Origin: Anaerolineae bacterium
GTDB lineage: Bacteria > Chloroflexota > Anaerolineae > Aggregatilineales > Phototrophicaceae
NCBI GenBank assembly: GCA_023382675.1
Contig: JAHDWN010000031.1
Coordinates: 1-64,000, forward strand
Reading direction: 5' to 3'
Length of the DNA: 64,000 nucleotides
Shown: positions 1-64,000 of the stretch, one piece after another
How positions within the stretch are numbered: the stretch's first letter is position 1
How the letters are laid out: each line of letters begins with the position of its first letter
Position numbers and translations under genes: made by a program
Notes under the pieces: model-generated
The model's database searches: none
Told to the model about the DNA's origin: nothing
The model's input: the letters and a program-made list of their open reading frames with translations, nothing else

Positions 1-28
1 AGCGCGGGGAAACCGGGATGCGCTTCAT
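1..28 (-). CDS. 5' end of an unidentified gene, cut by the window edge
   Basis: An ATG on the minus strand at 28-26 overlaps the TGA stop of the preceding membrane-protein gene in an ATGA arrangement, the same coupling used elsewhere in this run. Only nine codons are visible (MKRIPVSPR), too few to name a product. The overlap suggests it is co-translated with the GT-C type cluster. It could be a chance ATG, but the four-base overlap makes a real start likely. Confidence 0.45.
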
Positions 29-1338
29 GGGGTCAGCTCCGGCGGTGCTTCCTGGCGTAGTTTCTGATACAACGCCACGCAAAAACTGACCAGAATCAGG
101 GTGCGCGCCACGACCAGGATGGCGAAGGGCATTTGCAGCGCGCCGGTCAGTTCACCGCCGGTTTCGCCTGTGCGGATGAATAGAAATGGATACTCTGCAA
201 ACGCCGCCGTGCTGAGCAAGACCAGGCCGAGCACCGTGTTGCGCGAAGGCAGTGCCAGCAACAGCAGTGGGATGATCTGTGCCTGCCATTGGGTGCTCCA
301 GCCCTGCGCCTGCAAGAAAAAGATCAGAAGCGTGATGGTCAAGAACGCCATCAGCCCGCGCGCATCGTAGCGGCGGGTGCGCGCGTAGATCAGCGCGCCG
401 ATGCCCGCGGCGACCACCAGCCGCAGCCAGCCGGAGATGACCGCCGGGTTGCCCAGAAGCTCACTCGCTTTCGCCGGGTCGAACCGATCCTGAATCGGGC
501 CAAAGTTGCCCGTGCGATAGTTGCCATCGATCAGCGCCCAGACCGTGCCATAGGAGGCTTTGCCAAACTGCGCCGTCAGCGATGGGATCGTCATCTCGGC
601 ATTTTGTGCCAGCAGCAGACCATAGACGAGCGCGAAGATCGCAACCACGATAACCATGTAACGCAGCGCCGCGTTCGGTTTGCGGAAACGCCAGACTGCG
701 CCGATCAAGAGCGCGGGCGTGAACTTCACCAACGCGCCCACGGCGGCGGTCACTGCCGAGCGGATCTCGCGCTCTTCGACCAGCCACGCCAGCGCCATTA
801 GCAGGCAGAAGGCCACCAGCGGCTCGAAATTCCACCAGATGAACACCGTCGGCGCGAGCATAATGGCATAAATCCAGGCCAGCGTCATGCCCGTCTGCGC
901 GCCATGCAGACGTGTGCCGATGCGACGGATGAGCGCCAGGTTGCCCGCGTCGGCGATCAGCATCAGCAGTCCCAGCAGCGCCGCGAAGCTCGCATAGCTC
1001 GGCGGTGAGCCGGAAAGCTGGTAGACCACGGTAATCAGGTACGACGGGATCGGCGGGAATTCGCTCCACCAATCGCGAAAGGGCAGCCAGCCCTGGCCGG
1101 ACAGCGACGCCAGATTGAAGTACGTGCCAAAATCGCCGCCCGCGCTGACGCCGCGTTCGACACCGTCGATCAGCAGCGGCTGATAGGTCATCAGCAGCAT
1201 CAGCCGGAAGGCAACGAACAAGATCAGCAGCAGGCGGAAGTCTCCCAGCAGCCCTGGTCTTCCCCATGCGCCTGATGGCAGGTTATCCGGCGTTTTGCTA
1301 CGCGCTGCGCCGGAAGATGATGGCCTGCTCGTCTTCAT
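25..1338 (-). CDS. Polytopic GT-C type membrane glycosyltransferase-like protein
   Basis: About 437 residues and largely hydrophobic, with many predicted membrane helices. An early periplasmic-type loop contains GGDFGTYFNLA and RDWWSEFPPIPSYL. This layout resembles GT87/mannosyltransferase-like GT-C proteins that use polyprenyl-phosphate sugars, but I see no diagnostic catalytic motif, so donor and acceptor are unknown. The frame is open further upstream, to 1509. I chose the ATG at 1338 because TTGGAG lies about eight bases upstream and the extra N-terminus would be low-complexity Ser/Ala. The chosen start overlaps the end of the upstream gene by 41 bases, which fits an operon. Its TGA overlaps the next ATG at base 28. 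Confidence 0.7.
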   Translation of the reverse strand: MKTSRPSSSGAARSKTPDNLPSGAWGRPGLLGDFRLLLILFVAFRLMLLMTYQPLLIDGVERGVSAGGDFGTYFNLASLSGQGWLPFRDWWSEFPPIPSYLITVVYQLSGSPPSYASFAALLGLLMLIADAGNLALIRRIGTRLHGAQTGMTLAWIYAIMLAPTVFIWWNFEPLVAFCLLMALAWLVEEREIRSAVTAAVGALVKFTPALLIGAVWRFRKPNAALRYMVIVVAIFALVYGLLLAQNAEMTIPSLTAQFGKASYGTVWALIDGNYRTGNFGPIQDRFDPAKASELLGNPAVISGWLRLVVAAGIGALIYARTRRYDARGLMAFLTITLLIFFLQAQGWSTQWQAQIIPLLLLALPSRNTVLGLVLLSTAAFAEYPFLFIRTGETGGELTGALQMPFAILVVARTLILVSFCVALYQKLRQEAPPELTP

Positions 1339-2740
1339 ATTCGACACTCCAATTCGGGTCTTCGCGCAGCACGTTTGCCAAGCCGCTGCCAGGCTCGATG
1401 AAGACGGTATCGACATTGTATTCGCTGAACAGCGGCTGCCAATCACTGCCGCTGGCTGCGCCGACATAGCGCCGGAGGAAGGCATCGCCGTAGAGGTCGG
1501 TGCGCCCATCGACGAACACGGGTGTGTCCGGCAGGGCGTAGGTCAGGTAGCCGCCCCAGTTGTAGCTGTTGAAGAGCACGCCCGGCGGATTTTCGCGCAG
1601 GTAATCCACTGCCTGCACCGGCAAATACTCGTCCTTAGCGGTGTTAACGGCATTGCTATCGACCACGCTGATGATCTTGAGCAGCGCGCCCAGACAGACG
1701 AGCGCCAGCAAGACCGCATTGATCATTCCAATGCGCGGGCTCGCACGCTGCAGCGGCTGGAAGGCCCAGCCACGCTCTTCCATGATCGAGTCGAGATGAT
1801 AGGTGAGCACGGGCGTGGCGACGATGGCAAAGATGGCGATATTGCGGCCTGCCAGCAGCCCCATGAACGCTGTCACCGCGCAGAGCAGAAACTCTGTCCA
1901 GTCGAGGCGCATTTTGCTCGCGCCTGCCGCGCCGAGCAGCGCCAGCAGCAGCATCGCAAACGGCCAGGTGGAGACATCGTGGAAATTGGGCGACATCCAT
2001 TCCTGGATGAAGTCACGCAGCGCGCCGATGCCCAACGTCTGGAAGGGGACAAGCAGCATATTCAGGCCGTAGGGATTGATGACGAGCGCCGCTGCCGACA
2101 CCAGTGTGACGATCACGAGCTTGCGCACACCGCGCCAGGGGACGACATCGTTGCCGCCGGGGTTGAAGATGTTGCCGAGGATTTCGCCCACAATCGTCAC
2201 GATCAGGAAGATGAAACCAATCGAAAAGCCCGCGTGCAGATTGCCCCAGATGGCGAACAGCGGCGGCAGCGCCCAGAGTAAATCTTTGTTTTTACGCTTG
2301 AACAGATGGATCAATAGAAAGACAACGGCACTGAATACAAAGGAAAACATCTGTGGGCGAGGCGACCAGAAGACAGCCGCCGTCGCCGCGCCCAAGACGA
2401 GCGCAAAGGCGCGCAGGTAGACGTTGCCATAACAGGCGCGGTAGATGATGAACATGCCTGCCGTGGCGAGGACGGCAGTGAACATCGCCAGTCCGAAATC
2501 GCCCAACACGTTGTAGGTCAGGTACAGAATGACCTGCGAACCCCAACTGTGGTTGATCCAGGGCTGGCCCTGCATCGTCGAGGAGAAGGGATCGCTGTAC
2601 ATCATGCCCTGGGTCAGCGTGTACTCGCCGCTGCGGATGTGCCACCAGACATCGGTATCGAGCGGTATGCGCGTTGCCATGGCAAACAGCAGCACGAAGA
2701 TCAGGATTTTGGCCGTGCGTTCAATCGTCAGCGCTTTCAT
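1298..2740 (-). CDS. Polytopic membrane protein, GT-C-like
   Basis: 480 residues with many hydrophobic segments. The first loop after helix one carries DTDVWWHIRSGEYTL and, soon after, PWINHSWGSQVILY. This arrangement is common in uncharacterised membrane proteins of Chloroflexota and Cyanobacteria related to GT-C glycosyltransferases; the acidic residue and Trp/His in the first loop are where GT-C enzymes place their catalytic site. The C-terminal third (about 380-480) is soluble, with PVFVDGRTDLYGDAFL and a closing strand-rich region. Start ATG at 2740 is supported by AAGGA nine bases upstream. It is the second gene, in transcription order from the left end, of a run of same-strand membrane proteins. 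Function is inferred from fold class only. Confidence 0.7.
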   Translation of the reverse strand: MKALTIERTAKILIFVLLFAMATRIPLDTDVWWHIRSGEYTLTQGMMYSDPFSSTMQGQPWINHSWGSQVILYLTYNVLGDFGLAMFTAVLATAGMFIIYRACYGNVYLRAFALVLGAATAAVFWSPRPQMFSFVFSAVVFLLIHLFKRKNKDLLWALPPLFAIWGNLHAGFSIGFIFLIVTIVGEILGNIFNPGGNDVVPWRGVRKLVIVTLVSAAALVINPYGLNMLLVPFQTLGIGALRDFIQEWMSPNFHDVSTWPFAMLLLALLGAAGASKMRLDWTEFLLCAVTAFMGLLAGRNIAIFAIVATPVLTYHLDSIMEERGWAFQPLQRASPRIGMINAVLLALVCLGALLKIISVVDSNAVNTAKDEYLPVQAVDYLRENPPGVLFNSYNWGGYLTYALPDTPVFVDGRTDLYGDAFLRRYVGAASGSDWQPLFSEYNVDTVFIEPGSGLANVLREDPNWSVEYEDEQAIIFRRSA

Positions 2741-2803
2741 CTGTTGCTATCCTTCCACGGTTATTCGGGAGACTAGCCCAAGAAGGGGCGTCGCCCCGAG
2801 GGA

Positions 2804-5047
2804 TCACTTGCCAGCGACACTGCCCCCGCTTCTGAAAAGCACGAGCAGCGCCAGGAGCGAAACCAGACTTACCAGTACACCAGGCAGCAGCCAATCCGGC
2901 TGATAAACGAAGCGGACTGTGCGCGCATCAGGTGTTACGGCGACCGCCCGAAAGGCGATGTTCGCCCGCTCGATAGGGGTGGGTGTGCCGTTCACTTCTG
3001 CTTTCCAGCCCGGATAGAACGTGTCCGCGAGAACCAACCAGCCTGGTTGTTCAACCTCGACCGAAATGGCAACCTCGTTCACGCTATCGTCTATCGCCAG
3101 CACCTTGCCGGTCGATTCTCCTGTGGCCGTATCGTTCGGGCACGTCTGAGCATCGTGTAAGAGCACCTGTGTGGCTGGCTGCCAGTCGCCAGGGATACTG
3201 TCGTCGGCTGCCTGCAAGCAGTCGCTCACCAGCCAGGCGCGCGCGGTTTCGATATCCACGGGGGCGCGCGTGCCGTCCATGCTGTAGCGGCTGCCGACAT
3301 TGGCAGCGACGAACAAGCGCTCGTCGACCTCAGCCGCCGCCTCGATTCGCTGTGAGAACAGTTCGAAATGCCCGATGCGCAGCGGATCGAAATTGTTCAA
3401 TAGGGGCAGCCGGTCGAGGATATTCAGGTCGGGCAGTTCGCTGGCAAGCACTTCTTGCCATTGATTCACCACTACCCGGTAATCATCGGGCTGAAACCAG
3501 GTGTCGAACTTGACGTGTTCCTGCACAGCCTCCGGCCAGTAGGCGCGTGCCGGCGATGCTGTTGGTTCAGGCTGGAGCGTGTAGGCGGCTGTGTGGGTCG
3601 GGTTCAGCCCGACGCTGGCCCAGCCCAAATCCGCAGCAACCAGCATCAGGATTGCCAGCGACCAGCGCGCATAGCGTGCGTGGCTGGGATCAGGTTGTAT
3701 CAGCGACAGCATCCCGGCGGCGGTGCCGATCAAGCCGACCGAGAAGAGTCCGCGCAGCAGCGTGACGATCTCGACGTTGTGACCGGCTTCCATAGCGACC
3801 GGCGACAGCGACCCGGCGATCAAGGCGGCAATACTGGCGGCGGTCAGGCGTCCGGCCCAGCGTTTGGCCCGGCGTGTACGTCCCCATACGGTTGCACCCG
3901 CGCCCGCCAGCATACACAGGCCGAAAACCGTCCACAGATGCCAGCGCACCGGTGCTTGAAACAGGCTGAATGTGGGCACGTGCTCGTATAAAAAGGGGAA
4001 TATCGGCGTGTTCCTGCCCAGTGCCAGGATAAAAGCAAAGATGACTATTGCCAACCAGAATGGCACCGCCGCCAACTGCGTGGGATAGGTTCTGGCGCGC
4101 TGCCCACGAATCCAGCCGATGACTGCGGCGACTGCGCTCACCAGCGGGATCAAACCGATGTAGACCGCATCCTCAAAGAAGACGTCGTTCGCCAGATACG
4201 AGCCTTCGCCCGGATTGCCGATCAAATTCGGCGCGATGAAATTGAACGCCTTGAGCGGGGAATAGCTGAAATTCATGGCAGCGTCATAATCGACGCCGCT
4301 CGAACGGTGCGATTGCAGCAGCAGGTCACCCGTCGCCGCCAATTGCAGGCCAGCGATGCCTGCGCCGAGCACTAGCGCGACGCCGACCGCCAGGAGACTT
4401 TGCCAGCGGATCGGGCGCACGCTCAACACCTGCCAGAGCACGTAGATGGCTGTCAGGAGCAGGCTGTACCAGGCGGTTTGCGCGTGACCGGCCAGCAGCA
4501 GCAGCGCCGTGAAGCTCGCGAGCCAGGCCGCGTCGATACGGCGCCGTTCGTTGACCAGGCCATGCGCCGCCCACATCAGCCAGGGCAGCCACGCCGCCGC
4601 GCTGATGATCGGGAATGTCCCCAGTCGGGCGACCAGGTAGCTCGTCATGCCAAAGCCGAGCGCACTCAGACCGCGCCCCAACGTGCCATAGCCCAGTTTG
4701 CCGGTGAATGTCCACATGCCCCACCCGGCGATGAACAGGTGGATGACAGCGATGACGCTCATCATCCACGGCGTCGCCAGGAAGAAACTCAGCCAGTTCA
4801 GCGGATACAGGAGCGCCGATTGGTAGTTGGCGAACAGCGGCGCGCCGGCGCCATTATAGGGATTCCACAGCGGCAGTTGGCCGCTGCCAAGCAGATCAAG
4901 CGCATATAAGCGCCAGGGGTAGAACTGGAGCGTGGGTAGTCCCCAGACGAAGACTTCGCCCAGGATCAAACGGTAGAAAGCGATCAATAGGGCGATCGCC
5001 AGGATCATCAACGGGATGCGCGGTGCGAGCGCTTGTGTCTTGTTCAT
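2804..5047 (-). CDS. YfhO-family membrane protein
   Basis: 747 residues. The N-terminal loop reads PTLQFYPWRLYALDLLGSG and then PLWNPYNGAGAPLFANYQSA, the typical first-loop pattern of YfhO-like proteins. It is followed by about a dozen hydrophobic helices and a soluble C-terminal domain ending with a final helix. The C-terminal segment PGWLVLADTFYPGWKAEVNG is also characteristic. Bacterial YfhO proteins are GT-C-like and take part in glycosylation of cell-wall polymers or lipids; the exact substrate cannot be read here. Its ATG overlaps the TGA of the upstream gene by four bases (5044-5047), so the two are translationally coupled. Confidence 0.85.
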   Translation of the reverse strand: MNKTQALAPRIPLMILAIALLIAFYRLILGEVFVWGLPTLQFYPWRLYALDLLGSGQLPLWNPYNGAGAPLFANYQSALLYPLNWLSFFLATPWMMSVIAVIHLFIAGWGMWTFTGKLGYGTLGRGLSALGFGMTSYLVARLGTFPIISAAAWLPWLMWAAHGLVNERRRIDAAWLASFTALLLLAGHAQTAWYSLLLTAIYVLWQVLSVRPIRWQSLLAVGVALVLGAGIAGLQLAATGDLLLQSHRSSGVDYDAAMNFSYSPLKAFNFIAPNLIGNPGEGSYLANDVFFEDAVYIGLIPLVSAVAAVIGWIRGQRARTYPTQLAAVPFWLAIVIFAFILALGRNTPIFPFLYEHVPTFSLFQAPVRWHLWTVFGLCMLAGAGATVWGRTRRAKRWAGRLTAASIAALIAGSLSPVAMEAGHNVEIVTLLRGLFSVGLIGTAAGMLSLIQPDPSHARYARWSLAILMLVAADLGWASVGLNPTHTAAYTLQPEPTASPARAYWPEAVQEHVKFDTWFQPDDYRVVVNQWQEVLASELPDLNILDRLPLLNNFDPLRIGHFELFSQRIEAAAEVDERLFVAANVGSRYSMDGTRAPVDIETARAWLVSDCLQAADDSIPGDWQPATQVLLHDAQTCPNDTATGESTGKVLAIDDSVNEVAISVEVEQPGWLVLADTFYPGWKAEVNGTPTPIERANIAFRAVAVTPDARTVRFVYQPDWLLPGVLVSLVSLLALLVLFRSGGSVAGK

Positions 5048-6999
5048 CGTGCTTTGAAGGCCAGCAGTCCATAAATAAGCAGACAGGCGGCAAACGCGAT
5101 GCCACTCGTGACCATGGTAAGCCCGGTTGTGCGGTTTATTGCCATGACAGTCGCCGTGTCAGGCAGCTCTTCCTGGCCTAATGCCCAGCGCGGCACTGAG
5201 GCCGAGTCGATTCCCAGCCGGTAGTCGAGATTGCGGTACACATAGATTCCCTGGATGATGTCGAGTAACTCCAGACGCGGCTGATCGATAGGATACGGCG
5301 CGACCACGTGGCTGACCTGCCAGCGCCCCAGGGCATCCGTATCCGGTACAGCAGCGCGATTCGCCCCACTCAGATCGTCGCCTTCGACGCCTGTCAGCGG
5401 CGGTTGAACGACGCTGTAGCCCTGTTCTCGAACGCCGCTGCCGTTTGCTATCGCCTGGACGATGCCCTGTAGCTGGAAGGGATCGACCCCGCCGAACAGG
5501 TGCAAATCATACGCGGCGGCGACCTGTTGGGGCAAGCTGTACGCTGGCGAATAGACACGGTCGACATTGTCGGCGCGCAGCGTTTCCGCCATCTGTGTGT
5601 AAGGCGTCAGCCACGCATCCTCGCCCCGCCATTCCAACCAGGAATGCCCCACCAGCGTCAGATCCACAGCCACGACGAGCATGAGCGCCACTGCCAGGCG
5701 ACTATCGGCCAATCGCCGCGCCAGCGCCAGCACGATGATAACGCCTGTTGCGCCTCCGATCACCAACAGATGCCGCCCACTTTCAGCGAGATCGGGCAAA
5801 CTGACCCATGAGAAAAGGCCGCATGTCACCGCAATGACCAGTCCGATCAGTGTCAGTAAGCGTATACGCCCGATCAAGCGTGGTTGACCGCGCCGATCCC
5901 CGGCGGCAGTCAGCAGCCAGTTTGCGCCGTAACCCGCCAGGAGCGGGGTAGTCAGCGCAATGATCAGCCAGGCGCGCGCCGGAACACGAAACCAGCGCAG
6001 GAATGGCAGCGCTTCGACCAGTACACGCCAGACGATGCTGTTGCTGCCCAGCGCATAAACGATGGCGAGCCCGCCCATCACCAACCATTCGAGATGTTTG
6101 GCGGGCTGCGCGATCAGCGCGATCACAGCCAACGCCAGAACCGAAACGCCAGTGTACGTCAGTGTTTCGACGTTGCCGTGCTTTTGCGGCAAGACCAATC
6201 CTGCAAGTTGCCCAGGCTCGAGCGAGAAGACACCCGCTTCGGCAGCGCTGAGATCCGTGCGGCTGAGATAGGGCTGCCAGAGCAGCAGCGGCACGATCAG
6301 CGCTACGATCAGCAGCGCCCACACCGGGATGGCGAAGGCGCTCTTGAATGCGTGCGTCCAGCGGTGATCGCGGGCTGCTTCGAAGATGCCGTAGATGATG
6401 CCGATCGCGTAGGCGAACAGACTCAAGCGTACATCTGCCAGGAGGATCAACGCCGCGATCAAACTCAAGCCAAGCAGTTTTCGAGCGGAGAACGAACTGG
6501 TGAACCAATCGCGGATTGCCCACATCAACCAGGGAAACCACGCCAGCGCATACAGCAGGTCGAGATGTCCCGCGCCGGTGTGCGCGGCGATGCGGGGCGA
6601 CAGTGCATAGGCGACGGCGCTGATGAGCACTGCCTGCCGCCGAAATGCCAGCGCCTGCGTCCAGCACGCCATGCCCAGCGCCGCGATAGCCATGTGCAGA
6701 ACAATCAAGATGTTCAGATGCCATGTGGGAGGAAAGATGAGCGCGAGCCATTGCAGTGGATAAGCTGTCTTATTTAGCGGGTTCGCAGCAAATGGCTGCC
6801 CGGCCATGTTGAGTTCCCACCAGAGCGGGAGGCTTCCCTCGTCAACGATGCTATGGCGGAGATAAACGGCAGCCGGATAGTGGGCAACGGCTGCATCCGA
6901 AAAGGCTGCGCCCGGCGCAAAGGGCAGGCCATCCGGGCGCAGACCACACGCGAGCAAGAAGATGCCGATCAGCCCTGCCGCTAACAGCTTAAGGCGCAT
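5044..6999 (-). CDS. YfhO-like polytopic membrane protein
   Basis: 651 residues, paralogous in layout to its downstream neighbour. It has an N-terminal signal-anchor helix, then FSDAAVAHYPAAVYLRHSI and PLWWELNMAGQPFAANPLNK in the first loop, many membrane helices, a soluble C-terminal part and a last helix near the end. The SLPLWWELNMAGQPFAANP block corresponds to the PLWNPYNGAGAPLFANY block of the neighbour. Likely a GT-C type sugar transferase or accessory protein in envelope glycosylation; the substrate is unknown. It overlaps the upstream gene by 11 bases and the downstream gene by four. Confidence 0.75.
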   Translation of the reverse strand: MRLKLLAAGLIGIFLLACGLRPDGLPFAPGAAFSDAAVAHYPAAVYLRHSIVDEGSLPLWWELNMAGQPFAANPLNKTAYPLQWLALIFPPTWHLNILIVLHMAIAALGMACWTQALAFRRQAVLISAVAYALSPRIAAHTGAGHLDLLYALAWFPWLMWAIRDWFTSSFSARKLLGLSLIAALILLADVRLSLFAYAIGIIYGIFEAARDHRWTHAFKSAFAIPVWALLIVALIVPLLLWQPYLSRTDLSAAEAGVFSLEPGQLAGLVLPQKHGNVETLTYTGVSVLALAVIALIAQPAKHLEWLVMGGLAIVYALGSNSIVWRVLVEALPFLRWFRVPARAWLIIALTTPLLAGYGANWLLTAAGDRRGQPRLIGRIRLLTLIGLVIAVTCGLFSWVSLPDLAESGRHLLVIGGATGVIIVLALARRLADSRLAVALMLVVAVDLTLVGHSWLEWRGEDAWLTPYTQMAETLRADNVDRVYSPAYSLPQQVAAAYDLHLFGGVDPFQLQGIVQAIANGSGVREQGYSVVQPPLTGVEGDDLSGANRAAVPDTDALGRWQVSHVVAPYPIDQPRLELLDIIQGIYVYRNLDYRLGIDSASVPRWALGQEELPDTATVMAINRTTGLTMVTSGIAFAACLLIYGLLAFKAR

Positions 7000-8644
7000 A
7001 GATCGTCACACTGTTGAAGGTGGCGACCGGTTCCAGCGTCGTTGTGCAAGCGGCATCGCCCAGAAGACGCTCCTGGGGGCCAAGCAGCACGTAGCGGATG
7101 GTGTACTCTTGAAGCAGTTCGGCACAGTTGTTCGCGTTGTCCGCGCCATACCAGTTCAAGACGGCCTGCCGGTTGACCGCCGCGTTCACCGTTTCGTACT
7201 CGTGGCCGTAGACTACGCGCGCCCCGGCATAGCCAGGCAGCCACATGCTGACCACCGGCGACGCCAGGATAACGTCGTTTGTGCTGGTGCGCGGCTGCAA
7301 CCAGTCAAATGCCTGGACGTAATCCCGTTCCAGCATACCTCCGGGCACGGATTGCGCGGTATTGGCGAACGGCAGCACGGAAGCGGCCAGTACAAAGAGG
7401 AGGCTGAGCGGCATGACGGTGATAACCACAGTGTAGACGAGGGGCCGCCGCCGCCGGCTGACGTAATGCAGCCACACGTCTTCAATGGCGCGCGTCGCGA
7501 AATAGGCGATAGGGATCATCATCCCGGCGCTGAAACGGCGCTGGATATTCAACGGCAGGTAGATGGTGATGACCATGACGACCAGCCAGAGCAAAAACAA
7601 CCGGTCGCCATCGAGTTCGAAGCGGCGGACGGCGCGGAGAATGCCGGGCACTGCGATCAGTAACGGTATGCCAAGACCAAGGGCGAGGATCAGCGGTGGT
7701 GGCGCTGGCGTCACGTTCTGCAAGTTCCAGGCCTGCATGGTGGGATTGTATTGCACGACCAGCACGTAGTAGATCATGAGCGGCAGGGCAGGCAGACCGA
7801 CTGCGAGCAGCCATTGGACAAGACGCGACGGAAAACGACGCATTTGTATCCCTGCCATGATCACGAACAACGTCAGCGCCCCGCCCAGGGGAACCAGGGC
7901 TTGCGGATAGAGCAGCGCCAGACCAAGCGACGTAATGCTGGCGAATGGCATCAGCCGGTTGACATCCGTGCTGTGCTCTGCGCCGGGGCGCGAGGCCATA
8001 ATCAGATAGCTGACGAGCAGAGCTAACAGCGCAAAAGTCAGTGGAAAATGCACGTTCATCATCGAACTGTAGAACGGAAATATTTCAGGAATTGTCAGAT
8101 CAGGAAACTCGGTCGCGCCCATGGGCGCAGCCAGCACCCACCCGAAGCCCGCGCCCAGGACGGCAATGATGAAAAAGATGCGCCGGGCGCGCACCCGCGT
8201 CCAGATAGTTGCGCCTAATTGGTAAAGCGCAACGTACATGAAAAGCGTCGCTCCCAGGCGCGCCACGTGCAGCATCACGACGTTGGGAATGCCGGTCATA
8301 CGGCTCAGGTGGCCCAGAAACGGATACAAAACCTGGATCAATGCGCCATTGTGGATTTCCGGCGTATGCAAAAACTGCACCAGCCACGCGCCAGTTCTGC
8401 CCAATTCCATTTTGCTCAGGTAGGTGGCGCCGTCCTGGTAGTTCAAGAAAATGCCCATGAACTGATAGTTGCCTGTGTCCTGGACGGCGATCCATAGAAT
8501 GGGGATGAAGGCCACCAGGACAAGGATGCTGATGACCAGCAAGAGCCATCGCCACTCTGCCTGCGCAACATGCACAGTGTCGCTGATGTGGACACGCGGC
8601 GCTTTATTATCGAGAGGTACCGCTTCGCTGACCAACCTGGACAT
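6989..8644 (-). CDS. Polytopic membrane protein of unknown function, first gene of the GT-C cluster
   Basis: About 551 residues. A short cytoplasmic N-terminus is followed by a helix (RWLLLVISILVLVAFIPILW), a loop with DTGNYQFMGIFLNYQDGATYL, many further helices and a soluble C-terminal domain. A C-terminal YVLLGPQERLLG then closing strand resembles the tail of many GT-C-like proteins. I have no family name. The frame can be read from a GTG at 8659, but the ATG at 8644 has AAGG at a good distance and is preferred. As the first gene of the minus-strand run, its promoter should lie in 8645-8849, a region shared divergently with the NACHT gene. Confidence 0.7.
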   Translation of the reverse strand: MSRLVSEAVPLDNKAPRVHISDTVHVAQAEWRWLLLVISILVLVAFIPILWIAVQDTGNYQFMGIFLNYQDGATYLSKMELGRTGAWLVQFLHTPEIHNGALIQVLYPFLGHLSRMTGIPNVVMLHVARLGATLFMYVALYQLGATIWTRVRARRIFFIIAVLGAGFGWVLAAPMGATEFPDLTIPEIFPFYSSMMNVHFPLTFALLALLVSYLIMASRPGAEHSTDVNRLMPFASITSLGLALLYPQALVPLGGALTLFVIMAGIQMRRFPSRLVQWLLAVGLPALPLMIYYVLVVQYNPTMQAWNLQNVTPAPPPLILALGLGIPLLIAVPGILRAVRRFELDGDRLFLLWLVVMVITIYLPLNIQRRFSAGMMIPIAYFATRAIEDVWLHYVSRRRRPLVYTVVITVMPLSLLFVLAASVLPFANTAQSVPGGMLERDYVQAFDWLQPRTSTNDVILASPVVSMWLPGYAGARVVYGHEYETVNAAVNRQAVLNWYGADNANNCAELLQEYTIRYVLLGPQERLLGDAACTTTLEPVATFNSVTIYAP

Positions 8645-8849
8645 GTCTCGCCTTAACACTTGAGTTCAGAATCGCTCGCTCTCCCTGTATTGTACATGCA
8701 GTGTTGTGTCTCGTGGATTGAATGTGTTGATGTTTTCTCTCGACCAGAATTCAAAAGGAAATGTTGAATCGCATTTCTAAACCTCTTTGTTGGCCTTGTC
8801 CCCCTTATGATAAGAACGTCATCATCCGCCGCGCAGATCGGAGCGTATT
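8645..8849. promoter_or_regulatory. Divergent intergenic region between the GT-C run and the NACHT gene
   Basis: This 205-base gap should hold both outward promoters. On the minus strand TACAAT (plus bases 8689-8694 read as ATTGTA) is a fair -10 hexamer without a good -35. On the plus strand TATGAT near 8807 could serve the NACHT gene, also without a convincing -35. No RNA gene or repeat was recognised here. Confidence 0.3.
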
Positions 8850-11546
8850 ATGGACGTACAGACCTATGTGATTGGCCTCTTGAGCGGCTGGGCGAGCGCA
8901 TACGCTGTCTATCGCTTTCGCCACGTTGTCAGTTCGGTGGCAGACTCGGCGCGCGCACAAGCCGTATCAGCGCGCACCAGTGCGACGCTGGCTGCTGACT
9001 CGCGTTATATCAACGATCTGATCGCCCGCTGCGAAAATACGCATTTGGCCGGGCAGTTTCTCAAGCTCACGGATGTGCTTGTCGAACCACGATTTGTCAT
9101 GGCTCCTGAGCCTGTAGGGCCGCCAGATGAAGATGTGCTCTACGACGTTTTCCAGGTGATCCCGCGCATTCATGATATGCCGTTTTTGCACGGGCCATAC
9201 AACATTCCCGCAATCTCCATCTCCGAATTGGGCGATGGCTCGCGCGCAGTCGCGCTGCTTGGTTTGCCGGGCAGTGGCCGGACGACCGCCTTGCAGACGA
9301 TTGCGCTCTTCAGCCTCAATCGTGTGCATTTCAGTGCGCCGACGGACGCAGTCCAGCACATCATTGACGAGGAAGAAGCCAAACTCTCTGACAAGGATCG
9401 GAAGCGGGTGGCGCAGGAACGTGTGCGTATCGAGGCGGAGGCGCGTGAAAAGCTGGCGCGCGAAGGTGGCATTACCTTCGAATCGGCAGACGAAGAAGCC
9501 AAGCAGGCCGTGCCCACTTTCAATCGTCTCATGCCTGTTTATATTCACTTTGCCTTTTTCGCATTTGACCAGATACGCGGCGATCTTGATCCCGCCGAGC
9601 CGCTGGTGCGTGCCCTCCAGGCGAGCGTCCGTGGGATTACGGCCAAGAGTATGCCGAGGAGCATTTATGAACGTCTGGAACAAGGCAAAACCTTGCTCTT
9701 GCTGGACGGTTACGATGAGCTTCCGGCTGCGGTTCAACCCAAGGCGCTGGCATGGTTGCAGGCATTCCTGCAGCAGTATGGTGAGAATTTCGTGATCGTG
9801 ACCGGGTCGGCGCAAGGATATGGCGCACTGCTGAACGCCGGTCTTGCGCCGGTCTTCATGCGTCCATGGCAAGATCTGGACATTGACCGGGCCGTCGATC
9901 TGTGGGCAAAGGCGTTTCCACGCATGGGCGGGCGGCGTCTTGTAGGCAATCGCAAAATTGGTGAGGAGGACGTGGCGGTCGCACGGAGTGATTCTCGCGG
10001 GCTAACGCCACTCGAAATCACACTTAAGATCTGGTCTGCCTATGCAGAGCCAGAGGCTGCAACCACCATCCAAGACTGGTTCGCCTTGTACATTCAGCGC
10101 CATTTAACACGCAAAATGCCCATGGATGGCGACCCGATGCCGGTGTTGACCGCGATCGCCGCCTTGCAGGTTGAAGACGGCTATATCACACGCGCTCGGA
10201 TGGAGGCACTGGGGATTGGCGGTGAGGCTGTGCCGGAGGCGACCACCCCTGAAGATGCGCTGCGCGAAGCGGTTGCGCCTGATACGAAAGGCGTGGCAAA
10301 GGCCGCCCAGAAAGTGGCGCACGATGCGCGTCAGAACGTGTCCAGCATCCAGGCGAAATGGCTCGCCGCCTTCAAACGCACTGGCCTGATCATTCATGTC
10401 GGACGCGAGCGCTATCGTTTTCGCCATGACTATATTGCGGCTTATCTCGCCAGTTTTGAGCTGTGCAAGCAGCCTGCCGAACAGATTCACGAACACTCGC
10501 TGCAGTCTGACTGGCACAGCACCGTCACCTGTATGGCGCTGCACACGTCGATTGATGCTCTGGTCAAGTCGCGTCTGAATGTGACGACCGACATCCTGCA
10601 TTCGACACTAGTGGAGTTGGCGCGATGGCTGAAGTATGCGCCGCAGGATGCGCCCTGGCGCGGGCATGTCCTGCGCCTGTTCAGCCAATCGTTCATCGTG
10701 CCCAATCAGTATCCTCTGGTGCGCAAGCGTGCCGCGGCAGCGCTGGTGGCGGCGCGTGACCCCAGCGTGGGCTTCATTTTCCGCAAAGCAGCGCGCAGTG
10801 CGGATGCCCTGATCCGCTCGCTGGCCTGCCTGGGGCTAGGCGCAATTGGCAATCCGGATGGCATCGGCGATTTGGAGGCTTTGCTGCACGATCGCGAGTC
10901 CGATATCCAGTTGGCGTCGGCGATGGCGCTGGGCGCGATCGCGACCGAAGAGGCTCTCGACGCCATGCTCCAGGCGTTTACGAGCGATTCCGAGCCTGTG
11001 CGCAAAGCGATTGCCGAGGCATTTGCTGCACTTCCCGACCAAGGCCATCCAACGCTCTACGACGCGGTGCATAGCGACGACATGCTGATGCGCCGCGCGG
11101 CGGTCATGGGGATTCGCCGTATTCGCGCCAACTGGGCGCGCAGCGAGATCTACCGTACGTTTTTGCGCGATGAGGAATGGTACGTGCGCTCGGCGGCGGA
11201 AACCGCGTTCTACGAGACGCATTTGGGGCAGGCGGTGCGCGTCGTTGAGAGCTATCCACTGCCCGAGAACATTCAATGGCTGAACGAGTGGGCTGCTCGG
11301 CGTGGCGAGACGATGGAACCTGGCGATCAGGCTTTACAGCTCTTGATACTGGCGCTGCGGGATAGCGAACCTCAGATTCGCGCGCTTGCAGCCGCCACTT
11401 TGGGACAGCTTGGCGTCCTCGATACGCTCAATGTGCTCTACCAATCATTGCTCGATGGGCATGATCAGGTGCGGTCGGTGAGTTTCGAGGCGCTGGCGGA
11501 CGTGCAGATGCGGTTGGGGCGGCCACTGCCTGCCCCTGCTCGCTAA
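8850..11546 (+). CDS. NACHT-type NTPase with C-terminal HEAT-like repeats
   Basis: 898 residues. The N-terminus (about 5-24) is a short hydrophobic segment that may anchor the protein in the membrane. A P-loop NTPase follows: Walker A GLPGSGRTT at about 138-146 and Walker B LLLLDGYDELP at about 282-292, the DGxDE form typical of NACHT domains. Between them lies a charged, probably coiled-coil insertion (about 172-222). Residues after about 610 form alpha-helical HEAT-like repeats, for example IRSLACLGLGAIGNPDGIGD followed by QLASAMALGAI. This NTPase-plus-superhelix layout is that of STAND/NLR-like signalling ATPases; some bacterial NACHT proteins are antiphage sensors, others regulators. It stands alone, flanked by unrelated minus-strand genes, so its role here is open. 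It ends one base before a convergent lipoprotein gene. Confidence 0.8.
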   Translation: MDVQTYVIGLLSGWASAYAVYRFRHVVSSVADSARAQAVSARTSATLAADSRYINDLIARCENTHLAGQFLKLTDVLVEPRFVMAPEPVGPPDEDVLYDVFQVIPRIHDMPFLHGPYNIPAISISELGDGSRAVALLGLPGSGRTTALQTIALFSLNRVHFSAPTDAVQHIIDEEEAKLSDKDRKRVAQERVRIEAEAREKLAREGGITFESADEEAKQAVPTFNRLMPVYIHFAFFAFDQIRGDLDPAEPLVRALQASVRGITAKSMPRSIYERLEQGKTLLLLDGYDELPAAVQPKALAWLQAFLQQYGENFVIVTGSAQGYGALLNAGLAPVFMRPWQDLDIDRAVDLWAKAFPRMGGRRLVGNRKIGEEDVAVARSDSRGLTPLEITLKIWSAYAEPEAATTIQDWFALYIQRHLTRKMPMDGDPMPVLTAIAALQVEDGYITRARMEALGIGGEAVPEATTPEDALREAVAPDTKGVAKAAQKVAHDARQNVSSIQAKWLAAFKRTGLIIHVGRERYRFRHDYIAAYLASFELCKQPAEQIHEHSLQSDWHSTVTCMALHTSIDALVKSRLNVTTDILHSTLVELARWLKYAPQDAPWRGHVLRLFSQSFIVPNQYPLVRKRAAAALVAARDPSVGFIFRKAARSADALIRSLACLGLGAIGNPDGIGDLEALLHDRESDIQLASAMALGAIATEEALDAMLQAFTSDSEPVRKAIAEAFAALPDQGHPTLYDAVHSDDMLMRRAAVMGIRRIRANWARSEIYRTFLRDEEWYVRSAAETAFYETHLGQAVRVVESYPLPENIQWLNEWAARRGETMEPGDQALQLLILALRDSEPQIRALAAATLGQLGVLDTLNVLYQSLLDGHDQVRSVSFEALADVQMRLGRPLPAPAR

Positions 11547-11547
11547 C

Positions 11548-12081
11548 CTAGTTGCTCGTGGGCGGCGGGGTGGGTAAGACTTCGCTGCCCTCCGGGCAGG
11601 GCAGGATGCGGTCAAAGTCTGTATGGAAGGTGTAACGGTCGCCGCCAGCCTGCAAAATGATCCTGTAGCCTGGGATGTCAGCCTCGACGTAAGTTTGGTC
11701 TGATCGTGGGCAGCCAAGGCTTGTGTCTGACCAGCGTAGCGCCTGCACCTCGACGAGTTGTATGCGGCGCTGCGGCAGCCCCAAATCTTCTGCAAGCCGC
11801 CGTTGGGCTAACGTGACCAATTCTGCGGCAACGGGGTCGGCGTCCAACAAACTTTCAGGCGTAGATAAATCTGTGCCGGTGGCAGTTGCACTGGCAGATG
11901 TGGGTGTTATCGGCAGCACAATCAAAGGATCGGGCGTCGCCGACGGCGGAATTGGTGTTGGTTGTGGCGTCTCACTGGGTGGGATCAGCGTCAATGTCGG
12001 CGGGGACTCGATTTCGTTGCCGGTGACGCAGGCTGTCAGCACCAGCATACAAACCATTGTCACCGCTATCCCCGCCTTCAT
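11548..12081 (-). CDS. Lipoprotein with a Thr/Pro linker and a small conserved C-terminal domain
   Basis: 177 residues. A signal peptide ends in a lipobox LTAC (Cys at about 18), then a Thr/Pro/Ser-rich linker (about 25-75), then a compact domain from about 85 with RWSDTSLGCPRSDQTY, PGYRIILQAGGDRYTFHTD and a later Cys. The two cysteines of that domain may form a disulfide. Similar W-D-S-LGCP domains occur in exported proteins of Chloroflexota and Cyanobacteria, but I cannot give a function. It is the last gene of the pgeF-yggS-yggT-DUF167 run and follows the DUF167 gene by three bases. It is probably attached to the outer face of the cytoplasmic membrane. Confidence 0.75.
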   Translation of the reverse strand: MKAGIAVTMVCMLVLTACVTGNEIESPPTLTLIPPSETPQPTPIPPSATPDPLIVLPITPTSASATATGTDLSTPESLLDADPVAAELVTLAQRRLAEDLGLPQRRIQLVEVQALRWSDTSLGCPRSDQTYVEADIPGYRIILQAGGDRYTFHTDFDRILPCPEGSEVLPTPPPTSN

Positions 12082-12084
12082 CGG

Positions 12085-12399
12085 CTAACTGCCAATCCCC
12101 AAGCGCGCTTCCACATCCGCAGCGGTTACGCCTTCGACGCTGACGATTTTCTCACGTGTGGTTGCACCAGCGACGATTTCGATCTTATTGCGGGGAATAT
12201 CGAGGGTGTTGGCAAGCAAGTCGATCAATTCATCATTCGCCTCTTGCGAGCTGGCCGGCGACGAGACCAGGCGCACTTTGAGCACGCCGTCATCCTGAAT
12301 GCCCGCCAGGGCACTTGATTCCGCCTTGGTCACGACTCTCACCGGGATTGCGGTACCGCCACGGGCATCCGTAATTTCAAATTTCCGTTTCGTCGCCAT
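12085..12399 (-). CDS. DUF167 (YggU-like) family protein
   Basis: 104 residues. The conserved core VRVVTKAESSALAGIQDDGV, LKVRLVSSPASSQEANDELI and KIEIVAGATTREKIVSVEGV matches the small alpha/beta DUF167/YggU family: a basic N-terminal strand, an alanine-rich region, and the I.....G..SR/TREK motif. The biochemical role of the family is unknown, but it is often found beside yggT and yggS, as here. The ATG at 12399 is preceded by AAGG nine bases upstream. The next gene starts three bases after its stop. Confidence 0.8.
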   Translation of the reverse strand: MATKRKFEITDARGGTAIPVRVVTKAESSALAGIQDDGVLKVRLVSSPASSQEANDELIDLLANTLDIPRNKIEIVAGATTREKIVSVEGVTAADVEARLGIGS

Positions 12400-12432
12400 G
12401 CTGATTTGCCTTGCTGCCCATGTCTATATGAA

Positions 12433-12449
12433 TGTACAAGAAATGTACA
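12433..12449. promoter_or_regulatory. Inverted repeat upstream of the DUF167 gene, possible operator
   Basis: TGTAC and GTACA are separated by seven bases, a small dyad that lies about 35-50 bases upstream of the DUF167 start in the 110-base gap after yggT. On the minus strand a TATAGA-like hexamer follows it. The arms are short, so chance occurrence is possible. Confidence 0.25.
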
Positions 12450-12509
12450 CAGATCGTAGCATGGGCTTCATAGCCACACAAGTTTAGAGACCTGGACGCC
12501 AGAATCTGG

Positions 12510-12746
12510 CTAAATCACCAGCGTACGCAGCACCTGGACGATCAGGAGGACGATAATCGGACTGAAATCGAACATGCCCGTTTGCGGCATCATATCGCGA
12601 ATGGGTCTCAAAATGGGTTCGGTCGCATCATAGACGAACCGGATCAACGGATTGCTGTGATCCGCATTGGGAAACCAGCTTAGCAGAACCCGCGCCAGAA
12701 TCAGCAGCTCGAAGATCAAGAGCGCCATGTTAATCAGGGCAGTCAT
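12510..12746 (-). CDS. yggT: YggT family membrane protein
   Basis: 78 residues with two hydrophobic helices (about 3-22 and 60-78) joined by the conserved loop ARVLLSWFPNADHSNPLIRF and then TEPILRPIRDMMPQ. This is the standard one-repeat YggT/CCB3 form; many bacterial YggT proteins have two repeats, so this is the short type. The family is linked to membrane organisation, cell-division-associated loci and, in plastids, haem attachment to cytochrome b6f. It sits 15 bases downstream of yggS, the classic order. Confidence 0.9.
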   Translation of the reverse strand: MTALINMALLIFELLILARVLLSWFPNADHSNPLIRFVYDATEPILRPIRDMMPQTGMFDFSPIIVLLIVQVLRTLVI

Positions 12747-12761
12747 CAGTCGTCATCCCTC

Positions 12762-13493
12762 TCAGTTGTTAGTTACTCGTTCACCAAATATGGCACGACC
12801 TACGCGAATCAAGGTCGCGCCCTCTTCGATAGCGACCGGGTAGTCATCGGTCATGCCCATGCTCAAATCGGGCAGGGGCAAACCGAGCGCTTCCGCTGCG
12901 GCAGCACGCAAGGCCGCCAACTCGGCAAAGACCGGGCGGGTTTGCTCCATGTCATCAACAATCGGTGCCATCGTCATCAGGCCACGCACCTGCAATCCAG
13001 GTAGCTGTGCAATCGCCTGGATGGCCTGAAACAGCGGTTCACGCACGGCTGTCTCCGTTCTCCAACCGGTTGCCTGGAAACCATACTTGCTCGCCTCACC
13101 GGACACATTCACCTCCAGCAGAATATCCAGCGTCGAGCCGGTTTCCGCCGCTGCTCTGGATAATTTCTCAGCCAGACGCACGCTGTCCACCGAGTCGATG
13201 GTTTGGAACAGCGCCAGAGCGTCTTTGACTTTGCGGCTCTGAAGATGGCCGATCATGCGCCATGTCAGCGAGTGCGCCGTTCTCAAACCCGCTGCCGGAA
13301 TCTTGCTTTGCGCTTCTTCTACGCGATTTTCGCCGAAATGTTGCACGCCCGCTTCGGCAGCCAGCAGCACACTCTCGACCGGATGCGTCTTGCTGACGGC
13401 GACGAGCGTCACGGAATCAGGGTCTCGCCCGGCGCGCGCGCACGCCGCTGCGATGTGTTCGCGCACACGCTCGATGTTCTCATGGATGTTCAT
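12762..13493 (-). CDS. yggS: YggS family pyridoxal phosphate homeostasis protein
   Basis: 243 residues, the usual length. The PLP-binding lysine is in LVAVSKTHP near the N-terminus, followed by HFGENRVEEA, the IGHLQSRK motif, LEVNVSGEASKYGF and, near the C-terminus, LSMGMTDDYPVAIEEGAT and RVGRAIFG. Members bind PLP without known catalysis and keep the PLP pool balanced. A GTG at 13499 is also in frame, but the ATG at 13493 overlaps the pgeF stop in an ATGA arrangement and is preferred. One small deviation is MTDDY where MSxDF is common. Confidence 0.92.
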   Translation of the reverse strand: MNIHENIERVREHIAAACARAGRDPDSVTLVAVSKTHPVESVLLAAEAGVQHFGENRVEEAQSKIPAAGLRTAHSLTWRMIGHLQSRKVKDALALFQTIDSVDSVRLAEKLSRAAAETGSTLDILLEVNVSGEASKYGFQATGWRTETAVREPLFQAIQAIAQLPGLQVRGLMTMAPIVDDMEQTRPVFAELAALRAAAAEALGLPLPDLSMGMTDDYPVAIEEGATLIRVGRAIFGERVTNN

Positions 13494-14278
13494 AAGCACA
13501 TGACCGCGCCAAAGCGCCCGGTACGCCCATGCTCTGCACGATGAGAGAAAAATTCATCGGTGTGCGTTGCGGTGCAGATGCCCGCAATGTCGATCTGTTC
13601 CAGCCCGGCGCGCTGCAAATCGAGTGCATTGGCCGCCCACAGATCGAGAAAAGCACTTCCATCGGTAGCATCCCGGCGGATCAACCCGTCAAGACGACCA
13701 TAATAAGCATGTACGGCTTCAACAACCTCTTCACCCACCTGATAGCGCTCAGGGCCTATGCTCGGCCCGATCACGGCTTCAATGTCGCGTGGACGGCAGC
13801 CATAGGCGGTACGCATGGTTTCAACAACTTTCGCACCCACGCCGGCAACTGTGCCACGCCAGCCAGCATGAGCCATGCCAATGACGCCCTGAACCGGATC
13901 GAAGAAGAGCAGCGGGACGCAATCGGCAAAGCGCATACTCAAAGGCACATCCGGCATGTCGGTTACTAAACCATCGGCCAGCGCCAGCCAGCGCCGTCCG
14001 CGTACCGGGCCTTGCGCGATCACGACATCGTTGCCGTGAACCTGCCAGACCGTGCAGGCGCGCCGATCGTTCACCCCAAGCGACGCATACATCCGTTCGT
14101 GATTATTGCGTACACTTTGCGGTGTATCGCCTACGTTGCCGCCGAGGTTGAGCGATGCAAAGGGGGCCGGACTGACGCCGCCCCTGCGCGTGAAGATGCC
14201 ATGCTTGAGCGACTCCCAGTGCGGATTATGATAGAACACGAGGCCGCTTCTTGTTTGTCTTTCTAAGGACATTGTCAT
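13490..14278 (-). CDS. pgeF: Peptidoglycan editing factor PgeF (DUF152 family)
   Basis: 262 residues. Family motifs are present in order: HGIFTRRGGVS, VWQVHGNDVV, LADGLVTDMP, RFADCVPLLFFDP with the active-site Cys, and GMAHAGWRGTVAGV with the zinc-binding His. Proteins of this family (YfiH, YlmD, formerly polyphenol oxidase or laccase domain) remove L-Ser-containing muropeptide precursors in Escherichia coli, and some act on purine nucleosides. First gene of the minus-strand run with yggS, yggT and DUF167. A perfect TATAAT about 20 bases before the start indicates a short leader. No strong ribosome binding site is visible; an in-frame ATG two codons later is possible. Confidence 0.92.
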   Translation of the reverse strand: MTMSLERQTRSGLVFYHNPHWESLKHGIFTRRGGVSPAPFASLNLGGNVGDTPQSVRNNHERMYASLGVNDRRACTVWQVHGNDVVIAQGPVRGRRWLALADGLVTDMPDVPLSMRFADCVPLLFFDPVQGVIGMAHAGWRGTVAGVGAKVVETMRTAYGCRPRDIEAVIGPSIGPERYQVGEEVVEAVHAYYGRLDGLIRRDATDGSAFLDLWAANALDLQRAGLEQIDIAGICTATHTDEFFSHRAEHGRTGRFGAVMCL

Positions 14279-14301
14279 ACCGGTCTTGTTCAGCGTGCGT
14301 T

Positions 14302-14307
14302 ATTATA
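14302..14307 (-). promoter_or_regulatory. -10 element of the pgeF promoter
   Basis: The minus strand reads TATAAT exactly, ending about 24 bases before the pgeF ATG. No good TTGACA-like hexamer is found at the usual distance, so an activator or a weak -35 may be involved. Confidence 0.45.
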
Positions 14308-14350
14308 GCGTGAGCGGCTGTCGTGAGCATAGTGTGCATTGCCGATTGCC

Positions 14351-14380
14351 TTGCGATGCCTCAGCGTTTGGTTGTATACT
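14351..14380 (+). promoter_or_regulatory. Candidate sigma-70 type promoter for the DegU/DegS-like pair
   Basis: TTGCGA (14351-14356) and TATACT (14375-14380) are separated by 18 bases. Each hexamer matches the consensus at four or five positions. The predicted start of transcription is near 14387, leaving a leader of roughly 60 bases before the chosen ATG. Confidence 0.42.
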
Positions 14381-14448
14381 GCCGAAAAGCGTACCGACGA
14401 AAGGATGAGCGGTTGTCTGCGTCTGTTGCAGTGTCTCCGCGCGGAAGC

Positions 14449-15168
14449 ATGAACGAACGCCAAGAACGTCGCTACACTCACGAAATATCCGTACTCATAG
14501 TCGACGATCATCCCCTTTTTCGTGACGGTTTGCAGCGCGCATTGGAATATGAGGATGACATCCGGGTCATCGGACAATGTCAGAATGGCGAGGAGGCATT
14601 ACTCAGCGCACGTAATCGCCTGCCGGATGTTGTTCTGCTCGATATTAACCTGCCGACAATCAATGGCTTGCAGGTGGCGCGACTGCTCAAGACCGATAAC
14701 GCTCGCATTGGTGTTATCGTCCTGACGGCCTATCACGATACCCAACAGGTGCTCCATGCCATGCGTGCCGGGGCGTCGGCCTACTGTGCCAAGGACATCA
14801 CGCCGGATCATCTGGTCGAGATCATCCGCGATGTTGCCAATGGCTATTATGTTGTCGGCGAACGCCGCATGACCGAGGATGAAGTCCAACGTTGGATCAG
14901 CAGCAGCCTCGAAGCGATCACCGGCCCCTACGTTGTCGATCCAGAAGAACATTACGTGCCTTTAAGCCCACGCGAGACTGAAATTCTGCAATTCGTCACC
15001 AACGGCATGAGCAACAAAGAGATCGCGCGGCGGCTGCGCATCAGCCAGCAGACCGTCAAGAATCACATGACCTCGATCTTGAAGAAATTGAACGTCCAGG
15101 ATCGTACACAGGCGGCTGTGACTGCCTTAAGGCACGGTTGGGTGCGTTTGTTGGACAATGAAGACTGA
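14449..15168 (+). CDS. NarL/LuxR-type response regulator (DegU-like)
   Basis: 239 residues from the chosen ATG. Receiver domain: acidic pair in VLIVDDHP, phosphoacceptor Asp in VVLLDINLP at about 65, and the conserved Lys in YCAKDI at about 115. C-terminal LuxR helix-turn-helix: LSPRETEILQFVTNGMSNKE then RRLRISQQTVKNHMTSIL at about 175-215. The upstream in-frame extension to 14323 looks non-coding and overlaps the promoter, so it is excluded. It is followed after 36 bases by a DegS-like kinase, its likely partner, and then by the Tad genes, which makes this pair the best candidate regulator of the cluster. Confidence 0.9.
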   Translation: MNERQERRYTHEISVLIVDDHPLFRDGLQRALEYEDDIRVIGQCQNGEEALLSARNRLPDVVLLDINLPTINGLQVARLLKTDNARIGVIVLTAYHDTQQVLHAMRAGASAYCAKDITPDHLVEIIRDVANGYYVVGERRMTEDEVQRWISSSLEAITGPYVVDPEEHYVPLSPRETEILQFVTNGMSNKEIARRLRISQQTVKNHMTSILKKLNVQDRTQAAVTALRHGWVRLLDNED

Positions 15169-15204
15169 CATTCGTGAAGCAGTAGCTGAGATTGTGAGAC
15201 CGCG

Positions 15205-16284
15205 ATGGATAGAGAATTGCGCACGGAAACGTCATCACGCGATGAACTCGTGGAACTGCTTCAAAAAGAAATGAAGCGCATTCGCGACAAGCTGGCGGAA
15301 ATCAAAATTCAAATCGATCAGACACAGCTCGTTGTTGACCGAGAGCAGGTACGGAATACCGACATTGCGACGGAATTGCGCCGCGTTCAGGACAACATTG
15401 ATACCACGCCGCGCCAGGATATTCGCGCCATCTACGACGATGCGAGTGAGGCGCGCTTTCGATTGGCGACGATGCGTGGGCAGTTGGAAAAATTCCAGAA
15501 CAGCCGCGATCTTCTGGAACAAGAAGCGAAGCTCCTATCTCAGGTTCACAGTCGCATCCAGGGGGGTGTCGACACACTCGTCGGCGATACCGGTGGACTG
15601 AATCCGATACCCGCCGGCCAGAGCATGAGCATCGTCCGTATTGTTCAGGCTCAGGAGGAGGAACGTCAGCGGCTGGCGCGCCAGATGCACGACGGCCCTG
15701 CACAGTCTTTGACCAACTTTATTTTGCAGACGGAAATCTGCCAGCGCTGGTTTGATCGCAATCCGGCCCGTGCGGCGGAAGAATTGGGCAGCTTGAAGGA
15801 CATGGCAAGCGTCACGTTCCAGAAGGTGCGTGATTTTATCTTTGACCTGCGTCCGATGATGCTCGATGACCTGGGCGTGATCCCAACGACACGGCGCTAT
15901 GTTGACGCCTTCCGTGAGAAGAACGACATCGATGTGAAGCTCGACATCCTGGGGGAGGAGCGCAGGCTAGAGTCGCATCGAGAAGTCATGATATTCCGCG
16001 CGATTCAAGAACAGATGGTGAATGCGCGGGATTATGCGAACGCCACCGAGATCATGATCCGATTGGATCTTTCCGGCAGCCGGGTCAAGATCACGGTGGA
16101 AGATAACGGACGCGGCTTTGATGCTGAAGCAGTCTTGATGGGTGATGAGAACTATCATGACCCTCGCGCCCAGAGCCTGGTGACGCTCAAGCAGCGTTTC
16201 GAACTTGTAGGTGGTTCAGCGGCTGTCTTCAGTGGGGAAGAAGAAGGCACAAACGTGCGCCTGGAATTGCCCACGAAAGACTAG
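15205..16284 (+). CDS. Cytoplasmic DegS-like sensor histidine kinase
   Basis: 359 residues without a membrane helix. Residues 10-125 are strongly helical and probably coiled coil, as in DegS. The HisKA_3 motif ERQRLARQMHDGPAQSL places the phosphorylated His at about 162, followed by LRPMMLDDLGV. The ATPase domain has a divergent N box (QEQMVNARDYAN) and a standard VEDNGRGFD. The pairing with the NarL-type regulator upstream is clear from the 36-base spacing. Lack of membrane segments suggests an intracellular signal or a partner protein. It sits 172 bases upstream of cpaB. Confidence 0.9.
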   Translation: MDRELRTETSSRDELVELLQKEMKRIRDKLAEIKIQIDQTQLVVDREQVRNTDIATELRRVQDNIDTTPRQDIRAIYDDASEARFRLATMRGQLEKFQNSRDLLEQEAKLLSQVHSRIQGGVDTLVGDTGGLNPIPAGQSMSIVRIVQAQEEERQRLARQMHDGPAQSLTNFILQTEICQRWFDRNPARAAEELGSLKDMASVTFQKVRDFIFDLRPMMLDDLGVIPTTRRYVDAFREKNDIDVKLDILGEERRLESHREVMIFRAIQEQMVNARDYANATEIMIRLDLSGSRVKITVEDNGRGFDAEAVLMGDENYHDPRAQSLVTLKQRFELVGGSAAVFSGEEEGTNVRLELPTKD

Positions 16285-16401
16285 CATAGTGGTTAATTGG
16301 TTACGAGTCAGCAGTACATTCGGGCTGTTTCCGATTCCTTGAGGCTTTTCTAGACTACACTCACATATACTGAGTGAGTAGTACACCTGGAACTCCCAGA
16401 A

Positions 16402-16429
16402 GTGCAAGGTAAGTGTCACTACATTGCAC
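16402..16429. promoter_or_regulatory. Nested dyad upstream of cpaB, possible operator or leader hairpin
   Basis: GTGCAA at 16402-16407 is mirrored by TTGCAC at 16424-16429, and inside it AGTG (16412-16415) is mirrored by CACT (16417-16420) around almost the same centre. It lies 28-55 bases before the cpaB ATG. A TATACT hexamer about 35 bases upstream could be the -10, which would put the dyad in the 5' leader. Either a DNA operator or an RNA stem could explain it. Confidence 0.35.
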
Positions 16430-16456
16430 CTACTGCGTACCCGACGGAGGATCTTC

Positions 16457-17605
16457 ATGGGACGCCTTCGCACAATTTTGATCGTTTTGATTCTTTTGCT
16501 TGCAATCGTTGGGGCGGTTGTGTTTCTGCTGCCGAACATTACGGGCGGCGGACAGGTTCCAGCCACGCCTGCGGGTGATGGCACACCTGCGCCGGCGGTG
16601 AATATTGCGCAAGTGCCGACGCCGACACCGCTCCAGATGACGGAGATTGTGATCGCCGTGCAGGAACTCCCGCGCGGTATTCCCATTCCCCCGAATGCGG
16701 TTGCTCTTCGTCCATGGCCGCTTGAATCCGCGCCGATTAACGGTATCACCAACCTGGAAGATGTTGTCGGCAAGATTGCGCGCACGGATATTTTCCGCGA
16801 GGAACCAATCCTCTCTAACATGATCGTCAGTGATCTCACCAGCCTGGCACGAGTCGGCTCAGACGCTGCGGCGATCTTGCCGGATGGGTCACGCGCTATT
16901 GCCGTGCCTATGGATCGGCTGACGTCGGTCGCATATGGCATCCAGGATGGTGATCGCGTTGATGTGATCATGTCCATGTTGTTTGTCGATGTTGACGAAG
17001 AATTCCAGACCATTCTGCCCAATCGCGTCACATTGGTTTCGCAAGACCCCGAAACACAGCAGATCCAACTGACGACCGCTATTGAGGGGCGTCTTGACCC
17101 GCTCGGTTTCGGTAATGCTGTCGTTGGCCCAAGTGAGCGTCAGCGCCCGCGCCTTGTTACTCAGCGAACCATTCAGGACGCGCTGGTTGTGCACGTGGGC
17201 GAGTTCCCGCCGGATGGCCGCTTCATTGGCGTTCCTTCGACGCCAACGCCAGCGGCTGATGGTGGTGAAGGTGATGCCGCTCAGGGTGATGCAACTGCTG
17301 TGCCCACGCCGACAATGACGCGACCGAATATCGTTACCCTGGGCGTGACGCCGCAAGATGCTGTCGTGCTCACCTATGCGATTGAAGCGCGCCTGCCACT
17401 GACGTTCGTGCTGCGGTCTGCACGCGATACATCGCGTGTGGCGACGGATCCGGTGACGCTCGACTACATCATGACTGAATTCAATATTCAGTTGCCGGGC
17501 CGCCGTCCCTACAGCATTGAACCTGCGATTCGCAGTATTCGGCAGTTGATCGTTGAAGACCAATTGCAGCTCGGTACCGACACTGCGACGGGTGGCGGCG
17601 GCTAG
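16457..17605 (+). CDS. cpaB: Flp pilus assembly protein CpaB/RcpC
   Basis: 382 residues. Single N-terminal membrane anchor (about 5-26), a Thr/Pro-rich linker, then an SAF domain at about 55-120 (MTEIVIAVQELPRGIPI, FREEPILSNMI) and the RcpC region GSRAIAVPMDRLTSVAYGI, GDRVDVIMSM. A second Pro/Thr-rich segment near residue 270 interrupts the C-terminal half. CpaB proteins sit at the cell-envelope side of Tad systems; in diderms they work with the secretin, which a monoderm-like Chloroflexota would lack. The ATG at 16457 is chosen because GGAGG lies six bases upstream; the frame is open 11 codons further. Confidence 0.88.
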   Translation: MGRLRTILIVLILLLAIVGAVVFLLPNITGGGQVPATPAGDGTPAPAVNIAQVPTPTPLQMTEIVIAVQELPRGIPIPPNAVALRPWPLESAPINGITNLEDVVGKIARTDIFREEPILSNMIVSDLTSLARVGSDAAAILPDGSRAIAVPMDRLTSVAYGIQDGDRVDVIMSMLFVDVDEEFQTILPNRVTLVSQDPETQQIQLTTAIEGRLDPLGFGNAVVGPSERQRPRLVTQRTIQDALVVHVGEFPPDGRFIGVPSTPTPAADGGEGDAAQGDATAVPTPTMTRPNIVTLGVTPQDAVVLTYAIEARLPLTFVLRSARDTSRVATDPVTLDYIMTEFNIQLPGRRPYSIEPAIRSIRQLIVEDQLQLGTDTATGGGG

Positions 17606-17668
17606 GCCGCCATCCCTGGCACTTTGTCATCACGTTTGATCCAGACATGACGAGTTTGGGATAAGGGC

Positions 17669-18763
17669 ATGTTTAACAAGAAGAGCGCCGGGAACGAACC
17701 CCGAGATGTCATCAAAGTCGTGATCGTTGATGACATCCCGGATACCCGCGAAAACATCAAGAAACTGCTCGCTTTTGAGGAGCAGGAATTCCGCGTGGTG
17801 GGTACGGCCGGGACGGGCACCGAAGCTGTGCGTGTCGTTCAGGAAACCCAGCCTGATGTCGTCATTATGGACATCAACATGCCCGATATGGATGGTATCC
17901 AGGCTACGTCGCAAATCTCCAAGGTCGTGCCGACCGCTGCTGTGATCATCATGTCGGTGCAGCAGGATAGCGACTACTTCCGGAAGGCGATGCTTGCTGG
18001 CGCGCGTAACTACTTGATCAAACCAGTCGATCCGGACGAGTTGTACGGGACGATCCGCGCTGTTTACAAACAGCACGAGATCATCCGCCGCCAACAGGCT
18101 GCGATCCAGAGTGTGCCGACGGACATGCGGGTGGCGTCATCGCCAGAAACCGATGCCTACGCCCTGCGTGCCGGTCACATTGTCGTTGTCTACAGCCCTC
18201 AGGGTGGGGTAGGTTGCACGACGATAGCCACGAATATCGCCACGGGACTGATGAAAAAGGGCATTCGAGTTTTGCTCGTGGATGCCAATTTGCAGTTCGG
18301 CGATGTCGGCGTGTTCTTGAAGCTCCAATCGCAGTCGAATATCTACGATCTTGTCGATAAAATCGACGATCTGGACATCGAGTTCTTTGACAGCGTGGTT
18401 TCATCACACGAAAGTGGACTCAAGGTATTGCTTGGCCCGCCTCGGTTGGAGCTTGGGTTGGAAGTTGAGCAGACGCCGAACGCAGTTGGGCGCATTCTGG
18501 AGAAGATCGCGCAGAACTACGATTTTGTGGTCGTCGATACCGCCTGTCATCTCAACGAGGCGCAACTGGCACTCTTTGACATGGCAGCTAAAGTTGTGCT
18601 GGTCGCGACCCCAACGCTGGCGTCGATCAAGAACACGCGCTTCATGCTCGATCTATTCGACAAGCTCAACTATACGCCGGCCAAGATCACCTTTGTCCTC
18701 AATCGGGTTGAGGACGACCGCCAGCGTGGCCCACGGGCAACCATCGAAACGGAAACGTTTTAA
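17669..18763 (+). CDS. cpaE: CpaE-like pilus protein: receiver domain fused to MinD/ParA-type ATPase, cut short by an in-frame TAA
   Basis: 364 residues to the first stop. Receiver domain with VVIVDD, phosphoacceptor Asp at about 68 (VVIMDINMP) and Lys at about 118 (YLIKPV). After a helical linker comes a MinD-like domain with the variant P-loop SPQGGVGCTT (about 176-185), where Cys replaces the usual Lys, as often in TadZ/CpaE proteins; then LLVDANLQFGDVG and VVVDTACHLNEAQ. CpaE/TadZ localises the Tad machine. The TAA at 18761-18763 falls inside the ATPase domain; the same frame continues coherently for 81 codons to TAA at 19007, with typical family sequence. See the next entry. The protein as written probably lacks its last helices and strands. 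Confidence 0.85.
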   Translation: MFNKKSAGNEPRDVIKVVIVDDIPDTRENIKKLLAFEEQEFRVVGTAGTGTEAVRVVQETQPDVVIMDINMPDMDGIQATSQISKVVPTAAVIIMSVQQDSDYFRKAMLAGARNYLIKPVDPDELYGTIRAVYKQHEIIRRQQAAIQSVPTDMRVASSPETDAYALRAGHIVVVYSPQGGVGCTTIATNIATGLMKKGIRVLLVDANLQFGDVGVFLKLQSQSNIYDLVDKIDDLDIEFFDSVVSSHESGLKVLLGPPRLELGLEVEQTPNAVGRILEKIAQNYDFVVVDTACHLNEAQLALFDMAAKVVLVATPTLASIKNTRFMLDLFDKLNYTPAKITFVLNRVEDDRQRGPRATIETETF

Positions 18764-19009
18764 AAGATTCTCAAACGACCGGTTGATGCTCAGATCCCCT
18801 CTGACGAAAAGACGATCCTGACTGCCGTCAACAAAGGTGTGCCGGTGATCACTTACCAGCGCGACCGCTCACGTTCGCCGATCAAAGAACTGGTCGAACT
18901 TGCCGATAATCTTTTCACGCAGTTATCTGGCGATGAAGAGCTGATGGACGATGATCTGTCTGGGGATAAGAACAAGGCCAAGAAGCCCTTGCTGCGTCTG
19001 GGACGTTAA
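18764..19009 (+). pseudogene. cpaE: C-terminal remnant of cpaE downstream of the premature stop
   Basis: Same frame as cpaE, 81 codons then TAA. It reads KILKRPVDAQIPSDEKTIL then AVNKGVPVI and YQRDRSRSPIKELVELADN, which is the normal end of a MinD/CpaE-type ATPase. No in-frame ATG with a ribosome binding site precedes this block, so it is not obviously translated alone. The original codon at 18761 was probably CAA, GAA or AAA. A sequencing or assembly error, a genuine nonsense mutation or stop read-through are all possible. Confidence 0.75.
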
Positions 19010-19031
19010 CGAGAGAGAAGGAGTCTAGGCG

Positions 19032-20441
19032 ATGTCTTTGTTGAATCGCATTCAAAAAGGCGGCGGTTCCGGCGGTGGTCAGGGCGGGGATGAACCTCCT
19101 CAAAAGGGAGGTGACGAGGATCGCTTTTCGCGTAATCGCAATACGCCAGTCATGCAGCGAGGCCAACCCGGCACTGACAAGTCCTACAGCGATCTCAAGG
19201 GGCGTGTGCAGTCGCGCTTGATGAATGAGCTTGATCAATCTATCGATACGTCGCGCAAAGCAGAAATCCGCACACATATCGAAGAGTTGTTCAATTCGAT
19301 CCTTGCTGAAGAAAGCATGGTGCTGGCGCGCGCAGAGCGCCAACGCCTCTTTGAATCGATCGTCGCCGATATTCTGGGCTTCGGGCCGCTTGAGCCGCTG
19401 CTGGCGGATGAAACTATAACAGAAATCATGGTCAACGGCCCCAAGAACGTTTTCATAGAGCGTGCCGGTAACATCTTCCGAGCCAATGTTTCTTTTGAAG
19501 ACGAAGATCACGTCATGCGCATCCTGGATCGCATTGTTGCGCCGCTCGGTCGTCGTGTTGACGAAAGCTCGCCGCTGGTCGATGCGCGTTTGCCGGACGG
19601 GTCGCGCGTTAATGCCGTCATTCGCCCGATTTCGCTCGTCGGCCCCACGATCACCATTCGTAAATTCTTTAAGCGGCCACTTACGGTCGAGGACTTGATT
19701 AGCAAAGGCTCGGTGACGAAAGAAATCACCGATTTTTTGCGTTCGTGCATCATTGCGCGCCTGAACCTCATCGTGTCAGGTGGCACAGGCTCCGGTAAGA
19801 CGACGCTGTTGAACATCCTTTCTGGCTTCATTCCCGATGACGAACGAATCGTCACCATCGAGAACGCAGCAGAACTTCAATTGCGCCAGGAGCACGTCGT
19901 TACGCTGGAAAGCCGTCCGCCCAACATTGAAGGCAAGGGGCAGATCACCATTCAAGATCTGGTGGTGAACTCGCTGCGTATGCGCCCAGATCGCATCGTG
20001 GTTGGTGAGTGCCGTGGCGGTGAGGCGTTGGACATGCTCCAGGCGATGAACACCGGCCACGATGGTTCCTTGACCACGCTCCACTCCAACAGCCCGCGCG
20101 ATACGATTGCGCGTCTCGAAGTCATGTGTTTGATGGCGGGTATGGATTTGCCGGTGCGCGCTATTCGCGAGCAAATTGCCAGCGCTGTCGATTTGATCTG
20201 CCATCAGGAGCGTATGCGTGATGGTTCGCGTAAGGTTGTCAAAGTGACGGAAGTGCAGGGCATGGAAGGTGACATGATCACCATGTCCGACATCTTCGAA
20301 TTTGAACAGACCGGCGTTGAGGGCGGTAAGATTATCGGTCGTATTCGCCCAACAGGTATTCGCCCGCGCTTCATCGACCGCATCGAGGCATCCGGCATCT
20401 ACCTGCCGCCATCCGTATTTGGCATTGGCAAAGGGTACTAA
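19032..20441 (+). CDS. cpaF: Tad/Flp secretion ATPase CpaF (TadA)
   Basis: 469 residues. Gly/Gln-rich, probably disordered N-terminus (about 9-35), then the N-terminal domain of the type II/IV secretion ATPase family, Walker A GGTGSGKTT at about 250-258, ENAAELQL, and LRMRPDRIVVGECRGGEALD followed by LQAMNTGHDGSLTTLHSN. This hexameric ATPase powers assembly of Flp-type pili through TadB/TadC. AGGAG lies upstream of the ATG. It follows the cpaE end by 22 bases and is separated from tadB by a 116-base gap with a strong hairpin. Confidence 0.96.
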   Translation: MSLLNRIQKGGGSGGGQGGDEPPQKGGDEDRFSRNRNTPVMQRGQPGTDKSYSDLKGRVQSRLMNELDQSIDTSRKAEIRTHIEELFNSILAEESMVLARAERQRLFESIVADILGFGPLEPLLADETITEIMVNGPKNVFIERAGNIFRANVSFEDEDHVMRILDRIVAPLGRRVDESSPLVDARLPDGSRVNAVIRPISLVGPTITIRKFFKRPLTVEDLISKGSVTKEITDFLRSCIIARLNLIVSGGTGSGKTTLLNILSGFIPDDERIVTIENAAELQLRQEHVVTLESRPPNIEGKGQITIQDLVVNSLRMRPDRIVVGECRGGEALDMLQAMNTGHDGSLTTLHSNSPRDTIARLEVMCLMAGMDLPVRAIREQIASAVDLICHQERMRDGSRKVVKVTEVQGMEGDMITMSDIFEFEQTGVEGGKIIGRIRPTGIRPRFIDRIEASGIYLPPSVFGIGKGY

Positions 20442-20466
20442 GTTTCTAACTTTGCCGCGAAAACTT

Positions 20467-20508
20467 GCAGGACGAGACGCCATTCACTTGACTCGCGTTT
20501 CGTCCTGC
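20467..20508. other. Strong hairpin between cpaF and tadB
   Basis: A 14-base arm (20467-20480) is complementary to 20495-20508 with a single G-U pair, around a 14-base loop. No T tract follows on the plus strand, so it is not a standard terminator. It could protect or process the cpaF mRNA, or lower expression of the downstream tadB/tadC relative to the ATPase gene. Confidence 0.6.
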
Positions 20509-20557
20509 ACTTAGAATCAGAAGTAAGCACGACGAGATGTAGCGGTAGGAAAAAGCC

Positions 20558-21547
20558 GTGGAAAGTATGCAAATTCTGATCATCGCCGTTGCTGCGGTCG
20601 TCGCGATCGGTGTGCTCGTCTGGGGCATTCGCAGCGTGCGCGGCGAACGCGATGTCATCGAAGAACGATTGGAGAATATCGGCGCGGTTTTTGAAGCCGT
20701 CGTTGACGATGATATTCAACCGGAAGAAGAAGCGCACGGCAAAAAGTCCACTGCCTTGCAAGAGCAGCTCGACAATGTTCTGGCCGAGCGCAGCTTTGGC
20801 AAGAAATGGCGCAAAGAACTAGCGCGTGCAAATTTGAAGCTGACAGTCGCCGAATTCGCGGCGCTACACATCATCGCGATGGTAGGCTTCTTCATCGTCG
20901 GATATTTTGTCCTCTTCGGCCAGCAGCTCGTGATGGGGATCATCGCTGCGTTTGCTGGTTTCTTTGCGCCGCGCATCTACCTGTCGATGTCCGTCGGCAA
21001 GCGCCTGCGCCAGTTCGAAAGCCAACTTCCGGATACCATCAGCTTGTGGGTCAATGCGCTGCGATCTGGTTACAGCGTGCCCCAGGCGATGGAAGCGATT
21101 GCGCGTGATGCGCCTGAACCGACCGCGACCGAATTCAAACGTGTCGTTCAAGAGATGCAGATCGGCATTCCAATGTCCGCCGCGCTCGATCACATGCTTG
21201 AGCGTGTCGAGAGCGAAGACCTCGATCTGATCATCACCGCCGTCAATATTCAGCGTGAAGTCGGTGGTAATCTGGCGGAAATTCTGGATGTGATTGGCTA
21301 CACAGTCCGCGAGCGCATCAAGCTCAAAGGCGAAATCCGCGTTTTGACAGCGCAGGGACGCATAACCGGCTACTTGATCAGCTTCCTGCCGATTGCGTTG
21401 GCGTTGTTTTTGAACACGATTAACCCCGGCTACGTCGGTTTGCTCTTCTCGAATCGCTCCTGTGGTTGGCCGATGCTGGGTATTGGTTTGACTCTGATCG
21501 GGATTGGTGCAGCCCTGATCAATAAGATCGTCGACATCGACATCTAA
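20558..21547 (+). CDS. tadB: Tad inner-membrane protein TadB (type II secretion F family)
   Basis: 329 residues. N-terminal helix (about 5-24), a soluble helical region, two helices around 105-145, the T2SSF domain with LPDTISLWVNALRSGYSVPQ, EMQIGIPMSAAL and INREVGGNLAEIL-like segment QREVGGNLAEILDVIGYTVR, and two C-terminal helices. TadB forms the membrane platform with TadC and is driven by CpaF. The GTG at 20558 is chosen as start because AGGA lies seven bases upstream; an ATG three codons later is an alternative. Confidence 0.93.
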   Translation: MESMQILIIAVAAVVAIGVLVWGIRSVRGERDVIEERLENIGAVFEAVVDDDIQPEEEAHGKKSTALQEQLDNVLAERSFGKKWRKELARANLKLTVAEFAALHIIAMVGFFIVGYFVLFGQQLVMGIIAAFAGFFAPRIYLSMSVGKRLRQFESQLPDTISLWVNALRSGYSVPQAMEAIARDAPEPTATEFKRVVQEMQIGIPMSAALDHMLERVESEDLDLIITAVNIQREVGGNLAEILDVIGYTVRERIKLKGEIRVLTAQGRITGYLISFLPIALALFLNTINPGYVGLLFSNRSCGWPMLGIGLTLIGIGAALINKIVDIDI

Positions 21548-21568
21548 AAACGAGACGGAGTCTTGGGC

Positions 21569-22504
21569 ATGGATCCCATTCTATTGTTGATCATCGTAGT
21601 CGTCGGTGGTGCCATCGTTGCCGGATTGGTCTATGCGGGCATCAAGGACGACAGTGAATCCGACCCGCTTCAGGATCGGCTAGCAATGTTCGAAGACAGA
21701 GACATGCCTCAGTCGCTTGAGGAAATCGAATTGTCCCTGTCGTTCCAGGATCGCGTGCTCTTGCCTGTTCTGCGCGCGATTGCAGGGATGACGACTCGGC
21801 TCACTCCGCAGAAGCAGCTTGAAGACGCACGCCATAAGATCGAGTTGGCTGGGATGTCGTGGGAACCCTCGATGTTTTTTGCCGCCCGCATTGTTCTGAT
21901 GGTCGCGTTTATCTTCCTGGCCTTCATGGTCGCGTTTGTCTTCTCGACCTCGACCTCTGCCGGGACAGGCTTGCTCTACATGATTGGCGGCGCCGGGGTC
22001 GGCTATATCCTGCCGGAGCTTCTGATCCGCAGCAAAATCCGCCGCCGCCAGGATAACATCGTTCGGGCGCTCCCGGACGCGCTCGACCTGCTGGTGATTT
22101 GCGTCGAGGCCGGCCTCGGTTTCGACATGGCGATGGGCAAGGTCTACGAGAAATGGGATAACGATCTGGCTGTGGCCTTTGGCCGTATCCTGCGCGAGAT
22201 CCAGCTTGGTAAGCTGCGCCGTGATGCGCTCCGTGACATGGCGAGTCGTATGGATGTCCCTGATGTCACCGCGTTCACGGCTGCTGTTATCCAGGCCGAT
22301 CAACTCGGTGTGAGTATGGGGCGCATCTTGCGCGTGCAGTCCGATCAAATGCGTGTCAAGCGTCGCCAGCGTGCGCAAGAAAAGGCGCATCAGGCACCAG
22401 TAAAAATGATGATCCCGATGGTATTGCTGATCTTCCCGTCGATCTGGATCGTGCTCCTGGGGCCATCGGTCATCATTCTGATGAACACGAGCGTGCCCAT
22501 ATAG
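21569..22504 (+). CDS. tadC: Tad inner-membrane protein TadC (type II secretion F family)
   Basis: 311 residues. N-terminal helix, two central helices around 105-160, the T2SSF domain with LPDALDLLVICVEAGLGFD, FGRILREIQLG, and QADQLGVSMGRILRVQSDQMR followed by RRQRAQEKAHQAPVKM and a final helix. This is the partner of TadB. The start ATG at 21569 is preceded by GGAG at eight bases; an upstream TTG is also in frame but sits on the ribosome binding site. It follows tadB by 21 bases. Confidence 0.93.
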   Translation: MDPILLLIIVVVGGAIVAGLVYAGIKDDSESDPLQDRLAMFEDRDMPQSLEEIELSLSFQDRVLLPVLRAIAGMTTRLTPQKQLEDARHKIELAGMSWEPSMFFAARIVLMVAFIFLAFMVAFVFSTSTSAGTGLLYMIGGAGVGYILPELLIRSKIRRRQDNIVRALPDALDLLVICVEAGLGFDMAMGKVYEKWDNDLAVAFGRILREIQLGKLRRDALRDMASRMDVPDVTAFTAAVIQADQLGVSMGRILRVQSDQMRVKRRQRAQEKAHQAPVKMMIPMVLLIFPSIWIVLLGPSVIILMNTSVPI

Positions 22505-22552
22505 ATTGAGATTTCTGAGTGTTTATATTCACTCACTGACTGGGAAGCGGCC

Positions 22553-23269
22553 ATGCCGAATATTCCCACAACCTCTCTATCTCTTGCAGAAGCCCGCGTG
22601 GATGCCGGGCTTCTGCGCTATAAGCGGCTCAGGCAGTGGGTTGACAATGCGCTCACCCTCATATTTCCGCCGCGCTGCGCTGGTTGTGGCCGTGTGGATA
22701 CTGTTTGGTGCGCGCGCTGCCAGCGCGAGATCGATCTTGTGCCTTTTGTGCAGAAGGCGAATCGCTTTGACAGTTTGACCGCCTGGGCAGCGACCGGCGT
22801 CCACGAAGCCGTTCTTCAAAATGCTGTGCAGGCGCTTAAATATGAGCGAGCGCTGGGTGTGGCCGAGCCTTTGGGGCAGCGTCTGGCCCACTGCGCGGTC
22901 GATCTCGCCTGGGCATTCGATCTGATCGTTCCCGTCCCCTTACACGAAGAGCGGCGGCGCTCCCGTGGCTATAATCAAGCTGAGTTGATGGCGATTGTCA
23001 TGGGCCGAATATTGCATGTGCCCTGTCATCCCCATGCGCTACGCCGTATCCGAAATACACGCTCGCAAGTGGGGCTGGATCAAACGCAACGTTTAGAGAA
23101 CGTCGCAGATGCCTTTGTTGCACAAGAGGAGGGATTACGTGATCTGAGAGTGCTCCTGGTTGATGACGTGTTCACGACGGGAGCGACGATGGATGCCTGT
23201 GCCAGGGCGGCACGAGCTACTGGAGCTAAAGCGGTTTACGCGCTGACGGTCACGACCGCCCGCGCGTGA
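22553..23269 (+). CDS. comF: ComF family phosphoribosyltransferase-like protein
   Basis: 238 residues. N-terminal zinc-finger-like cysteines in CAGCGRVDTVWCARC, then LKYERALGVAEPLG, VPVPLHEERRRSRGYNQAEL, and the PRPP-binding loop VLLVDDVFTTGAT near the C-terminus. ComF proteins are needed for DNA uptake in competent bacteria, probably in processing imported single strands, and are kept in many species without known competence. It follows tadC by 48 bases; placement next to a pilus locus is suggestive but may be coincidental. hpf follows after 27 bases. Confidence 0.92.
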   Translation: MPNIPTTSLSLAEARVDAGLLRYKRLRQWVDNALTLIFPPRCAGCGRVDTVWCARCQREIDLVPFVQKANRFDSLTAWAATGVHEAVLQNAVQALKYERALGVAEPLGQRLAHCAVDLAWAFDLIVPVPLHEERRRSRGYNQAELMAIVMGRILHVPCHPHALRRIRNTRSQVGLDQTQRLENVADAFVAQEEGLRDLRVLLVDDVFTTGATMDACARAARATGAKAVYALTVTTARA

Positions 23270-23296
23270 AAACTATGCAATTGCAAGGAGATAATC

Positions 23297-23899
23297 ATGG
23301 AAGTACAGATTCATGGTCGCGGTCTCAAGATTGGCGAGCGGGTTGAGGAATACGCACGACGCAAGCTGGAACGCCTGGATCGCTTCTTGCCCAATATTAC
23401 TGAGGCGCGCCTGGAACTCACGCGCCAGCATACCAAACGCGGCGAAGATCTGTTGGTCGCGCAGTTGACTGTGCGGCACTCCAGAGGTGCAATATTGCGC
23501 GTGGAAGAACGCGGCGCTGGCGATGATTTGCAGGCCATCGTCAATAATGCCATGGATAATATGTATCGGCGGATTGAACGATTCAAAGGCAAACGTTCGC
23601 GCAAAGGCGGAACGCGCTTTTCAGAACGTTACGCAGCCACCGTCGAAGAACTGGAAATGGCGGAAGAAATCCCGGAGACCGAGTACGTCAATGTGCCAGG
23701 AGCCGATGTTCTTGAGCCGGAAATCGTACGTCGCAAAGACATCGTTGTCACGGCCATGACAGAGCAGGAAGCCATCGAGCAGATGGAGCTACTGGGACAT
23801 ACTTTCTTCGTCTTCTATGATGCAACCACCGGCGGCGTCAACGTTCTCTACAAACGTACCAACGGTGATTATGGCGTGTTGGTGCCGATCATTGGTTAG
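23297..23899 (+). CDS. hpf: Ribosome hibernation promoting factor, long form
   Basis: 200 residues, the long type. N-terminal S30AE domain (VQIHGRGLKIGERVEEYARR, RLDRFLPNITEARLEL, LLVAQLTVRHSRGAILRVEE), a charged linker, and the C-terminal dimerisation domain VVTAMTEQEAIEQMELLGHT, FFVFYDATTGGVNVLYKR. Long HPF joins two 70S ribosomes into inactive 100S dimers in stationary phase. AGGAG stands seven bases before the ATG. Confidence 0.95.
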   Translation: MEVQIHGRGLKIGERVEEYARRKLERLDRFLPNITEARLELTRQHTKRGEDLLVAQLTVRHSRGAILRVEERGAGDDLQAIVNNAMDNMYRRIERFKGKRSRKGGTRFSERYAATVEELEMAEEIPETEYVNVPGADVLEPEIVRRKDIVVTAMTEQEAIEQMELLGHTFFVFYDATTGGVNVLYKRTNGDYGVLVPIIG

Positions 23900-23912
23900 A
23901 GCAAACCATTTC

Positions 23913-23962
23913 GGCGCTTAACGCGCCAAGGCAGAGTAGGGCGCGGTTAGCCGCGCTCTACT
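23913..23962 (+). terminator. Two stacked hairpins at the 3' end of hpf
   Basis: A five-base-pair stem (GGCGC/GCGCC, 23913-23927) is followed by a 12-base-pair stem (23935-23946 with 23951-23962, one G-U pair) whose loop holds the stop codon of the convergent glycosyltransferase gene. The run after it is only weakly T-rich, so it may be a leaky or bidirectional terminator. Confidence 0.45.
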
Positions 23963-24717
23963 TCATTCTGCCGCCATAACTGGCGCAGCAAACGATATTT
24001 GCGCAGTTCATACCAGGCCATCAGCAGACTCAGGCGCAGGCCGTGGATGCCGTCGCGATACCCCTTGAGCGTGACGAAGCGCCACCAGAACTGCCGCAGC
24101 GGCATACTGATCCACTGACGTAATCGGGGACGTACTCCCTGCTCATACAGAATGCGCGCATCGTAGGCGCTGTAGCGCCGCTGTTTCTCCGCGAACTGCA
24201 CAGCGTCGCGATAGTTGTAATGAACAAATGGATTGCTTGTCGATCCCAGTTGCCCGTCGAGAACAGCCGTCTCATGCACCGGACGCACCGGATCATAGTG
24301 TGCTTTGCCGACACGAAGCAGCCGCGTCTGATAATCTGGATACCAGCCTGCGCCCTGTGTCAGCTTGCCGAAAATGTAGTTGTGCCGCGGGATCTGCCAG
24401 GCCGCGTAGCCCGGCATCTCGATTACGCGGCGCACTTCTTCAGCCAGTTCTGGCGTCACCCGCTCATCCGCGTCGACAAACAAGACCCAATCCGCGACAT
24501 CACGCACCGCTTCCAGCGCGGCGTTTCGCTGGCTGGCGTAATCACTGAACTGGTGCTGAATCACACGCGTACCCGCCTGAAATGCTAGCGCTACGGTGTC
24601 GTCGGTGCTGAACGAATCGAAGACGATCACCTCATCGCAGAAGTGCAGACTCTCAATGCACGCGACAATGTGTGCCGCTTCGTTATACGTCAGAACGACG
24701 CCGAACAGGGTCGTCAT
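23947..24717 (-). CDS. Family 2 glycosyltransferase
   Basis: 256 residues. GT-A fold start LFGVVLTYNEAAHIVACIES, nucleotide-binding DEVIVFDSFSTDDTV and the metal-binding LFVDADERV, then PRHNYIFGKLTQGAGWYPDY and HETAVLDG. The pattern is that of the WaaE/KdtX-like GT2 group, which adds a sugar to lipopolysaccharide core or other envelope glycans; the substrate here is unknown. The C-terminal quarter is basic and amphipathic, suggesting membrane association. Its ATG overlaps the stop of the upstream GT2 gene by four bases. Confidence 0.88.
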   Translation of the reverse strand: MTTLFGVVLTYNEAAHIVACIESLHFCDEVIVFDSFSTDDTVALAFQAGTRVIQHQFSDYASQRNAALEAVRDVADWVLFVDADERVTPELAEEVRRVIEMPGYAAWQIPRHNYIFGKLTQGAGWYPDYQTRLLRVGKAHYDPVRPVHETAVLDGQLGSTSNPFVHYNYRDAVQFAEKQRRYSAYDARILYEQGVRPRLRQWISMPLRQFWWRFVTLKGYRDGIHGLRLSLLMAWYELRKYRLLRQLWRQNEVERG

Positions 24718-25628
24718 GATTCACGCGCTTGTTCGTAGACTGTTCGGTAGGCGTCTGCCACTGCCGGTTGGAGCTCCCGTTCAGTGAGTTTGCGCCGCAC
24801 CCCTCGCATAATGATCTGGCGCGCAGCCCAGAATTTCCACGCAGGCTGGTGTTTGCGATACAGGCGCAAACGGCTCGTCCACAGGTTGATCACGCTTTGG
24901 GGGCGCACCTGGGCAGTGCTCTGCCCACCGAGATGGGTGACTCTGGCTTCGGGCACACACTGCACCTGCCAGCCGGCGGCTTTGATGCGCCATGCCCAGT
25001 CAATTTCCTCGCAGTACATGAAGAACTGTTCGTCGAACATGCCCGTTTGCTCAATGACTTCGCGCCGGAGCATCATAGTCGCACCGAGCACGAAATCAAC
25101 CGGAAATGGCTGCCCGGCAGCATAGACCGCGCGCGGGTAGCGCCCGTTAAAACGGCCTTCGATCAAACGCCCCGGCGTAGGAAAGAACTCGGCCCACAAT
25201 TGGCGCAATCCCGGAAAGCTGAAGGCGCTGTGCTGGAAACTGCCATCGCCGTAGTTGAGCTGTGCGCCCACCAGGCCGACATTTGGATCGGCCATCAACG
25301 TGTCGAATAAGCGCCGCGTCGCCTGTGGCTGCGTGATCGTGTCAGGATTGAGCAGGTATACGGCGGCGGGCTGCGACTTCGCCAGCGCTTCACGGATGCC
25401 CAGGTTGTTGCCGCGCCCGAAACCGAGGTTCTCACCGCTGGCGATCACGTTCACGGTCGGGAACGCGGCCTCAATCGCGGCGGCTGTTCCGTCGCTTGAG
25501 GCGCAGTCTACGACATAGACATCCGTCTCTGGCCCATGTGCTGCCACATCCGCCAACAGACTGCGCACTGCCTCCAGCGCCAGCTCGCGGACGTTCCATG
25601 TCACAATGACGACGGCGAGATCGGTCAT
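24714..25628 (-). CDS. Family 2 glycosyltransferase, rhamnosyltransferase-like
   Basis: 304 residues. AVVIVTWNVRELALEAVRSL, YVVDCASSDGTAAAI, NLGFGRGNNLGIREAL, LLNPDTITQPQ, and later VLGATMMLRREVIEQTGMFD and YCEEIDWAWRIKAAGW. These are the hallmarks of WbbL-like GT2 enzymes that use dTDP-rhamnose or related donors. No membrane helix. It overlaps both neighbours by four bases (ATGA), so it is co-translated with the binding lipoprotein upstream and the second GT2 downstream. Confidence 0.9.
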   Translation of the reverse strand: MTDLAVVIVTWNVRELALEAVRSLLADVAAHGPETDVYVVDCASSDGTAAAIEAAFPTVNVIASGENLGFGRGNNLGIREALAKSQPAAVYLLNPDTITQPQATRRLFDTLMADPNVGLVGAQLNYGDGSFQHSAFSFPGLRQLWAEFFPTPGRLIEGRFNGRYPRAVYAAGQPFPVDFVLGATMMLRREVIEQTGMFDEQFFMYCEEIDWAWRIKAAGWQVQCVPEARVTHLGGQSTAQVRPQSVINLWTSRLRLYRKHQPAWKFWAARQIIMRGVRRKLTERELQPAVADAYRTVYEQARES

Positions 25629-26596
25629 GGACTGCCGAGCTGCTCCAGATCGATGTTTGCCCGCCCCAGCAGACTGTCGAACGCATTGAAATCAGTCGCG
25701 GCTGCCGCACGCAGGTTGTCCTGGCCGATGAGCATACGGAGCGATTCCGCGCTCGTCTCATCAGCAGCGATTGCCAGCAGAGCATCGTTCAGATTCGCGC
25801 GCGTCGTCAGGCTAACTTCCTGCGGATAGACCAGGACCGCATGGACGACGTTTACGCTGTCGATCACCGTCACTTCGTCGGTGGCATCACCGGCGTTTGC
25901 CAGCGCTGTCGCATCAATGCCAGCGCCAGCACAACGTCCGGAACCTACTGCGTCCAACAGGCTTTCAATATCCTCATAATCTTCCACGGCGTCCAGATCG
26001 CTGATCGGATTGACGCCGTTCGCCTGCAAGATGATCGACGGCAGCAGCCACGTATGTGACTCGGTCGCGCTGATTCGACAGAAGGTTTGACCGCTGAGGT
26101 CGCTGGCCGCCTCGATGTCGGAGGATGCTCCAACGATGATGTTGATCGTATCCATCGCGCTGAGACCGTCGTCGGTGTCTCTTTCAACGACCAATCCCGC
26201 GTCGCCACAGGCGTGTGCCTGTGCCGCGGCGTACCCCAGGCCATCGAGCCACGCAGCCACAACGTCGCCGCCGGGCGACGCGCACAGCGTGGACAGCGCC
26301 TCTGCCTGGCTGTCAACTACGGTAAACTGGACGGCCATTCCACCTCGTTCCAGCAGCGCAGCCTCCACAGCCGCAAGCGCGTCGCTCTCCGTCGTCTCAC
26401 TCGCGACGATGGCGATTTGCAGCGGGCGATCTTCGCTGCCGACCGGGGCGGCAGTTGCGCTCAAGGGCAGTGGCGTAGAACGCGGTGTCGATGTCACCGT
26501 AGGGATGGCTGTCGGCGCGGCGGTGCCGCTGCACGCTGACAAGACTACGGCCAGGCAGTAGAGTACTGCGGAAGACAAAATCAGTTTGAGTTTAAT
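25625..26596 (-). CDS. PhnD-like substrate-binding lipoprotein, probably started at ATT
   Basis: About 323 residues. The signal peptide KLKLILSSAVLYCLAVVLSAC has a proper lipobox (Cys at about 22), followed by a Thr/Pro linker and a periplasmic-binding fold with LQIAIVASETTESDALAAVE, a central GDVVAAWLDGLGYAAAQAHA, and SDLSGQTFCRISATESHTW, typical of phosphonate/transferrin-type binding proteins. No ATG, GTG or TTG lies just before the signal peptide: an ATT at 26596 follows GAGGGGG by six bases, whereas a TTG at 26680 has no ribosome binding site and adds an un-signal-like stretch. No permease or ATPase gene is adjacent, so transport is doubtful. Confidence 0.65.
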   Translation of the reverse strand: MKLKLILSSAVLYCLAVVLSACSGTAAPTAIPTVTSTPRSTPLPLSATAAPVGSEDRPLQIAIVASETTESDALAAVEAALLERGGMAVQFTVVDSQAEALSTLCASPGGDVVAAWLDGLGYAAAQAHACGDAGLVVERDTDDGLSAMDTINIIVGASSDIEAASDLSGQTFCRISATESHTWLLPSIILQANGVNPISDLDAVEDYEDIESLLDAVGSGRCAGAGIDATALANAGDATDEVTVIDSVNVVHAVLVYPQEVSLTTRANLNDALLAIAADETSAESLRMLIGQDNLRAAAATDFNAFDSLLGRANIDLEQLGSP

Positions 26597-26689
26597 GCTG
26601 CACCCCCTCGTCGAGATGCCGGTGAGTCCTAACCGGATCGTAAAGTCGATTCTGGATGCTGGCAACCATGTTTGCCTCAAGTATCGAAT

Positions 26690-28075
26690 TTATGTGTCAT
26701 CGCCGACGACCACCAGTTCGATACTGCGTGCCCCAATATTCTGATACGGCACGCCCACGTCCTCGTGGATCAAGCCTGCCCAGCAGTTCTGCGGGTTGCG
26801 CGCTTCTAACACGCTCATGCGGATAGCACCCCAGACGACGCTGGTCGCGCCGACCGGCAGATAGCGAAAGACTTCGCCGGTGGCGGGGTCGGTCTCCGTG
26901 ATCAGAGCGTCATCCGTGCCCAGCGCCCAGCGCCAGGGATAGTCGCTCGCCGCCGTCGTGCAGTCGATGCCGATGCGCCATGCGCCGGATTCGTCGTACA
27001 GTCCGAAAGTTGCCGCGCGCTGCGTCCAATCGTAGACCGTTCCGGGCCCAGGCCCCGTGGTGCGCAGCGGGACGCGGCCCACGTTCTCGACGGTCAGCTT
27101 GAAGATCAGTAAGTTGCCAACCGGGATGGTCATCGTAGTCAGATTCAAGTCCTGCGGATCGTCCGGTTCGGCGACACGTTCGCCGAGGATGCCGCGTTCG
27201 CCAGCGAAGCGGTCTTCCCAGGGCGCGGTCGAAAAGATGACGGTCGCCCCGCTGGGCTGCGGTGTGATCTGCCCAAAGGGCTTGCCACCGCGTTCGATGG
27301 TCAGGCTGCCCGTCTGCTGGACTTCCTGGCCGACCGCGTCCCGCGCCAGAGCGACGACGGTGTATTCGCCGTCCGCGGGCGGGTCGGCATTGCGGTCGAC
27401 GCCGCCTTCGTAATCGTATGGATGCATCCCGGCTTCGCCGATGCGCGCATCTTCGACACGCGACGGGATGAGAATCGGCTGGTCATCTTCGCCGAGCAGG
27501 TACACCAATAATTCGGATGGCTTGGTCGTGAAGACGTTGATCTGCGTCCGGTCGCTGATACCATCCTGATTCGGTGTGAAAATGCGCGGCTCGATGTCGA
27601 ATGTCGTGATTTCCGGCAGTGGAGCGTCGCCATCGGTCACAACGAGCGTACCCGTTCGCTCGTCGTGTTCACCGTCTTCAGCGACGGCGCTTAACCGCCA
27701 GGTATAACGTCCATCCGGCATCAGGCGGCGCAGTACTTCGCCGTGAATGTCCTCGCCCGGCAGCGTGTAGCCATCGACGACACCGCTGAAGTTCACGTGA
27801 TATTCATCTGCGATCCGCCGCGCATCCTGGCGAAAAGTGAAGGTCTGCCCGTCTTCACCTTCCAGCGTGATCGTGATATCTGCGTTGCGCGAGAGCACGT
27901 AAGAAAACTCGGCAATATCGTCGCGCCCATCGGCATTGGGTGTGATCGTTTCGGGGCGAAAACCCGCTTCGACAATTAACGACCCCGGCGGCCTCAGCAG
28001 TAATGCACCCAACACCAGCGCAAGTGCGGCAGCGGCAACAGCGGTAATGATGATAATCCAGCTTGGAAGACGCAT
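26690..28075 (-). CDS. Membrane-anchored protein with CHU_C/FlgD-like Ig repeats
   Basis: About 461 residues. One N-terminal helix (IIIITAVAAAALALVLGALLL), then extracellular beta-rich domains. Two copies of the motif seen in CHU_C and FlgD-like Ig domains occur: ETITPNADGRDDIAEFSY and PRIFTPNQDGISDRTQINVF, each followed by strands typical of such domains (ITLEGEDGQTFTF, DGRYTWRLSAVAEDG). The C-terminal 200 residues form another beta-rich region with a possible carbohydrate or ligand-binding role. The ATG at 28075 starts the hydrophobic anchor; the frame is open 17 codons upstream. It is the first gene of the minus-strand run with the binding lipoprotein and two GT2 enzymes. Confidence 0.7.
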   Translation of the reverse strand: MRLPSWIIIITAVAAAALALVLGALLLRPPGSLIVEAGFRPETITPNADGRDDIAEFSYVLSRNADITITLEGEDGQTFTFRQDARRIADEYHVNFSGVVDGYTLPGEDIHGEVLRRLMPDGRYTWRLSAVAEDGEHDERTGTLVVTDGDAPLPEITTFDIEPRIFTPNQDGISDRTQINVFTTKPSELLVYLLGEDDQPILIPSRVEDARIGEAGMHPYDYEGGVDRNADPPADGEYTVVALARDAVGQEVQQTGSLTIERGGKPFGQITPQPSGATVIFSTAPWEDRFAGERGILGERVAEPDDPQDLNLTTMTIPVGNLLIFKLTVENVGRVPLRTTGPGPGTVYDWTQRAATFGLYDESGAWRIGIDCTTAASDYPWRWALGTDDALITETDPATGEVFRYLPVGATSVVWGAIRMSVLEARNPQNCWAGLIHEDVGVPYQNIGARSIELVVVGDDT

Positions 28076-28157
28076 ATCTACCCAGAGTATCTCCCTTGAA
28101 TGCGTTGCAAGTCTAGCGGACGCCATGCCCTGATGCTACCCGCGCTTTCCTGACGCT

Positions 28158-28185
28158 TTGCCCGCGAGGTCGCTTGCGCTACAAT
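28158..28185 (+). promoter_or_regulatory. Candidate promoter of lon
   Basis: TTGCCC (28158-28163) and TACAAT (28180-28185) are 16 bases apart. Predicted transcription start is near 28192, giving a leader of about 45 bases. No CIRCE element or other known heat-shock operator was seen. Confidence 0.45.
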
Positions 28186-28236
28186 AGATTCCCTATTCCC
28201 CCGTATCTTCGTTTTGACTCATTTAGGTGACGCCCC

Positions 28237-30687
28237 TTGCCAAATACGACAGGTTCTCAGGATTTCCCACAGATAAAGCTCGCAAGAATGGGACGCGATG
28301 GCACGTTTACGCGCGCCGCACTCGTCCTGAATGGCGCAGTGCTTTTTCCAGGTGTCGTAACAGTCGTGCCGGTGGATACGATTCAAGCGCGCGAGGCTGT
28401 GGAAACTGCCAAGCTCAAGCGTGAGACGCTGGTGGTGCTGCCGCATCACGACGATGTGGAAACCGAACGCCCAGCGCTGCCGACTATCGCTGTCGAAGCG
28501 GCTGTATTGCGCCTGCTGCGCTTGCCGGATGGGACGCTGAATGCGTTAGTACAGGGCCGGCGGCGCGTTGAAGCCACCGACTATACTCAGGATGAACCCT
28601 ATCTCCGGGTGAAGGCGCATCCAGTCGGTGAAGGCCAGATGCTGACGCAAGAAACCCGGGCGATGATGCAGGCCGTCATCAATCTTTATCGCCGTGTCAC
28701 CGAGCTAAACGACACGATTCCCGAAGATGTCATCATTCACGTGCTCAATACGGATGATCCGGGCGTTCTTTCCGATGTGATCACGTCCACGCTGTCGATC
28801 AAGTTCGAGGAACGTGTGCGTGTGCTGGAAGCGCTGGACGCGGATAAGCGCCTGCATCACGTCGCTATCCTGCTCGGCCAGGAATTGAGTATGCTCGAAC
28901 TCAAGGACGAGATCGCCAGCCAGATTCAGAAAGAGATGGATCGTGAGCAGCGCGAAGTTTATCTGCGCGAGCAGATGCGCGTCATCCAGACCGAACTGGG
29001 CGAGGCGGACATCTTCCAGCAAGAGCTGAACGAGGTACGCGAGCAGATCGTGCAGGCTGCACTGCCAGCGGAGGTCAGTGACAAAGCGACCAAGGAATTT
29101 TCGCGTCTGTCGCTGATGTCGCCGCTCGCCCCAGAAGTCGGCATGATTCATACCTATATCGACTGGTTGACCTCCGTCCCCTGGACGACTGCGAGCGAAG
29201 ATCTGCTCGATCTGGCACACGCACATCAGGTTCTGGAAGAAGATCACTATGGCCTGCCCAAGGTCAAAGATCGCATTCTGGAATACATCGCGGTGCGCAA
29301 ACTCGCAGGTGACAAACGCAATACACCGATCCTGTGTTTCGTCGGGCCGCCCGGTGTCGGCAAGACCTCGCTCGGCAAAAGCATCGCGCGGGCGCTGGGA
29401 CGTCAGTTCGTCCGTGTCAGCCTGGGTGGGGTGCGCGACGAGGCCGAGATTCGCGGGCATCGGCGGACCTACATTGGCGCGCTGCCGGGTCGTATCATCC
29501 AGACGATGCGCCGCGCCGGGACGATCAACCCGGTCTTCATGCTCGACGAAATCGACAAGCTGGGCGCAGATTTTCGCGGCGATCCGGCGGCGGCATTGCT
29601 GGAAGTGCTCGATCCGGAACAGAACAACACCTTCTTCGACCACTATCTCGACGTGCCCTATGATCTATCCAAGGTCATGTTCATCACGACCGCGAATGAC
29701 CTCGATCCTTTGCCGCCGGCGCTGCTCGACCGCCTCGAAGTGATCGAATTTGGTGGCTACACGGAAGAAGAAAAAGTCGCCATCGCCCGGCTGTTCTTGC
29801 TCCCGCGCCAGCTTGAATTCCACGGCCTGGACAAGTCAGCGCTCAAGTTCTCGGCGGATGCGCTGCTGTCGATCATCCGCGAATACACTTACGAGGCGGG
29901 GGTACGCAACCTGGAGCGTGAAATCGCCAATGTCTGTCGCAAGGTCGCGCGCCTGACCGCCGAGGGCAAGCGCCATCCTCGTGTCGTGCATACGGAGCAT
30001 GTGCATCGCTATCTTGGGCCATCCCAGTTCGATGAGCTGCGCGCGAACGAGCAGGATGAAATCGGCGTTGTGACCGGTCTGGCGTGGACACCGTTTGGTG
30101 GCGATATTCTGATCATCGAAGCGTCAGTGCTGCCGGGCAAAGGCGGCCTGACACTCACCGGGTCATTGGGTGATGTTATGCAGGAATCGGCGCAGGCGGC
30201 CCTCAGCTATATGCGGGCGCGCGCCGAAGACCTCGGTGTGCCTCACGACGATTTCGACGCCTTCGACATACATATCCACATTCCTGAGGGCGCGGTGCCC
30301 AAGGAAGGCCCCTCCGCCGGCATCGCCCTGGCGACGGCCATGATCTCCGCCTTTACCGAACGCAAGGCACGCAGCAATTTCGCTATGACCGGGGAGATCA
30401 CCCTCCGGGGCAAAGTCATACCCGTGGGCGGCATCAAAGAGAAAGTGCTGGCGGCGCGGCGGGCGCGGATCAAGAACGTGATCCTGCCCAAACAGAATGA
30501 AAAAGACCTGGTGGATATCCCGAAGACTGTGCTGGCCGATCTGAACATCGTCTTCGTGAACGACATGCAGGAAGTGATCGATACCATGCTGCTTGAAGGG
30601 CCGGAGCCAGGCGCGCGCAAGCTTGACCAGATTCGGCAGGAGAAGGAACGCACGCAGGCGGAAGCAGAGGGGGCGAATGAGAATTGA
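28237..30687 (+). CDS. lon: ATP-dependent Lon protease
   Basis: 816 residues. N-terminal substrate-binding domain (LFPGVVTVVPVDTIQARE and following), coiled coil with KEMDREQREVYLREQMRVIQ, AAA+ domain with Walker A GPPGVGKTS at about 370-378 and Walker B VFMLDEIDK, and the C-terminal protease domain with catalytic Ser at about 693 (PKEGPSAG) and Lys at about 736 (GGIKEKV), spaced 43 residues as in E. coli Lon. Start is a TTG preceded by AGGTGA at six bases. It degrades misfolded and regulatory proteins. The stop overlaps the TTG of the next gene by four bases. Confidence 0.96.
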   Translation: MPNTTGSQDFPQIKLARMGRDGTFTRAALVLNGAVLFPGVVTVVPVDTIQAREAVETAKLKRETLVVLPHHDDVETERPALPTIAVEAAVLRLLRLPDGTLNALVQGRRRVEATDYTQDEPYLRVKAHPVGEGQMLTQETRAMMQAVINLYRRVTELNDTIPEDVIIHVLNTDDPGVLSDVITSTLSIKFEERVRVLEALDADKRLHHVAILLGQELSMLELKDEIASQIQKEMDREQREVYLREQMRVIQTELGEADIFQQELNEVREQIVQAALPAEVSDKATKEFSRLSLMSPLAPEVGMIHTYIDWLTSVPWTTASEDLLDLAHAHQVLEEDHYGLPKVKDRILEYIAVRKLAGDKRNTPILCFVGPPGVGKTSLGKSIARALGRQFVRVSLGGVRDEAEIRGHRRTYIGALPGRIIQTMRRAGTINPVFMLDEIDKLGADFRGDPAAALLEVLDPEQNNTFFDHYLDVPYDLSKVMFITTANDLDPLPPALLDRLEVIEFGGYTEEEKVAIARLFLLPRQLEFHGLDKSALKFSADALLSIIREYTYEAGVRNLEREIANVCRKVARLTAEGKRHPRVVHTEHVHRYLGPSQFDELRANEQDEIGVVTGLAWTPFGGDILIIEASVLPGKGGLTLTGSLGDVMQESAQAALSYMRARAEDLGVPHDDFDAFDIHIHIPEGAVPKEGPSAGIALATAMISAFTERKARSNFAMTGEITLRGKVIPVGGIKEKVLAARRARIKNVILPKQNEKDLVDIPKTVLADLNIVFVNDMQEVIDTMLLEGPEPGARKLDQIRQEKERTQAEAEGANEN

Positions 30688-32117
30688 ACGCGGAAGGGGA
30701 TGACATACTCCAGTTTGTCAAGCACGGAAGGGGTGCTCAGCTCGACTGGCTGGGCGAAAACGCCGCGCTAGAAACGATTGCTTCTGTGCTCACAGCGATG
30801 GCGAACACCCAGGGCGGCACGTTGGTGTTGGGCATGGTCGGCCCGGCGGCGACGACCACCGGCGTGCGCGATACCGACAGCGTGGTTGATCGGGTTTTGC
30901 AGGCGGCACTGGCCATCGATCCAGCGCTGATTATCCCGATGCCACGTGTGCTACGTAGTCAGGAGCGCGCCTTCGTTGTTGTCCGTGTGCCCGCGGGTGT
31001 GCCGCATGTCTATGCCTATGATGGCCGTTTCTTGCAGCGCCAGGGCTATGAAAACGCTTCACTGAAACCGCGCGATCTACGCCGCCTGATGATCCAGCGC
31101 GGCGAGGCCAGCTTCGAGACGGAAATTACCCCCGGCGCGGGCGTCGATGATCTGGATTGGGACAAAGCCAAGGCCTACGTCGCCAGTTTGAGCGGCATCA
31201 GCGAGACTCAGGTTGAAAAAGTGCTGCTCAAACGCGGCTGCCTCGTCCTGCAAGATGGTCGTGTGCGCCCTACGAACGCGGGTATCTTGCTCTTCGGCAA
31301 AGACCCATTGCGCTTCATCCGAGGCGCAGAGATCGTCGCCGCGCGCTTTTCGGGCGTGGAGATGGGCGATCATTTCGAGCGCATCGACGTCACCGGTTCA
31401 CTTCCTGATCAACTCCGGCGCGCCGAGACTTTCCTGATCGACCACCTGCGCAAGGGCGTACAGCTTGGCAAAGCGATGGCGCGGGACGAGCAGTTCGAAT
31501 ATCCCCTGGAAGCCGCCCGCGAACTGGTTGTCAATGCGGTGGCGCACCGGGATTATACCGTCGCGGGCGATTCGATCCATCTGTTTATCTTCAAAGATCG
31601 CATGGAAGTCACCAGCCCAGGTGGTCTGCCCGGGCCGGTCACGATTGCCAACATTCGCAGCGAGCGTTTCTCGCGCAATCCGGTCATCGTGCAAGTGCTG
31701 TCCGACATGGGGTTTATCGAACGGCTGGGTTATGGCGTAGATCGCGTTATGGCGCTCATGGAAGAACGGCAGTTACGCCCACCGTCGTTTGTCGAAATGG
31801 CGGGAGGTTTTTGCGTCACACTGCACAATGAAAAGCCCGTCACCAGCGAAGCTGCCGACGAGGTAGTCGAGGAAAAACCTGCGATTGAACTCAAAGGCGA
31901 GTTTCGTGGCAATCCGATCAATCCCCGCCAGGAGACGGCGTTGGTTTATCTCCTGAGCGGCAGTTCGCGGATCACCAACAGCGATCTTCAGCAGATGCAC
32001 CCGGACGTGCATCCGGAGACAATTCGCCGCGATCTTTCGGATCTCGTCTCGAAATCGATCTTGCGCAAACTGGGTGAAAAGCGCGGCTCATACTACGTCT
32101 TGCGCTCGGAGACGTAG
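30684..32117 (+). CDS. AlbA_2 (Schlafen-like) and HATPase_c_4 domain regulator
   Basis: 477 residues. N-terminal AlbA_2-like domain with LTAMANTQGGTLVLGM, a linker with GYENASLKPRDLRRLM, then an ATPase-like domain of the HATPase_c_4 type: EAARELVVNAVAHRDYTV, SPGGLPGPVTIANIRSERFS, RNPVIVQVLSDMGFIERLGY. A winged helix closes it (about 415-475). This is the layout of COG2865-type putative transcriptional regulators. The likely TTG start overlaps the lon stop (TTGA), with a GAGGGGG ribosome binding site. Coupling to lon suggests a link with proteolysis, but no target is visible. Confidence 0.85.
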   Translation: MNAEGDDILQFVKHGRGAQLDWLGENAALETIASVLTAMANTQGGTLVLGMVGPAATTTGVRDTDSVVDRVLQAALAIDPALIIPMPRVLRSQERAFVVVRVPAGVPHVYAYDGRFLQRQGYENASLKPRDLRRLMIQRGEASFETEITPGAGVDDLDWDKAKAYVASLSGISETQVEKVLLKRGCLVLQDGRVRPTNAGILLFGKDPLRFIRGAEIVAARFSGVEMGDHFERIDVTGSLPDQLRRAETFLIDHLRKGVQLGKAMARDEQFEYPLEAARELVVNAVAHRDYTVAGDSIHLFIFKDRMEVTSPGGLPGPVTIANIRSERFSRNPVIVQVLSDMGFIERLGYGVDRVMALMEERQLRPPSFVEMAGGFCVTLHNEKPVTSEAADEVVEEKPAIELKGEFRGNPINPRQETALVYLLSGSSRITNSDLQQMHPDVHPETIRRDLSDLVSKSILRKLGEKRGSYYVLRSET

Positions 32118-32213
32118 GTCTGTGTTCGTGCGCGCCGGACGGCGCACCCTGGCGTGCGCCGACGACAGCCATTATGCTATTGCGCGACTTGAAACCTTCA
32201 CGGGACGCAAAGC

Positions 32214-33770
32214 ATGAGTGACCGTCGTTCGTTTTTGGCTATTGCCGCCGCCTTGCTGGTGATCGGGAGTGGTTGTCAGGGCTTTGCCGCGCCGACGCCA
32301 ACGCCCACATCGACACCGACATCATCGCCGACCCCAACCGCTACGGCGACCTCCACGTCAACTCCGACCGCAACCGTGACGCCGTCGCCGACCGATACGC
32401 CAACGATTACGCCGACGCCGACTGAAACACCCACGCCGACGGCGACGCTGCCACCCACCAGCACACCGGGCACGACCGTTGGCTTCATCTACGATAATTG
32501 GGAGCGCGTCGATGTCTCAGACTCGCTGTTAGACAGCTTGCGCACGCTGCCCTTTATCGCGTTTATCAACCAGAACAATCGCGATGCTGTCGGCGATGTG
32601 CGCACGCCACAGCCCGAAAACGCCGTGCAAACGCTGTACTACGTTTCGCCGGGCGTTACCGGCCTAGTGCCCATTCTGGAGATGTCGGTCACGACCGGGA
32701 CGCAGATTTACACGGCTCCTACTGGCGATGTGTTCGCCTACTTCCGTCAGGATAACCCGGCGCTGACCGGCTTGTACGTGGTCGATCTCGCGGCGAAATT
32801 CAGCGGACGCGTGCTGCCGATCACTACGCTGCTCCAGCGCGGGTTGGTCAGCGATCCGGTGTGGTCGCCGGATGGATCGCGGCTGGCGGTGACGCTGGCG
32901 ACGGGCTACGACCTGGACATTTTCACGGTCGGGCGCGATGGCATCAATCCTGCGCCCATCGTCCGCAGCGGCGCCTATGAGTTCTTCCCGGCCTGGTCGC
33001 CGGATGGGCGCTTCATCGCCTTTGTCTCGGATCGTCAGACGTGCCCCTCGTGGATACCCGGCGAGGCAGGCACGTGTGATGGCACAGGCACGCCTGCGCC
33101 CAACGGCGGCACGCTCTACATCGCAGAACTGGCGACTGGAGAGGTCACATCGCTGGGCGATCAGTTTCTGACTGAGCCGCCGCGCTGGATTAACGATAGG
33201 CAGATCGTCTTTGCCAGCGGTCAGCCCGCGCTCGGTGAGCCTGAACGCAGCCTGTGGATCGTCGATATTTTCGAGCGCGTCCCCCGTCAGTTGACGATCA
33301 CGAATGGCCGCGACGATACGCTCAAGCTGGCGGAAGCCTGGTCGCCGGACGGCAGCCTCGTGCTGTATCAGGCGGCCGGTACGACGACCGAGATCGTGCT
33401 GGCGACGAGTAATGGCGTCGAAATCGCCCGCAGTAACGATCTGGCTTTCTCACGCTACGGCATGGTAGCCGCGTGGTCGCCGGATGGCACGCGCGTCGCC
33501 GTCGGGGGAGTCGGTGGCACGTGCCCCTACGGTGTGAACGTGTTTGGCGATGCGTTGGATGTTATCGCCCGTGGCAATCCACCGCCGAGCATGTGCGATC
33601 CCGCCTATTCACCGGATGGCCGGTTCATCGCCTTCGTCGGCATCAATCCGAGAATTGATGGCCGCCGCGATATTTACTTTGCCAATGCCAACGGCTTTGG
33701 CGCACAGAGTGTCAGCGCCAGCCTGCGCGGACAGACAGAACTGATTGGCTGGGTCGGTGGTCAGGGATAG
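32214..33770 (+). CDS. Lipoprotein with Thr/Pro linker and PD40/TolB-like beta-propeller
   Basis: 518 residues. Lipobox IGSGC with Cys at about 21, a 60-residue linker of Thr, Pro and Ser (DNA about 32288-32475, low complexity), then a propeller with repeated WSPDG signatures: VWSPDGSRLAVTL, AWSPDGRFIAFVSD, AWSPDGSLVLYQA, AWSPDGTRVAVGG and YSPDGRFIAFVG. Such propellers bind partners or ligands on the cell surface; there is no catalytic signature. It is preceded by a 96-base gap with small GC-rich inverted repeats and followed by fabG after 35 bases. Confidence 0.85.
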   Translation: MSDRRSFLAIAAALLVIGSGCQGFAAPTPTPTSTPTSSPTPTATATSTSTPTATVTPSPTDTPTITPTPTETPTPTATLPPTSTPGTTVGFIYDNWERVDVSDSLLDSLRTLPFIAFINQNNRDAVGDVRTPQPENAVQTLYYVSPGVTGLVPILEMSVTTGTQIYTAPTGDVFAYFRQDNPALTGLYVVDLAAKFSGRVLPITTLLQRGLVSDPVWSPDGSRLAVTLATGYDLDIFTVGRDGINPAPIVRSGAYEFFPAWSPDGRFIAFVSDRQTCPSWIPGEAGTCDGTGTPAPNGGTLYIAELATGEVTSLGDQFLTEPPRWINDRQIVFASGQPALGEPERSLWIVDIFERVPRQLTITNGRDDTLKLAEAWSPDGSLVLYQAAGTTTEIVLATSNGVEIARSNDLAFSRYGMVAAWSPDGTRVAVGGVGGTCPYGVNVFGDALDVIARGNPPPSMCDPAYSPDGRFIAFVGINPRIDGRRDIYFANANGFGAQSVSASLRGQTELIGWVGGQG

Positions 33771-33805
33771 GTCATTCACCGAACATATTAGATTGCGAGG
33801 GGATC

Positions 33806-34552
33806 ATGGCAGATTTGAACGAGCGAATTGCAGTAGTCACTGGCGCCAGCCGGGGCATTGGGCGTGCTATCGCGTTGGAGCTGGCCGGGCGCGGCGCGAC
33901 GGTCATCATCAATTACCAGAAGAACGCCGATACCGCGCAAGCAGTCGTAGCCCAGATCACAGGCGCGGGCGGTCAGGCAAGCGCTTTTGGCGCCGATGTC
34001 AGCCAGGAAGAGGGCGCAAACGCTCTGATCAAGTACACGATCGACACCTACGGCAAGATCGATATTCTGATCAACAACGCCGGGACGACGCGCGACAACG
34101 TCATTATGATGATGGGCGCGGATGACTTCGACACCGTCATTCGAACCAATCTGCGCAGTACCTGGCTGTGTTCTAAGGCTGCCGTCCGTGCGATGATGCG
34201 CAAACGCTATGGACGTATCGTCAATGTCACCAGCATCAGCGGCATCATGGGCAACGCCGGTCAGACGAATTACAGCGCCAGCAAGGCCGGTATCATCGGT
34301 TTGACCAAAGCGCTCGCCCGCGAGGTCGCCGCGCGCAATATCACTGTCAATGCGGTCGCGCCCGGCTTTGTGCTCACGGATCTCACATCCAGTCTGCCGG
34401 AAGAAATCACTCAGAAACTCAATGAGAACATCCCGCTGGGGCGTTGGGGAACGGTCGAGGACGTGGCGAAGTCCACTGCTTTCCTCGCATCCGACGAGGC
34501 AGCTTACATCACCGGTCATGTGCTGGTCGTCGATGGTGGCCTGGCGATGTAG
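33806..34552 (+). CDS. fabG: 3-oxoacyl-ACP reductase FabG
   Basis: 248 residues, the usual length. NADP-binding TGASRGIG at about 12-19, NNAG at about 90-93, catalytic Asn at about 115, Ser at about 143, Tyr at about 156 and Lys at about 160 (NYSASKAG), and the C-terminal [12 protein letters not shown]. It reduces 3-oxoacyl-ACP in fatty acid synthesis. As the other fab genes are absent, a different carbonyl substrate is possible. GAGGGG lies just upstream of the ATG; the HIT gene follows after 29 bases. Confidence 0.93.
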
Positions 34553-34581
34553 CTCGCCAGCACAAAAGGAAAGATCGCGCT

Positions 34582-34932
34582 ATGCCGACTATCTTTGCCA
34601 GGATCATCGCCGGACAGGCTCCGGCGACGATTATCTATCAGGATGAATTGGTGACGGCCTTCAAGGACATTCATCCGCTGGCGCCAGTTCACATCCTGAT
34701 CGTGCCCAACAAAGAGATAGCGACCGTCAATGACGTGACGCCGGATGACGAAGCGATGCTAGGGCGAATGTTTACCGCCGCGCGCAAGATCGCGCAGGCA
34801 ATGGGCATCGCGGAGAGCGGCTACCGATTGCTGGTCAACTGCCGGGATGATGCCGGGCAGGAAGTCTATCACCTGCACATGCACCTTGTGGGTGGGCGTC
34901 GCCTGGGGCCGATGCTGGCGCGCCGTGATTGA
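34582..34932 (+). CDS. HIT family nucleotide-binding protein (HINT-like)
   Basis: 116 residues. [19 protein letters not shown] at the N-terminus and the histidine triad [10 protein letters not shown] (His at about 97, 99 and 101). Family members hydrolyse purine nucleoside phosphoramidates and related conjugates. The frame is open further upstream inside fabG; the ATG at 34582 is chosen because the family begins there and AAGGA lies upstream. Confidence 0.94.
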
Positions 34933-34941
34933 ATGAGGCTA

Positions 34942-34966
34942 AGTGGAGGGCATGATACCCTCCACT
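34942..34966. terminator. Hairpin between the convergent HIT and DsbA-like genes
   Basis: A perfect nine-base-pair stem (34942-34950 with 34958-34966) with a seven-base loop sits between two convergent genes. No T tract follows on either strand, so termination by this stem alone is uncertain, but its position suggests a shared transcript end. Confidence 0.45.
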
Positions 34967-34975
34967 CAGGTCAAT

Positions 34976-35896
34976 CTACCCGCCGGATGTCGCGGTCGCT
35001 TCCAGCGTCGCAGTCGGCACATCGGTTGCTGTGGCGGCTTCCGTAGGCACTGGCGTTGCCGTGGCAGCATCTGTGGGCATCGCTGTCGCCGCAGCTTCAG
35101 CGCCGGCAGAGGTGGGTTCCGTTGTCGGCGAGGCAGTATCGCCGCTCAGAGTCGGCGCATTGGCGATTGCCTTATCAATGGCAGCCAGAATGCCCGCCGA
35201 GTCGTTGATCACCTGTCCGTTCTCATCGGTCGGTACGACACCATTGATGGCAATCGTGGGAGTGCCAATGTAGTTGAGCAGTCCGCTCGCGGCTTGCTCA
35301 GCGCTTGCCAGCACTTCGCTGGGGCGTGGGCTGCTCAGACAGGCACTATAATTGTCGTTATTGACACCCAATGCGTCCAGCGCCGCTATGAGGCGGTTGT
35401 TCGTGAAGGCCTGATTGCCAAAGATTGACTGCCAGCTAAACAGCACATCCTGCAATTCCCAGGCTTTCCCCTGTTCCGTCGCACAGATCATGGCGCGGGT
35501 TGCTCCAGACGCATTCGTGATCGAGCCTGTGGTCAGCGGGACGAAGATAAGCTGGATTCCGCCTGCTTTCACGCGCTCAATCAGCCCGTCCATTGCTTCG
35601 TCGTGAAACACTTTGCACGAAGGACAGGCAGGGCTGGAATACAGTTCGACGACGACCGGGGCGGCGGGATCGCCAAGGCGCGCATAGCCATCTTCCGTGC
35701 GACTCTGGCTGATGCCCTCATAGCGCGTGAGCGTACCCTCAGGAATGGGCGCATCTGCTGGCCGGGTCGCAAGAACTATCAAAACGAGCAACAGGATGGC
35801 CGCTGCAATCAAAATCAATGCTAACGATGTCAACCGCTGCTTGCGTTTCTCAGCCTGGCGTTCCTGTCGACGTTCGGCTGCTTTCGAACGAGTCAT
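34976..35896 (-). CDS. Membrane-anchored DsbA-like thiol-disulfide oxidoreductase
   Basis: 306 residues. Highly basic cytoplasmic N-terminus (about 1-21), one helix (about 23-44), then a thioredoxin fold with active site CPSC (Cys at about 91 and 94), an inserted helical domain, and the cis-proline loop YIGTPTIAINGV. This is the BdbD/DsbA layout: oxidation of cysteines in exported proteins. A Thr/Ala/Pro-rich tail of about 60 residues follows. AAAGG precedes the ATG. Cys-rich exported Tad proteins encoded downstream are plausible substrates, but that is inference. Confidence 0.88.
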   Translation of the reverse strand: MTRSKAAERRQERQAEKRKQRLTSLALILIAAAILLLVLIVLATRPADAPIPEGTLTRYEGISQSRTEDGYARLGDPAAPVVVELYSSPACPSCKVFHDEAMDGLIERVKAGGIQLIFVPLTTGSITNASGATRAMICATEQGKAWELQDVLFSWQSIFGNQAFTNNRLIAALDALGVNNDNYSACLSSPRPSEVLASAEQAASGLLNYIGTPTIAINGVVPTDENGQVINDSAGILAAIDKAIANAPTLSGDTASPTTEPTSAGAEAAATAMPTDAATATPVPTEAATATDVPTATLEATATSGG

Positions 35897-35991
35897 TGAT
35901 GACCTTTCTCGCTACGTCTGTGTGAACTCCCATTTACAGTGAGTCTACAAGTCGAACCTCAAAAGGCAAGCTTCTCGCCTTCAGCTTTTAT

Positions 35992-36018
35992 TTAACTTTA
36001 TGAAAAGTGTATTATGAT
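35992..36018 (+). promoter_or_regulatory. Candidate promoter of the PspA-like gene
   Basis: TTAACT (35992-35997) and TATGAT (36013-36018) are 15 bases apart in a distinctly AT-rich stretch (35981-36020), unusual for this GC-rich sequence. The PspA-like ATG is 30 bases further on. Confidence 0.38.
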
Positions 36019-36047
36019 GATCGTTAGACTGGCAAGTTGGTAGGCCA

Positions 36048-36653
36048 ATGAGCGACATTTTCCAAAAACTCAATGTATTACTCCGCGCCGGGATGCGCGA
36101 TCTGGTGGGCGAAGATCCGCTCAAATTGGCGACGATTCGCGATCTGCTCCGCTCTGAGCAATTCGGTAAGGATTTTGAGCGTGAGGTCGTGGCATTGCGT
36201 CAGAAAATCAATGAAGCAATCGACTATGAGGATATGCTCACTGCTCGCGTACAAGAATTCCAGACCGAGGTCGAGCGATTGGATCAGCAGGCGGATAGGG
36301 CGGTTGCCCTGGGCGAAGAGGATCGCGCCCGCACACTGCTCGTGCAGCGAGAGCGGGCGGTTCAACGTCTGACGATGGCGGAGTCTGATCTGCGTGAGCA
36401 TCGTTTTGTCACTCAAGAGCTGATTCAGCGTGTGAATCAGCTTGAAGCGGTTGTCGCGGAAATTCCAGAAGCGCAGCCGGTGTCAGAGCAGCCAGTCGAA
36501 GCAGGCGGGAACAACCTGGCTGCAATCTTGCGCCAGGCGCGGGAACAGCTTGTGCGCGAATCTCCCCGTAACAGCGGTGAAACACCCGATAAATCGGGCA
36601 CGGAGGCTGATCTGGAGCAGCGTCGTCGTCGGTTGAGCAAACCATCACCTTAA
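36048..36653 (+). CDS. PspA/IM30-like coiled-coil protein
   Basis: 201 residues. The N-terminus IFQKLNVLLRAGMRDLVGE resembles the amphipathic helix of PspA/IM30 proteins, and residues 40-145 are a long charged coiled coil (EDMLTARVQEFQTEVERL, RARTLLVQRERAVQRL). The last 60 residues are probably disordered. PspA proteins bind stressed membranes; this one is shorter than typical (about 220-250). It precedes a sensor kinase by 19 bases and is likely in the same transcript, so it may act in an envelope-stress circuit. The family assignment is moderately sure. Confidence 0.62.
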   Translation: MSDIFQKLNVLLRAGMRDLVGEDPLKLATIRDLLRSEQFGKDFEREVVALRQKINEAIDYEDMLTARVQEFQTEVERLDQQADRAVALGEEDRARTLLVQRERAVQRLTMAESDLREHRFVTQELIQRVNQLEAVVAEIPEAQPVSEQPVEAGGNNLAAILRQAREQLVRESPRNSGETPDKSGTEADLEQRRRRLSKPSP

Positions 36654-36672
36654 TCATGTTGCGTCATAGTCT

Positions 36673-39270
36673 ATGAGTTCGCGAAAGAAAATTCTCGTCG
36701 TCAGCGGCGATTACGATGTGTTACACCAGGCGCGGCAATCACTGACCGACTTAGGCTTCAGTTTTCAGAGCGCCTATTCACATCGTGATGCCATTTATGC
36801 AATGCGCAATCACGAGTACGACGCCATTATTGTTCATGCCTTGATGACCGATCTGCGTTCGGGCGAGTACACAGCGCGCCACCTGCGCGAGATCAATCGG
36901 CGTGTCCCGATAATCATTTATCTGCCCGAAAATGTCGCTCCGAATGGATTTAACGAGTCGGCGGATCATGTGGTGACGAACCTCGACGAGGGAACCATAC
37001 GTCACATTGTCTTGCAGGCGTTGCACTATCACACGATCCCGATCATGATGCAGACGATCCAGTTAAAAGGGCGTGACGACAGCGAGTATTGGGATGTTGA
37101 CGAAGTTCAGACTTTCCTGGCGCTGACGCGTTCACTCACAGAAGTACTTGATCTTCATGAGGTTTTGAGCCGCGTTGTCATTGCTGCGCGCCAACTGACG
37201 GATGCAGAGGAAGGGATGCTTCTTCTGCCGGATGGCGATTCGCCTGAACTATACCTGCGTGCGCGTGTTGGCATGGACAATGCCGTTGCACGTAATTTCC
37301 GAATCAAAACTAGTGACAGCCTTGCTGGACAAGTTTTTCGCACCGGCCAGCCCGTCCTTATTGGTCAGCGTGGCCCACTCAAGGTCAAGACCCAATACTT
37401 TGTCAATTCGCTTCTCTACGTGCCGATCCTACTTCAGGGGCAAACGCTTGGTGTGCTCGGTGTCAACAACCGTAACAAGCACGATGTATTCAATGGTCAT
37501 CATGAGACGTTGCTGCTGAACCTGGCTGCTTATGCTGCCATTGCCATCGAGAACGCCCGCATTCATGAACAAAGCATGCGCAGAGCGCGTGAGTTGCGCG
37601 CACTAGTAGATGCCAGCGAAGCCATCAATGCGAATCTCTCGGTCGATCACACCCTGAGCGCGACTTGCGAGCAACTTATCCGTGTGTTGGGGTTGAGTCA
37701 GGCCGACATTCTCGATTACAACCGTGAGTATGGCTGCCTTCAGGCGCGTGCGCGCTTTGCGCGGGCGATTTGGCGACCCGGCCATGAGCCGCGCTTTTCC
37801 CTCGCTGATTGTCCGGCCATGGCACATGCGCTACGGGAGGGACAACCGCAGTTTGTCCGCGCGGATCGCTCACCACCCAGTACCGAACGTGACTATGTTG
37901 TTCAGAGTGCCGCACGTGCCATGGTCATTGTGCCAATCAATGGCGATCAGCAGCTTTTCGGTGTGTTGCTCGCGTTCTACAAGCAGTTGCCGCGCCGGAT
38001 GCCCACATCTGAGCAACTTATGGCTGCGCAATATCTGGCGATGGAAGGCCTGCTTGAACTGCTCGACAAAGAGCGCAGCTTCTCGCCGTCCGTCCAGCGT
38101 ATTGTTGATGAAATCAACAAGCTCTGTAGCTCGGATTGGTGTGAAGCTGGCCTGTTGACGAACAATGGCGACGAGATTACGCTGCATTTTCGCTCTGGCG
38201 CTGCCACCTGGAATGTGGGTGCCGCGCCGGCGATTTCGATTGCCGAGTTCTTCGATCTGAGAGAAGCCCTCGAGACGCAAAACATCGTCAACCAGCATGT
38301 CGAGGGCGAATTGTTGACCCCTGGCGTCCATTATTTGCTGCAAGCGACGAATGCGCGGTCGCTGCTCGCGCTACCGTTGAATTATCGTGGACAAACGCAA
38401 GGGGCAGTCTTGTGTCTAGATATGGAAAACAGCCAGCCCTTCGGGGCACGCGAAATCGATTTGGGACGGGCTGTGGTCGGGCAGGCGGCCACCGCGCTGG
38501 AGAATGCCGAGCTTCACGGCGACCTTGCATCGAGTTTGGAGAAGCTCAAGGCTGCTCAGGAAATGCTGATCCAACAAGCACGCTTGTCAGCCATGGGCGA
38601 ATTGGCAGCAGCCGTGGCGCATCAGGTCAATAACCCGCTGACGACGATTGTCCTCGATACTGAATTGATGATGCTTCAGGAGCCGGAAGACTCGGAGCGT
38701 TATCAGGCTTTGTTGGCAATCTCTCGCTCTGGAAAACGGGCTGCCAGCGTCATGCGCCGTCTGTTGTCCGCTGTTAGCCCGCAGACAGACGAGACACCAC
38801 CAGCCCCCATCCAGATAATCACAACCATTGAGGACACCATTGCCCTGGTAAAATCACATATAGAGCGCGACGGTATTCGCATTGTTACCAAGCTGCCGTC
38901 TCAGCCTGTGCCACCAGTAGTAGCGGTGCCGGGCGAACTTGAGGACGTGTGGCTGAATTTGCTGCTCAATGCGCAAGACGCGCTGGCTGGGTTTCGAGGC
39001 CCTGTTATCCGCGTCAGTGTGGAGTTCGATGCAGATGAAGGTATTGTGCAGGTAATGGTCGCAGATAATGGACCCGGCATTCCCGAGGAGATACAGCAGC
39101 ACGTCTTCGATGCGTTCTTTACGACCAAGCCTATAGGCGTCGGCACCGGATTGGGACTGCACATTTGCCAACAGTTCGTACAGCGTGCGGGCGGTCAAAT
39201 CACAGTGCAGAGTACACCCGGTAAAGGTGCCTGTTTCACGGTTGAATTGCCAGTTCAGAAAGGTGACTAG
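36673..39270 (+). CDS. GAF-rich histidine kinase with an N-terminal pseudo-receiver
   Basis: 865 residues, no membrane helix. Residues 5-118 have a receiver fold, but where the phosphoacceptor Asp is expected the sequence is YDAIIVHALM (His), and the conserved Lys near the end is Asn (DHVVTNLD). GAF-like domains follow at about 145-310, 325-470 and 480-620. The dimerisation domain has the H box LAAAVAHQVNNPLTTI (His at about 650), then N box LNLLLNAQDAL, VADNGPGIP and GVGTGLGLHICQQF. So it is an active-looking cytoplasmic kinase with a non-phosphorylatable receiver. Its stop is two bases before the OmpR-type regulator, its probable partner. Confidence 0.88.
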   Translation: MSSRKKILVVSGDYDVLHQARQSLTDLGFSFQSAYSHRDAIYAMRNHEYDAIIVHALMTDLRSGEYTARHLREINRRVPIIIYLPENVAPNGFNESADHVVTNLDEGTIRHIVLQALHYHTIPIMMQTIQLKGRDDSEYWDVDEVQTFLALTRSLTEVLDLHEVLSRVVIAARQLTDAEEGMLLLPDGDSPELYLRARVGMDNAVARNFRIKTSDSLAGQVFRTGQPVLIGQRGPLKVKTQYFVNSLLYVPILLQGQTLGVLGVNNRNKHDVFNGHHETLLLNLAAYAAIAIENARIHEQSMRRARELRALVDASEAINANLSVDHTLSATCEQLIRVLGLSQADILDYNREYGCLQARARFARAIWRPGHEPRFSLADCPAMAHALREGQPQFVRADRSPPSTERDYVVQSAARAMVIVPINGDQQLFGVLLAFYKQLPRRMPTSEQLMAAQYLAMEGLLELLDKERSFSPSVQRIVDEINKLCSSDWCEAGLLTNNGDEITLHFRSGAATWNVGAAPAISIAEFFDLREALETQNIVNQHVEGELLTPGVHYLLQATNARSLLALPLNYRGQTQGAVLCLDMENSQPFGAREIDLGRAVVGQAATALENAELHGDLASSLEKLKAAQEMLIQQARLSAMGELAAAVAHQVNNPLTTIVLDTELMMLQEPEDSERYQALLAISRSGKRAASVMRRLLSAVSPQTDETPPAPIQIITTIEDTIALVKSHIERDGIRIVTKLPSQPVPPVVAVPGELEDVWLNLLLNAQDALAGFRGPVIRVSVEFDADEGIVQVMVADNGPGIPEEIQQHVFDAFFTTKPIGVGTGLGLHICQQFVQRAGGQITVQSTPGKGACFTVELPVQKGD

Positions 39271-39272
39271 GT

Positions 39273-39959
39273 ATGGCTCACATTCTTGCAGTCGATGACG
39301 AAAATGATGTATTGCAGACGCTGGGGCGTGTGCTCAGACACGAGAACTACGATGTGTCTCTGGCAAGTTCCGCCATGGAAGCGATGCAGCTTCTGGAACG
39401 GTCACTGCCCGATCTTATGATTCTCGACATCATTATGCCGGAGGTCGATGGTATATCGTTCTGTCGCCAGCTTCGACGCGACACTCGTTTCATTGCGCTG
39501 CCGATTCTATTCTTGACGGCCAAGGGCAGCACCGATGACATCGTCAATGGCTTGGATGCCGGGGCTGATGACTATGTGATCAAGCCGTTCGAGCTGGCAG
39601 AGCTGCGTGCGCGCGTGTCAGCATTGCTGCGGCGCGGCACACGCGAGAAGCCCGGTAACACGACGCTGCAGTTCAGCGACATGACTCTTTACTCCGATAC
39701 CTATCAGGTCGTCGTTCAGGATAACCTTATCCAGTTGACTTCGACTGAACACCGGCTCTTGCGTTACTTGATGGAACATCCCAATCAGGCGCTGTCGCCT
39801 TCACACCTGCTTCAGGCAGTCTGGGAATATCCGCCAAACACCGGCGATCCCGATCTTGTGCGCGCGCATGTGCGCAATTTACGCGCCAAGATCGAGCATA
39901 ATGGCACTCGGAAATATATCCGCACGATCCACGGCGTCGGCTACATGATTTCCAACTGA
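39273..39959 (+). CDS. OmpR-type response regulator
   Basis: 228 residues. Receiver with VDDE, Asp at about 52 (LMILDIIMP) and Lys at about 104 (YVIKPF), then a winged-helix DNA-binding domain with LTSTEHRLLRYLMEHPNQAL, VRAHVRNLRAKIEH and IRTIHGVGYMI. It starts two bases after the kinase stop and is the likely recipient of its phosphate. Confidence 0.93.
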   Translation: MAHILAVDDENDVLQTLGRVLRHENYDVSLASSAMEAMQLLERSLPDLMILDIIMPEVDGISFCRQLRRDTRFIALPILFLTAKGSTDDIVNGLDAGADDYVIKPFELAELRARVSALLRRGTREKPGNTTLQFSDMTLYSDTYQVVVQDNLIQLTSTEHRLLRYLMEHPNQALSPSHLLQAVWEYPPNTGDPDLVRAHVRNLRAKIEHNGTRKYIRTIHGVGYMISN

Positions 39960-40090
39960 AGTAGCTGGTTGAACATGGGAATTGTCACGGATTTCACAAA
40001 AGTTTCATAGCGTTTCAATGTGACCCTGCACGCTCAACCTTATACTGATAATTGTATTCAGGTAATGACGATGCAGTGGAAAAAGCAGTC

Positions 40091-40798
40091 ATGCACAATA
40101 TACTCATTGTAGACGACGACGCACAAATGCTGGACATGGTGGAACTCGTGCTCAAACGCGAGGGATTTGCAGTTGCTCGGGCTTTTTCCGCGCAAGACGC
40201 GCTGGATTTGGTCGAGGACGTGACCCCGGATCTTATGCTGATCGATGCCATGCTCCCGGATCTCGATGGGCTGGCCCTCTGTCGGAAATTGCGCACGCTT
40301 TCCCAGACATCCAATATCCCGATCATCTTCCTTACCGGCTATGACGCTCCCTTCAGCGTGGTCGATGCCCTTGGAGCGGGGGGGGACGACTTCATTCGCA
40401 AACCATTTGTGCCGCGTGAACTGGCCGCTCGTGTTCGTGCGCACATTCGGCGTGCTGCCTACTACGTCGATGCCCAGGTGCCCGTCGTTCGTGTTCTGCC
40501 GGATAGCTATCAGGTCTACGTCAACGACCGTGAAATCTCGCTGACGCGCGTTGAATTTGACCTGCTCGTTTATCTGTGCCGTTCACCGCACAAACTTCAC
40601 TCGACTGAAGATTTGCTGAGCAATGTCTGGAATTATCCACAAGGTGTTGGTGACGCTGCGCTTGTGCGTAATCACATCCACAACCTGCGCCAGAAATTGG
40701 AACAGGATCCTGATCGCCCGGCCATCATTCAATCGCGCCATGGCCGTGGGTATGTGATCAAAGCTCACATTCAACTTGAACAGCGCACGCTTTCCTGA
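40091..40798 (+). CDS. Second OmpR-type response regulator
   Basis: 235 residues from the chosen ATG; the frame is open 13 codons earlier. Receiver with VDDDA, Asp at about 52 (LMLIDAMLP) and Lys at about 104 (FIRKPF), winged helix with LTRVEFDLLVYLCRSPHKL, VRNHIHNLRQKLEQ and IQSRHGRGYVI. Similar in layout to the preceding regulator but clearly diverged, so an old duplication. The 131-base gap before it contains TATACT (40041-40046) as a possible -10, hinting at its own promoter. It lies just upstream of the TadE/TadG locus. Confidence 0.92.
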   Translation: MHNILIVDDDAQMLDMVELVLKREGFAVARAFSAQDALDLVEDVTPDLMLIDAMLPDLDGLALCRKLRTLSQTSNIPIIFLTGYDAPFSVVDALGAGGDDFIRKPFVPRELAARVRAHIRRAAYYVDAQVPVVRVLPDSYQVYVNDREISLTRVEFDLLVYLCRSPHKLHSTEDLLSNVWNYPQGVGDAALVRNHIHNLRQKLEQDPDRPAIIQSRHGRGYVIKAHIQLEQRTLS

Positions 40799-40866
40799 GC
40801 CGTATTATCTGTACAAAACCCTATCAACTTCTAGACACTAGCCGCACGTTCGGAATTTAGTCGTTA

Positions 40867-40875
40867 TGGTATGAT
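40867..40875 (+). promoter_or_regulatory. Extended -10 element upstream of the TadE-like gene
   Basis: TGGTATGAT forms an extended -10 (TG, one base, TATGAT). It is about 60 bases upstream of the start codon of the TadE-like gene; no good -35 was found. Confidence 0.35.
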
Positions 40876-40934
40876 CGACCTGTCAGGAGTCTGCTTTTCG
40901 CCATCACGGCTGTTGCAATTCTTGAGAGTGTGCG

Positions 40935-42113
40935 ATGCAAAAGCTAGTGCTCAAAATCATTCAACTCCTGGATGGAACGCCTACCGTTTATGGTAAGAGC
41001 CAGCGTGGGCAAAGTCTGGTAGAAATGGCGCTCATCACGCCGATTCTTATTATCATGCTCATGGGCATGGTTGAGATTGGCTGGTTTGCAAATAACTACC
41101 TGACTCTGCTTGATGTCACCCGCGCGGGTGCTCGTCATGGCGCAGTCCTTCAGGATCAATTCTCGCCTCTATTTTGGAATAACGACGCAAGTTATGTTCC
41201 TGCCCAATGGTTTGGATCAGCGCCGGACTCCAACAACTTTCAAGACCAGGGCTTGTTGCTTGGCGATACATCCATACTCGCCATGCCCTATACTGGTGAC
41301 GCTGCCTCTCAGCTAGTCCAGCGCAATGCGCGCGGCGGCCAACGTGGCTGCAACCTGCCAGTCGAATCGCAGTTTTATCGCGAAGTCGCCTGTGTGATGA
41401 TGGCTTCCATGGAGCCGCTGTCATTTGACGCGGAAAACAATACCGACGACATCATCATCTCTGGTTTCTCGATTGCGCGCATCACAGATACCCCTGGCAA
41501 TCCGGTAATCATCACGGACTCATTGCGTAGCGCTGTCAATCCCAGCGCAGACACCCTGAATGTCGTCGTTGGTCGCTATCCAACGAACGCCAATGAATGT
41601 GATGTGCAAAACACCGGCACCGGCGCTGTGCCAATTTTTCAAGTCCTGCCGCGTGAACGAGATCCCTTCGACATCAACGAAAATGGCGTGCGCGATCTGC
41701 GGCCTGATGCCGGTGGGCCGAGGGGAACCGGGGTGTTCAACGAGCTAGACGGTAGGGATATTGTGGAAAGTTCCGTCAGCCTGGCCGAGAAGCAGGTCGG
41801 TTTCTCTGTCTTTGGGCAGCACTTAATTCCCGGCACGGGCTGCATCGGATCAGTCTGGAAAGTTGCGGACATCGAACGCCTGATCAATCTGCCCAATTAC
41901 GAGTTGACGGATGAACTGCGGCGCTCACAGCTGCCGTTTCAGGGGCTTGTCCTGGTAGAAATCTACTGGGAACATGATATGCTGCTCAAATTCCCGCTCT
42001 TCAATCCGCTTGTCAACATTTTTTCGGGCGATCTCTCCCCAACCATTTCTGTCTGGGCCGTTTTCCCAATGCCAAGCGTAGAACCAAATGCTTCTCAAAT
42101 GGGCTTACCGTAA
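40935..42113 (+). CDS. TadE-like pilus assembly protein
   Basis: 392 residues. Cytoplasmic N-terminus with QRGQSLVEMALITPILIIML, the TadE consensus that combines a pseudopilin-like leader with the membrane helix (about 26-55), then FANNYLTLLDVTRAGARHG. The remaining 320 residues are exported and beta-rich, much larger than a classical TadE (about 150-200), with four cysteines. TadE-type pseudopilins may be cleaved by a prepilin peptidase and take part in Flp pilus assembly. First gene of the second Tad locus. Confidence 0.85.
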   Translation: MQKLVLKIIQLLDGTPTVYGKSQRGQSLVEMALITPILIIMLMGMVEIGWFANNYLTLLDVTRAGARHGAVLQDQFSPLFWNNDASYVPAQWFGSAPDSNNFQDQGLLLGDTSILAMPYTGDAASQLVQRNARGGQRGCNLPVESQFYREVACVMMASMEPLSFDAENNTDDIIISGFSIARITDTPGNPVIITDSLRSAVNPSADTLNVVVGRYPTNANECDVQNTGTGAVPIFQVLPRERDPFDINENGVRDLRPDAGGPRGTGVFNELDGRDIVESSVSLAEKQVGFSVFGQHLIPGTGCIGSVWKVADIERLINLPNYELTDELRRSQLPFQGLVLVEIYWEHDMLLKFPLFNPLVNIFSGDLSPTISVWAVFPMPSVEPNASQMGLP

Positions 42114-42151
42114 TCGTAGACACTGCGTGATGACGTGCTGAAGGACGAATC

Positions 42152-44827
42152 ATGAACTCAGGTGCATCAGAGCATTTCAAACGATACCTCCGGCGTTCGC
42201 AGTCCGGCCAATCGCTCGTCATTCTGGCGATAGGTTTCTTCGCCCTTGTCGGTTTCGTCGGTATTGTCACCGATGTCTCGCTGCTGTTCGTGCGCTACAG
42301 CACCCTTCGTCGTGCCGTCGACGCGGCGGCCGTCGCTGCCGCCGGGCAGATGCGGCGCGTTGATGCGGCGACGGCGGGCGAAGATCAGGCGCAGAGTTAT
42401 GCCAATATGGGCCTGGCGGCGCGCCAATTTATCGAATTCTACGGCTTGAACCCAAGCTCGGTCACAGTCGAAACGTGTCACGTACAGAATTCGCCATCAG
42501 GCACACCCGATCCTGAGCTGTGTACGGTCGATGAGCGAAAGCTGGTGCGGGTGACCGCTCAGATTGACTCGCCGACAACCTTCTTCAGCCTCTTCGGATT
42601 CCGGACAATCCGCCTGGAGGCGGAATCGATCTCAGAAACGGCGGTGCTCGACCTCGTCTTCATCATGGATGTGTCCGAGTCGATGCTCAACGAAACCACC
42701 TACGCCGATTGGGAGCGTGTGCCCCAGACCGACGGTACAGAGGCCAATTTCGGGCTTCGTTATCTTCCGCCTGTGCTGAGGCTGCCTGGTGGCTCGACCT
42801 ATGGCGATATGGCGCTTGCCTGGCAGAGACTTGTGGGGAGCAGCAACGAGGTGATTTTGCAGAACGTCATGGATGCTGCCGGTACGGGAAGCCTCCTGGC
42901 TGGCCTGGTGCCTGTAGGGCAGGAAAAGGTGCGAACATTTGGTTCGGGTACGGCCCCGCGCCGTGACTGTACCGTCCGCTTCTGGCCCGGCTCGGTCTTG
43001 AAGGCTCCGCAGACCAATCGCGCGCAGATCGATCAGTACATTGCGGACTTGGGTGGGATAACCAATTTCAGGAACTGGTTCGGTCTCTCTTCCTCAGCAG
43101 ACGTCTATACGCAGGCAGCATGGCATGGTCTGGTGCCGATGTACGATTATTATGGCTGCTGTAATGACCCGAATGGCGACTGGGACATGACAGATCTGAT
43201 CTGTCAACCGTTCCGTCGCGCGCGTGAAGCTAGCATCGACTTCATGGGCCGGCTCGATTTCATCCGGGGTGATCGTGTTGCCATTGTGACCTTTGACCGC
43301 AATGCCACGCTTATGGATCCCGATCCCAGTGATACAGATCCGACCGATTCAACACGCTCAGATACTCGTGATGCCATGATCTACAGCCAGGATATTGCTG
43401 AGCGTGTCATGCGCGAGCGCGTAGGGGTGCGTACAGAGGATAGATTCTACGCCGATTCCGCCAGCCCAGCACGCGATGGCCGGTGGGATCGACTGCGCGA
43501 TAACGGTGTTCCTAAAGACCTGGGATATTTTGCCACCACGCCGATCCAGAACATCATCGATCACCCGGTGCGCAATGCCTGCCCGTATGATTCGGCTATC
43601 CTGCCTTATCCCTACAGCTTGTACCGGAATGCAGCTGACACGGCTTATCGGTCGCCTTTTGCTATTCCTGCCCCGGTTACAGAGGCTCCAGGCGGTGTTC
43701 CAGTCTTGCTCGACGAAGTCGATACCCTGCCATCATGGTTCATGTCTGCTATGTCGCCGAGCGGTGGGGCTGGCTATTTGCGCACTCCGGTGGATACCAG
43801 CATATGGGAATTCACCGATCGCCTCGAACGTAGTTACGAATACCGCGGTTCGTGCGCCGGAACGAATATTGGCGAAGGGCTCGGCAAAGCCAGCGAGACC
43901 CTCGGGCGTCTCGGGCGGCGCGAAGGCGCTGTCTGGATCATGGTGTTGCTGAGCGATGGCGCTGCCGGCGCGAGCGCTCCGGCATGGCGTAACGGCACAT
44001 TGGCGATCCAACCGCAACCTTACAATCCCAGCGGCGTTGGTGCCGGTACTGCACCCTACTCTTCTGGGTTAGCTCAGCAGTACGGCTCGTTCGGTCTTTG
44101 CCCTTACGGCGCCGATATGACCGACACCGGCGAACTGCTCGAAGATCGTCGCTTCCCATATTGCAGCGATCTGAGACCAGAAGTACGTCACTACTGTGGC
44201 GATGATCTCGTCGGTGTTGAAACTGCCGAGCAGCGCGGCCCTAACCGTGTCGACCTCAGCGATGAAACATCGTGCGAGCAATTCTATGACGTGGACGATT
44301 ATGCACGTGACTGGGCAGATTATGTCTCTGTCCGAGGCATCAATCTCTATCAGCAGTCGGTGCCCGTGGGGGCTGATGTGATTGCCAACGACTCCGAGAC
44401 ACTGCTGCCCACAATTTTTACCATTGGCTTCGGCCTCGAGTTTGATCGTACCCCGGCTACGTCGAGCTGCCTTTCGGAAATCGGCAATAGTGTGTACGAT
44501 TGCAACATCGAGAGCTATCTGGGTGAAGAGTTGCTCCGCTATATTGCCGACGCGGGTGACAACTTCCGTATCGATAGTGACTACTGGCAACAAGAGTTAG
44601 GCTATCGCATTCCGAATCGTGTGGCGGATCTCGCGCCTGGCGTGGACCCGGATTGGGGGCCACGTGGCCCGTGCGAACAGCCTGTCGGCACGCGTGGCGT
44701 CTGGACTCCGCTTACACCTGGTGACGATTGCGGCAACTACTTCAGCGCGGCTTCTGGTAGCAGCGCCGACCTCAATGCGGTCTTCGCGGAAATCGCCGCG
44801 CGTATGTTTACTCGTCTTTCTGGCTAG
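42152..44827 (+). CDS. TadG-like protein with von Willebrand factor A domain
   Basis: 891 residues. N-terminus SQSGQSLVILAIGFFALVGF with one helix (about 20-48), then RYSTLRRAVDAAAVAAAGQM, the TadG pattern. A VWA domain starts near residue 165 with the MIDAS sequence IMDVSES (DxSxS) and resumes near 590 with WIMVLLSDG, interrupted by a very large insertion. About sixteen cysteines in the exported part suggest disulfides. VWA domains bind proteins through a metal ion; in Tad systems such TadG proteins are surface or adhesion components. AAGGA precedes the ATG at seven bases. Confidence 0.86.
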   Translation: MNSGASEHFKRYLRRSQSGQSLVILAIGFFALVGFVGIVTDVSLLFVRYSTLRRAVDAAAVAAAGQMRRVDAATAGEDQAQSYANMGLAARQFIEFYGLNPSSVTVETCHVQNSPSGTPDPELCTVDERKLVRVTAQIDSPTTFFSLFGFRTIRLEAESISETAVLDLVFIMDVSESMLNETTYADWERVPQTDGTEANFGLRYLPPVLRLPGGSTYGDMALAWQRLVGSSNEVILQNVMDAAGTGSLLAGLVPVGQEKVRTFGSGTAPRRDCTVRFWPGSVLKAPQTNRAQIDQYIADLGGITNFRNWFGLSSSADVYTQAAWHGLVPMYDYYGCCNDPNGDWDMTDLICQPFRRAREASIDFMGRLDFIRGDRVAIVTFDRNATLMDPDPSDTDPTDSTRSDTRDAMIYSQDIAERVMRERVGVRTEDRFYADSASPARDGRWDRLRDNGVPKDLGYFATTPIQNIIDHPVRNACPYDSAILPYPYSLYRNAADTAYRSPFAIPAPVTEAPGGVPVLLDEVDTLPSWFMSAMSPSGGAGYLRTPVDTSIWEFTDRLERSYEYRGSCAGTNIGEGLGKASETLGRLGRREGAVWIMVLLSDGAAGASAPAWRNGTLAIQPQPYNPSGVGAGTAPYSSGLAQQYGSFGLCPYGADMTDTGELLEDRRFPYCSDLRPEVRHYCGDDLVGVETAEQRGPNRVDLSDETSCEQFYDVDDYARDWADYVSVRGINLYQQSVPVGADVIANDSETLLPTIFTIGFGLEFDRTPATSSCLSEIGNSVYDCNIESYLGEELLRYIADAGDNFRIDSDYWQQELGYRIPNRVADLAPGVDPDWGPRGPCEQPVGTRGVWTPLTPGDDCGNYFSAASGSSADLNAVFAEIAARMFTRLSG

Positions 44828-44857
44828 TGGAATACGGCACCTTGTGGTTAAATTTCA

Positions 44858-44887
44858 CCCTCTTCCTAACCTATAGTAGGGAGAGGG
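44858..44887. other. Hairpin between the TadG-like and the third Tad gene
   Basis: An 11-base-pair stem with one G-U pair (44858-44868 with 44877-44887) and an eight-base loop. No T tract follows, so it may be an mRNA-stability or attenuation element, the second such hairpin inside the Tad genes of this window. Confidence 0.4.
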
Positions 44888-44983
44888 CGATCCGCAAGGA
44901 CAGGGGGAAAAGGCGACTCAAGCCTCACCAGGCTGGTTGCTTTCGGGGTGTTGGTTGCTGCGATGTGGAGTGTGGAGGGAGTT

Positions 44984-47407
44984 ATGGAAGAACACGAACA
45001 ACGGCAGGAATTGACTAGGCGGCGGCGCAATGGTCAGACTCTGGTCGAGTTTGCGCTCACGTTGCCAATTCTGTTGCTCTTACTCTTTGGCATTATTGAG
45101 TTTGGTCGCATCTTTCAGGCGTGGGTCACGCTGCAAAACTCGGCACGTGCTGCCGCGCGCTATGCGACGACCGGTCGCTACAATCCCGCCTATGTTATCA
45201 ATACCAATGGTGCGGACGATCCTGCTTCGGTCATCCCTTGTGTTCAGACTGCGACCGACGAACGTGGCGTTCGCGCGGTTTATATGCCGAACAGTACCTC
45301 GAATTATGCCAACCATGTCGAGGGCTTCGAACGAGGCCTGGAGATGCTCTATGCGACGTGGTATGGCGGCGACGATTGCAGCCCGGAGCAGGACACGGAT
45401 CAGAATAATCGTAAGGATCTATTGCGCATCCTGTCGATTATCGAGGAAGCACGTGTCGGTGCTGCCGGTCTTGCCATCGGCACCATACCCTATCTGGAGA
45501 CACCGCTCCCATCCGGTGACGCTTATCGTACTCTTACCGTCAACGACTGGCGGCAGGTGCCCTGGTTCCATGTCTGGGATCGACCGCTGCCAAACGGGAC
45601 GGTAGAGAACGCGCGCCTCGTCGGTTCTGATCAACCGACCTGGTTTGACGTGATGATCTGCAGCGCGCGCTACAAAATAGATGCCGCAAATCCAAGCAGG
45701 TTCAGTGCGCGCGTTTTTGAGGCGACTAACACGCTCCGTTTCCGCACCGTTCGCGACGCCGGGGATACACGTCCGGGCGAGACTGGCTCTGACATAGTGC
45801 CCGACGAGAATACTGTCGCGGCGTATGCGCCTGCATGTTTGCTCAATGAGCTTGGCAACGATCCCTACGAGACCAATAACGGGGCTCATCCCTGGCTAGA
45901 TGCTGGCGGCCCCGGTGATGTCGTGACGATTGTTATCACGTTCAACCATCCGTTGGTGACGCCTATCGGTCTTGCCAGCTACCTGCCGCTTCAGGCTCGG
46001 CGTACTGCGGTGAATGAAGCGTTCCGCAATTCCCGTGCGGCTAATCTGGGCCAGATCGTGCCGTCAGGTCCAGGTGAGGGCATTGAACTTCCACCAGAAG
46101 AGCCGGAGCCGTCGGAAGAACCGCCGCCGCCGGAAAACACACCGATTCCGACCAACACACCGATACCGAGTCTTCCAACCAACACGCCGATACCGCCGTT
46201 TACGTGTGACGGCTTTGGGCTGGCGTTCTTTGGCTGGCTGCCCGGTGGTAATGGCGCTTCCTTCAGCATCTACAATCCCAACGCGCAGCAGACGCAGCTC
46301 AAGCGTGCCACCATTCAGTGGCAGACAATTACCGGTTGGGCGAGTTTGCGCGTGAACGAAGTCCGGTTGGGCAATGGCCCGCTCTGGAATGCGTCGGATA
46401 GCAATGGTGCGCCAACCGACATCGGCCAGACGGCTGCGGGTGTTGGCGCAGACGGCCCATTCCTGACCAACGCCAATCGCTTCCTGCCGGGGAATGCTTC
46501 CCAGTATCTGGACGTGTATTTCGCCAGCGGGCCATCGCCGTTGCAGTCTCGCTATCGTGAAGACTTCTTCAACGGGACGACGATCTACATCGATCATCCC
46601 AATCAAGAGGCAGACTGCGTCTTGAACTTCAATGTTCCGGTGCCGCCGCCAACGACGCCGCCCACGAACCCGACGGCTACGCCGATACCGGATTGTCTCG
46701 CCGGATTGATCCACATCACGTTCGCGCGGTTCGATGATCGCGGCATGGTGGTCTGGTACATCCGCAATGGGCGTAACGTGCCGGCGACCATGGTGGGCTT
46801 CAGCCTGAACTGGGTGCAGCGAACCAGCAATTACACGCTCGATGCGGTTAACGCCTATTCAGCGCCTGGCACTGCTGGATCGCTCCGTGTCTGGACGGCA
46901 AGCAGCGGCACCCAGGACAGCACGCCGCCTACTGTTGGCCACAATGGTGGCGGGGGCGGCACGGAAGGTACCTGGAACAGTAACGTAACCATTAACGCGG
47001 GTCAGCAGATTGAGCTTTACGTCGATTTCGGCGGCACATTGGGTCGCCTGGATGAATCGTCGATGAACGCTCAGCCGTCTGACTATACCGGATCGACTTT
47101 CGAGTTCAATCAGCCGGATTGCGGTCCTGGGTCAGGCCCAGGCGGTGCGACTGAGATTGCGCCGGTGATCATCCCTGAGCCGACGCCATTCGTGCCGCCG
47201 CCGCCACCACCACCACCGCCGCCGCCGCCGCCGACGTCGCCGCCACCACCGCCGCCACCACCGACGTCGCCGCCACCGCCGCCGCCACCGACGTCGCCGC
47301 CACCGCCGCCACCACCGCCGCCGCCACCACCGCCGCCGCCACCGCCGCCTGGAGGAGGCCCTGGAGGTGGAGGAGGATCCGACAGTCGGCCACGGCAAGG
47401 TCTATAA
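44984..47407 (+). CDS. TadE-like surface protein with duplicated beta domain and polyproline tail
   Basis: 807 residues. N-terminal RRRRNGQTLVEFALTLPILL plus helix is the TadE leader, followed by FQAWVTLQNSARAAARYATT. A Thr/Pro-rich spacer (around residue 375-405) leads to two related beta-rich domains (about 407-540 and 570-700); both carry a LDVYFASG or ELYVDFGG type strand and end shortly before a DC motif. The last 75 residues are nearly all proline, in runs broken by Thr-Ser, with a final run of about 18, then glycine. The ATG at 44984 follows GGAGG; an in-frame earlier ATG has no ribosome binding site. Likely an exposed, rigid cell-wall-spanning component of the pilus system. Confidence 0.8.
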   Translation: MEEHEQRQELTRRRRNGQTLVEFALTLPILLLLLFGIIEFGRIFQAWVTLQNSARAAARYATTGRYNPAYVINTNGADDPASVIPCVQTATDERGVRAVYMPNSTSNYANHVEGFERGLEMLYATWYGGDDCSPEQDTDQNNRKDLLRILSIIEEARVGAAGLAIGTIPYLETPLPSGDAYRTLTVNDWRQVPWFHVWDRPLPNGTVENARLVGSDQPTWFDVMICSARYKIDAANPSRFSARVFEATNTLRFRTVRDAGDTRPGETGSDIVPDENTVAAYAPACLLNELGNDPYETNNGAHPWLDAGGPGDVVTIVITFNHPLVTPIGLASYLPLQARRTAVNEAFRNSRAANLGQIVPSGPGEGIELPPEEPEPSEEPPPPENTPIPTNTPIPSLPTNTPIPPFTCDGFGLAFFGWLPGGNGASFSIYNPNAQQTQLKRATIQWQTITGWASLRVNEVRLGNGPLWNASDSNGAPTDIGQTAAGVGADGPFLTNANRFLPGNASQYLDVYFASGPSPLQSRYREDFFNGTTIYIDHPNQEADCVLNFNVPVPPPTTPPTNPTATPIPDCLAGLIHITFARFDDRGMVVWYIRNGRNVPATMVGFSLNWVQRTSNYTLDAVNAYSAPGTAGSLRVWTASSGTQDSTPPTVGHNGGGGGTEGTWNSNVTINAGQQIELYVDFGGTLGRLDESSMNAQPSDYTGSTFEFNQPDCGPGSGPGGATEIAPVIIPEPTPFVPPPPPPPPPPPPPTSPPPPPPPPTSPPPPPPPTSPPPPPPPPPPPPPPPPPPGGGPGGGGGSDSRPRQGL
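47194..47350 (+). repeat. CCG/CCA low-complexity tract encoding polyproline
   Basis: About 157 bases made almost only of proline codons (CCG and CCA), broken by three ACGTCG (Thr-Ser) units spaced 24-30 bases apart. The codon mixture suggests slippage followed by point mutation. Prone to length variation and to assembly error. Confidence 0.85.
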
Positions 47408-47415
47408 AGTGCAGT

Positions 47416-47443
47416 GCCCCCGGTTATCAGCCGGGGGCTTTTT
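47416..47443 (+). terminator. Intrinsic terminator closing the second Tad locus
   Basis: GCCCCCGG (47416-47423) pairs perfectly with CCGGGGGC (47431-47438) around a seven-base loop, followed at once by five T residues. It lies nine bases after the stop of the polyproline protein. Confidence 0.92.
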
Positions 47444-47508
47444 CATACCATACAGATCGTTTGAGAATGGGGGTGGACGACGGTGACGAGCGCGCCTTTG
47501 TCTCAGCG

Positions 47509-48255
47509 CTACACAGCGATGCCAGCGCGCGCGAACTTGGCTTCGAGTGCCCGGCGCGTTTCCTGGAACGACTGCTCCAGATAGGGAAACGCGAGCCAGG
47601 CGTTCATCAGCCCGAAGATCGCGCCGGTAGTGACACGGAAGAACGGCGCTGTTTCGCGCACAGGCCACAGGCTGAAGGGCGGATAGCTGAGCAACTGGCT
47701 CACGCCGTCGATGCCGATGGGGCCTAATCCCAGGAAGATGTAAAGCCAGATGGGCACAGGGCGGATGCGTCTGCGCACGTAGGGGATACTGTAGATCAGT
47801 CCGCCGAGAAACAGAAAGGTGTAGATCGCGGTGTCTCGCGCACACAGCGTCATCTTGTAACCCATCTGCTCGTTACCGACGAAATCGCGGGCGGCGAAGA
47901 TGAGACCAACGTCGAAACCCTGCAAATTGACTGAGGCGAACTCTTCCAAATGGGCGGCATACGCTTCGAAGGGGGTCATTTCTGTACCGGCTGCCGCCCG
48001 TGGATAGAAAAGCTGATCGCCGAATATGAACATCGACCGGAAAGCCATCTGGTGACACATGGGGCTGTAGAGCGTATACAGGACGCGCGCGGGCGCAGTC
48101 AGACCGACCTTCATCATCACCGGCGCGGCATAGGGCAGCCCGGCATATAAGCCGATGATGATGAGCGCGCCGCGCAGCCAATGGCGCGAAAACTTCAATA
48201 GCCACATGTTAAGCTTGCGTCCCGTTGAGGGGCGTGCTTCGCTTGCTGCTTTCAT
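47509..48255 (-). CDS. DUF2085 family membrane protein
   Basis: 248 residues with about five hydrophobic helices. Conserved YSPMCHQMAFRSMFIFGDQ, MTLCARDTAIYTF, GLGPIGIDGVSQLL and RVTTGAIFGLMNAW match the DUF2085 family of predicted membrane proteins, with paired Cys/His residues that could bind metal. The middle loop (about 85-130) is larger than usual. The function is unknown. It is the last gene of a minus-strand run with the TlpA-like thioredoxin and CcdA, 15 bases after the former. Confidence 0.85.
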   Translation of the reverse strand: MKAASEARPSTGRKLNMWLLKFSRHWLRGALIIIGLYAGLPYAAPVMMKVGLTAPARVLYTLYSPMCHQMAFRSMFIFGDQLFYPRAAAGTEMTPFEAYAAHLEEFASVNLQGFDVGLIFAARDFVGNEQMGYKMTLCARDTAIYTFLFLGGLIYSIPYVRRRIRPVPIWLYIFLGLGPIGIDGVSQLLSYPPFSLWPVRETAPFFRVTTGAIFGLMNAWLAFPYLEQSFQETRRALEAKFARAGIAV

Positions 48256-48270
48256 GATTGCTCTCCCGGT

Positions 48271-48816
48271 CTATCCACTCTCCATGGCCGCCGCAATCTC
48301 GCTTTCGAGCGCGTCTCGCGTCGTAACACCATAGAAGACTCTCTCGACCACGCCCTCTGAGTTGATCACGAATGTGGTCGGCTGGCCGTTCACTGCGTAG
48401 AGGGTGGTGATACTGAGATCTTCATCCAGCGCAATGTCGAACTGCAATTGTAGTCTGTCTACCCAGCCTGTGACAGCCTTCTCGTCTTCGCCGCTGTTGA
48501 TCCCGACGATTCGCAGGCCGTCCGCACGCCGTGCCTCGTAAAGCGACTGCAATTCCGGCATTTCGATGGCGCAGGGTACACACCAGGTCGCCCAGAAATT
48601 CAGAATCACCGGGCTGCCGCGCAGCTCGTCTAACGCCAGCCATGCGCCATCGGCCAGTTTCGCCCGAAACAAGGGCGCCGGGGCACCCGGGATCGGGGCG
48701 GCAATCGTCAATGCCTCAAGCGAGGCGTCCCGTCCCGGCAAGCCAGTTAGGCTGATGATATACGCGGCGGCTGCAAAGCACGCCAGCGCGCCTAGCCACG
48801 CGATTGAGCGCCGCAT
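48271..48816 (-). CDS. TlpA/ResA-like membrane-anchored thioredoxin
   Basis: 181 residues. One N-terminal helix (about 5-23), then LDELRGSPVILNFWATWCVPC with Cys at about 79 and 82, EMPELQSLYEARR, IVGINSGED and the cis-proline VNGQPTTFVI. Such proteins reduce disulfides outside the membrane, for example in cytochrome c maturation. The neighbouring CcdA, six bases upstream, is the expected electron donor through the membrane. Confidence 0.93.
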   Translation of the reverse strand: MRRSIAWLGALACFAAAAYIISLTGLPGRDASLEALTIAAPIPGAPAPLFRAKLADGAWLALDELRGSPVILNFWATWCVPCAIEMPELQSLYEARRADGLRIVGINSGEDEKAVTGWVDRLQLQFDIALDEDLSITTLYAVNGQPTTFVINSEGVVERVFYGVTTRDALESEIAAAMESG

Positions 48817-48822
48817 CAGCGT

Positions 48823-49911
48823 CTACGTGGAACCATTGCTCGCCTGCTGCGCGGTGTCCATGCAGTTGCTGAACTCGCCGAGAGGGCGCTCGCCCTGGAC
48901 AATGCTGAGCACACATTCTTCCAGGTTGGTCGAGAAATCCGCAAACTCGTTGGCGAAATTGCGGCTCAGCGTTTGCATCTGCCCGCTGGCAATGGCAATG
49001 CCGATCACGAGTAGTAATACGCCCGCGAAGCGCTCAATGGTGCGGATATGGCGCTGTAATTTTCGCAGGAAAGCCTGCGCGCCATCCAGCAGCAGCGCTG
49101 CGAGCAGGAACGGGATGCCCAGGCCGAGTGAATAGGCCACCAACTGCGCACCGGCCTCGCCGACATTGCCGCCGGTAGCCGCCATCGTCAGGATGGAACC
49201 GTAGATCGGGCCAATGCAGGGCGTCCAACCCGCGGAAAAGACCATGCCCATGAAGAACGAACTGATGAAATTCTGTTTCCCGCTCGCCACCATCTGCCGA
49301 CGTGTGTCCGCATACAGCCCGGTTTGAACACGGTCGATCAGGCCGTTCCAGAATACGCCGGGGGCCGTAAATGCGCCGCTAACTGCCAGCCAGAGGATGA
49401 CCAGGGCGATCACCGGGATGGCGATCAATGGCTCGACCAGCGCCCACAAAATGACGAGCACGAGCACAATCGTCGCCACGACCGATAGCGCCGGGTTGTT
49501 CAACAGGCCTGGTGCTTCTTTTGCGCGGCGGAAAACGATCCGCAGCACGCCGAGCATGTGCAGCGCCATCAGGATGATGAATAGTCCGCCCGCGCGCGCC
49601 AGGATCTGTTCGACGATGCGCACGTTCTGCCCACCGATCACGCTGAGAAATGCGGTTGTTGCCAGTCCCAGGGTCACAAAAATGGTGGTGAAACCGGCAA
49701 CAAAGGCCAGGCCATGCACGAGCGTGCTCAAACGCCCGACAAGCCCGATGTCGGTCACGATTTGCCCGCCGCCAGCCGTCTGTGCGGCGACGGTCTGGGT
49801 GACGCGCCCGCCCATATAGCCGATGTAGGCCGGCACCAGCGGCAACACGCATGGCGACAGAAACGAGATCAATCCAAACAGAAAAGCCAGACCTAGAGTT
49901 ACATTGATCAT
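48823..49911 (-). CDS. ccdA: CcdA/DsbD-type thiol-reducing membrane protein
   Basis: 362 residues. FLSPCVLPLVPAYIGYM near the N-terminus and AGWTPCIGPIYGSIL in the second half give the two redox cysteines of CcdA. A long hydrophobic insertion (about 140-190, extra helices) and a C-terminal extension of about 45 residues with Cys make it longer than the usual 230-250. CcdA moves electrons from cytoplasmic thioredoxin to exported thiol proteins, here the TlpA-like neighbour. Confidence 0.92.
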   Translation of the reverse strand: MINVTLGLAFLFGLISFLSPCVLPLVPAYIGYMGGRVTQTVAAQTAGGGQIVTDIGLVGRLSTLVHGLAFVAGFTTIFVTLGLATTAFLSVIGGQNVRIVEQILARAGGLFIILMALHMLGVLRIVFRRAKEAPGLLNNPALSVVATIVLVLVILWALVEPLIAIPVIALVILWLAVSGAFTAPGVFWNGLIDRVQTGLYADTRRQMVASGKQNFISSFFMGMVFSAGWTPCIGPIYGSILTMAATGGNVGEAGAQLVAYSLGLGIPFLLAALLLDGAQAFLRKLQRHIRTIERFAGVLLLVIGIAIASGQMQTLSRNFANEFADFSTNLEECVLSIVQGERPLGEFSNCMDTAQQASNGST

Positions 49912-49989
49912 GAAAGACGTCTCATTCTACGCACATTTGGAATCGTTTATCTGACGTGGTCGCAGCCGCAGCGATTACGTAGCTGACCG

Positions 49990-50868
49990 TCACACAATCT
50001 CGACGATAGCTCGATCAGCCACGTGCGCATAGAGCCAGCGTGCAGCCTGTGGTGTAAGCTCGATCTGCGTTGGCGACTGCCTGCGCGTTTCGAAATCATT
50101 GTGCCAGTATGCGCCCACAATTGGCAAGTCGTTCGATACCATCAAACACCAGGGCGCACCGTAAATACTCTTTGCTGCATCGCTACAGTGAACCGCAGGC
50201 TGGCGCCCACTGATTACGTAGATACCGGATGATGTGTCCGTCCCGCCGCTCACCACCAGCGTCGCCAAAGCATCTTCACCCGCGAATGCGGTCAGCAGGT
50301 GCTGTCCAGGCTCGACGGTGATGCGGTCGATGATGCCTGCGCTTTCATGCATGTTCGCCGCGCACCAGCGTGTCGCTTGCGTCCAGCCGATTGGCTCTCG
50401 ATCTGCATTTGCCACCTGATACCAGCCGATCTGACCACGGGTATCGGGCAGTGCATCGAGGGCATAGAGCACACCACCATGCCCAATGCGTGTGATCACG
50501 GCGCTGGCGGCGTCCGCATACACGTGGATGGGTGCTGCTGGCGCACTGACTTCGATGAGATCTGGAAAGCTCAGGGGCTGAGCGTTCCCAGTGATGTACA
50601 TTGGCTGGACATCGCGCCGCGCCACAAAGCCATGCTCGCTCGCATACCACGCACGATCCCACGACTTGATCTTCAACACTGAGTCGGGCAGCAGGGTCTG
50701 GGTGATCGTGCCGCCTGGCGTGCTGTAGACATTCGTCGGGCGCAGGGTTCGCCCGACCGCGACATTTGTCGGTGGCTTTGGCTGCGCCAACCCCCACGGC
50801 AGCAGTGTGCCTGCGCTGAAGGCGATGCCGGATACCTGCAAGAATTCGCGGCGTGTCAAATCCGCCAT
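49990..50868 (-). CDS. Exported YkuD-like protein lacking the catalytic SHGC motif
   Basis: 292 residues. Tat-type signal TRREFLQVSGIAFSAGTLL, then an SH3-like region (about 40-170) and a C-terminal part (about 180-285) that follows the L,D-transpeptidase YkuD pattern: DRITVEPGQHLLTAFAGEDA, SGIYVISGRQ, PWCLMVSNDLPIVGAYWHNDF and ELTPQAARWLY. The His of the active site appears kept (about 256), but where family members have SHGC, this protein has SPTQ (about 265-268), so no catalytic Cys. It is probably a binding or structural derivative. The family call rests on pattern recall and is moderately sure. It follows the molybdopterin-type protein by six bases. Confidence 0.65.
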   Translation of the reverse strand: MADLTRREFLQVSGIAFSAGTLLPWGLAQPKPPTNVAVGRTLRPTNVYSTPGGTITQTLLPDSVLKIKSWDRAWYASEHGFVARRDVQPMYITGNAQPLSFPDLIEVSAPAAPIHVYADAASAVITRIGHGGVLYALDALPDTRGQIGWYQVANADREPIGWTQATRWCAANMHESAGIIDRITVEPGQHLLTAFAGEDALATLVVSGGTDTSSGIYVISGRQPAVHCSDAAKSIYGAPWCLMVSNDLPIVGAYWHNDFETRRQSPTQIELTPQAARWLYAHVADRAIVEIV

Positions 50869-50874
50869 AAGGGG

Positions 50875-51828
50875 TTATGCCACCTCGAAGATGATGCGAT
50901 GAATGGCGCTGCTGCCGTTCGGAAACGGCAGATCCGCCGCGTCTTCAGCCTGAGTCTCGCCGGTCTCGTCTGTCGCACGCACGCGCAGGCTGTAGATTCC
51001 CGGCACGGGTGGGTGCCATTCAAAGGCCCAGCGACTCCAGCAGCCCGGTTCACCGGCATTGAAGGCGATCGCCGTCCATTCACCGTCATCGACGCTGATT
51101 TCTATGCGCGCGATCCGACGCATCCCGGCGTAAGCAATGCCACTGAACTGCACTGCCGCGTGTACTTTTTCGCCGGGGTGGGGCGTCTCGATCAGCGACA
51201 ACGTGCGCACTTCGCCGCTCGTTGACCAGCCGCGCGCTTCCCAAAAGCCAGGAGTAGGCCGCTCGCTCAGCTCGATCTTCGTTACCCATCCAGGCAGCTT
51301 GTAGTCGTACAGCCCAGGGATGATCAACCGCGCCGGAAAGCCCAGCGCCGCTGGCAGCGGGTCGTCGTTGATCGCATAGGCCAGCAAACCACCTTCGAGT
51401 TGTTCGCGGCGCAGCGATGCTGTGCGCCCATCTGCGCTGGTGATCAGAGTGTGCGCGAAGCGGTTATCTGCGCCGAGTTCGTCCAGCAACAAACGCAGGG
51501 GAACGCCGCGCCAGCGCGCGTGGCCGATCTGTTCGCCGCCCGCGCGCCGTCCAATGCTGACGAGGGTGCTGTCAATCGAGGTGGCAGGTATTTGTAGGAG
51601 ATCGGGATACGACAGCACCAGCGGCACAGTCTGATCTGCCGTAACGAAGAGTGACCAGTGCTCGGCTCGAATGTGGGGGCTGTTTGGCCTCAGCTCACGA
51701 TAAAACTGCGCGGTCGGCGTATACGCACGTTGGCTGCGTTGAGAAGCGTGAGTGGGCGCGGGGGACACAATCGCACCCCAGGCCCGCGTCAATATTTGAC
51801 GGCGAGAAAACGTGTTAGATGAACGCAC
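50875..51828 (-). CDS. Exported sulfite-oxidase-fold molybdopterin protein with Ser in place of the Mo-ligand Cys
   Basis: 317 residues. Twin-arginine-like N-terminus TFSRRQILTRAWGA. The molybdopterin-binding domain (about 55-190) shows GHARWRGVPLRLLLDELGA and LPAALGFPARLIIPGLYDYK; the Mo-co dimerisation domain (about 205-315) has HAAVQFSGIAYAGMRRIARI, EISVDDGEW and YSLRVRATDETG. In this family the Mo ligand is a Cys just before the GNR/SN segment; here the sequence is STLVSIGRRAGG, with Ser at about 91. The enzyme may therefore be inactive or unusually ligated. It starts seven bases after the cupin gene. Confidence 0.82.
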   Translation of the reverse strand: MRSSNTFSRRQILTRAWGAIVSPAPTHASQRSQRAYTPTAQFYRELRPNSPHIRAEHWSLFVTADQTVPLVLSYPDLLQIPATSIDSTLVSIGRRAGGEQIGHARWRGVPLRLLLDELGADNRFAHTLITSADGRTASLRREQLEGGLLAYAINDDPLPAALGFPARLIIPGLYDYKLPGWVTKIELSERPTPGFWEARGWSTSGEVRTLSLIETPHPGEKVHAAVQFSGIAYAGMRRIARIEISVDDGEWTAIAFNAGEPGCWSRWAFEWHPPVPGIYSLRVRATDETGETQAEDAADLPFPNGSSAIHRIIFEVA

Positions 51829-51835
51829 AGAGGAA

Positions 51836-52165
51836 TTACAGAATGGTCGCTGCTTCGACGCACTTGGCGCCGGTGGTGCTGACGATCAGGCTGTGATGAA
51901 TTCCGGCGGGGATGTCGATGCGATCTCCCGCGCGCAATCTCACGCTCTGGCGGCTGTCAGGGAACGCCACTTCCACTGCACCCTCGACCACATAGACAAC
52001 CTTGCTGAAGCCATGGCTGCGCACCGGATAACGAAAATTCGGCGTGTTCTCCCACATATATGGGCGCAATCCCTCTTTTTGCATGATGCGTGTAATGCTC
52101 GAAAGAGTGGGATTTTGACCACCGCTCCAGCGAGTGATGCGCACTTCGGTTTGATGAATTGCCAT
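51836..52165 (-). CDS. Small cupin-domain protein
   Basis: 109 residues. A single cupin barrel with RSHGFSKVVYVVEGAVEVAF, LRAGDRIDIPAGIHHSL. Only one His stands in the first motif, where HxH is usual; the second motif keeps PAGIHH. Metal binding is therefore uncertain. Cupins of this size often act as small-molecule sensors or isomerases. It is in the same minus-strand run as the molybdopterin-fold protein, seven bases upstream of it. Confidence 0.82.
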   Translation of the reverse strand: MAIHQTEVRITRWSGGQNPTLSSITRIMQKEGLRPYMWENTPNFRYPVRSHGFSKVVYVVEGAVEVAFPDSRQSVRLRAGDRIDIPAGIHHSLIVSTTGAKCVEAATIL

Positions 52166-52226
52166 ATGTGATGATCAATCCTTCGATAAACCTAACAGAC
52201 CATTACAGACTATGGCTTTAGCCATT

Positions 52227-52763
52227 CTACCGCCTAAAAAGCTGTTTTTCCAGTAGCCAGCATGGTTCGTGGACAGATTGCACCCGCCCTTTGTGATCTG
52301 TGTAACTCCAATCGCCGTCGCTTTCATCGAAAATCTGATAGCCCTTACGGTTATAAAGCTGGAACGCGCGCGTGTTGTCCTTGGCAACAGCAATAGTTGT
52401 CCACTCGTAACCCAGTGCCGTGACTATGCCTTCCGCTTCGTCGATGAGTCGCCCGCCGATGCCCATACTCCGAAACATGTCCATGACGCGGAGCGCATAC
52501 AGGTAGGCCCGTTTGCCTTTGCTCGCCATCCGCTGTTCCCGGCTGCGAAGCTGGACGAAAATTTGCCCGATAGGGATGTTTTGCACTGCCGCGAGAATCA
52601 TCAATCGACGCCCCAGCAACTGCTCGCGATACGTGCGGCGGAAAATCGCGCGGAACTGAGTATATTGCCCATGCCATTCCAGCAGTGGCAGATCCTCCTC
52701 GCGTGCGAGGCGCAGGGTGACGGGCAGCGTCAGCGTGAAGGTGTGTTCATTGAATGTCGTCAT
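52227..52763 (-). CDS. GNAT family N-acetyltransferase
   Basis: 178 residues. LRLAREEDLPLLEW at the start, LRVMDMFRSMGIGGRLIDEA as the acetyl-CoA binding motif A, and VAKDNTRAFQLYNRKGYQIF as motif B. Substrate unknown; RimI-like N-alpha or small-molecule acetylation are both possible. It overlaps the 3' end of the nucleotidyltransferase gene by 17 bases, so it is translationally coupled to it. Confidence 0.88.
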   Translation of the reverse strand: MTTFNEHTFTLTLPVTLRLAREEDLPLLEWHGQYTQFRAIFRRTYREQLLGRRLMILAAVQNIPIGQIFVQLRSREQRMASKGKRAYLYALRVMDMFRSMGIGGRLIDEAEGIVTALGYEWTTIAVAKDNTRAFQLYNRKGYQIFDESDGDWSYTDHKGRVQSVHEPCWLLEKQLFRR

Positions 52764-53605
52764 CGCATATCCCGCTTTTCAGCCACGTCTGGAGCAGCGC
52801 CCACTCGCTCTCATCGTCTCTGATCTCGCCGTCGAGACGCGCCGCGCGCAGCCGGTCAAGGATTTCGCGGAAGCACGGGCCGGGCTTCAGGCCAAGCTCT
52901 ATCAACCGGTGGCCGTCGATTGTCGGCTTGACGTGCCGCCAGGTGGACAAAAAGCCAGTGATCATGATGCGTTCGGGCGATTCGGGTTCGGCGCGAATGA
53001 AGTGAGCCAACAGCGCATCGACTGCGTAGGTCTCCAATGTGCGCGTGATCAGGCTTGGCGAGGCAAGGCTATCGATCAAGCGGCGGAGTTCGTCGCTGAG
53101 GCGCGCTGTCTGGGGAACGCTCGTCTGCATCGCGCGCGGTATCCGCAGCCGCTCGCACATCGAGTCGGCTTCCTCCGGTGTCAGCGAGATTGCCAGCAGA
53201 TGCCAGTAGATGTCCGGAATGACGACGATGCAGCCTTCGGGCACGTCAATTGCGCGCGCGCGGCGAAACAGGTCGGCGGTATTTTCGTCAAAACGCAGCG
53301 CAGGATGGATGGCTTTCAGAGCACCGCGCTTCGCCAGACTCAGAAATCCTTCTTCAGGCAACGGCTCGTTCAGCAGCAAATTCAACTCGTTGCGGACGCG
53401 TTCGCCGGTGATGCGCCCCAACATTGCCAGCGCCGGAGGGATTAATGCTTCGGTGCGCGGCTCGATCTCGAATTTCAGCCGCTGCTCGAAGCGCACCGCG
53501 CGCAAGATGCGGGTCGGGTCATCGATGAAGCTCAGGCTGTGCAAGACGCGCAGATGCATGGCTTCCAGGTCGCGCAGGCCGCCGTAGTAATCCAGGATGC
53601 GGCCA
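52747..53605 (-). pseudogene. C-terminal part of the CCA-type nucleotidyltransferase, after a frameshift
   Basis: This frame carries YYGGLRDLEAMHLRVLHSLS, FIDDPTRILRAVRFEQRL and the helical neck and body domains, which normally follow the head domain of class II CCA-adding enzymes and poly(A) polymerases. An in-frame ATG at 53559 exists inside the motif but has no reason to be a start. Adding one base to the AAA at 53604-53606 (TTT on the coding strand) joins this frame to the upstream gene as PGFGRILDYYGGLRD, the expected family sequence. The joined product would be about 870 residues. Confidence 0.8.
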
Positions 53606-55361
53606 AACCCGGGCTGATCTGAACCGCCAGGGCGTTGATGGTGAAATCGCGCCGCTGTAAATCCAGCTTGATCGAGCCGCTGTAAACGGTCGGCAAGGCA
53701 GTTGGATGTTCGTAGAACTCGTTGCGCGCGCTGGCAAAATCGATGTGTTCCGGGGTGTCGTTGTGTTTCAGTCCCAGGCGCGCGTGCGTGCTGTCATCGG
53801 GAGACCACTTGGCCGTGCCGAATGGGCGGAAACTGCTCGTATCACCGCCATAGGTGGCAGCCACTGCCTCTGCAAACCGGATAGCGTCACCTTCGACAAC
53901 GAAGTCGATGTCCAGGTTGCGGCGGCGCAGCAGCAGGTCGCGCACGCAGCCGCCCACCATGTAGACTTCCTGGCCGCGCGTCTGCGCCAGTTCGCCAACA
54001 GCCAGGATCAGTTGGGCGGCGTTTTCGCCCAGCACCTGCTGTATCTGTGAGACATCGATCCGCGGCGTGACTTCGACATGCTGTGGATGTGTTTGCGCCC
54101 AGTGCTTGATCAAATCTGTGCGCGTGACGATCCCGATCAGGCGCTGGTTGCTGCCCATCACCGGGATCTGCCCCCAGCCAGATTGCAGCATCGCCTGCTC
54201 CAGGGCATAGATCGAATCATCTGGCGTGAGAGCGCTTGTCCCCGTTTGCATGATGTCGCGGACGAGCAAATCGCCCAACCCGTGCTCGCTGGCGCGGTCG
54301 GCATCCCGCCGCGTCAACAGCCCCACCAACTGCCCACTTTCGACCACGGGATAGCCCTCGTGACCGATCCGGCGCAACTGCTGCACCACCTCGCGGACGC
54401 GGCTCTGAGCGTTCACGGTCTGCACGCCGTGGGACATCAATTGGCTGACGCGCACCGCCGGAAGCGCGACCCGCTCGATCACTTCCCAGAGTGTGGCGAT
54501 CAACGCTTCCAGGTCTCCCTCGCCGATGGTGGCGGCGGCGGCTCGTTTGTGTCCGCCGCCGTGGAACGTCTTGGCAATTTCACTCACATCGATGTCGTCT
54601 GTCGATGAGCGGCAGATCAGATGCGTGCCTTTCGGCGTCTGCACCAGGATGAACAGCGCTGCCGGTTCCAGCGTCGCGCCGATCCGATGCGCTACCCGGC
54701 TGATTTCGGCGATGTAGGTATCCACATGCGCGGTCGCCACCGATACCGTATACCCGGCGACGGTGCGATGCTCGGTGTTGCGCAGCAGCATTTCGAACAA
54801 CTCGTGCTGTTCGTCGGTTAGCGGCACATCGAGGAATCGGCGTACAGTGTCGAGATCGGCACCCTGGCGCATCAGCCAGGCACCGGCGTGGAAGTCGCGC
54901 ACGGTTGTGCGGCCATAGGTGAACGAGCCGGTATCTTCGTACAGGCCGAGCGCCAGCAGGGTTGCCTCCAGCGTCGAGAGCAGCATCTCGCGCGCGGCGA
55001 TCCGCTCGACAATCAGCGTGACCGTTGCGCCCGTCACCTCCCCGTAAAAGGAGTCCTCCGGTCGCAGCTCGATAGTCAGTGGGTGATGATCGATAATGAG
55101 GGTTTGCGTTTTGTCTGTGACTCCACGGAGGGAGGGCGCTTTCTGCGTGTCCACCAGTGTCACCTGGTCAATCTTGCGCCTGCGCCACTGCTTGCGGGTC
55201 ACGAACGGCAACGCGCTTTTGTACAGGTTGATGAAGGCAGCGGCGTTGGCATTGATGCGGTCGGGCAGGACAGGCAGCGCTTCCGGGTAGAGCTTGTGCG
55301 CGCCCAGGAGCGAGGCAATCGCGTCAAAGTCGGCGTTCTCGTGCGTCAGAATGACGTGCAT
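53532..55361 (-). CDS. DHH-CBS-nucleotidyltransferase (CCA/poly(A) polymerase type), frameshifted
   Basis: 609 residues as read. DHH phosphoesterase domain: ILTHENADFDAIAS, LIIDHHPLT at about 88-96, and DHHA1 part AKTFHGGGHKRAAAA. Two CBS domains at about 308-430 (VSQLMSHGVQTVNA, VRDIMQTGTSALTP). Head of a class II nucleotidyltransferase: YMVGGCVRDLLLRRRNLDID and RRDFTINALAVQ. After residue 580 the frame turns into unlike sequence and ends, because one base is missing near 53604-53606. Proteins with this fusion serve as A-adding or CCA-adding tRNA enzymes in several bacteria. It starts three bases after the stop of the small membrane protein. Confidence 0.87.
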   Translation of the reverse strand: MHVILTHENADFDAIASLLGAHKLYPEALPVLPDRINANAAAFINLYKSALPFVTRKQWRRRKIDQVTLVDTQKAPSLRGVTDKTQTLIIDHHPLTIELRPEDSFYGEVTGATVTLIVERIAAREMLLSTLEATLLALGLYEDTGSFTYGRTTVRDFHAGAWLMRQGADLDTVRRFLDVPLTDEQHELFEMLLRNTEHRTVAGYTVSVATAHVDTYIAEISRVAHRIGATLEPAALFILVQTPKGTHLICRSSTDDIDVSEIAKTFHGGGHKRAAAATIGEGDLEALIATLWEVIERVALPAVRVSQLMSHGVQTVNAQSRVREVVQQLRRIGHEGYPVVESGQLVGLLTRRDADRASEHGLGDLLVRDIMQTGTSALTPDDSIYALEQAMLQSGWGQIPVMGSNQRLIGIVTRTDLIKHWAQTHPQHVEVTPRIDVSQIQQVLGENAAQLILAVGELAQTRGQEVYMVGGCVRDLLLRRRNLDIDFVVEGDAIRFAEAVAATYGGDTSSFRPFGTAKWSPDDSTHARLGLKHNDTPEHIDFASARNEFYEHPTALPTVYSGSIKLDLQRRDFTINALAVQISPGLAASWITTAACATWKPCICASCTA

Positions 55362-55364
55362 AGG

Positions 55365-55763
55365 TTATGCTTCAGGCATAAGCCAAGGTCCGACGAGACC
55401 ACGTTGCCACATGCTGATCGAAGTTGTGGCATTGAAAAAACTCAGGATCGAAAACGCAATCGCCGCGCTGCGATCATCACGCCCGCGCAGCAGGGTGAAC
55501 AGGCCGGGCATGATCACCACCAGCCAGGCCATGTAGAGAAAGTACGTCGTCATACGGGCGATGCGCAGGCCGCTCACCGCCATGATGATGCCCACGAGCA
55601 CCACGGCTGCTGCCAGAATCGTGATCGTCGCGACCGCGCCCCAGAAATTGCCGGAAATCGAACGATTGCGCACCGCCATGATGCCACTCCAGATACCCAG
55701 GATGATGGAAAACATGATGTGCGCATTGAAAAGAATGGCGTGGATGTCGTTTAGCCCGCTCAC
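55365..55763 (-). CDS. Small four-helix membrane protein of unknown function
   Basis: 132 residues with four hydrophobic segments (about 10-30, 40-63, 72-90 and 97-118). IHAILFNAHIMFSIILGIW at the start and a short acidic C-terminus. No family recognised. It is three bases upstream of the DHH-CBS-nucleotidyltransferase gene and probably shares its transcript. Confidence 0.7.
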   Translation of the reverse strand: MSGLNDIHAILFNAHIMFSIILGIWSGIMAVRNRSISGNFWGAVATITILAAAVVLVGIIMAVSGLRIARMTTYFLYMAWLVVIMPGLFTLLRGRDDRSAAIAFSILSFFNATTSISMWQRGLVGPWLMPEA

Positions 55764-55854
55764 AATCGTCTATCGCTCTTTGACGTAATCAATCGACGCG
55801 GTTCATTATCGCCGCAAATGGGCTGCGCTGCCAGTGACGAATGGCAGTATATGC

Positions 55855-55885
55855 AAAAATGCGGAGGAGAGCGCTCTCCTCCGCA
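55855..55885 (-). terminator. Intrinsic terminator of the UbiA-type gene
   Basis: A perfect 26-base palindrome (55860-55885) can form an 11-base-pair stem with a four-base loop. Read on the minus strand it is followed directly by TTTTT, so it ends the transcript of the prenyltransferase gene 28 bases after its stop. Confidence 0.9.
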
Positions 55886-55912
55886 GATGCGGTCGCTATG
55901 AGGCTGCGGCGG

Positions 55913-56827
55913 TTAGCTCAGAAACAGTTGTGTCCAGATGACCTGTACCAGCCAGATCACCATCAGCACGTTGAGATTGAACAGGAATTGGAACTGCACC
56001 GCACCGCTGGCATCCACCGCGACGCCGCCGCGCATGTCGGTCTGTTTGCGGAACAACATGCTGACCGGCGCACTGATCAGCACAACCAACCCCAACCAGA
56101 GCGGAAACGCGCCCTGGAAAACGGCTGCCAGGAAGCAAGCCGCGCCCAGGCCAATTGCCAGGTACATTGCGCGTTTCGTATTCTGCTCGCCGATCATGAT
56201 CGCTGTGTTGCGCAGACCGGCGGCTTTGTCCATGTCGAAATCGCGCAGTTGATTGTAAAGCTGCCCATAGACCGAGATCAGCGTCGCGCCCGCCGCGACA
56301 AACCAGACGACGCCCGGACTAATACCGTAGGTGTAATAGCCAGCCATCAGCAGCAGGCCACTCAGCATCAGCGAATGCGAAACGATGTCTGTAACTGGCC
56401 ACGCCTTCAGACGCACCGGACGCCAGGAGTACAGATGTGACAGCAACAGGGTGGCAATACCCGTCAGGAGCACAGGCGTCCCGCCCAGGGCGTACAGCAC
56501 CAGCGTCACCGTCGCCACCAGTCGGCAGGCAGCATAGCCAAACCGCACACCGATCTGGCCGCTGGTGATGGGATTACGCGCTGCGCGGGCCGGATCAAGC
56601 GCATCGTCCGGCGCATCTTCGATGTCATTAATCATGAAGGCGTAGGCTACGGCCAGGATGTTCGCCAGCGTCACTGCCACCAGCCGCCAATCCAGCGGCA
56701 CGTTGTTCGGGCGCGCTGCCAGCAATGCCCCGAGGATCGTAAGCGGAATCACAAATGGGATGTATTCTTTCCAGCGGGTGAGTTTGATCAAGCCCGCGAT
56801 CTGTGTCTCCAGTGAAGCTCTATTCAA
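55913..56827 (-). CDS. UbiA family prenyltransferase
   Basis: 304 residues with about eight or nine helices. First Asp-rich motif NDIEDAPDD (about 67-75) and second YNQLRDFDMDKAAG, the two magnesium-prenyl diphosphate sites of the family. The sequence fits the group that includes geranylgeranylglycerol-phosphate, chlorophyll and quinone prenyltransferases; a quinone or isoprenoid lipid acceptor is likely, but I cannot choose. The TTG start is supported by a very strong AAGGAGG at seven bases. Confidence 0.9.
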   Translation of the reverse strand: MNRASLETQIAGLIKLTRWKEYIPFVIPLTILGALLAARPNNVPLDWRLVAVTLANILAVAYAFMINDIEDAPDDALDPARAARNPITSGQIGVRFGYAACRLVATVTLVLYALGGTPVLLTGIATLLLSHLYSWRPVRLKAWPVTDIVSHSLMLSGLLLMAGYYTYGISPGVVWFVAAGATLISVYGQLYNQLRDFDMDKAAGLRNTAIMIGEQNTKRAMYLAIGLGAACFLAAVFQGAFPLWLGLVVLISAPVSMLFRKQTDMRGGVAVDASGAVQFQFLFNLNVLMVIWLVQVIWTQLFLS

Positions 56828-56950
56828 TGTCCTGCCTCCTTTTCCACGAATGAATTCGCAAAATGAGTGTCAGCTAAGAATAACACGGATTGTGAGGCGG
56901 CGTTGCGCGAGGAAATCGTCCATTGCCCCTCTGGTCGCTGGCAGAGTATC

Positions 56951-58522
56951 ATGATTGGCATGTCGAAAACATGGTCAATCCTGTCGTTCGCCGCGTCGCT
57001 CCTGGTCGCGTGCAGCACGATGGGAACACAATCCGCTACTCTGCCGGTACTGCCGACGGCAACGACGGTGCGCGTCGTCCAAGCGACGCCGCTGCCGACT
57101 GCTGCCCGCCAGTTCCAGCCGATTCCCACTACGCAGACGGCGGTCACGACGTTGCAAGGGCAGGGCTGCGCGCGTGAACCTGTTCAACGGACACAGCACC
57201 TGGTCGATGCCACTGTCAACTATCCACGGCGCACGGCGCAGGTCAGCCAGACAGTGCGCTATTTCAACACGGACAGCGCCCCTCTGGACGACATCGTTTT
57301 CGCTGTGGAAGCCAACCGCTTTCCGCAGGTCTTTACGCTGGATGAGGCCAGCATCGATGGCGCGCCTGCGCCCGCCTATGAGTTGACCGGGCGGCGGCTC
57401 ACGGTAACACTGTCCGATCCGCTACCGCTGGGCTGCGCGGTGACACTTGGCCTGCGTTTTCATCTGACGCTGCCCGCTGTCGGCGACGGCATTATCGGGC
57501 ACAGCGGTTATTTCGGCTTTACCGCGCGCCAGATCAACCTGGGTCACTGGCTGCCGACCATCGCCTATCGCGCTGACGGAGGCTGGATCACGCACGACGT
57601 GACCGTTATCGGCGAGCAGATCGTCAGCGAGATCGCCGATTGGGATGTCACGGTGCGCGTCCCGGACACGCCGCTCGCGCTCAAGATCGCCGCGCCCGGC
57701 ACAATGAACCGGCCTGCCGCGAATGCCTGGCGCTTTGTGCTTACCGGCGCGCGCGATTTTGCGCTGAGTATGAGCACTCACTTCGAGATGCGCTCGGTCG
57801 AAGCGACCAATGGCACGCCTGTCGAAGTCTTCACGCTCGATAACACGCGCGTCCAGACCGATCAGGGTTTGCTCGACGCTGCTGACCACGCCGCCGATGT
57901 CGCGGCGCGCAGCCTGGCCATGTACAGCGATGTGTTCTCACCCTATCCGCACGAGCGGCTTGTCGTCGTCGAGGGCGATTTCCCCGACGGCATGGAGTTC
58001 AGCGGCCTGATCTTTGTCGGGGCGGGGTGGTTCGAACAGTGGCCGGGTACGCCGCAGTCGTATCTGACCATCATCACTGCCCACGAGGTCGCCCACCAAT
58101 GGTGGTATGCCAATATCGGCAGCGATCAGGCACTTGCGCCCTGGCTGGATGAAGCGCTGGCGACCTACAGTGAGTACATCTTTTACGAGGAATACTATCC
58201 TGAACTGCGCGATTGGTGGTGGCAGTTCCGTATTTACAGCTTTGTGCCGGATACGTTTGTTGTTACCCATCCGGTCGATGCGGATGTTTACCAGTTCGAC
58301 AACTTGCGCGCCTATATCAACGCCGTTTATCTGCGCGGCGCGAGGATGCTGCGTGACCTGCGCGAACTCCTGGGGACGGAGGCTTTCTTCGACTGGCTGG
58401 CCGCCTATGCACAGGCTGGCACAGGGCGGATCGTCACTCCCGATGATTTCTGGTCGTTCCTCAGCGCTGAACAGCTTACGCAAATCGCCGCAACACGCGC
58501 GTATTACTTCGACGGCAGTTAG
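56951..58522 (+). CDS. M1 family metallopeptidase, lipoprotein
   Basis: About 523 residues from the chosen ATG. Signal peptide with lipobox LVAC (Cys at about 21), Thr/Pro-rich linker, an N-terminal beta domain, and a gluzincin catalytic domain: zinc site HEVAHQWW (about 378-385) with the third ligand Glu 19 residues after the second His in WLDEALATY. The GAMEN substrate loop is reduced to DGMEFSGLIF, as in other extracytoplasmic M1-like proteins. Probably an aminopeptidase on the outer face of the membrane. An in-frame upstream extension to 56867 lacks signal-peptide character. It converges with the DUF6285 gene with five bases between. Confidence 0.88.
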   Translation: MIGMSKTWSILSFAASLLVACSTMGTQSATLPVLPTATTVRVVQATPLPTAARQFQPIPTTQTAVTTLQGQGCAREPVQRTQHLVDATVNYPRRTAQVSQTVRYFNTDSAPLDDIVFAVEANRFPQVFTLDEASIDGAPAPAYELTGRRLTVTLSDPLPLGCAVTLGLRFHLTLPAVGDGIIGHSGYFGFTARQINLGHWLPTIAYRADGGWITHDVTVIGEQIVSEIADWDVTVRVPDTPLALKIAAPGTMNRPAANAWRFVLTGARDFALSMSTHFEMRSVEATNGTPVEVFTLDNTRVQTDQGLLDAADHAADVAARSLAMYSDVFSPYPHERLVVVEGDFPDGMEFSGLIFVGAGWFEQWPGTPQSYLTIITAHEVAHQWWYANIGSDQALAPWLDEALATYSEYIFYEEYYPELRDWWWQFRIYSFVPDTFVVTHPVDADVYQFDNLRAYINAVYLRGARMLRDLRELLGTEAFFDWLAAYAQAGTGRIVTPDDFWSFLSAEQLTQIAATRAYYFDGS

Positions 58523-58527
58523 CGAGG

Positions 58528-58950
58528 TCAGTTTCCGGTCTCTTCCTGCTGCACAGTCTGCAAGAAGCGCGGGCTGGCAACTTCGAGTTGTTCGCGCGTG
58601 CTCAACAGCAGGTGCTTGAACAGCGCCCGTCTGCGCGCCTCCGCGTCGTAGACTCCGGCGCGGATGTCCTGGCACAGCCGGTCACTACGCAGCGCCAGAG
58701 TATCCAGCGCTTCCTGCGCGTCCGAGGGCAGCGCTTTCTCGTTAGCTTCCAGGTCATTCAGGCGCTGCCAGGCCGTCTGCAAATGCGCATCACGATATTG
58801 GAGTTCGCGCTCGGCAATCTTGAGCAGGTTGATCGCCACCAGCGTGTGAAAGTACAGGCGTGGGTCAGGCTTCACCGCCGGGACGACCTGATGCTCCAGG
58901 TGTACACGCACGGCATCCAGCAGTTCGGTCAGGCTTGGCCGGTCGTACAT
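58528..58950 (-). CDS. DUF6285-like protein
   Basis: 140 residues, soluble and helical. MYDRPSLTELLDAVRVHLEH at the start, YFHTLVAINLLKIAERELQ and LCQDIRAGVYDAEARRRALF. This pattern is that of the small family found next to APH-like kinases and acyl-CoA dehydrogenases. Its role is unknown; the gene stands two bases downstream of the kinase gene. Confidence 0.72.
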   Translation of the reverse strand: MYDRPSLTELLDAVRVHLEHQVVPAVKPDPRLYFHTLVAINLLKIAERELQYRDAHLQTAWQRLNDLEANEKALPSDAQEALDTLALRSDRLCQDIRAGVYDAEARRRALFKHLLLSTREQLEVASPRFLQTVQQEETGN

Positions 58951-58952
58951 GA

Positions 58953-59975
58953 CTAGATCCCCATTTGCTCGATCAAACGCAGCATCTCATACTGCATCTC
59001 TGCCGACCGCCGCCCCAGGCTCGCCAGTTCGACGCTGGGGTCGCGCCCGGAGAGATGCCGGTTCGCCTGTGCCAGGCAGATAATCCCCCAGCGTACGTTG
59101 CCCAGGAATTCCCAGTAATCGACGGCTTTTCTATCGACGCGCACGCCCGCGAACTGCTCGTAGGCGTGCAGAAACGGCTCGCGGTCGCCGATGCCACCCA
59201 GTCGTAGATGTCCCATGCCGAAACGCCAGTCGCGCATACAGCAGTAGCCGAGTTCTTCGAGCGGGTCACCGATGTGCGCGAACTCCCAATCGGCGACCGC
59301 TGCCAGACCCTGTGCATTTACGAGGAGATTGCCGATGCGGAAATCGCCATGGATGAGCGTGGTTCGTTCGCTTGGGGGTGCGTTCTGTTCTGCCCAACGC
59401 AGCGCGAACTCGAACGCGGGGTGCTTGACGTTGAGCGCTTCGAGTACGGCGTGCGCCTGGGCGATGACTTCCTGCACCGGCGTCAGTCCGTCGGCTGGCG
59501 CGAACAGGAAGTTAAGATCGTGCGCCGCGTAATCCAGCTGGTGGATTTTGGCGAGTTGTGCGGCCATTTGCGCGGGCAGCGCCGCCCGTGCCTCCGCCAG
59601 TTCCGGCATTTGCACGACTTTGCGCCCGATGCCGATCCCGTCCACGTAGTCCATCAGGAAAAACGGCGCGCCCAAGATGGAAATATCCATACACAGCCAG
59701 CGCGGACGCGCCACGCGAATGCCCGCGTCGTAGGCCGCCTGCATCAGCCGGAATTCCTGCTCGCGACTCAACGCATCGTCCAGCATCGTCGTCGGCAGGT
59801 CGCGGCGCAGCACCAGCTTAAGCGCCTCGCCACCGACGTTCGTCTCGATCAGCCACATGTCGCGCGAAGCCCCGCCCGCCAGCGGCGCAGCCTGGGTGAT
59901 GGTGGCGGGGGTGCCGCTGGCTTCGGTAAGATAGTCGCTCAGGCGCTGCCGAAAATCTTCCAGAGTATCCGTCAT
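58953..59975 (-). CDS. Phosphotransferase (APH) family protein, ACAD10/11-associated type
   Basis: About 340 residues. LAGGASRDMWLIET (glycine-rich loop), LKLVLRRD with the ATP-binding Lys, FFLMDYVDGIGIG, catalytic loop LIHGDFRIGNLLV and the metal site VADWEFAHIGDPLEELGY. This is the kinase-like family fused to acyl-CoA dehydrogenases in human ACAD10 and ACAD11, where it phosphorylates 4-hydroxy acyl-CoAs before dehydration. The gene is divergent from an acyl-CoA dehydrogenase 78 bases away, which supports that role. The start is uncertain: GTG codons at 60026 and 59987 are also in frame. Confidence 0.85.
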   Translation of the reverse strand: MTDTLEDFRQRLSDYLTEASGTPATITQAAPLAGGASRDMWLIETNVGGEALKLVLRRDLPTTMLDDALSREQEFRLMQAAYDAGIRVARPRWLCMDISILGAPFFLMDYVDGIGIGRKVVQMPELAEARAALPAQMAAQLAKIHQLDYAAHDLNFLFAPADGLTPVQEVIAQAHAVLEALNVKHPAFEFALRWAEQNAPPSERTTLIHGDFRIGNLLVNAQGLAAVADWEFAHIGDPLEELGYCCMRDWRFGMGHLRLGGIGDREPFLHAYEQFAGVRVDRKAVDYWEFLGNVRWGIICLAQANRHLSGRDPSVELASLGRRSAEMQYEMLRLIEQMGI

Positions 59976-60052
59976 AGCATCGCTCACAAAGATTGGTTGC
60001 TCGCTTCTGCCTGTCGATTGAACCACAAAGGTGAGAAGGACACAAAATTCTT

Positions 60053-61243
60053 ATGGATTTTACTATTCCATCCCATGTTCAAGAGATCGCGCGGCGGGTG
60101 CGCGATTTCGTCGAGGCCGAGGTCATCCCCGCCGAACAGGTCGTCCGCCATTCGCCTGCCGGTATCACTGACGAACTATTGCGCGACCTGCGCCAGAAAG
60201 CCAAAACCGCGCGCCTCTGGGCACCACAGCTTCCGGTGGAACTTGGCGGCCTGGGGCTGTCGCTCGCGGAAATCGTCCCCGTGTTCGAGGCTGCCGGGCG
60301 CAGCCTGCTCGGCGCGCCCGCACTTAACTGCGCCGCGCCTGACGAGGGCAACATGCACCTGCTGCACCTTTTTGCGAACGAGGCGCAGCGCGAGACGTAT
60401 CTCAGGCCGCTGGCGAGCGGCGCGATCCGCAGCGGCTTTGCCATGACTGAGCCGCCACCCGGCGCGGGCAGCGACCCGACAATGCTGCGCACTCGCGCCG
60501 AGAGCGACGGCGACGACTGGATCATCAACGGCCACAAGTGGTGGACATCGGGCGCGAATGGCGCGGCGTTTTTGCTGATTATGGCGCGCACCGACCCGGA
60601 TTTGCCCGCCAGCAAAGGTTCGACGATCTTTCTGTCGCCCATCGACGCGCCGGGCATCGAGATCGTCCGCGACATCCCGCACATGGGCGGCTCGGCCATC
60701 GGCGGTCACGGCGAGATCAAGTTTCACGATCTGCGCCTGCCGTCCAGCGCCGTGCTTGGCAAGCTTGGCGAAGGCTTCGCGCTGACTCAGGCGCGCCTCG
60801 GCCCGGCACGGCTCACACACTGTATGCGCTGGACAGGCATCGCCCAGCGCGCCCTGGAGATCGCGACGCAGTACGCAGTCGAGCGCGAAGCGTTCGGCAA
60901 GCGACTGGCCGATCACCAGTCCATCCAGTGGATGCTCGCCGACTCGCAGACCGAACTGCACATGGGGCGACTGCTGATTCATCACGCGGCGTGGCTGCTG
61001 GAACAGGGCAGTCAGGCGCGCCAGGAAACATCGATGGCGAAGGTCTTCGTCGCCGAAACAGTTAACCGTGTCATCGACCGCGCTATCCAGATTTGTGGCG
61101 GTCTGGGCATCTCGCGCGACCTGCCGCTCAGCGAATGGTACGAGGCCGCCCGCGCCTTTCGCATCTACGATGGCGCATCGGAGGTGCATCGCATGGTCAT
61201 CGCGCGCCAGGTCGTCAAGGCCTATGGCGGGGCAAAATCGTAG
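60053..61243 (+). CDS. Acyl-CoA dehydrogenase
   Basis: 396 residues. MDFTIPSHVQEIARRVRDF at the start, FAMTEPPPGAGSDPTMLRT (FAD and substrate loop), INGHKWWTSGANGA, then the C-terminal helical domain with RLGPARLTHCMRWTGIAQRA, QICGGLGISRDLPLSEWYE and RIYDGASEVHRMVIAR. This C-terminal WYEAARAFRIYDGASEVHR pattern fits the ACAD10/11-like class. With the APH-like kinase and DUF6285 it likely forms a pathway for unusual or hydroxylated fatty acids. Confidence 0.94.
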   Translation: MDFTIPSHVQEIARRVRDFVEAEVIPAEQVVRHSPAGITDELLRDLRQKAKTARLWAPQLPVELGGLGLSLAEIVPVFEAAGRSLLGAPALNCAAPDEGNMHLLHLFANEAQRETYLRPLASGAIRSGFAMTEPPPGAGSDPTMLRTRAESDGDDWIINGHKWWTSGANGAAFLLIMARTDPDLPASKGSTIFLSPIDAPGIEIVRDIPHMGGSAIGGHGEIKFHDLRLPSSAVLGKLGEGFALTQARLGPARLTHCMRWTGIAQRALEIATQYAVEREAFGKRLADHQSIQWMLADSQTELHMGRLLIHHAAWLLEQGSQARQETSMAKVFVAETVNRVIDRAIQICGGLGISRDLPLSEWYEAARAFRIYDGASEVHRMVIARQVVKAYGGAKS

Positions 61244-61271
61244 CTGTTTGTGGAAAGGAACATTGACTCGC

Positions 61272-63416
61272 ATGACGACGGTCAAATATGCCCAACGGAT
61301 CGCGCTCGAACTCGACATCGACGAGTCGCAAGCTGCCGCCGCTATCGATCTGCTCGACGCCGGCAATACGCTGCCGTTCATCGCCCGCTATCGCAAGGAA
61401 GCCACACGCGGCCTCGATGAAGACCAACTGCGCCGCCTTGGCGAATCGCTGACGCGCCGCCGTGCGCTTGACGAGCGCCGGGAGGTCGTCCTCGCTTCGA
61501 TTGAGGATCAGGGTAAGTTGACCGACGATCTGCGCGCTCTGATCGAAGCCGCCGAGACGCAAACCGCCCTTGAAGATCTCTACCAACCATACAAGCCCAA
61601 GCGCCGCACCCGCGCCATGATCGCGCGCGAGCGCGGGCTGGAACCGCTGGCGGAGATGATCCTGACGCAAAGGCGCATCCAGGAGCCGCTCGAACAGATC
61701 GCCCGGCCTTACCTGAGCGACCAGGTGCCAACAGTTGAAGACGTCTGGGCGGGGGCGCGGGACATCGTGGCTGAGGTCATCAGCGATCATGCGGCGGTGC
61801 GTGGGCAGTTGCGTGAGAAGGCGCTGCGCTGGGGGCTGCTGCGCGCGCGCAAGATCGATGATGCGCAGGACGACAGGCGCGTCTACCAGCTTTATTACGA
61901 GTATGAAGCGCCGCTGCCACGCCTGAAACCGTATCAGGTGCTCGCTATCAACCGCGGCGAAGCGGAGAAGGTTTTGCGCGTTCATGTCGATGTCGCCGAG
62001 CGCGATTGGCGTGGCGCCATCGAAACTCACTTCCGCCCGGATCGACGCTCACTGCTGGCGGATCAACTTGAGCGCGCGCTGGTCGATGCGGCGGAGCGGC
62101 TGCTGCTGCCCGCCATCGAGCGCGACGCCCGCCGCACGCTGACCGAGGCGGCGGAGACGCACGCGATCCAGGTCTTCGCCAATAATCTGCGTGGGCTGCT
62201 CAACCAGCCGCCGCTGGCTGGGCGCAGCGTGCTCGGCATCGATCCGGGTTTTCGCACTGGCTGCAAGGTCGCTGTGGTCGATCCGACCGGCAAGGTGCTG
62301 GCGACGACGACGATCTTCCCGCACGAGCCACAGCGCCGCTGGCAGGATGCCCTGGCGGCGCTGGATCGCCTGGTCGCGACGCACGGCGTGTCGCTGATCA
62401 CCATCGGCAACGGCACGGCCTCGCGCGAAACCGAGCAGTTGGTCGCCGAACTGACCCGTGGCCGCACCAGCGTCAACTATTTGATCGTCAACGAGGCGGG
62501 CGCGAGTGTCTACAGCGCCAGTCCGCTCGCCCGCGCTGAACTGCCGGATCTCGATGTGTCGATGCGCGGGGCCGTCTCGATTGCGCGGCGTGCGCAAGAC
62601 CCGCTCGCCGAACTCGTCAAGATCGATCCGAAATCCATCGGCGTCGGGCTGTATCAGCACGATGTCGATCAGAAACAGTTGGCGGGTGCGCTCGATGGGG
62701 TGGTCGAGTCGGTTGTCAATCGTGTTGGCGTCGATGTCAACACGGCCTCGCCCGCCTTACTCACCTACGTGGCTGGCGTCGGCGCGAAGCTCGCCCAGAA
62801 TATTGTCGCTCATCGCGAAGCCCATGGCGCATTCGCCAGCCGCGCTTCATTCCGTGATGTATCCGGCCTGGGCGCGAAAGCCTTTGAACAAGCGGCGGGT
62901 TTTCTCCGTGTACGCGATGGCGAAAATCCGCTCGATATGACCGCCATTCACCCGGAAAGCTACGCTGTCGCGCAGGCGGTGCTTAACCAGGCCGGGTTTG
63001 CCCCGGATGCCCCACAGGAAACCCGCGAAACTGCCATCGCGTCGCTCATTCAGCGCCAGCCGGTCGAAGCGCTGGCGGCACAGCTTGGCGCAGGCGCGCC
63101 CACGCTTCAGGATATCCTGGAACAACTCGTCCGCCCCGGACGCGATCCGCGTGAGGATTTGCCGCTGCCGATTCTGCGCAGTGACGTGCTCTCGATGGAT
63201 GATCTTCAAGAAGGGATGCGGCTCAACGGCACCGTGCGCAACGTGGTCGATTTCGGCGCGTTTGTCGACATCGGCGTCAAGCAGGATGGCCTGCTCCACC
63301 GCAGCCAGATCCCATTCGGCGTCCAGCTCACGGTCGGCGAGATCGTCGAGGTCGTTATTCTGAACGTCGATCTGGAGCGCGGGCGCATTCAACTGGGCTG
63401 GGGCAAAGAAACATGA
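61272..63416 (+). CDS. tex: Tex-family transcription accessory / RNA-binding protein
   Basis: 714 residues from the chosen ATG. N-terminal Tex domain with DAGNTLPFIARYRKEATRGL, EDLYQPYKPKRRTRA; the YqgF-like RNase H fold with VLGIDPGFRTGCKVAVVD; NEAGASVYSASPLA; helix-hairpin-helix with VGVDVNTASPALLTYVAGVG; and a C-terminal S1 domain (GTVRNVVDFGAFVDIG). Tex binds nucleic acids and affects transcription or RNA quality control. A TTG three codons upstream is another possible start. The stop is adjacent to a hairpin shared with the convergent aro gene. Confidence 0.95.
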   Translation: MTTVKYAQRIALELDIDESQAAAAIDLLDAGNTLPFIARYRKEATRGLDEDQLRRLGESLTRRRALDERREVVLASIEDQGKLTDDLRALIEAAETQTALEDLYQPYKPKRRTRAMIARERGLEPLAEMILTQRRIQEPLEQIARPYLSDQVPTVEDVWAGARDIVAEVISDHAAVRGQLREKALRWGLLRARKIDDAQDDRRVYQLYYEYEAPLPRLKPYQVLAINRGEAEKVLRVHVDVAERDWRGAIETHFRPDRRSLLADQLERALVDAAERLLLPAIERDARRTLTEAAETHAIQVFANNLRGLLNQPPLAGRSVLGIDPGFRTGCKVAVVDPTGKVLATTTIFPHEPQRRWQDALAALDRLVATHGVSLITIGNGTASRETEQLVAELTRGRTSVNYLIVNEAGASVYSASPLARAELPDLDVSMRGAVSIARRAQDPLAELVKIDPKSIGVGLYQHDVDQKQLAGALDGVVESVVNRVGVDVNTASPALLTYVAGVGAKLAQNIVAHREAHGAFASRASFRDVSGLGAKAFEQAAGFLRVRDGENPLDMTAIHPESYAVAQAVLNQAGFAPDAPQETRETAIASLIQRQPVEALAAQLGAGAPTLQDILEQLVRPGRDPREDLPLPILRSDVLSMDDLQEGMRLNGTVRNVVDFGAFVDIGVKQDGLLHRSQIPFGVQLTVGEIVEVVILNVDLERGRIQLGWGKET

Positions 63417-63440
63417 GGGCGATCCGAATTCAGATCGCCC
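63417..63440. terminator. Hairpin between tex and the DAHP synthase gene
   Basis: A perfect eight-base-pair stem (63417-63424 with 63433-63440) with an eight-base loop begins right after the tex stop. On the minus strand it is followed within a few bases by TTTCTTT, so it is best placed to end the DAHP synthase transcript, and perhaps both. Confidence 0.6.
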
Positions 63441-63455
63441 CTGGGAAATGCCGGG

Positions 63456-64000
63456 CTAGGCCAGCGTTTTCTCCATGTCCTCGATAGCATCCATCATCGC
63501 ATGGAACTGGTCGATGTAGAGCTGCTGCTTGGCATCGCTCATGGCGACCGGCGGATTCGGATGCACCTCGACCATCAGGCCGTCCGCGCCGCTGGCGCGC
63601 GCCACCCGCGCTAGTGGAATAGCGATGTCGCGCCGTCCTGCTGAGTGCGAAATGTCGACCACCACCGGCAGATGGCTCTCTAGCTTGAGCACAGCCACGC
63701 CGCCAATGTCGAGTGTGTTGCGGGTGGATTTCTCGAACGTGCGGATGCCGCGCTCGATCAGGATCACGTTCGGGTTGCCGCTGGCGACGATGTACTCCGC
63801 CGCATACATGAACTCTTCCAGCGTAGCCGCCAGCCCGCGCTTGAGGATGATCGGCTTGTTGACACGTCCGAGCGCCTTGAGCAGGAAGCTGTTCTGCATA
63901 TTGCGCGCGCCGACCCAGAGCACATCGACGTAATCGGACATCATCGGGATCTGGCTCGCATCCATGATCTCGCTGACGACGTACATGCCATACTTGTTGG
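63456..64000 (-). CDS. aroF: 3-deoxy-7-phosphoheptulonate synthase (class I beta), 5' end outside the window
   Basis: The last 181 residues are visible. VVSEIMDASQIPMMSDYVD, LWVGARNMQNSFLLKALG, KPIILKRGLAATLEEFMYAA, VILIERGIRTFEKSTRNTL and PVVVDISHSAGRRDIAIPLA, then GADGLMVEVHPNPPVAMSDA. These match the AroF/KDO8P-synthase-like DAHP synthases that join erythrose 4-phosphate and phosphoenolpyruvate in the first step of aromatic synthesis. The ATG near 63986 is internal; the frame stays open to the window end and reads NKYGM there. An N-terminal regulatory domain, if any, is not visible. Confidence 0.93.
   Translation of the reverse strand, partial: NKYGMYVVSEIMDASQIPMMSDYVDVLWVGARNMQNSFLLKALGRVNKPIILKRGLAATLEEFMYAAEYIVASGNPNVILIERGIRTFEKSTRNTLDIGGVAVLKLESHLPVVVDISHSAGRRDIAIPLARVARASGADGLMVEVHPNPPVAMSDAKQQLYIDQFHAMMDAIEDMEKTLA

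Follow-up and report, generated by a model that had tools for sequence, protein, structure and literature searches.

A private in-frame stop codon in the Tad-pilus gene cpaE of an Anaerolineae bacterium: a likely recent truncation, with consensus error as the main rival

The CpaE/TadZ proteins of Tad (type IVc) pili, such as CpaE of Caulobacter, consist of a receiver domain followed by a ParA/MinD-type ATPase domain, and their genes are clustered with cpaB, cpaF, tadB and tadC. In a Caulobacter study, CpaE dimers are placed around the motor CpaF and a C-terminal amphipathic helix is thought to take the protein to the inner membrane (PMC13170226). The cpaE gene described here encodes the same two domains in a comparable cluster, whereas its open frame covers just the first 364 of the 446 residues expected. 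In this it resembles pseudogenes with a single lesion and private nonsense alleles in genes for bacterial surface structures, in which, too, a lone in-frame stop is followed by conserved sequence, the adjacent genes are intact and relatives lack the lesion; little sets cpaE apart from these except private changes clustered within 11 codons around the stop.

The window, that is, the whole stretch of 64,000 nucleotides that was analysed, is part of contig C31 (79,360 bases) in a 6.4 Mb genome in 110 contigs, estimated to be 96% complete. It is collinear end to end with contig C3 of the nearest relative, genome G002. Two groups of Tad genes are present in the window, at 14323-22504 (cpaB-cpaE-cpaF-tadB-tadC behind a two-component pair) and at 40935-47407 (TadE/Tad-like genes, 41-47 kb), whilst Flp-pilin-like matches, below cut-off, were located on other contigs (C2 and C22). 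The features of the first group are as follows, with identities given relative to G002.

14323..15168, + strand: LuxR-type response regulator upstream of the Tad genes, intact
15205..16284, + strand: HisKA_3 sensor kinase upstream of the Tad genes, intact
16424..17605, + strand: cpaB/rcpC, intact (TIGR03177, 6e-28; 89% over 1-386 of 394)
17669..18763, + strand: cpaE (tadZ-like), shortened frame, with the receiver (17-129) and most of the ParA/MinD-type ATPase domain (from 170); 92% over 1-363
18737..18769, + strand: codons 357-367, clustered window-private changes (357, 360, 364, stop 365 and 367)
18761..18763, + strand: in-frame TAA, private among the sequences compared; sense in 90/90 distinct relatives
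18764..19009, + strand: frame-0 continuation of cpaE (81 codons and TAA), last core strand and C-terminal helices as placed by alignment and the secondary structure of the G002 homologue
19032..20441, + strand: cpaF/tadA motor ATPase, intact (T2SSE, 4.1e-65; TIGR03819, 2.6e-105, under the curated cut-off; 94.5%)
20558..21547, + strand: tadB, intact (T2SSF, 3.4e-18; 93.6%)
21563..22504, + strand: tadC, intact (T2SSF, 2.9e-14; 93.9%)

Residues 17-129 of the cpaE product matched the receiver family (Pfam Response_reg, PF00072, 6.2e-30) and residues 170-328 a ParA/MinD-type ATPase family (AAA_31, PF13614, 3.6e-16), both over cut-off. Because of these two domains, together with cpaB upstream and cpaF, tadB and tadC downstream, the gene product is, judged from its sequence and setting, CpaE/TadZ. 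The fold predicted for the G002 homologue also matches 3ea0 and MinD, and TadE domains occur further along the window at 41007 and 45032. The open frame lacks the end of the ATPase fold and the C-terminal helix, which are encoded in frame past the stop.

The open reading frame beginning at ATG 17669 meets an in-frame TAA at 18761-18763 (codon 365, following ...TIETETF). Past this stop, frame 0 reopens at AAG 18764 (KILKRPVDAQIPSDEKTILTAVNKGVPVI...), continues for 81 sense codons and ends at TAA 19007-19009, exactly as described in an initial annotation of this DNA, which had reported an in-frame TAA splitting cpaE within the Tad cluster ahead of 81 codons of family sequence. When the read-through frame was compared with the intact G002 gene by TBLASTN, query residues 1-446 aligned at 88.6% identity with no frame change across the site, and hence the tail beyond the stop is real CpaE sequence. 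A +1 frameshift at TTT TAA was considered and rejected, because translation in the shifted frame departs from the family sequence immediately, and it is frame 0 that encodes the homologous tail. The same annotation had regarded the neighbouring genes as intact, and this was borne out for cpaF, tadB and tadC, and also for cpaB, which match G002 over their full or nearly full length at 89-94% identity with no internal stops.

Relatives were drawn from loci L001-L120, of which 107, besides the window's own two, gave a match starting by residue 20 and extending to residue 390; the others were dropped. These 107 loci represent 90 distinct proteins, G002 included, and the codon aligned to the stop encodes E in 52, Q in 15, S in 12, A in 10 and G in one, with neither a stop nor a gap, so that every intact orthologue compared has a sense codon at this site. 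G002 itself encodes an intact CpaE of 447 residues with 92% identity over the shortened part, and the same gene is found in JADLAY010000003.1 of isolate SJ143 (the L041 gene is unchanged in L003). The genus is represented by 15 genomes in the collection, and 12 of the 14 others contain an unbroken CpaE match in open frames of 435-482 codons, compared with 370 codons here; of the remaining two, the match in G006 is split over two contigs and G005 has a receiver match only. No CpaE-length match was found in seven of 61 genomes (G005, G015, G025, G030, G032, G037 and G060), all of them drafts of 86-96% completeness in which absence may partly reflect missing data. Since CpaE-length matches are missing from some relatives, loss of the gene can probably be tolerated.

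The extent of the truncation was mapped onto an AlphaFold model of the G002 CpaE (mean pLDDT 88.5, pTM 0.62, 47 sequences). Helix 362-369 of the model is interrupted by the stop, and the segment lost comprises a strand at 375-378 and helices at 381-390, 394-397 and 406-421. Foldseek searches with this model returned the ParA-family ATPase 3ea0 as the best match, followed by MinD, and, when aligned by sequence, 3ea0 and Aquifex MinD (4v03) both remain matched through most of the lost segment. PDB entry 3fkq, which we take to be TadZ of Eubacterium rectale, was the sixth match (E 7.4e-13, TM 0.39), with an rmsd of 12.5 over both domains that denotes a poor superposition. With the ATPase fold deprived of its final core strand and the protein of its C-terminal helix, the modelled structure suggests that the shortened CpaE is probably non-functional.

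An ordinary truncation, in which cpaE was cut short by a recent mutation confined to this strain or population, is the most likely of all the readings considered and one that the sequence comparisons lead us to favour with some reserve, whilst an error in the assembly consensus is its main rival. Following such a mutation, translation would end at codon 365 and the 364-residue product would keep the receiver and the P-loop end of the ATPase domain; missing from it would be a portion of one helix, the final core strand, the helices that come next and the C-terminal helix. Because that strand and those helices would be gone, the short CpaE may misfold, or fail to dimerise and reach the membrane, and assembly of the Tad pilus would then be impaired or mislocalised. 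Among the titles listed by a literature search, none concerned a truncated cpaE. If real, the lesion would be a further instance of a Chloroflexota lineage having recently lost a surface pilus, and would hint at the half of CpaE that is dispensable to the cell; if it is an error, it shows once more why reads are needed when a gene loss is called from a single assembly. Either way, knowledge of Tad pili is unchanged.

The age of the lesion was approached through constraint on the tail. Relative to G002, dN/dS was 0.03 over codons 1-364 and 0.10 over codons 366-446, with synonymous sites near saturation, and therefore amino acid changes were compared instead. Polarised with G013 as the outgroup, the changes private to the window and to G002 numbered 4 and 3 in the tail (11 undecided) and 14 and 8 in the body (9 undecided); a second alignment gave 4 and 4, and 12 and 8, respectively. 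The corresponding counts were 11 and 7 for cpaB, 10 and 4 for cpaF, 5 and 8 for tadB and 4 and 6 for tadC, and the sums over all of these genes, including the cpaE body and tail, were 46 window-private and 37 G002-private changes. The tail/body ratio of nonsynonymous divergence between the window and G002 was 3.41, the highest of 20 pairs, followed by 3.33 for L008-L009. Against five outgroups the ratios ranged from 1.93 to 2.62 for the window and from 1.96 to 2.55 for G002, and as the two genomes are alike in this respect, the CpaE tail seems to evolve fast in general. Residues absent from the other 89 relatives (shared ones left out) were found at 355, 360, 367, 414 and 426 in the window and at 338 and 425 in G002, counts that lean slightly against the window.

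Near-equal private counts in the tail, yet the highest tail/body ratio, would fit a very recent loss or none. Because the tail lacks clear decay and the neighbouring Tad genes are intact, the lesion is, on these comparisons, either very recent or not real, and a long-dead pilus is unlikely. The tail appears to show little or no relaxation, so that it offers no independent sign of lost function, which counts against truncation. The constrained appearance of the tail and of the neighbouring Tad genes counts in favour of the stop being a consensus error, whether from thin coverage, damage to the library DNA or the blending of several strains, with the living cells encoding a full-length CpaE; we hold this to be possible rather than probable.

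The sequence immediately around the stop bears on the choice between these two explanations. Across codons 357-367, G002 and G013 are identical in amino acids and the window differs from them at 357, 360, 364, 365 (the stop) and 367. The window residues at 360 and 367 were found in none of the 90 relatives, and residue 364, F in the window, is I in 18/18 close relatives (I 75, V 11, F 3 and A 1 across all 90). It had been proposed that a single substitution explains the stop, which holds for the stop codon alone and falls short of the surrounding codons, since 357, 360, 364 and 367 are window-private as well. In a clustering test made post hoc, when the cluster had already been seen, a density of five private changes within 11 codons was attained in 127 of 20,000 uniform draws and 221 of 20,000 variability-weighted draws, and the best 8-codon window in 678 and 807 of 20,000 draws, respectively. 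The cluster is thereby suggestive of a real local event, as opposed to one miscalled base, because neighbouring private residues are not produced by a lone error; a local stretch of bad consensus would explain it equally well.

At the stop, the unit GAAACG occurs twice in frame (18746-18757), alongside a pair of 8-base palindromes that overlap each other (starting at 18753 and 18758); all of these are absent from the G002 and G013 codons. Template switching is an idea as to the source of the cluster; a search of 232 kb of the genome for a template of the private stretch returned no other match of more than 11 bases. It is also conceivable, though very improbable, that the cluster is a new junction rather than damage, at which termination at codon 365, followed directly by a weak restart, divides CpaE into a soluble portion with receiver and ATPase and a separate, membrane-seeking C-terminal portion. 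Were this so, a split CpaE would amount to dosage control over pilus placement.

The window contains a second lesion. A gene with DHH, DHHA1, CBS and PolyA_pol (poly-A-polymerase head) domains (52747-55361, - strand), encoding 870 residues in G002, is split here by a one-base frameshift near 53601-53613, giving ORFs at 53532-55361 and 52747-53559. This lesion, a one-base length change in a C/G run about 35 kb from the cpaE stop and on the same contig, would also be expected from a weaker consensus, and thus counts against truncation and in favour of consensus error. So does the collinear 64 kb of G002, in which no comparable break was noticed among the ORFs checked, short and shadow ORFs not having been checked individually. 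An argument from the essentiality of the second gene was set aside, as a second, unbroken PolyA_pol match is present at C28:36782-37132.

A wider scan of 186 G002 ORFs against 232 kb of this genome led to two accepted breaks, cpaE and the frameshift near 53600, and a reverse scan of 191 ORFs of this genome against G002 led to none in G002, counts that are lower bounds for either genome. The two scans flagged 27 and 25 ORFs (stop, split or low coverage), of which seven of the 52 were inspected as alignments (cpaE and five more on the G002 side, one on the other) and 45 were set aside by position, as most of the flagged stops lie either close to the beginning of the ORF, ahead of where translation probably starts, or within its final residues. 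A few ORFs, for example g2C3|96466 (five stops), C15a|9623 and C28|90621, do not fully follow this positional rule. Among the ORFs inspected, a 509-residue one of G002 on C15 was put down to an upstream leader mistaken for coding sequence, and one of 650 residues in this genome, apparently broken in G002, was judged from composition alone to be an antisense shadow ORF. With just two breaks accepted, as a lower bound, the consensus does not appear grossly bad, which speaks against consensus error; moreover, random base errors rarely give stops, and one nonsense error would imply many more that are unseen. A share of about 1% broken genes is ordinary for bacteria, and the rate found here fits natural pseudogenes as well as rare errors.

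Four meanings had been offered for the stop in the initial annotation, of which loss of the CpaE C-terminus and a base error are still live, whilst read-through has gained little support and phase-like switching none. In the case of read-through, or of a restart just past the stop, cpaE would still work and yield either short and long forms or two halves. The tail still has the sequence typical of the family and private changes are not clearly in excess there, a weak start-like ATT is located at 18767, separated from the stop by one codon, and a GTG at 18845 is preceded by AAAGG. ATT is a very poor start codon, however, with no good ribosome site in the 20 bases before it, and the AAAGG-GTG pair is inside codons of a conserved protein segment and may be due to chance. 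There is a precedent in Aliivibrio salmonicida, in which fliF and flaG have premature stops and the strain is nonetheless motile, the authors considering read-through (PMC2627896). Against this, the arrangement occurs in 0 of 90 distinct relatives, the family keeping a sense codon where the window has a private stop, and the site has no tandem repeat, so that of the evidence for read-through only the undecayed tail stands; a working gene is quite unlikely. TAA is also an ordinary terminator in this window, where it ends 14 of the 52 ORFs with a G002 partner (the 14 including cpaE and the 52 including both halves of the other broken gene). Reassignment of TAA is consequently not supported, in agreement with the earlier view that it was unlikely.

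Pili are often switched in other bacteria, and this general background, together with the overlapping palindromes and the two-copy GAAACG unit at the site, could be taken to favour reversible mutation at codon 365 as a phase-like switch of the pilus. The GAAACG unit is in frame and upstream of the stop, however, and the palindromes are short and belong to a stretch without another copy of more than 11 bases in the 232 kb. A search of 18500-19050 for tandem repeats found none, the stop is seen in 0/90 distinct relatives, and phase-like switching is accordingly rated extremely improbable.

The genome itself was searched with the shortened CpaE, and 86 matches were retrieved, of which the only close one was the gene itself (E 9e-238), followed by a match at E 1.9e-22. 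By their aligned ranges, the remaining matches were receiver-only or ATPase-only, with the exception of one distant protein spanning both (C6). This protein, at C6:84603-85766 (L157 6604-7767, - strand), combines a receiver with a BcsQ-like ATPase and is flanked by a Sir2 gene and a histidine kinase. It was rejected as a substitute CpaE, spanning the receiver and part of the ATPase domain with no recognised Tad genes beside it. Frames resembling it in relatives were 385-426 codons in length, with the receiver and ATPase matched at 27-30% identity.

The receiver of the CpaE group examined here keeps the classical acidic and lysine positions, D21, D22, D68 and K118 being retained in 90/90 relatives, whereas the TadZ receiver is called atypical in the Caulobacter study (PMC13170226). 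The P-loop lysine positions of the ATPase domain are mostly occupied by other residues, with Q in 61 and K in 20 of the 90 at residue 178, and K in 14/90 at residue 183. Phosphorylation might perhaps outweigh ATP in this group of CpaE proteins.
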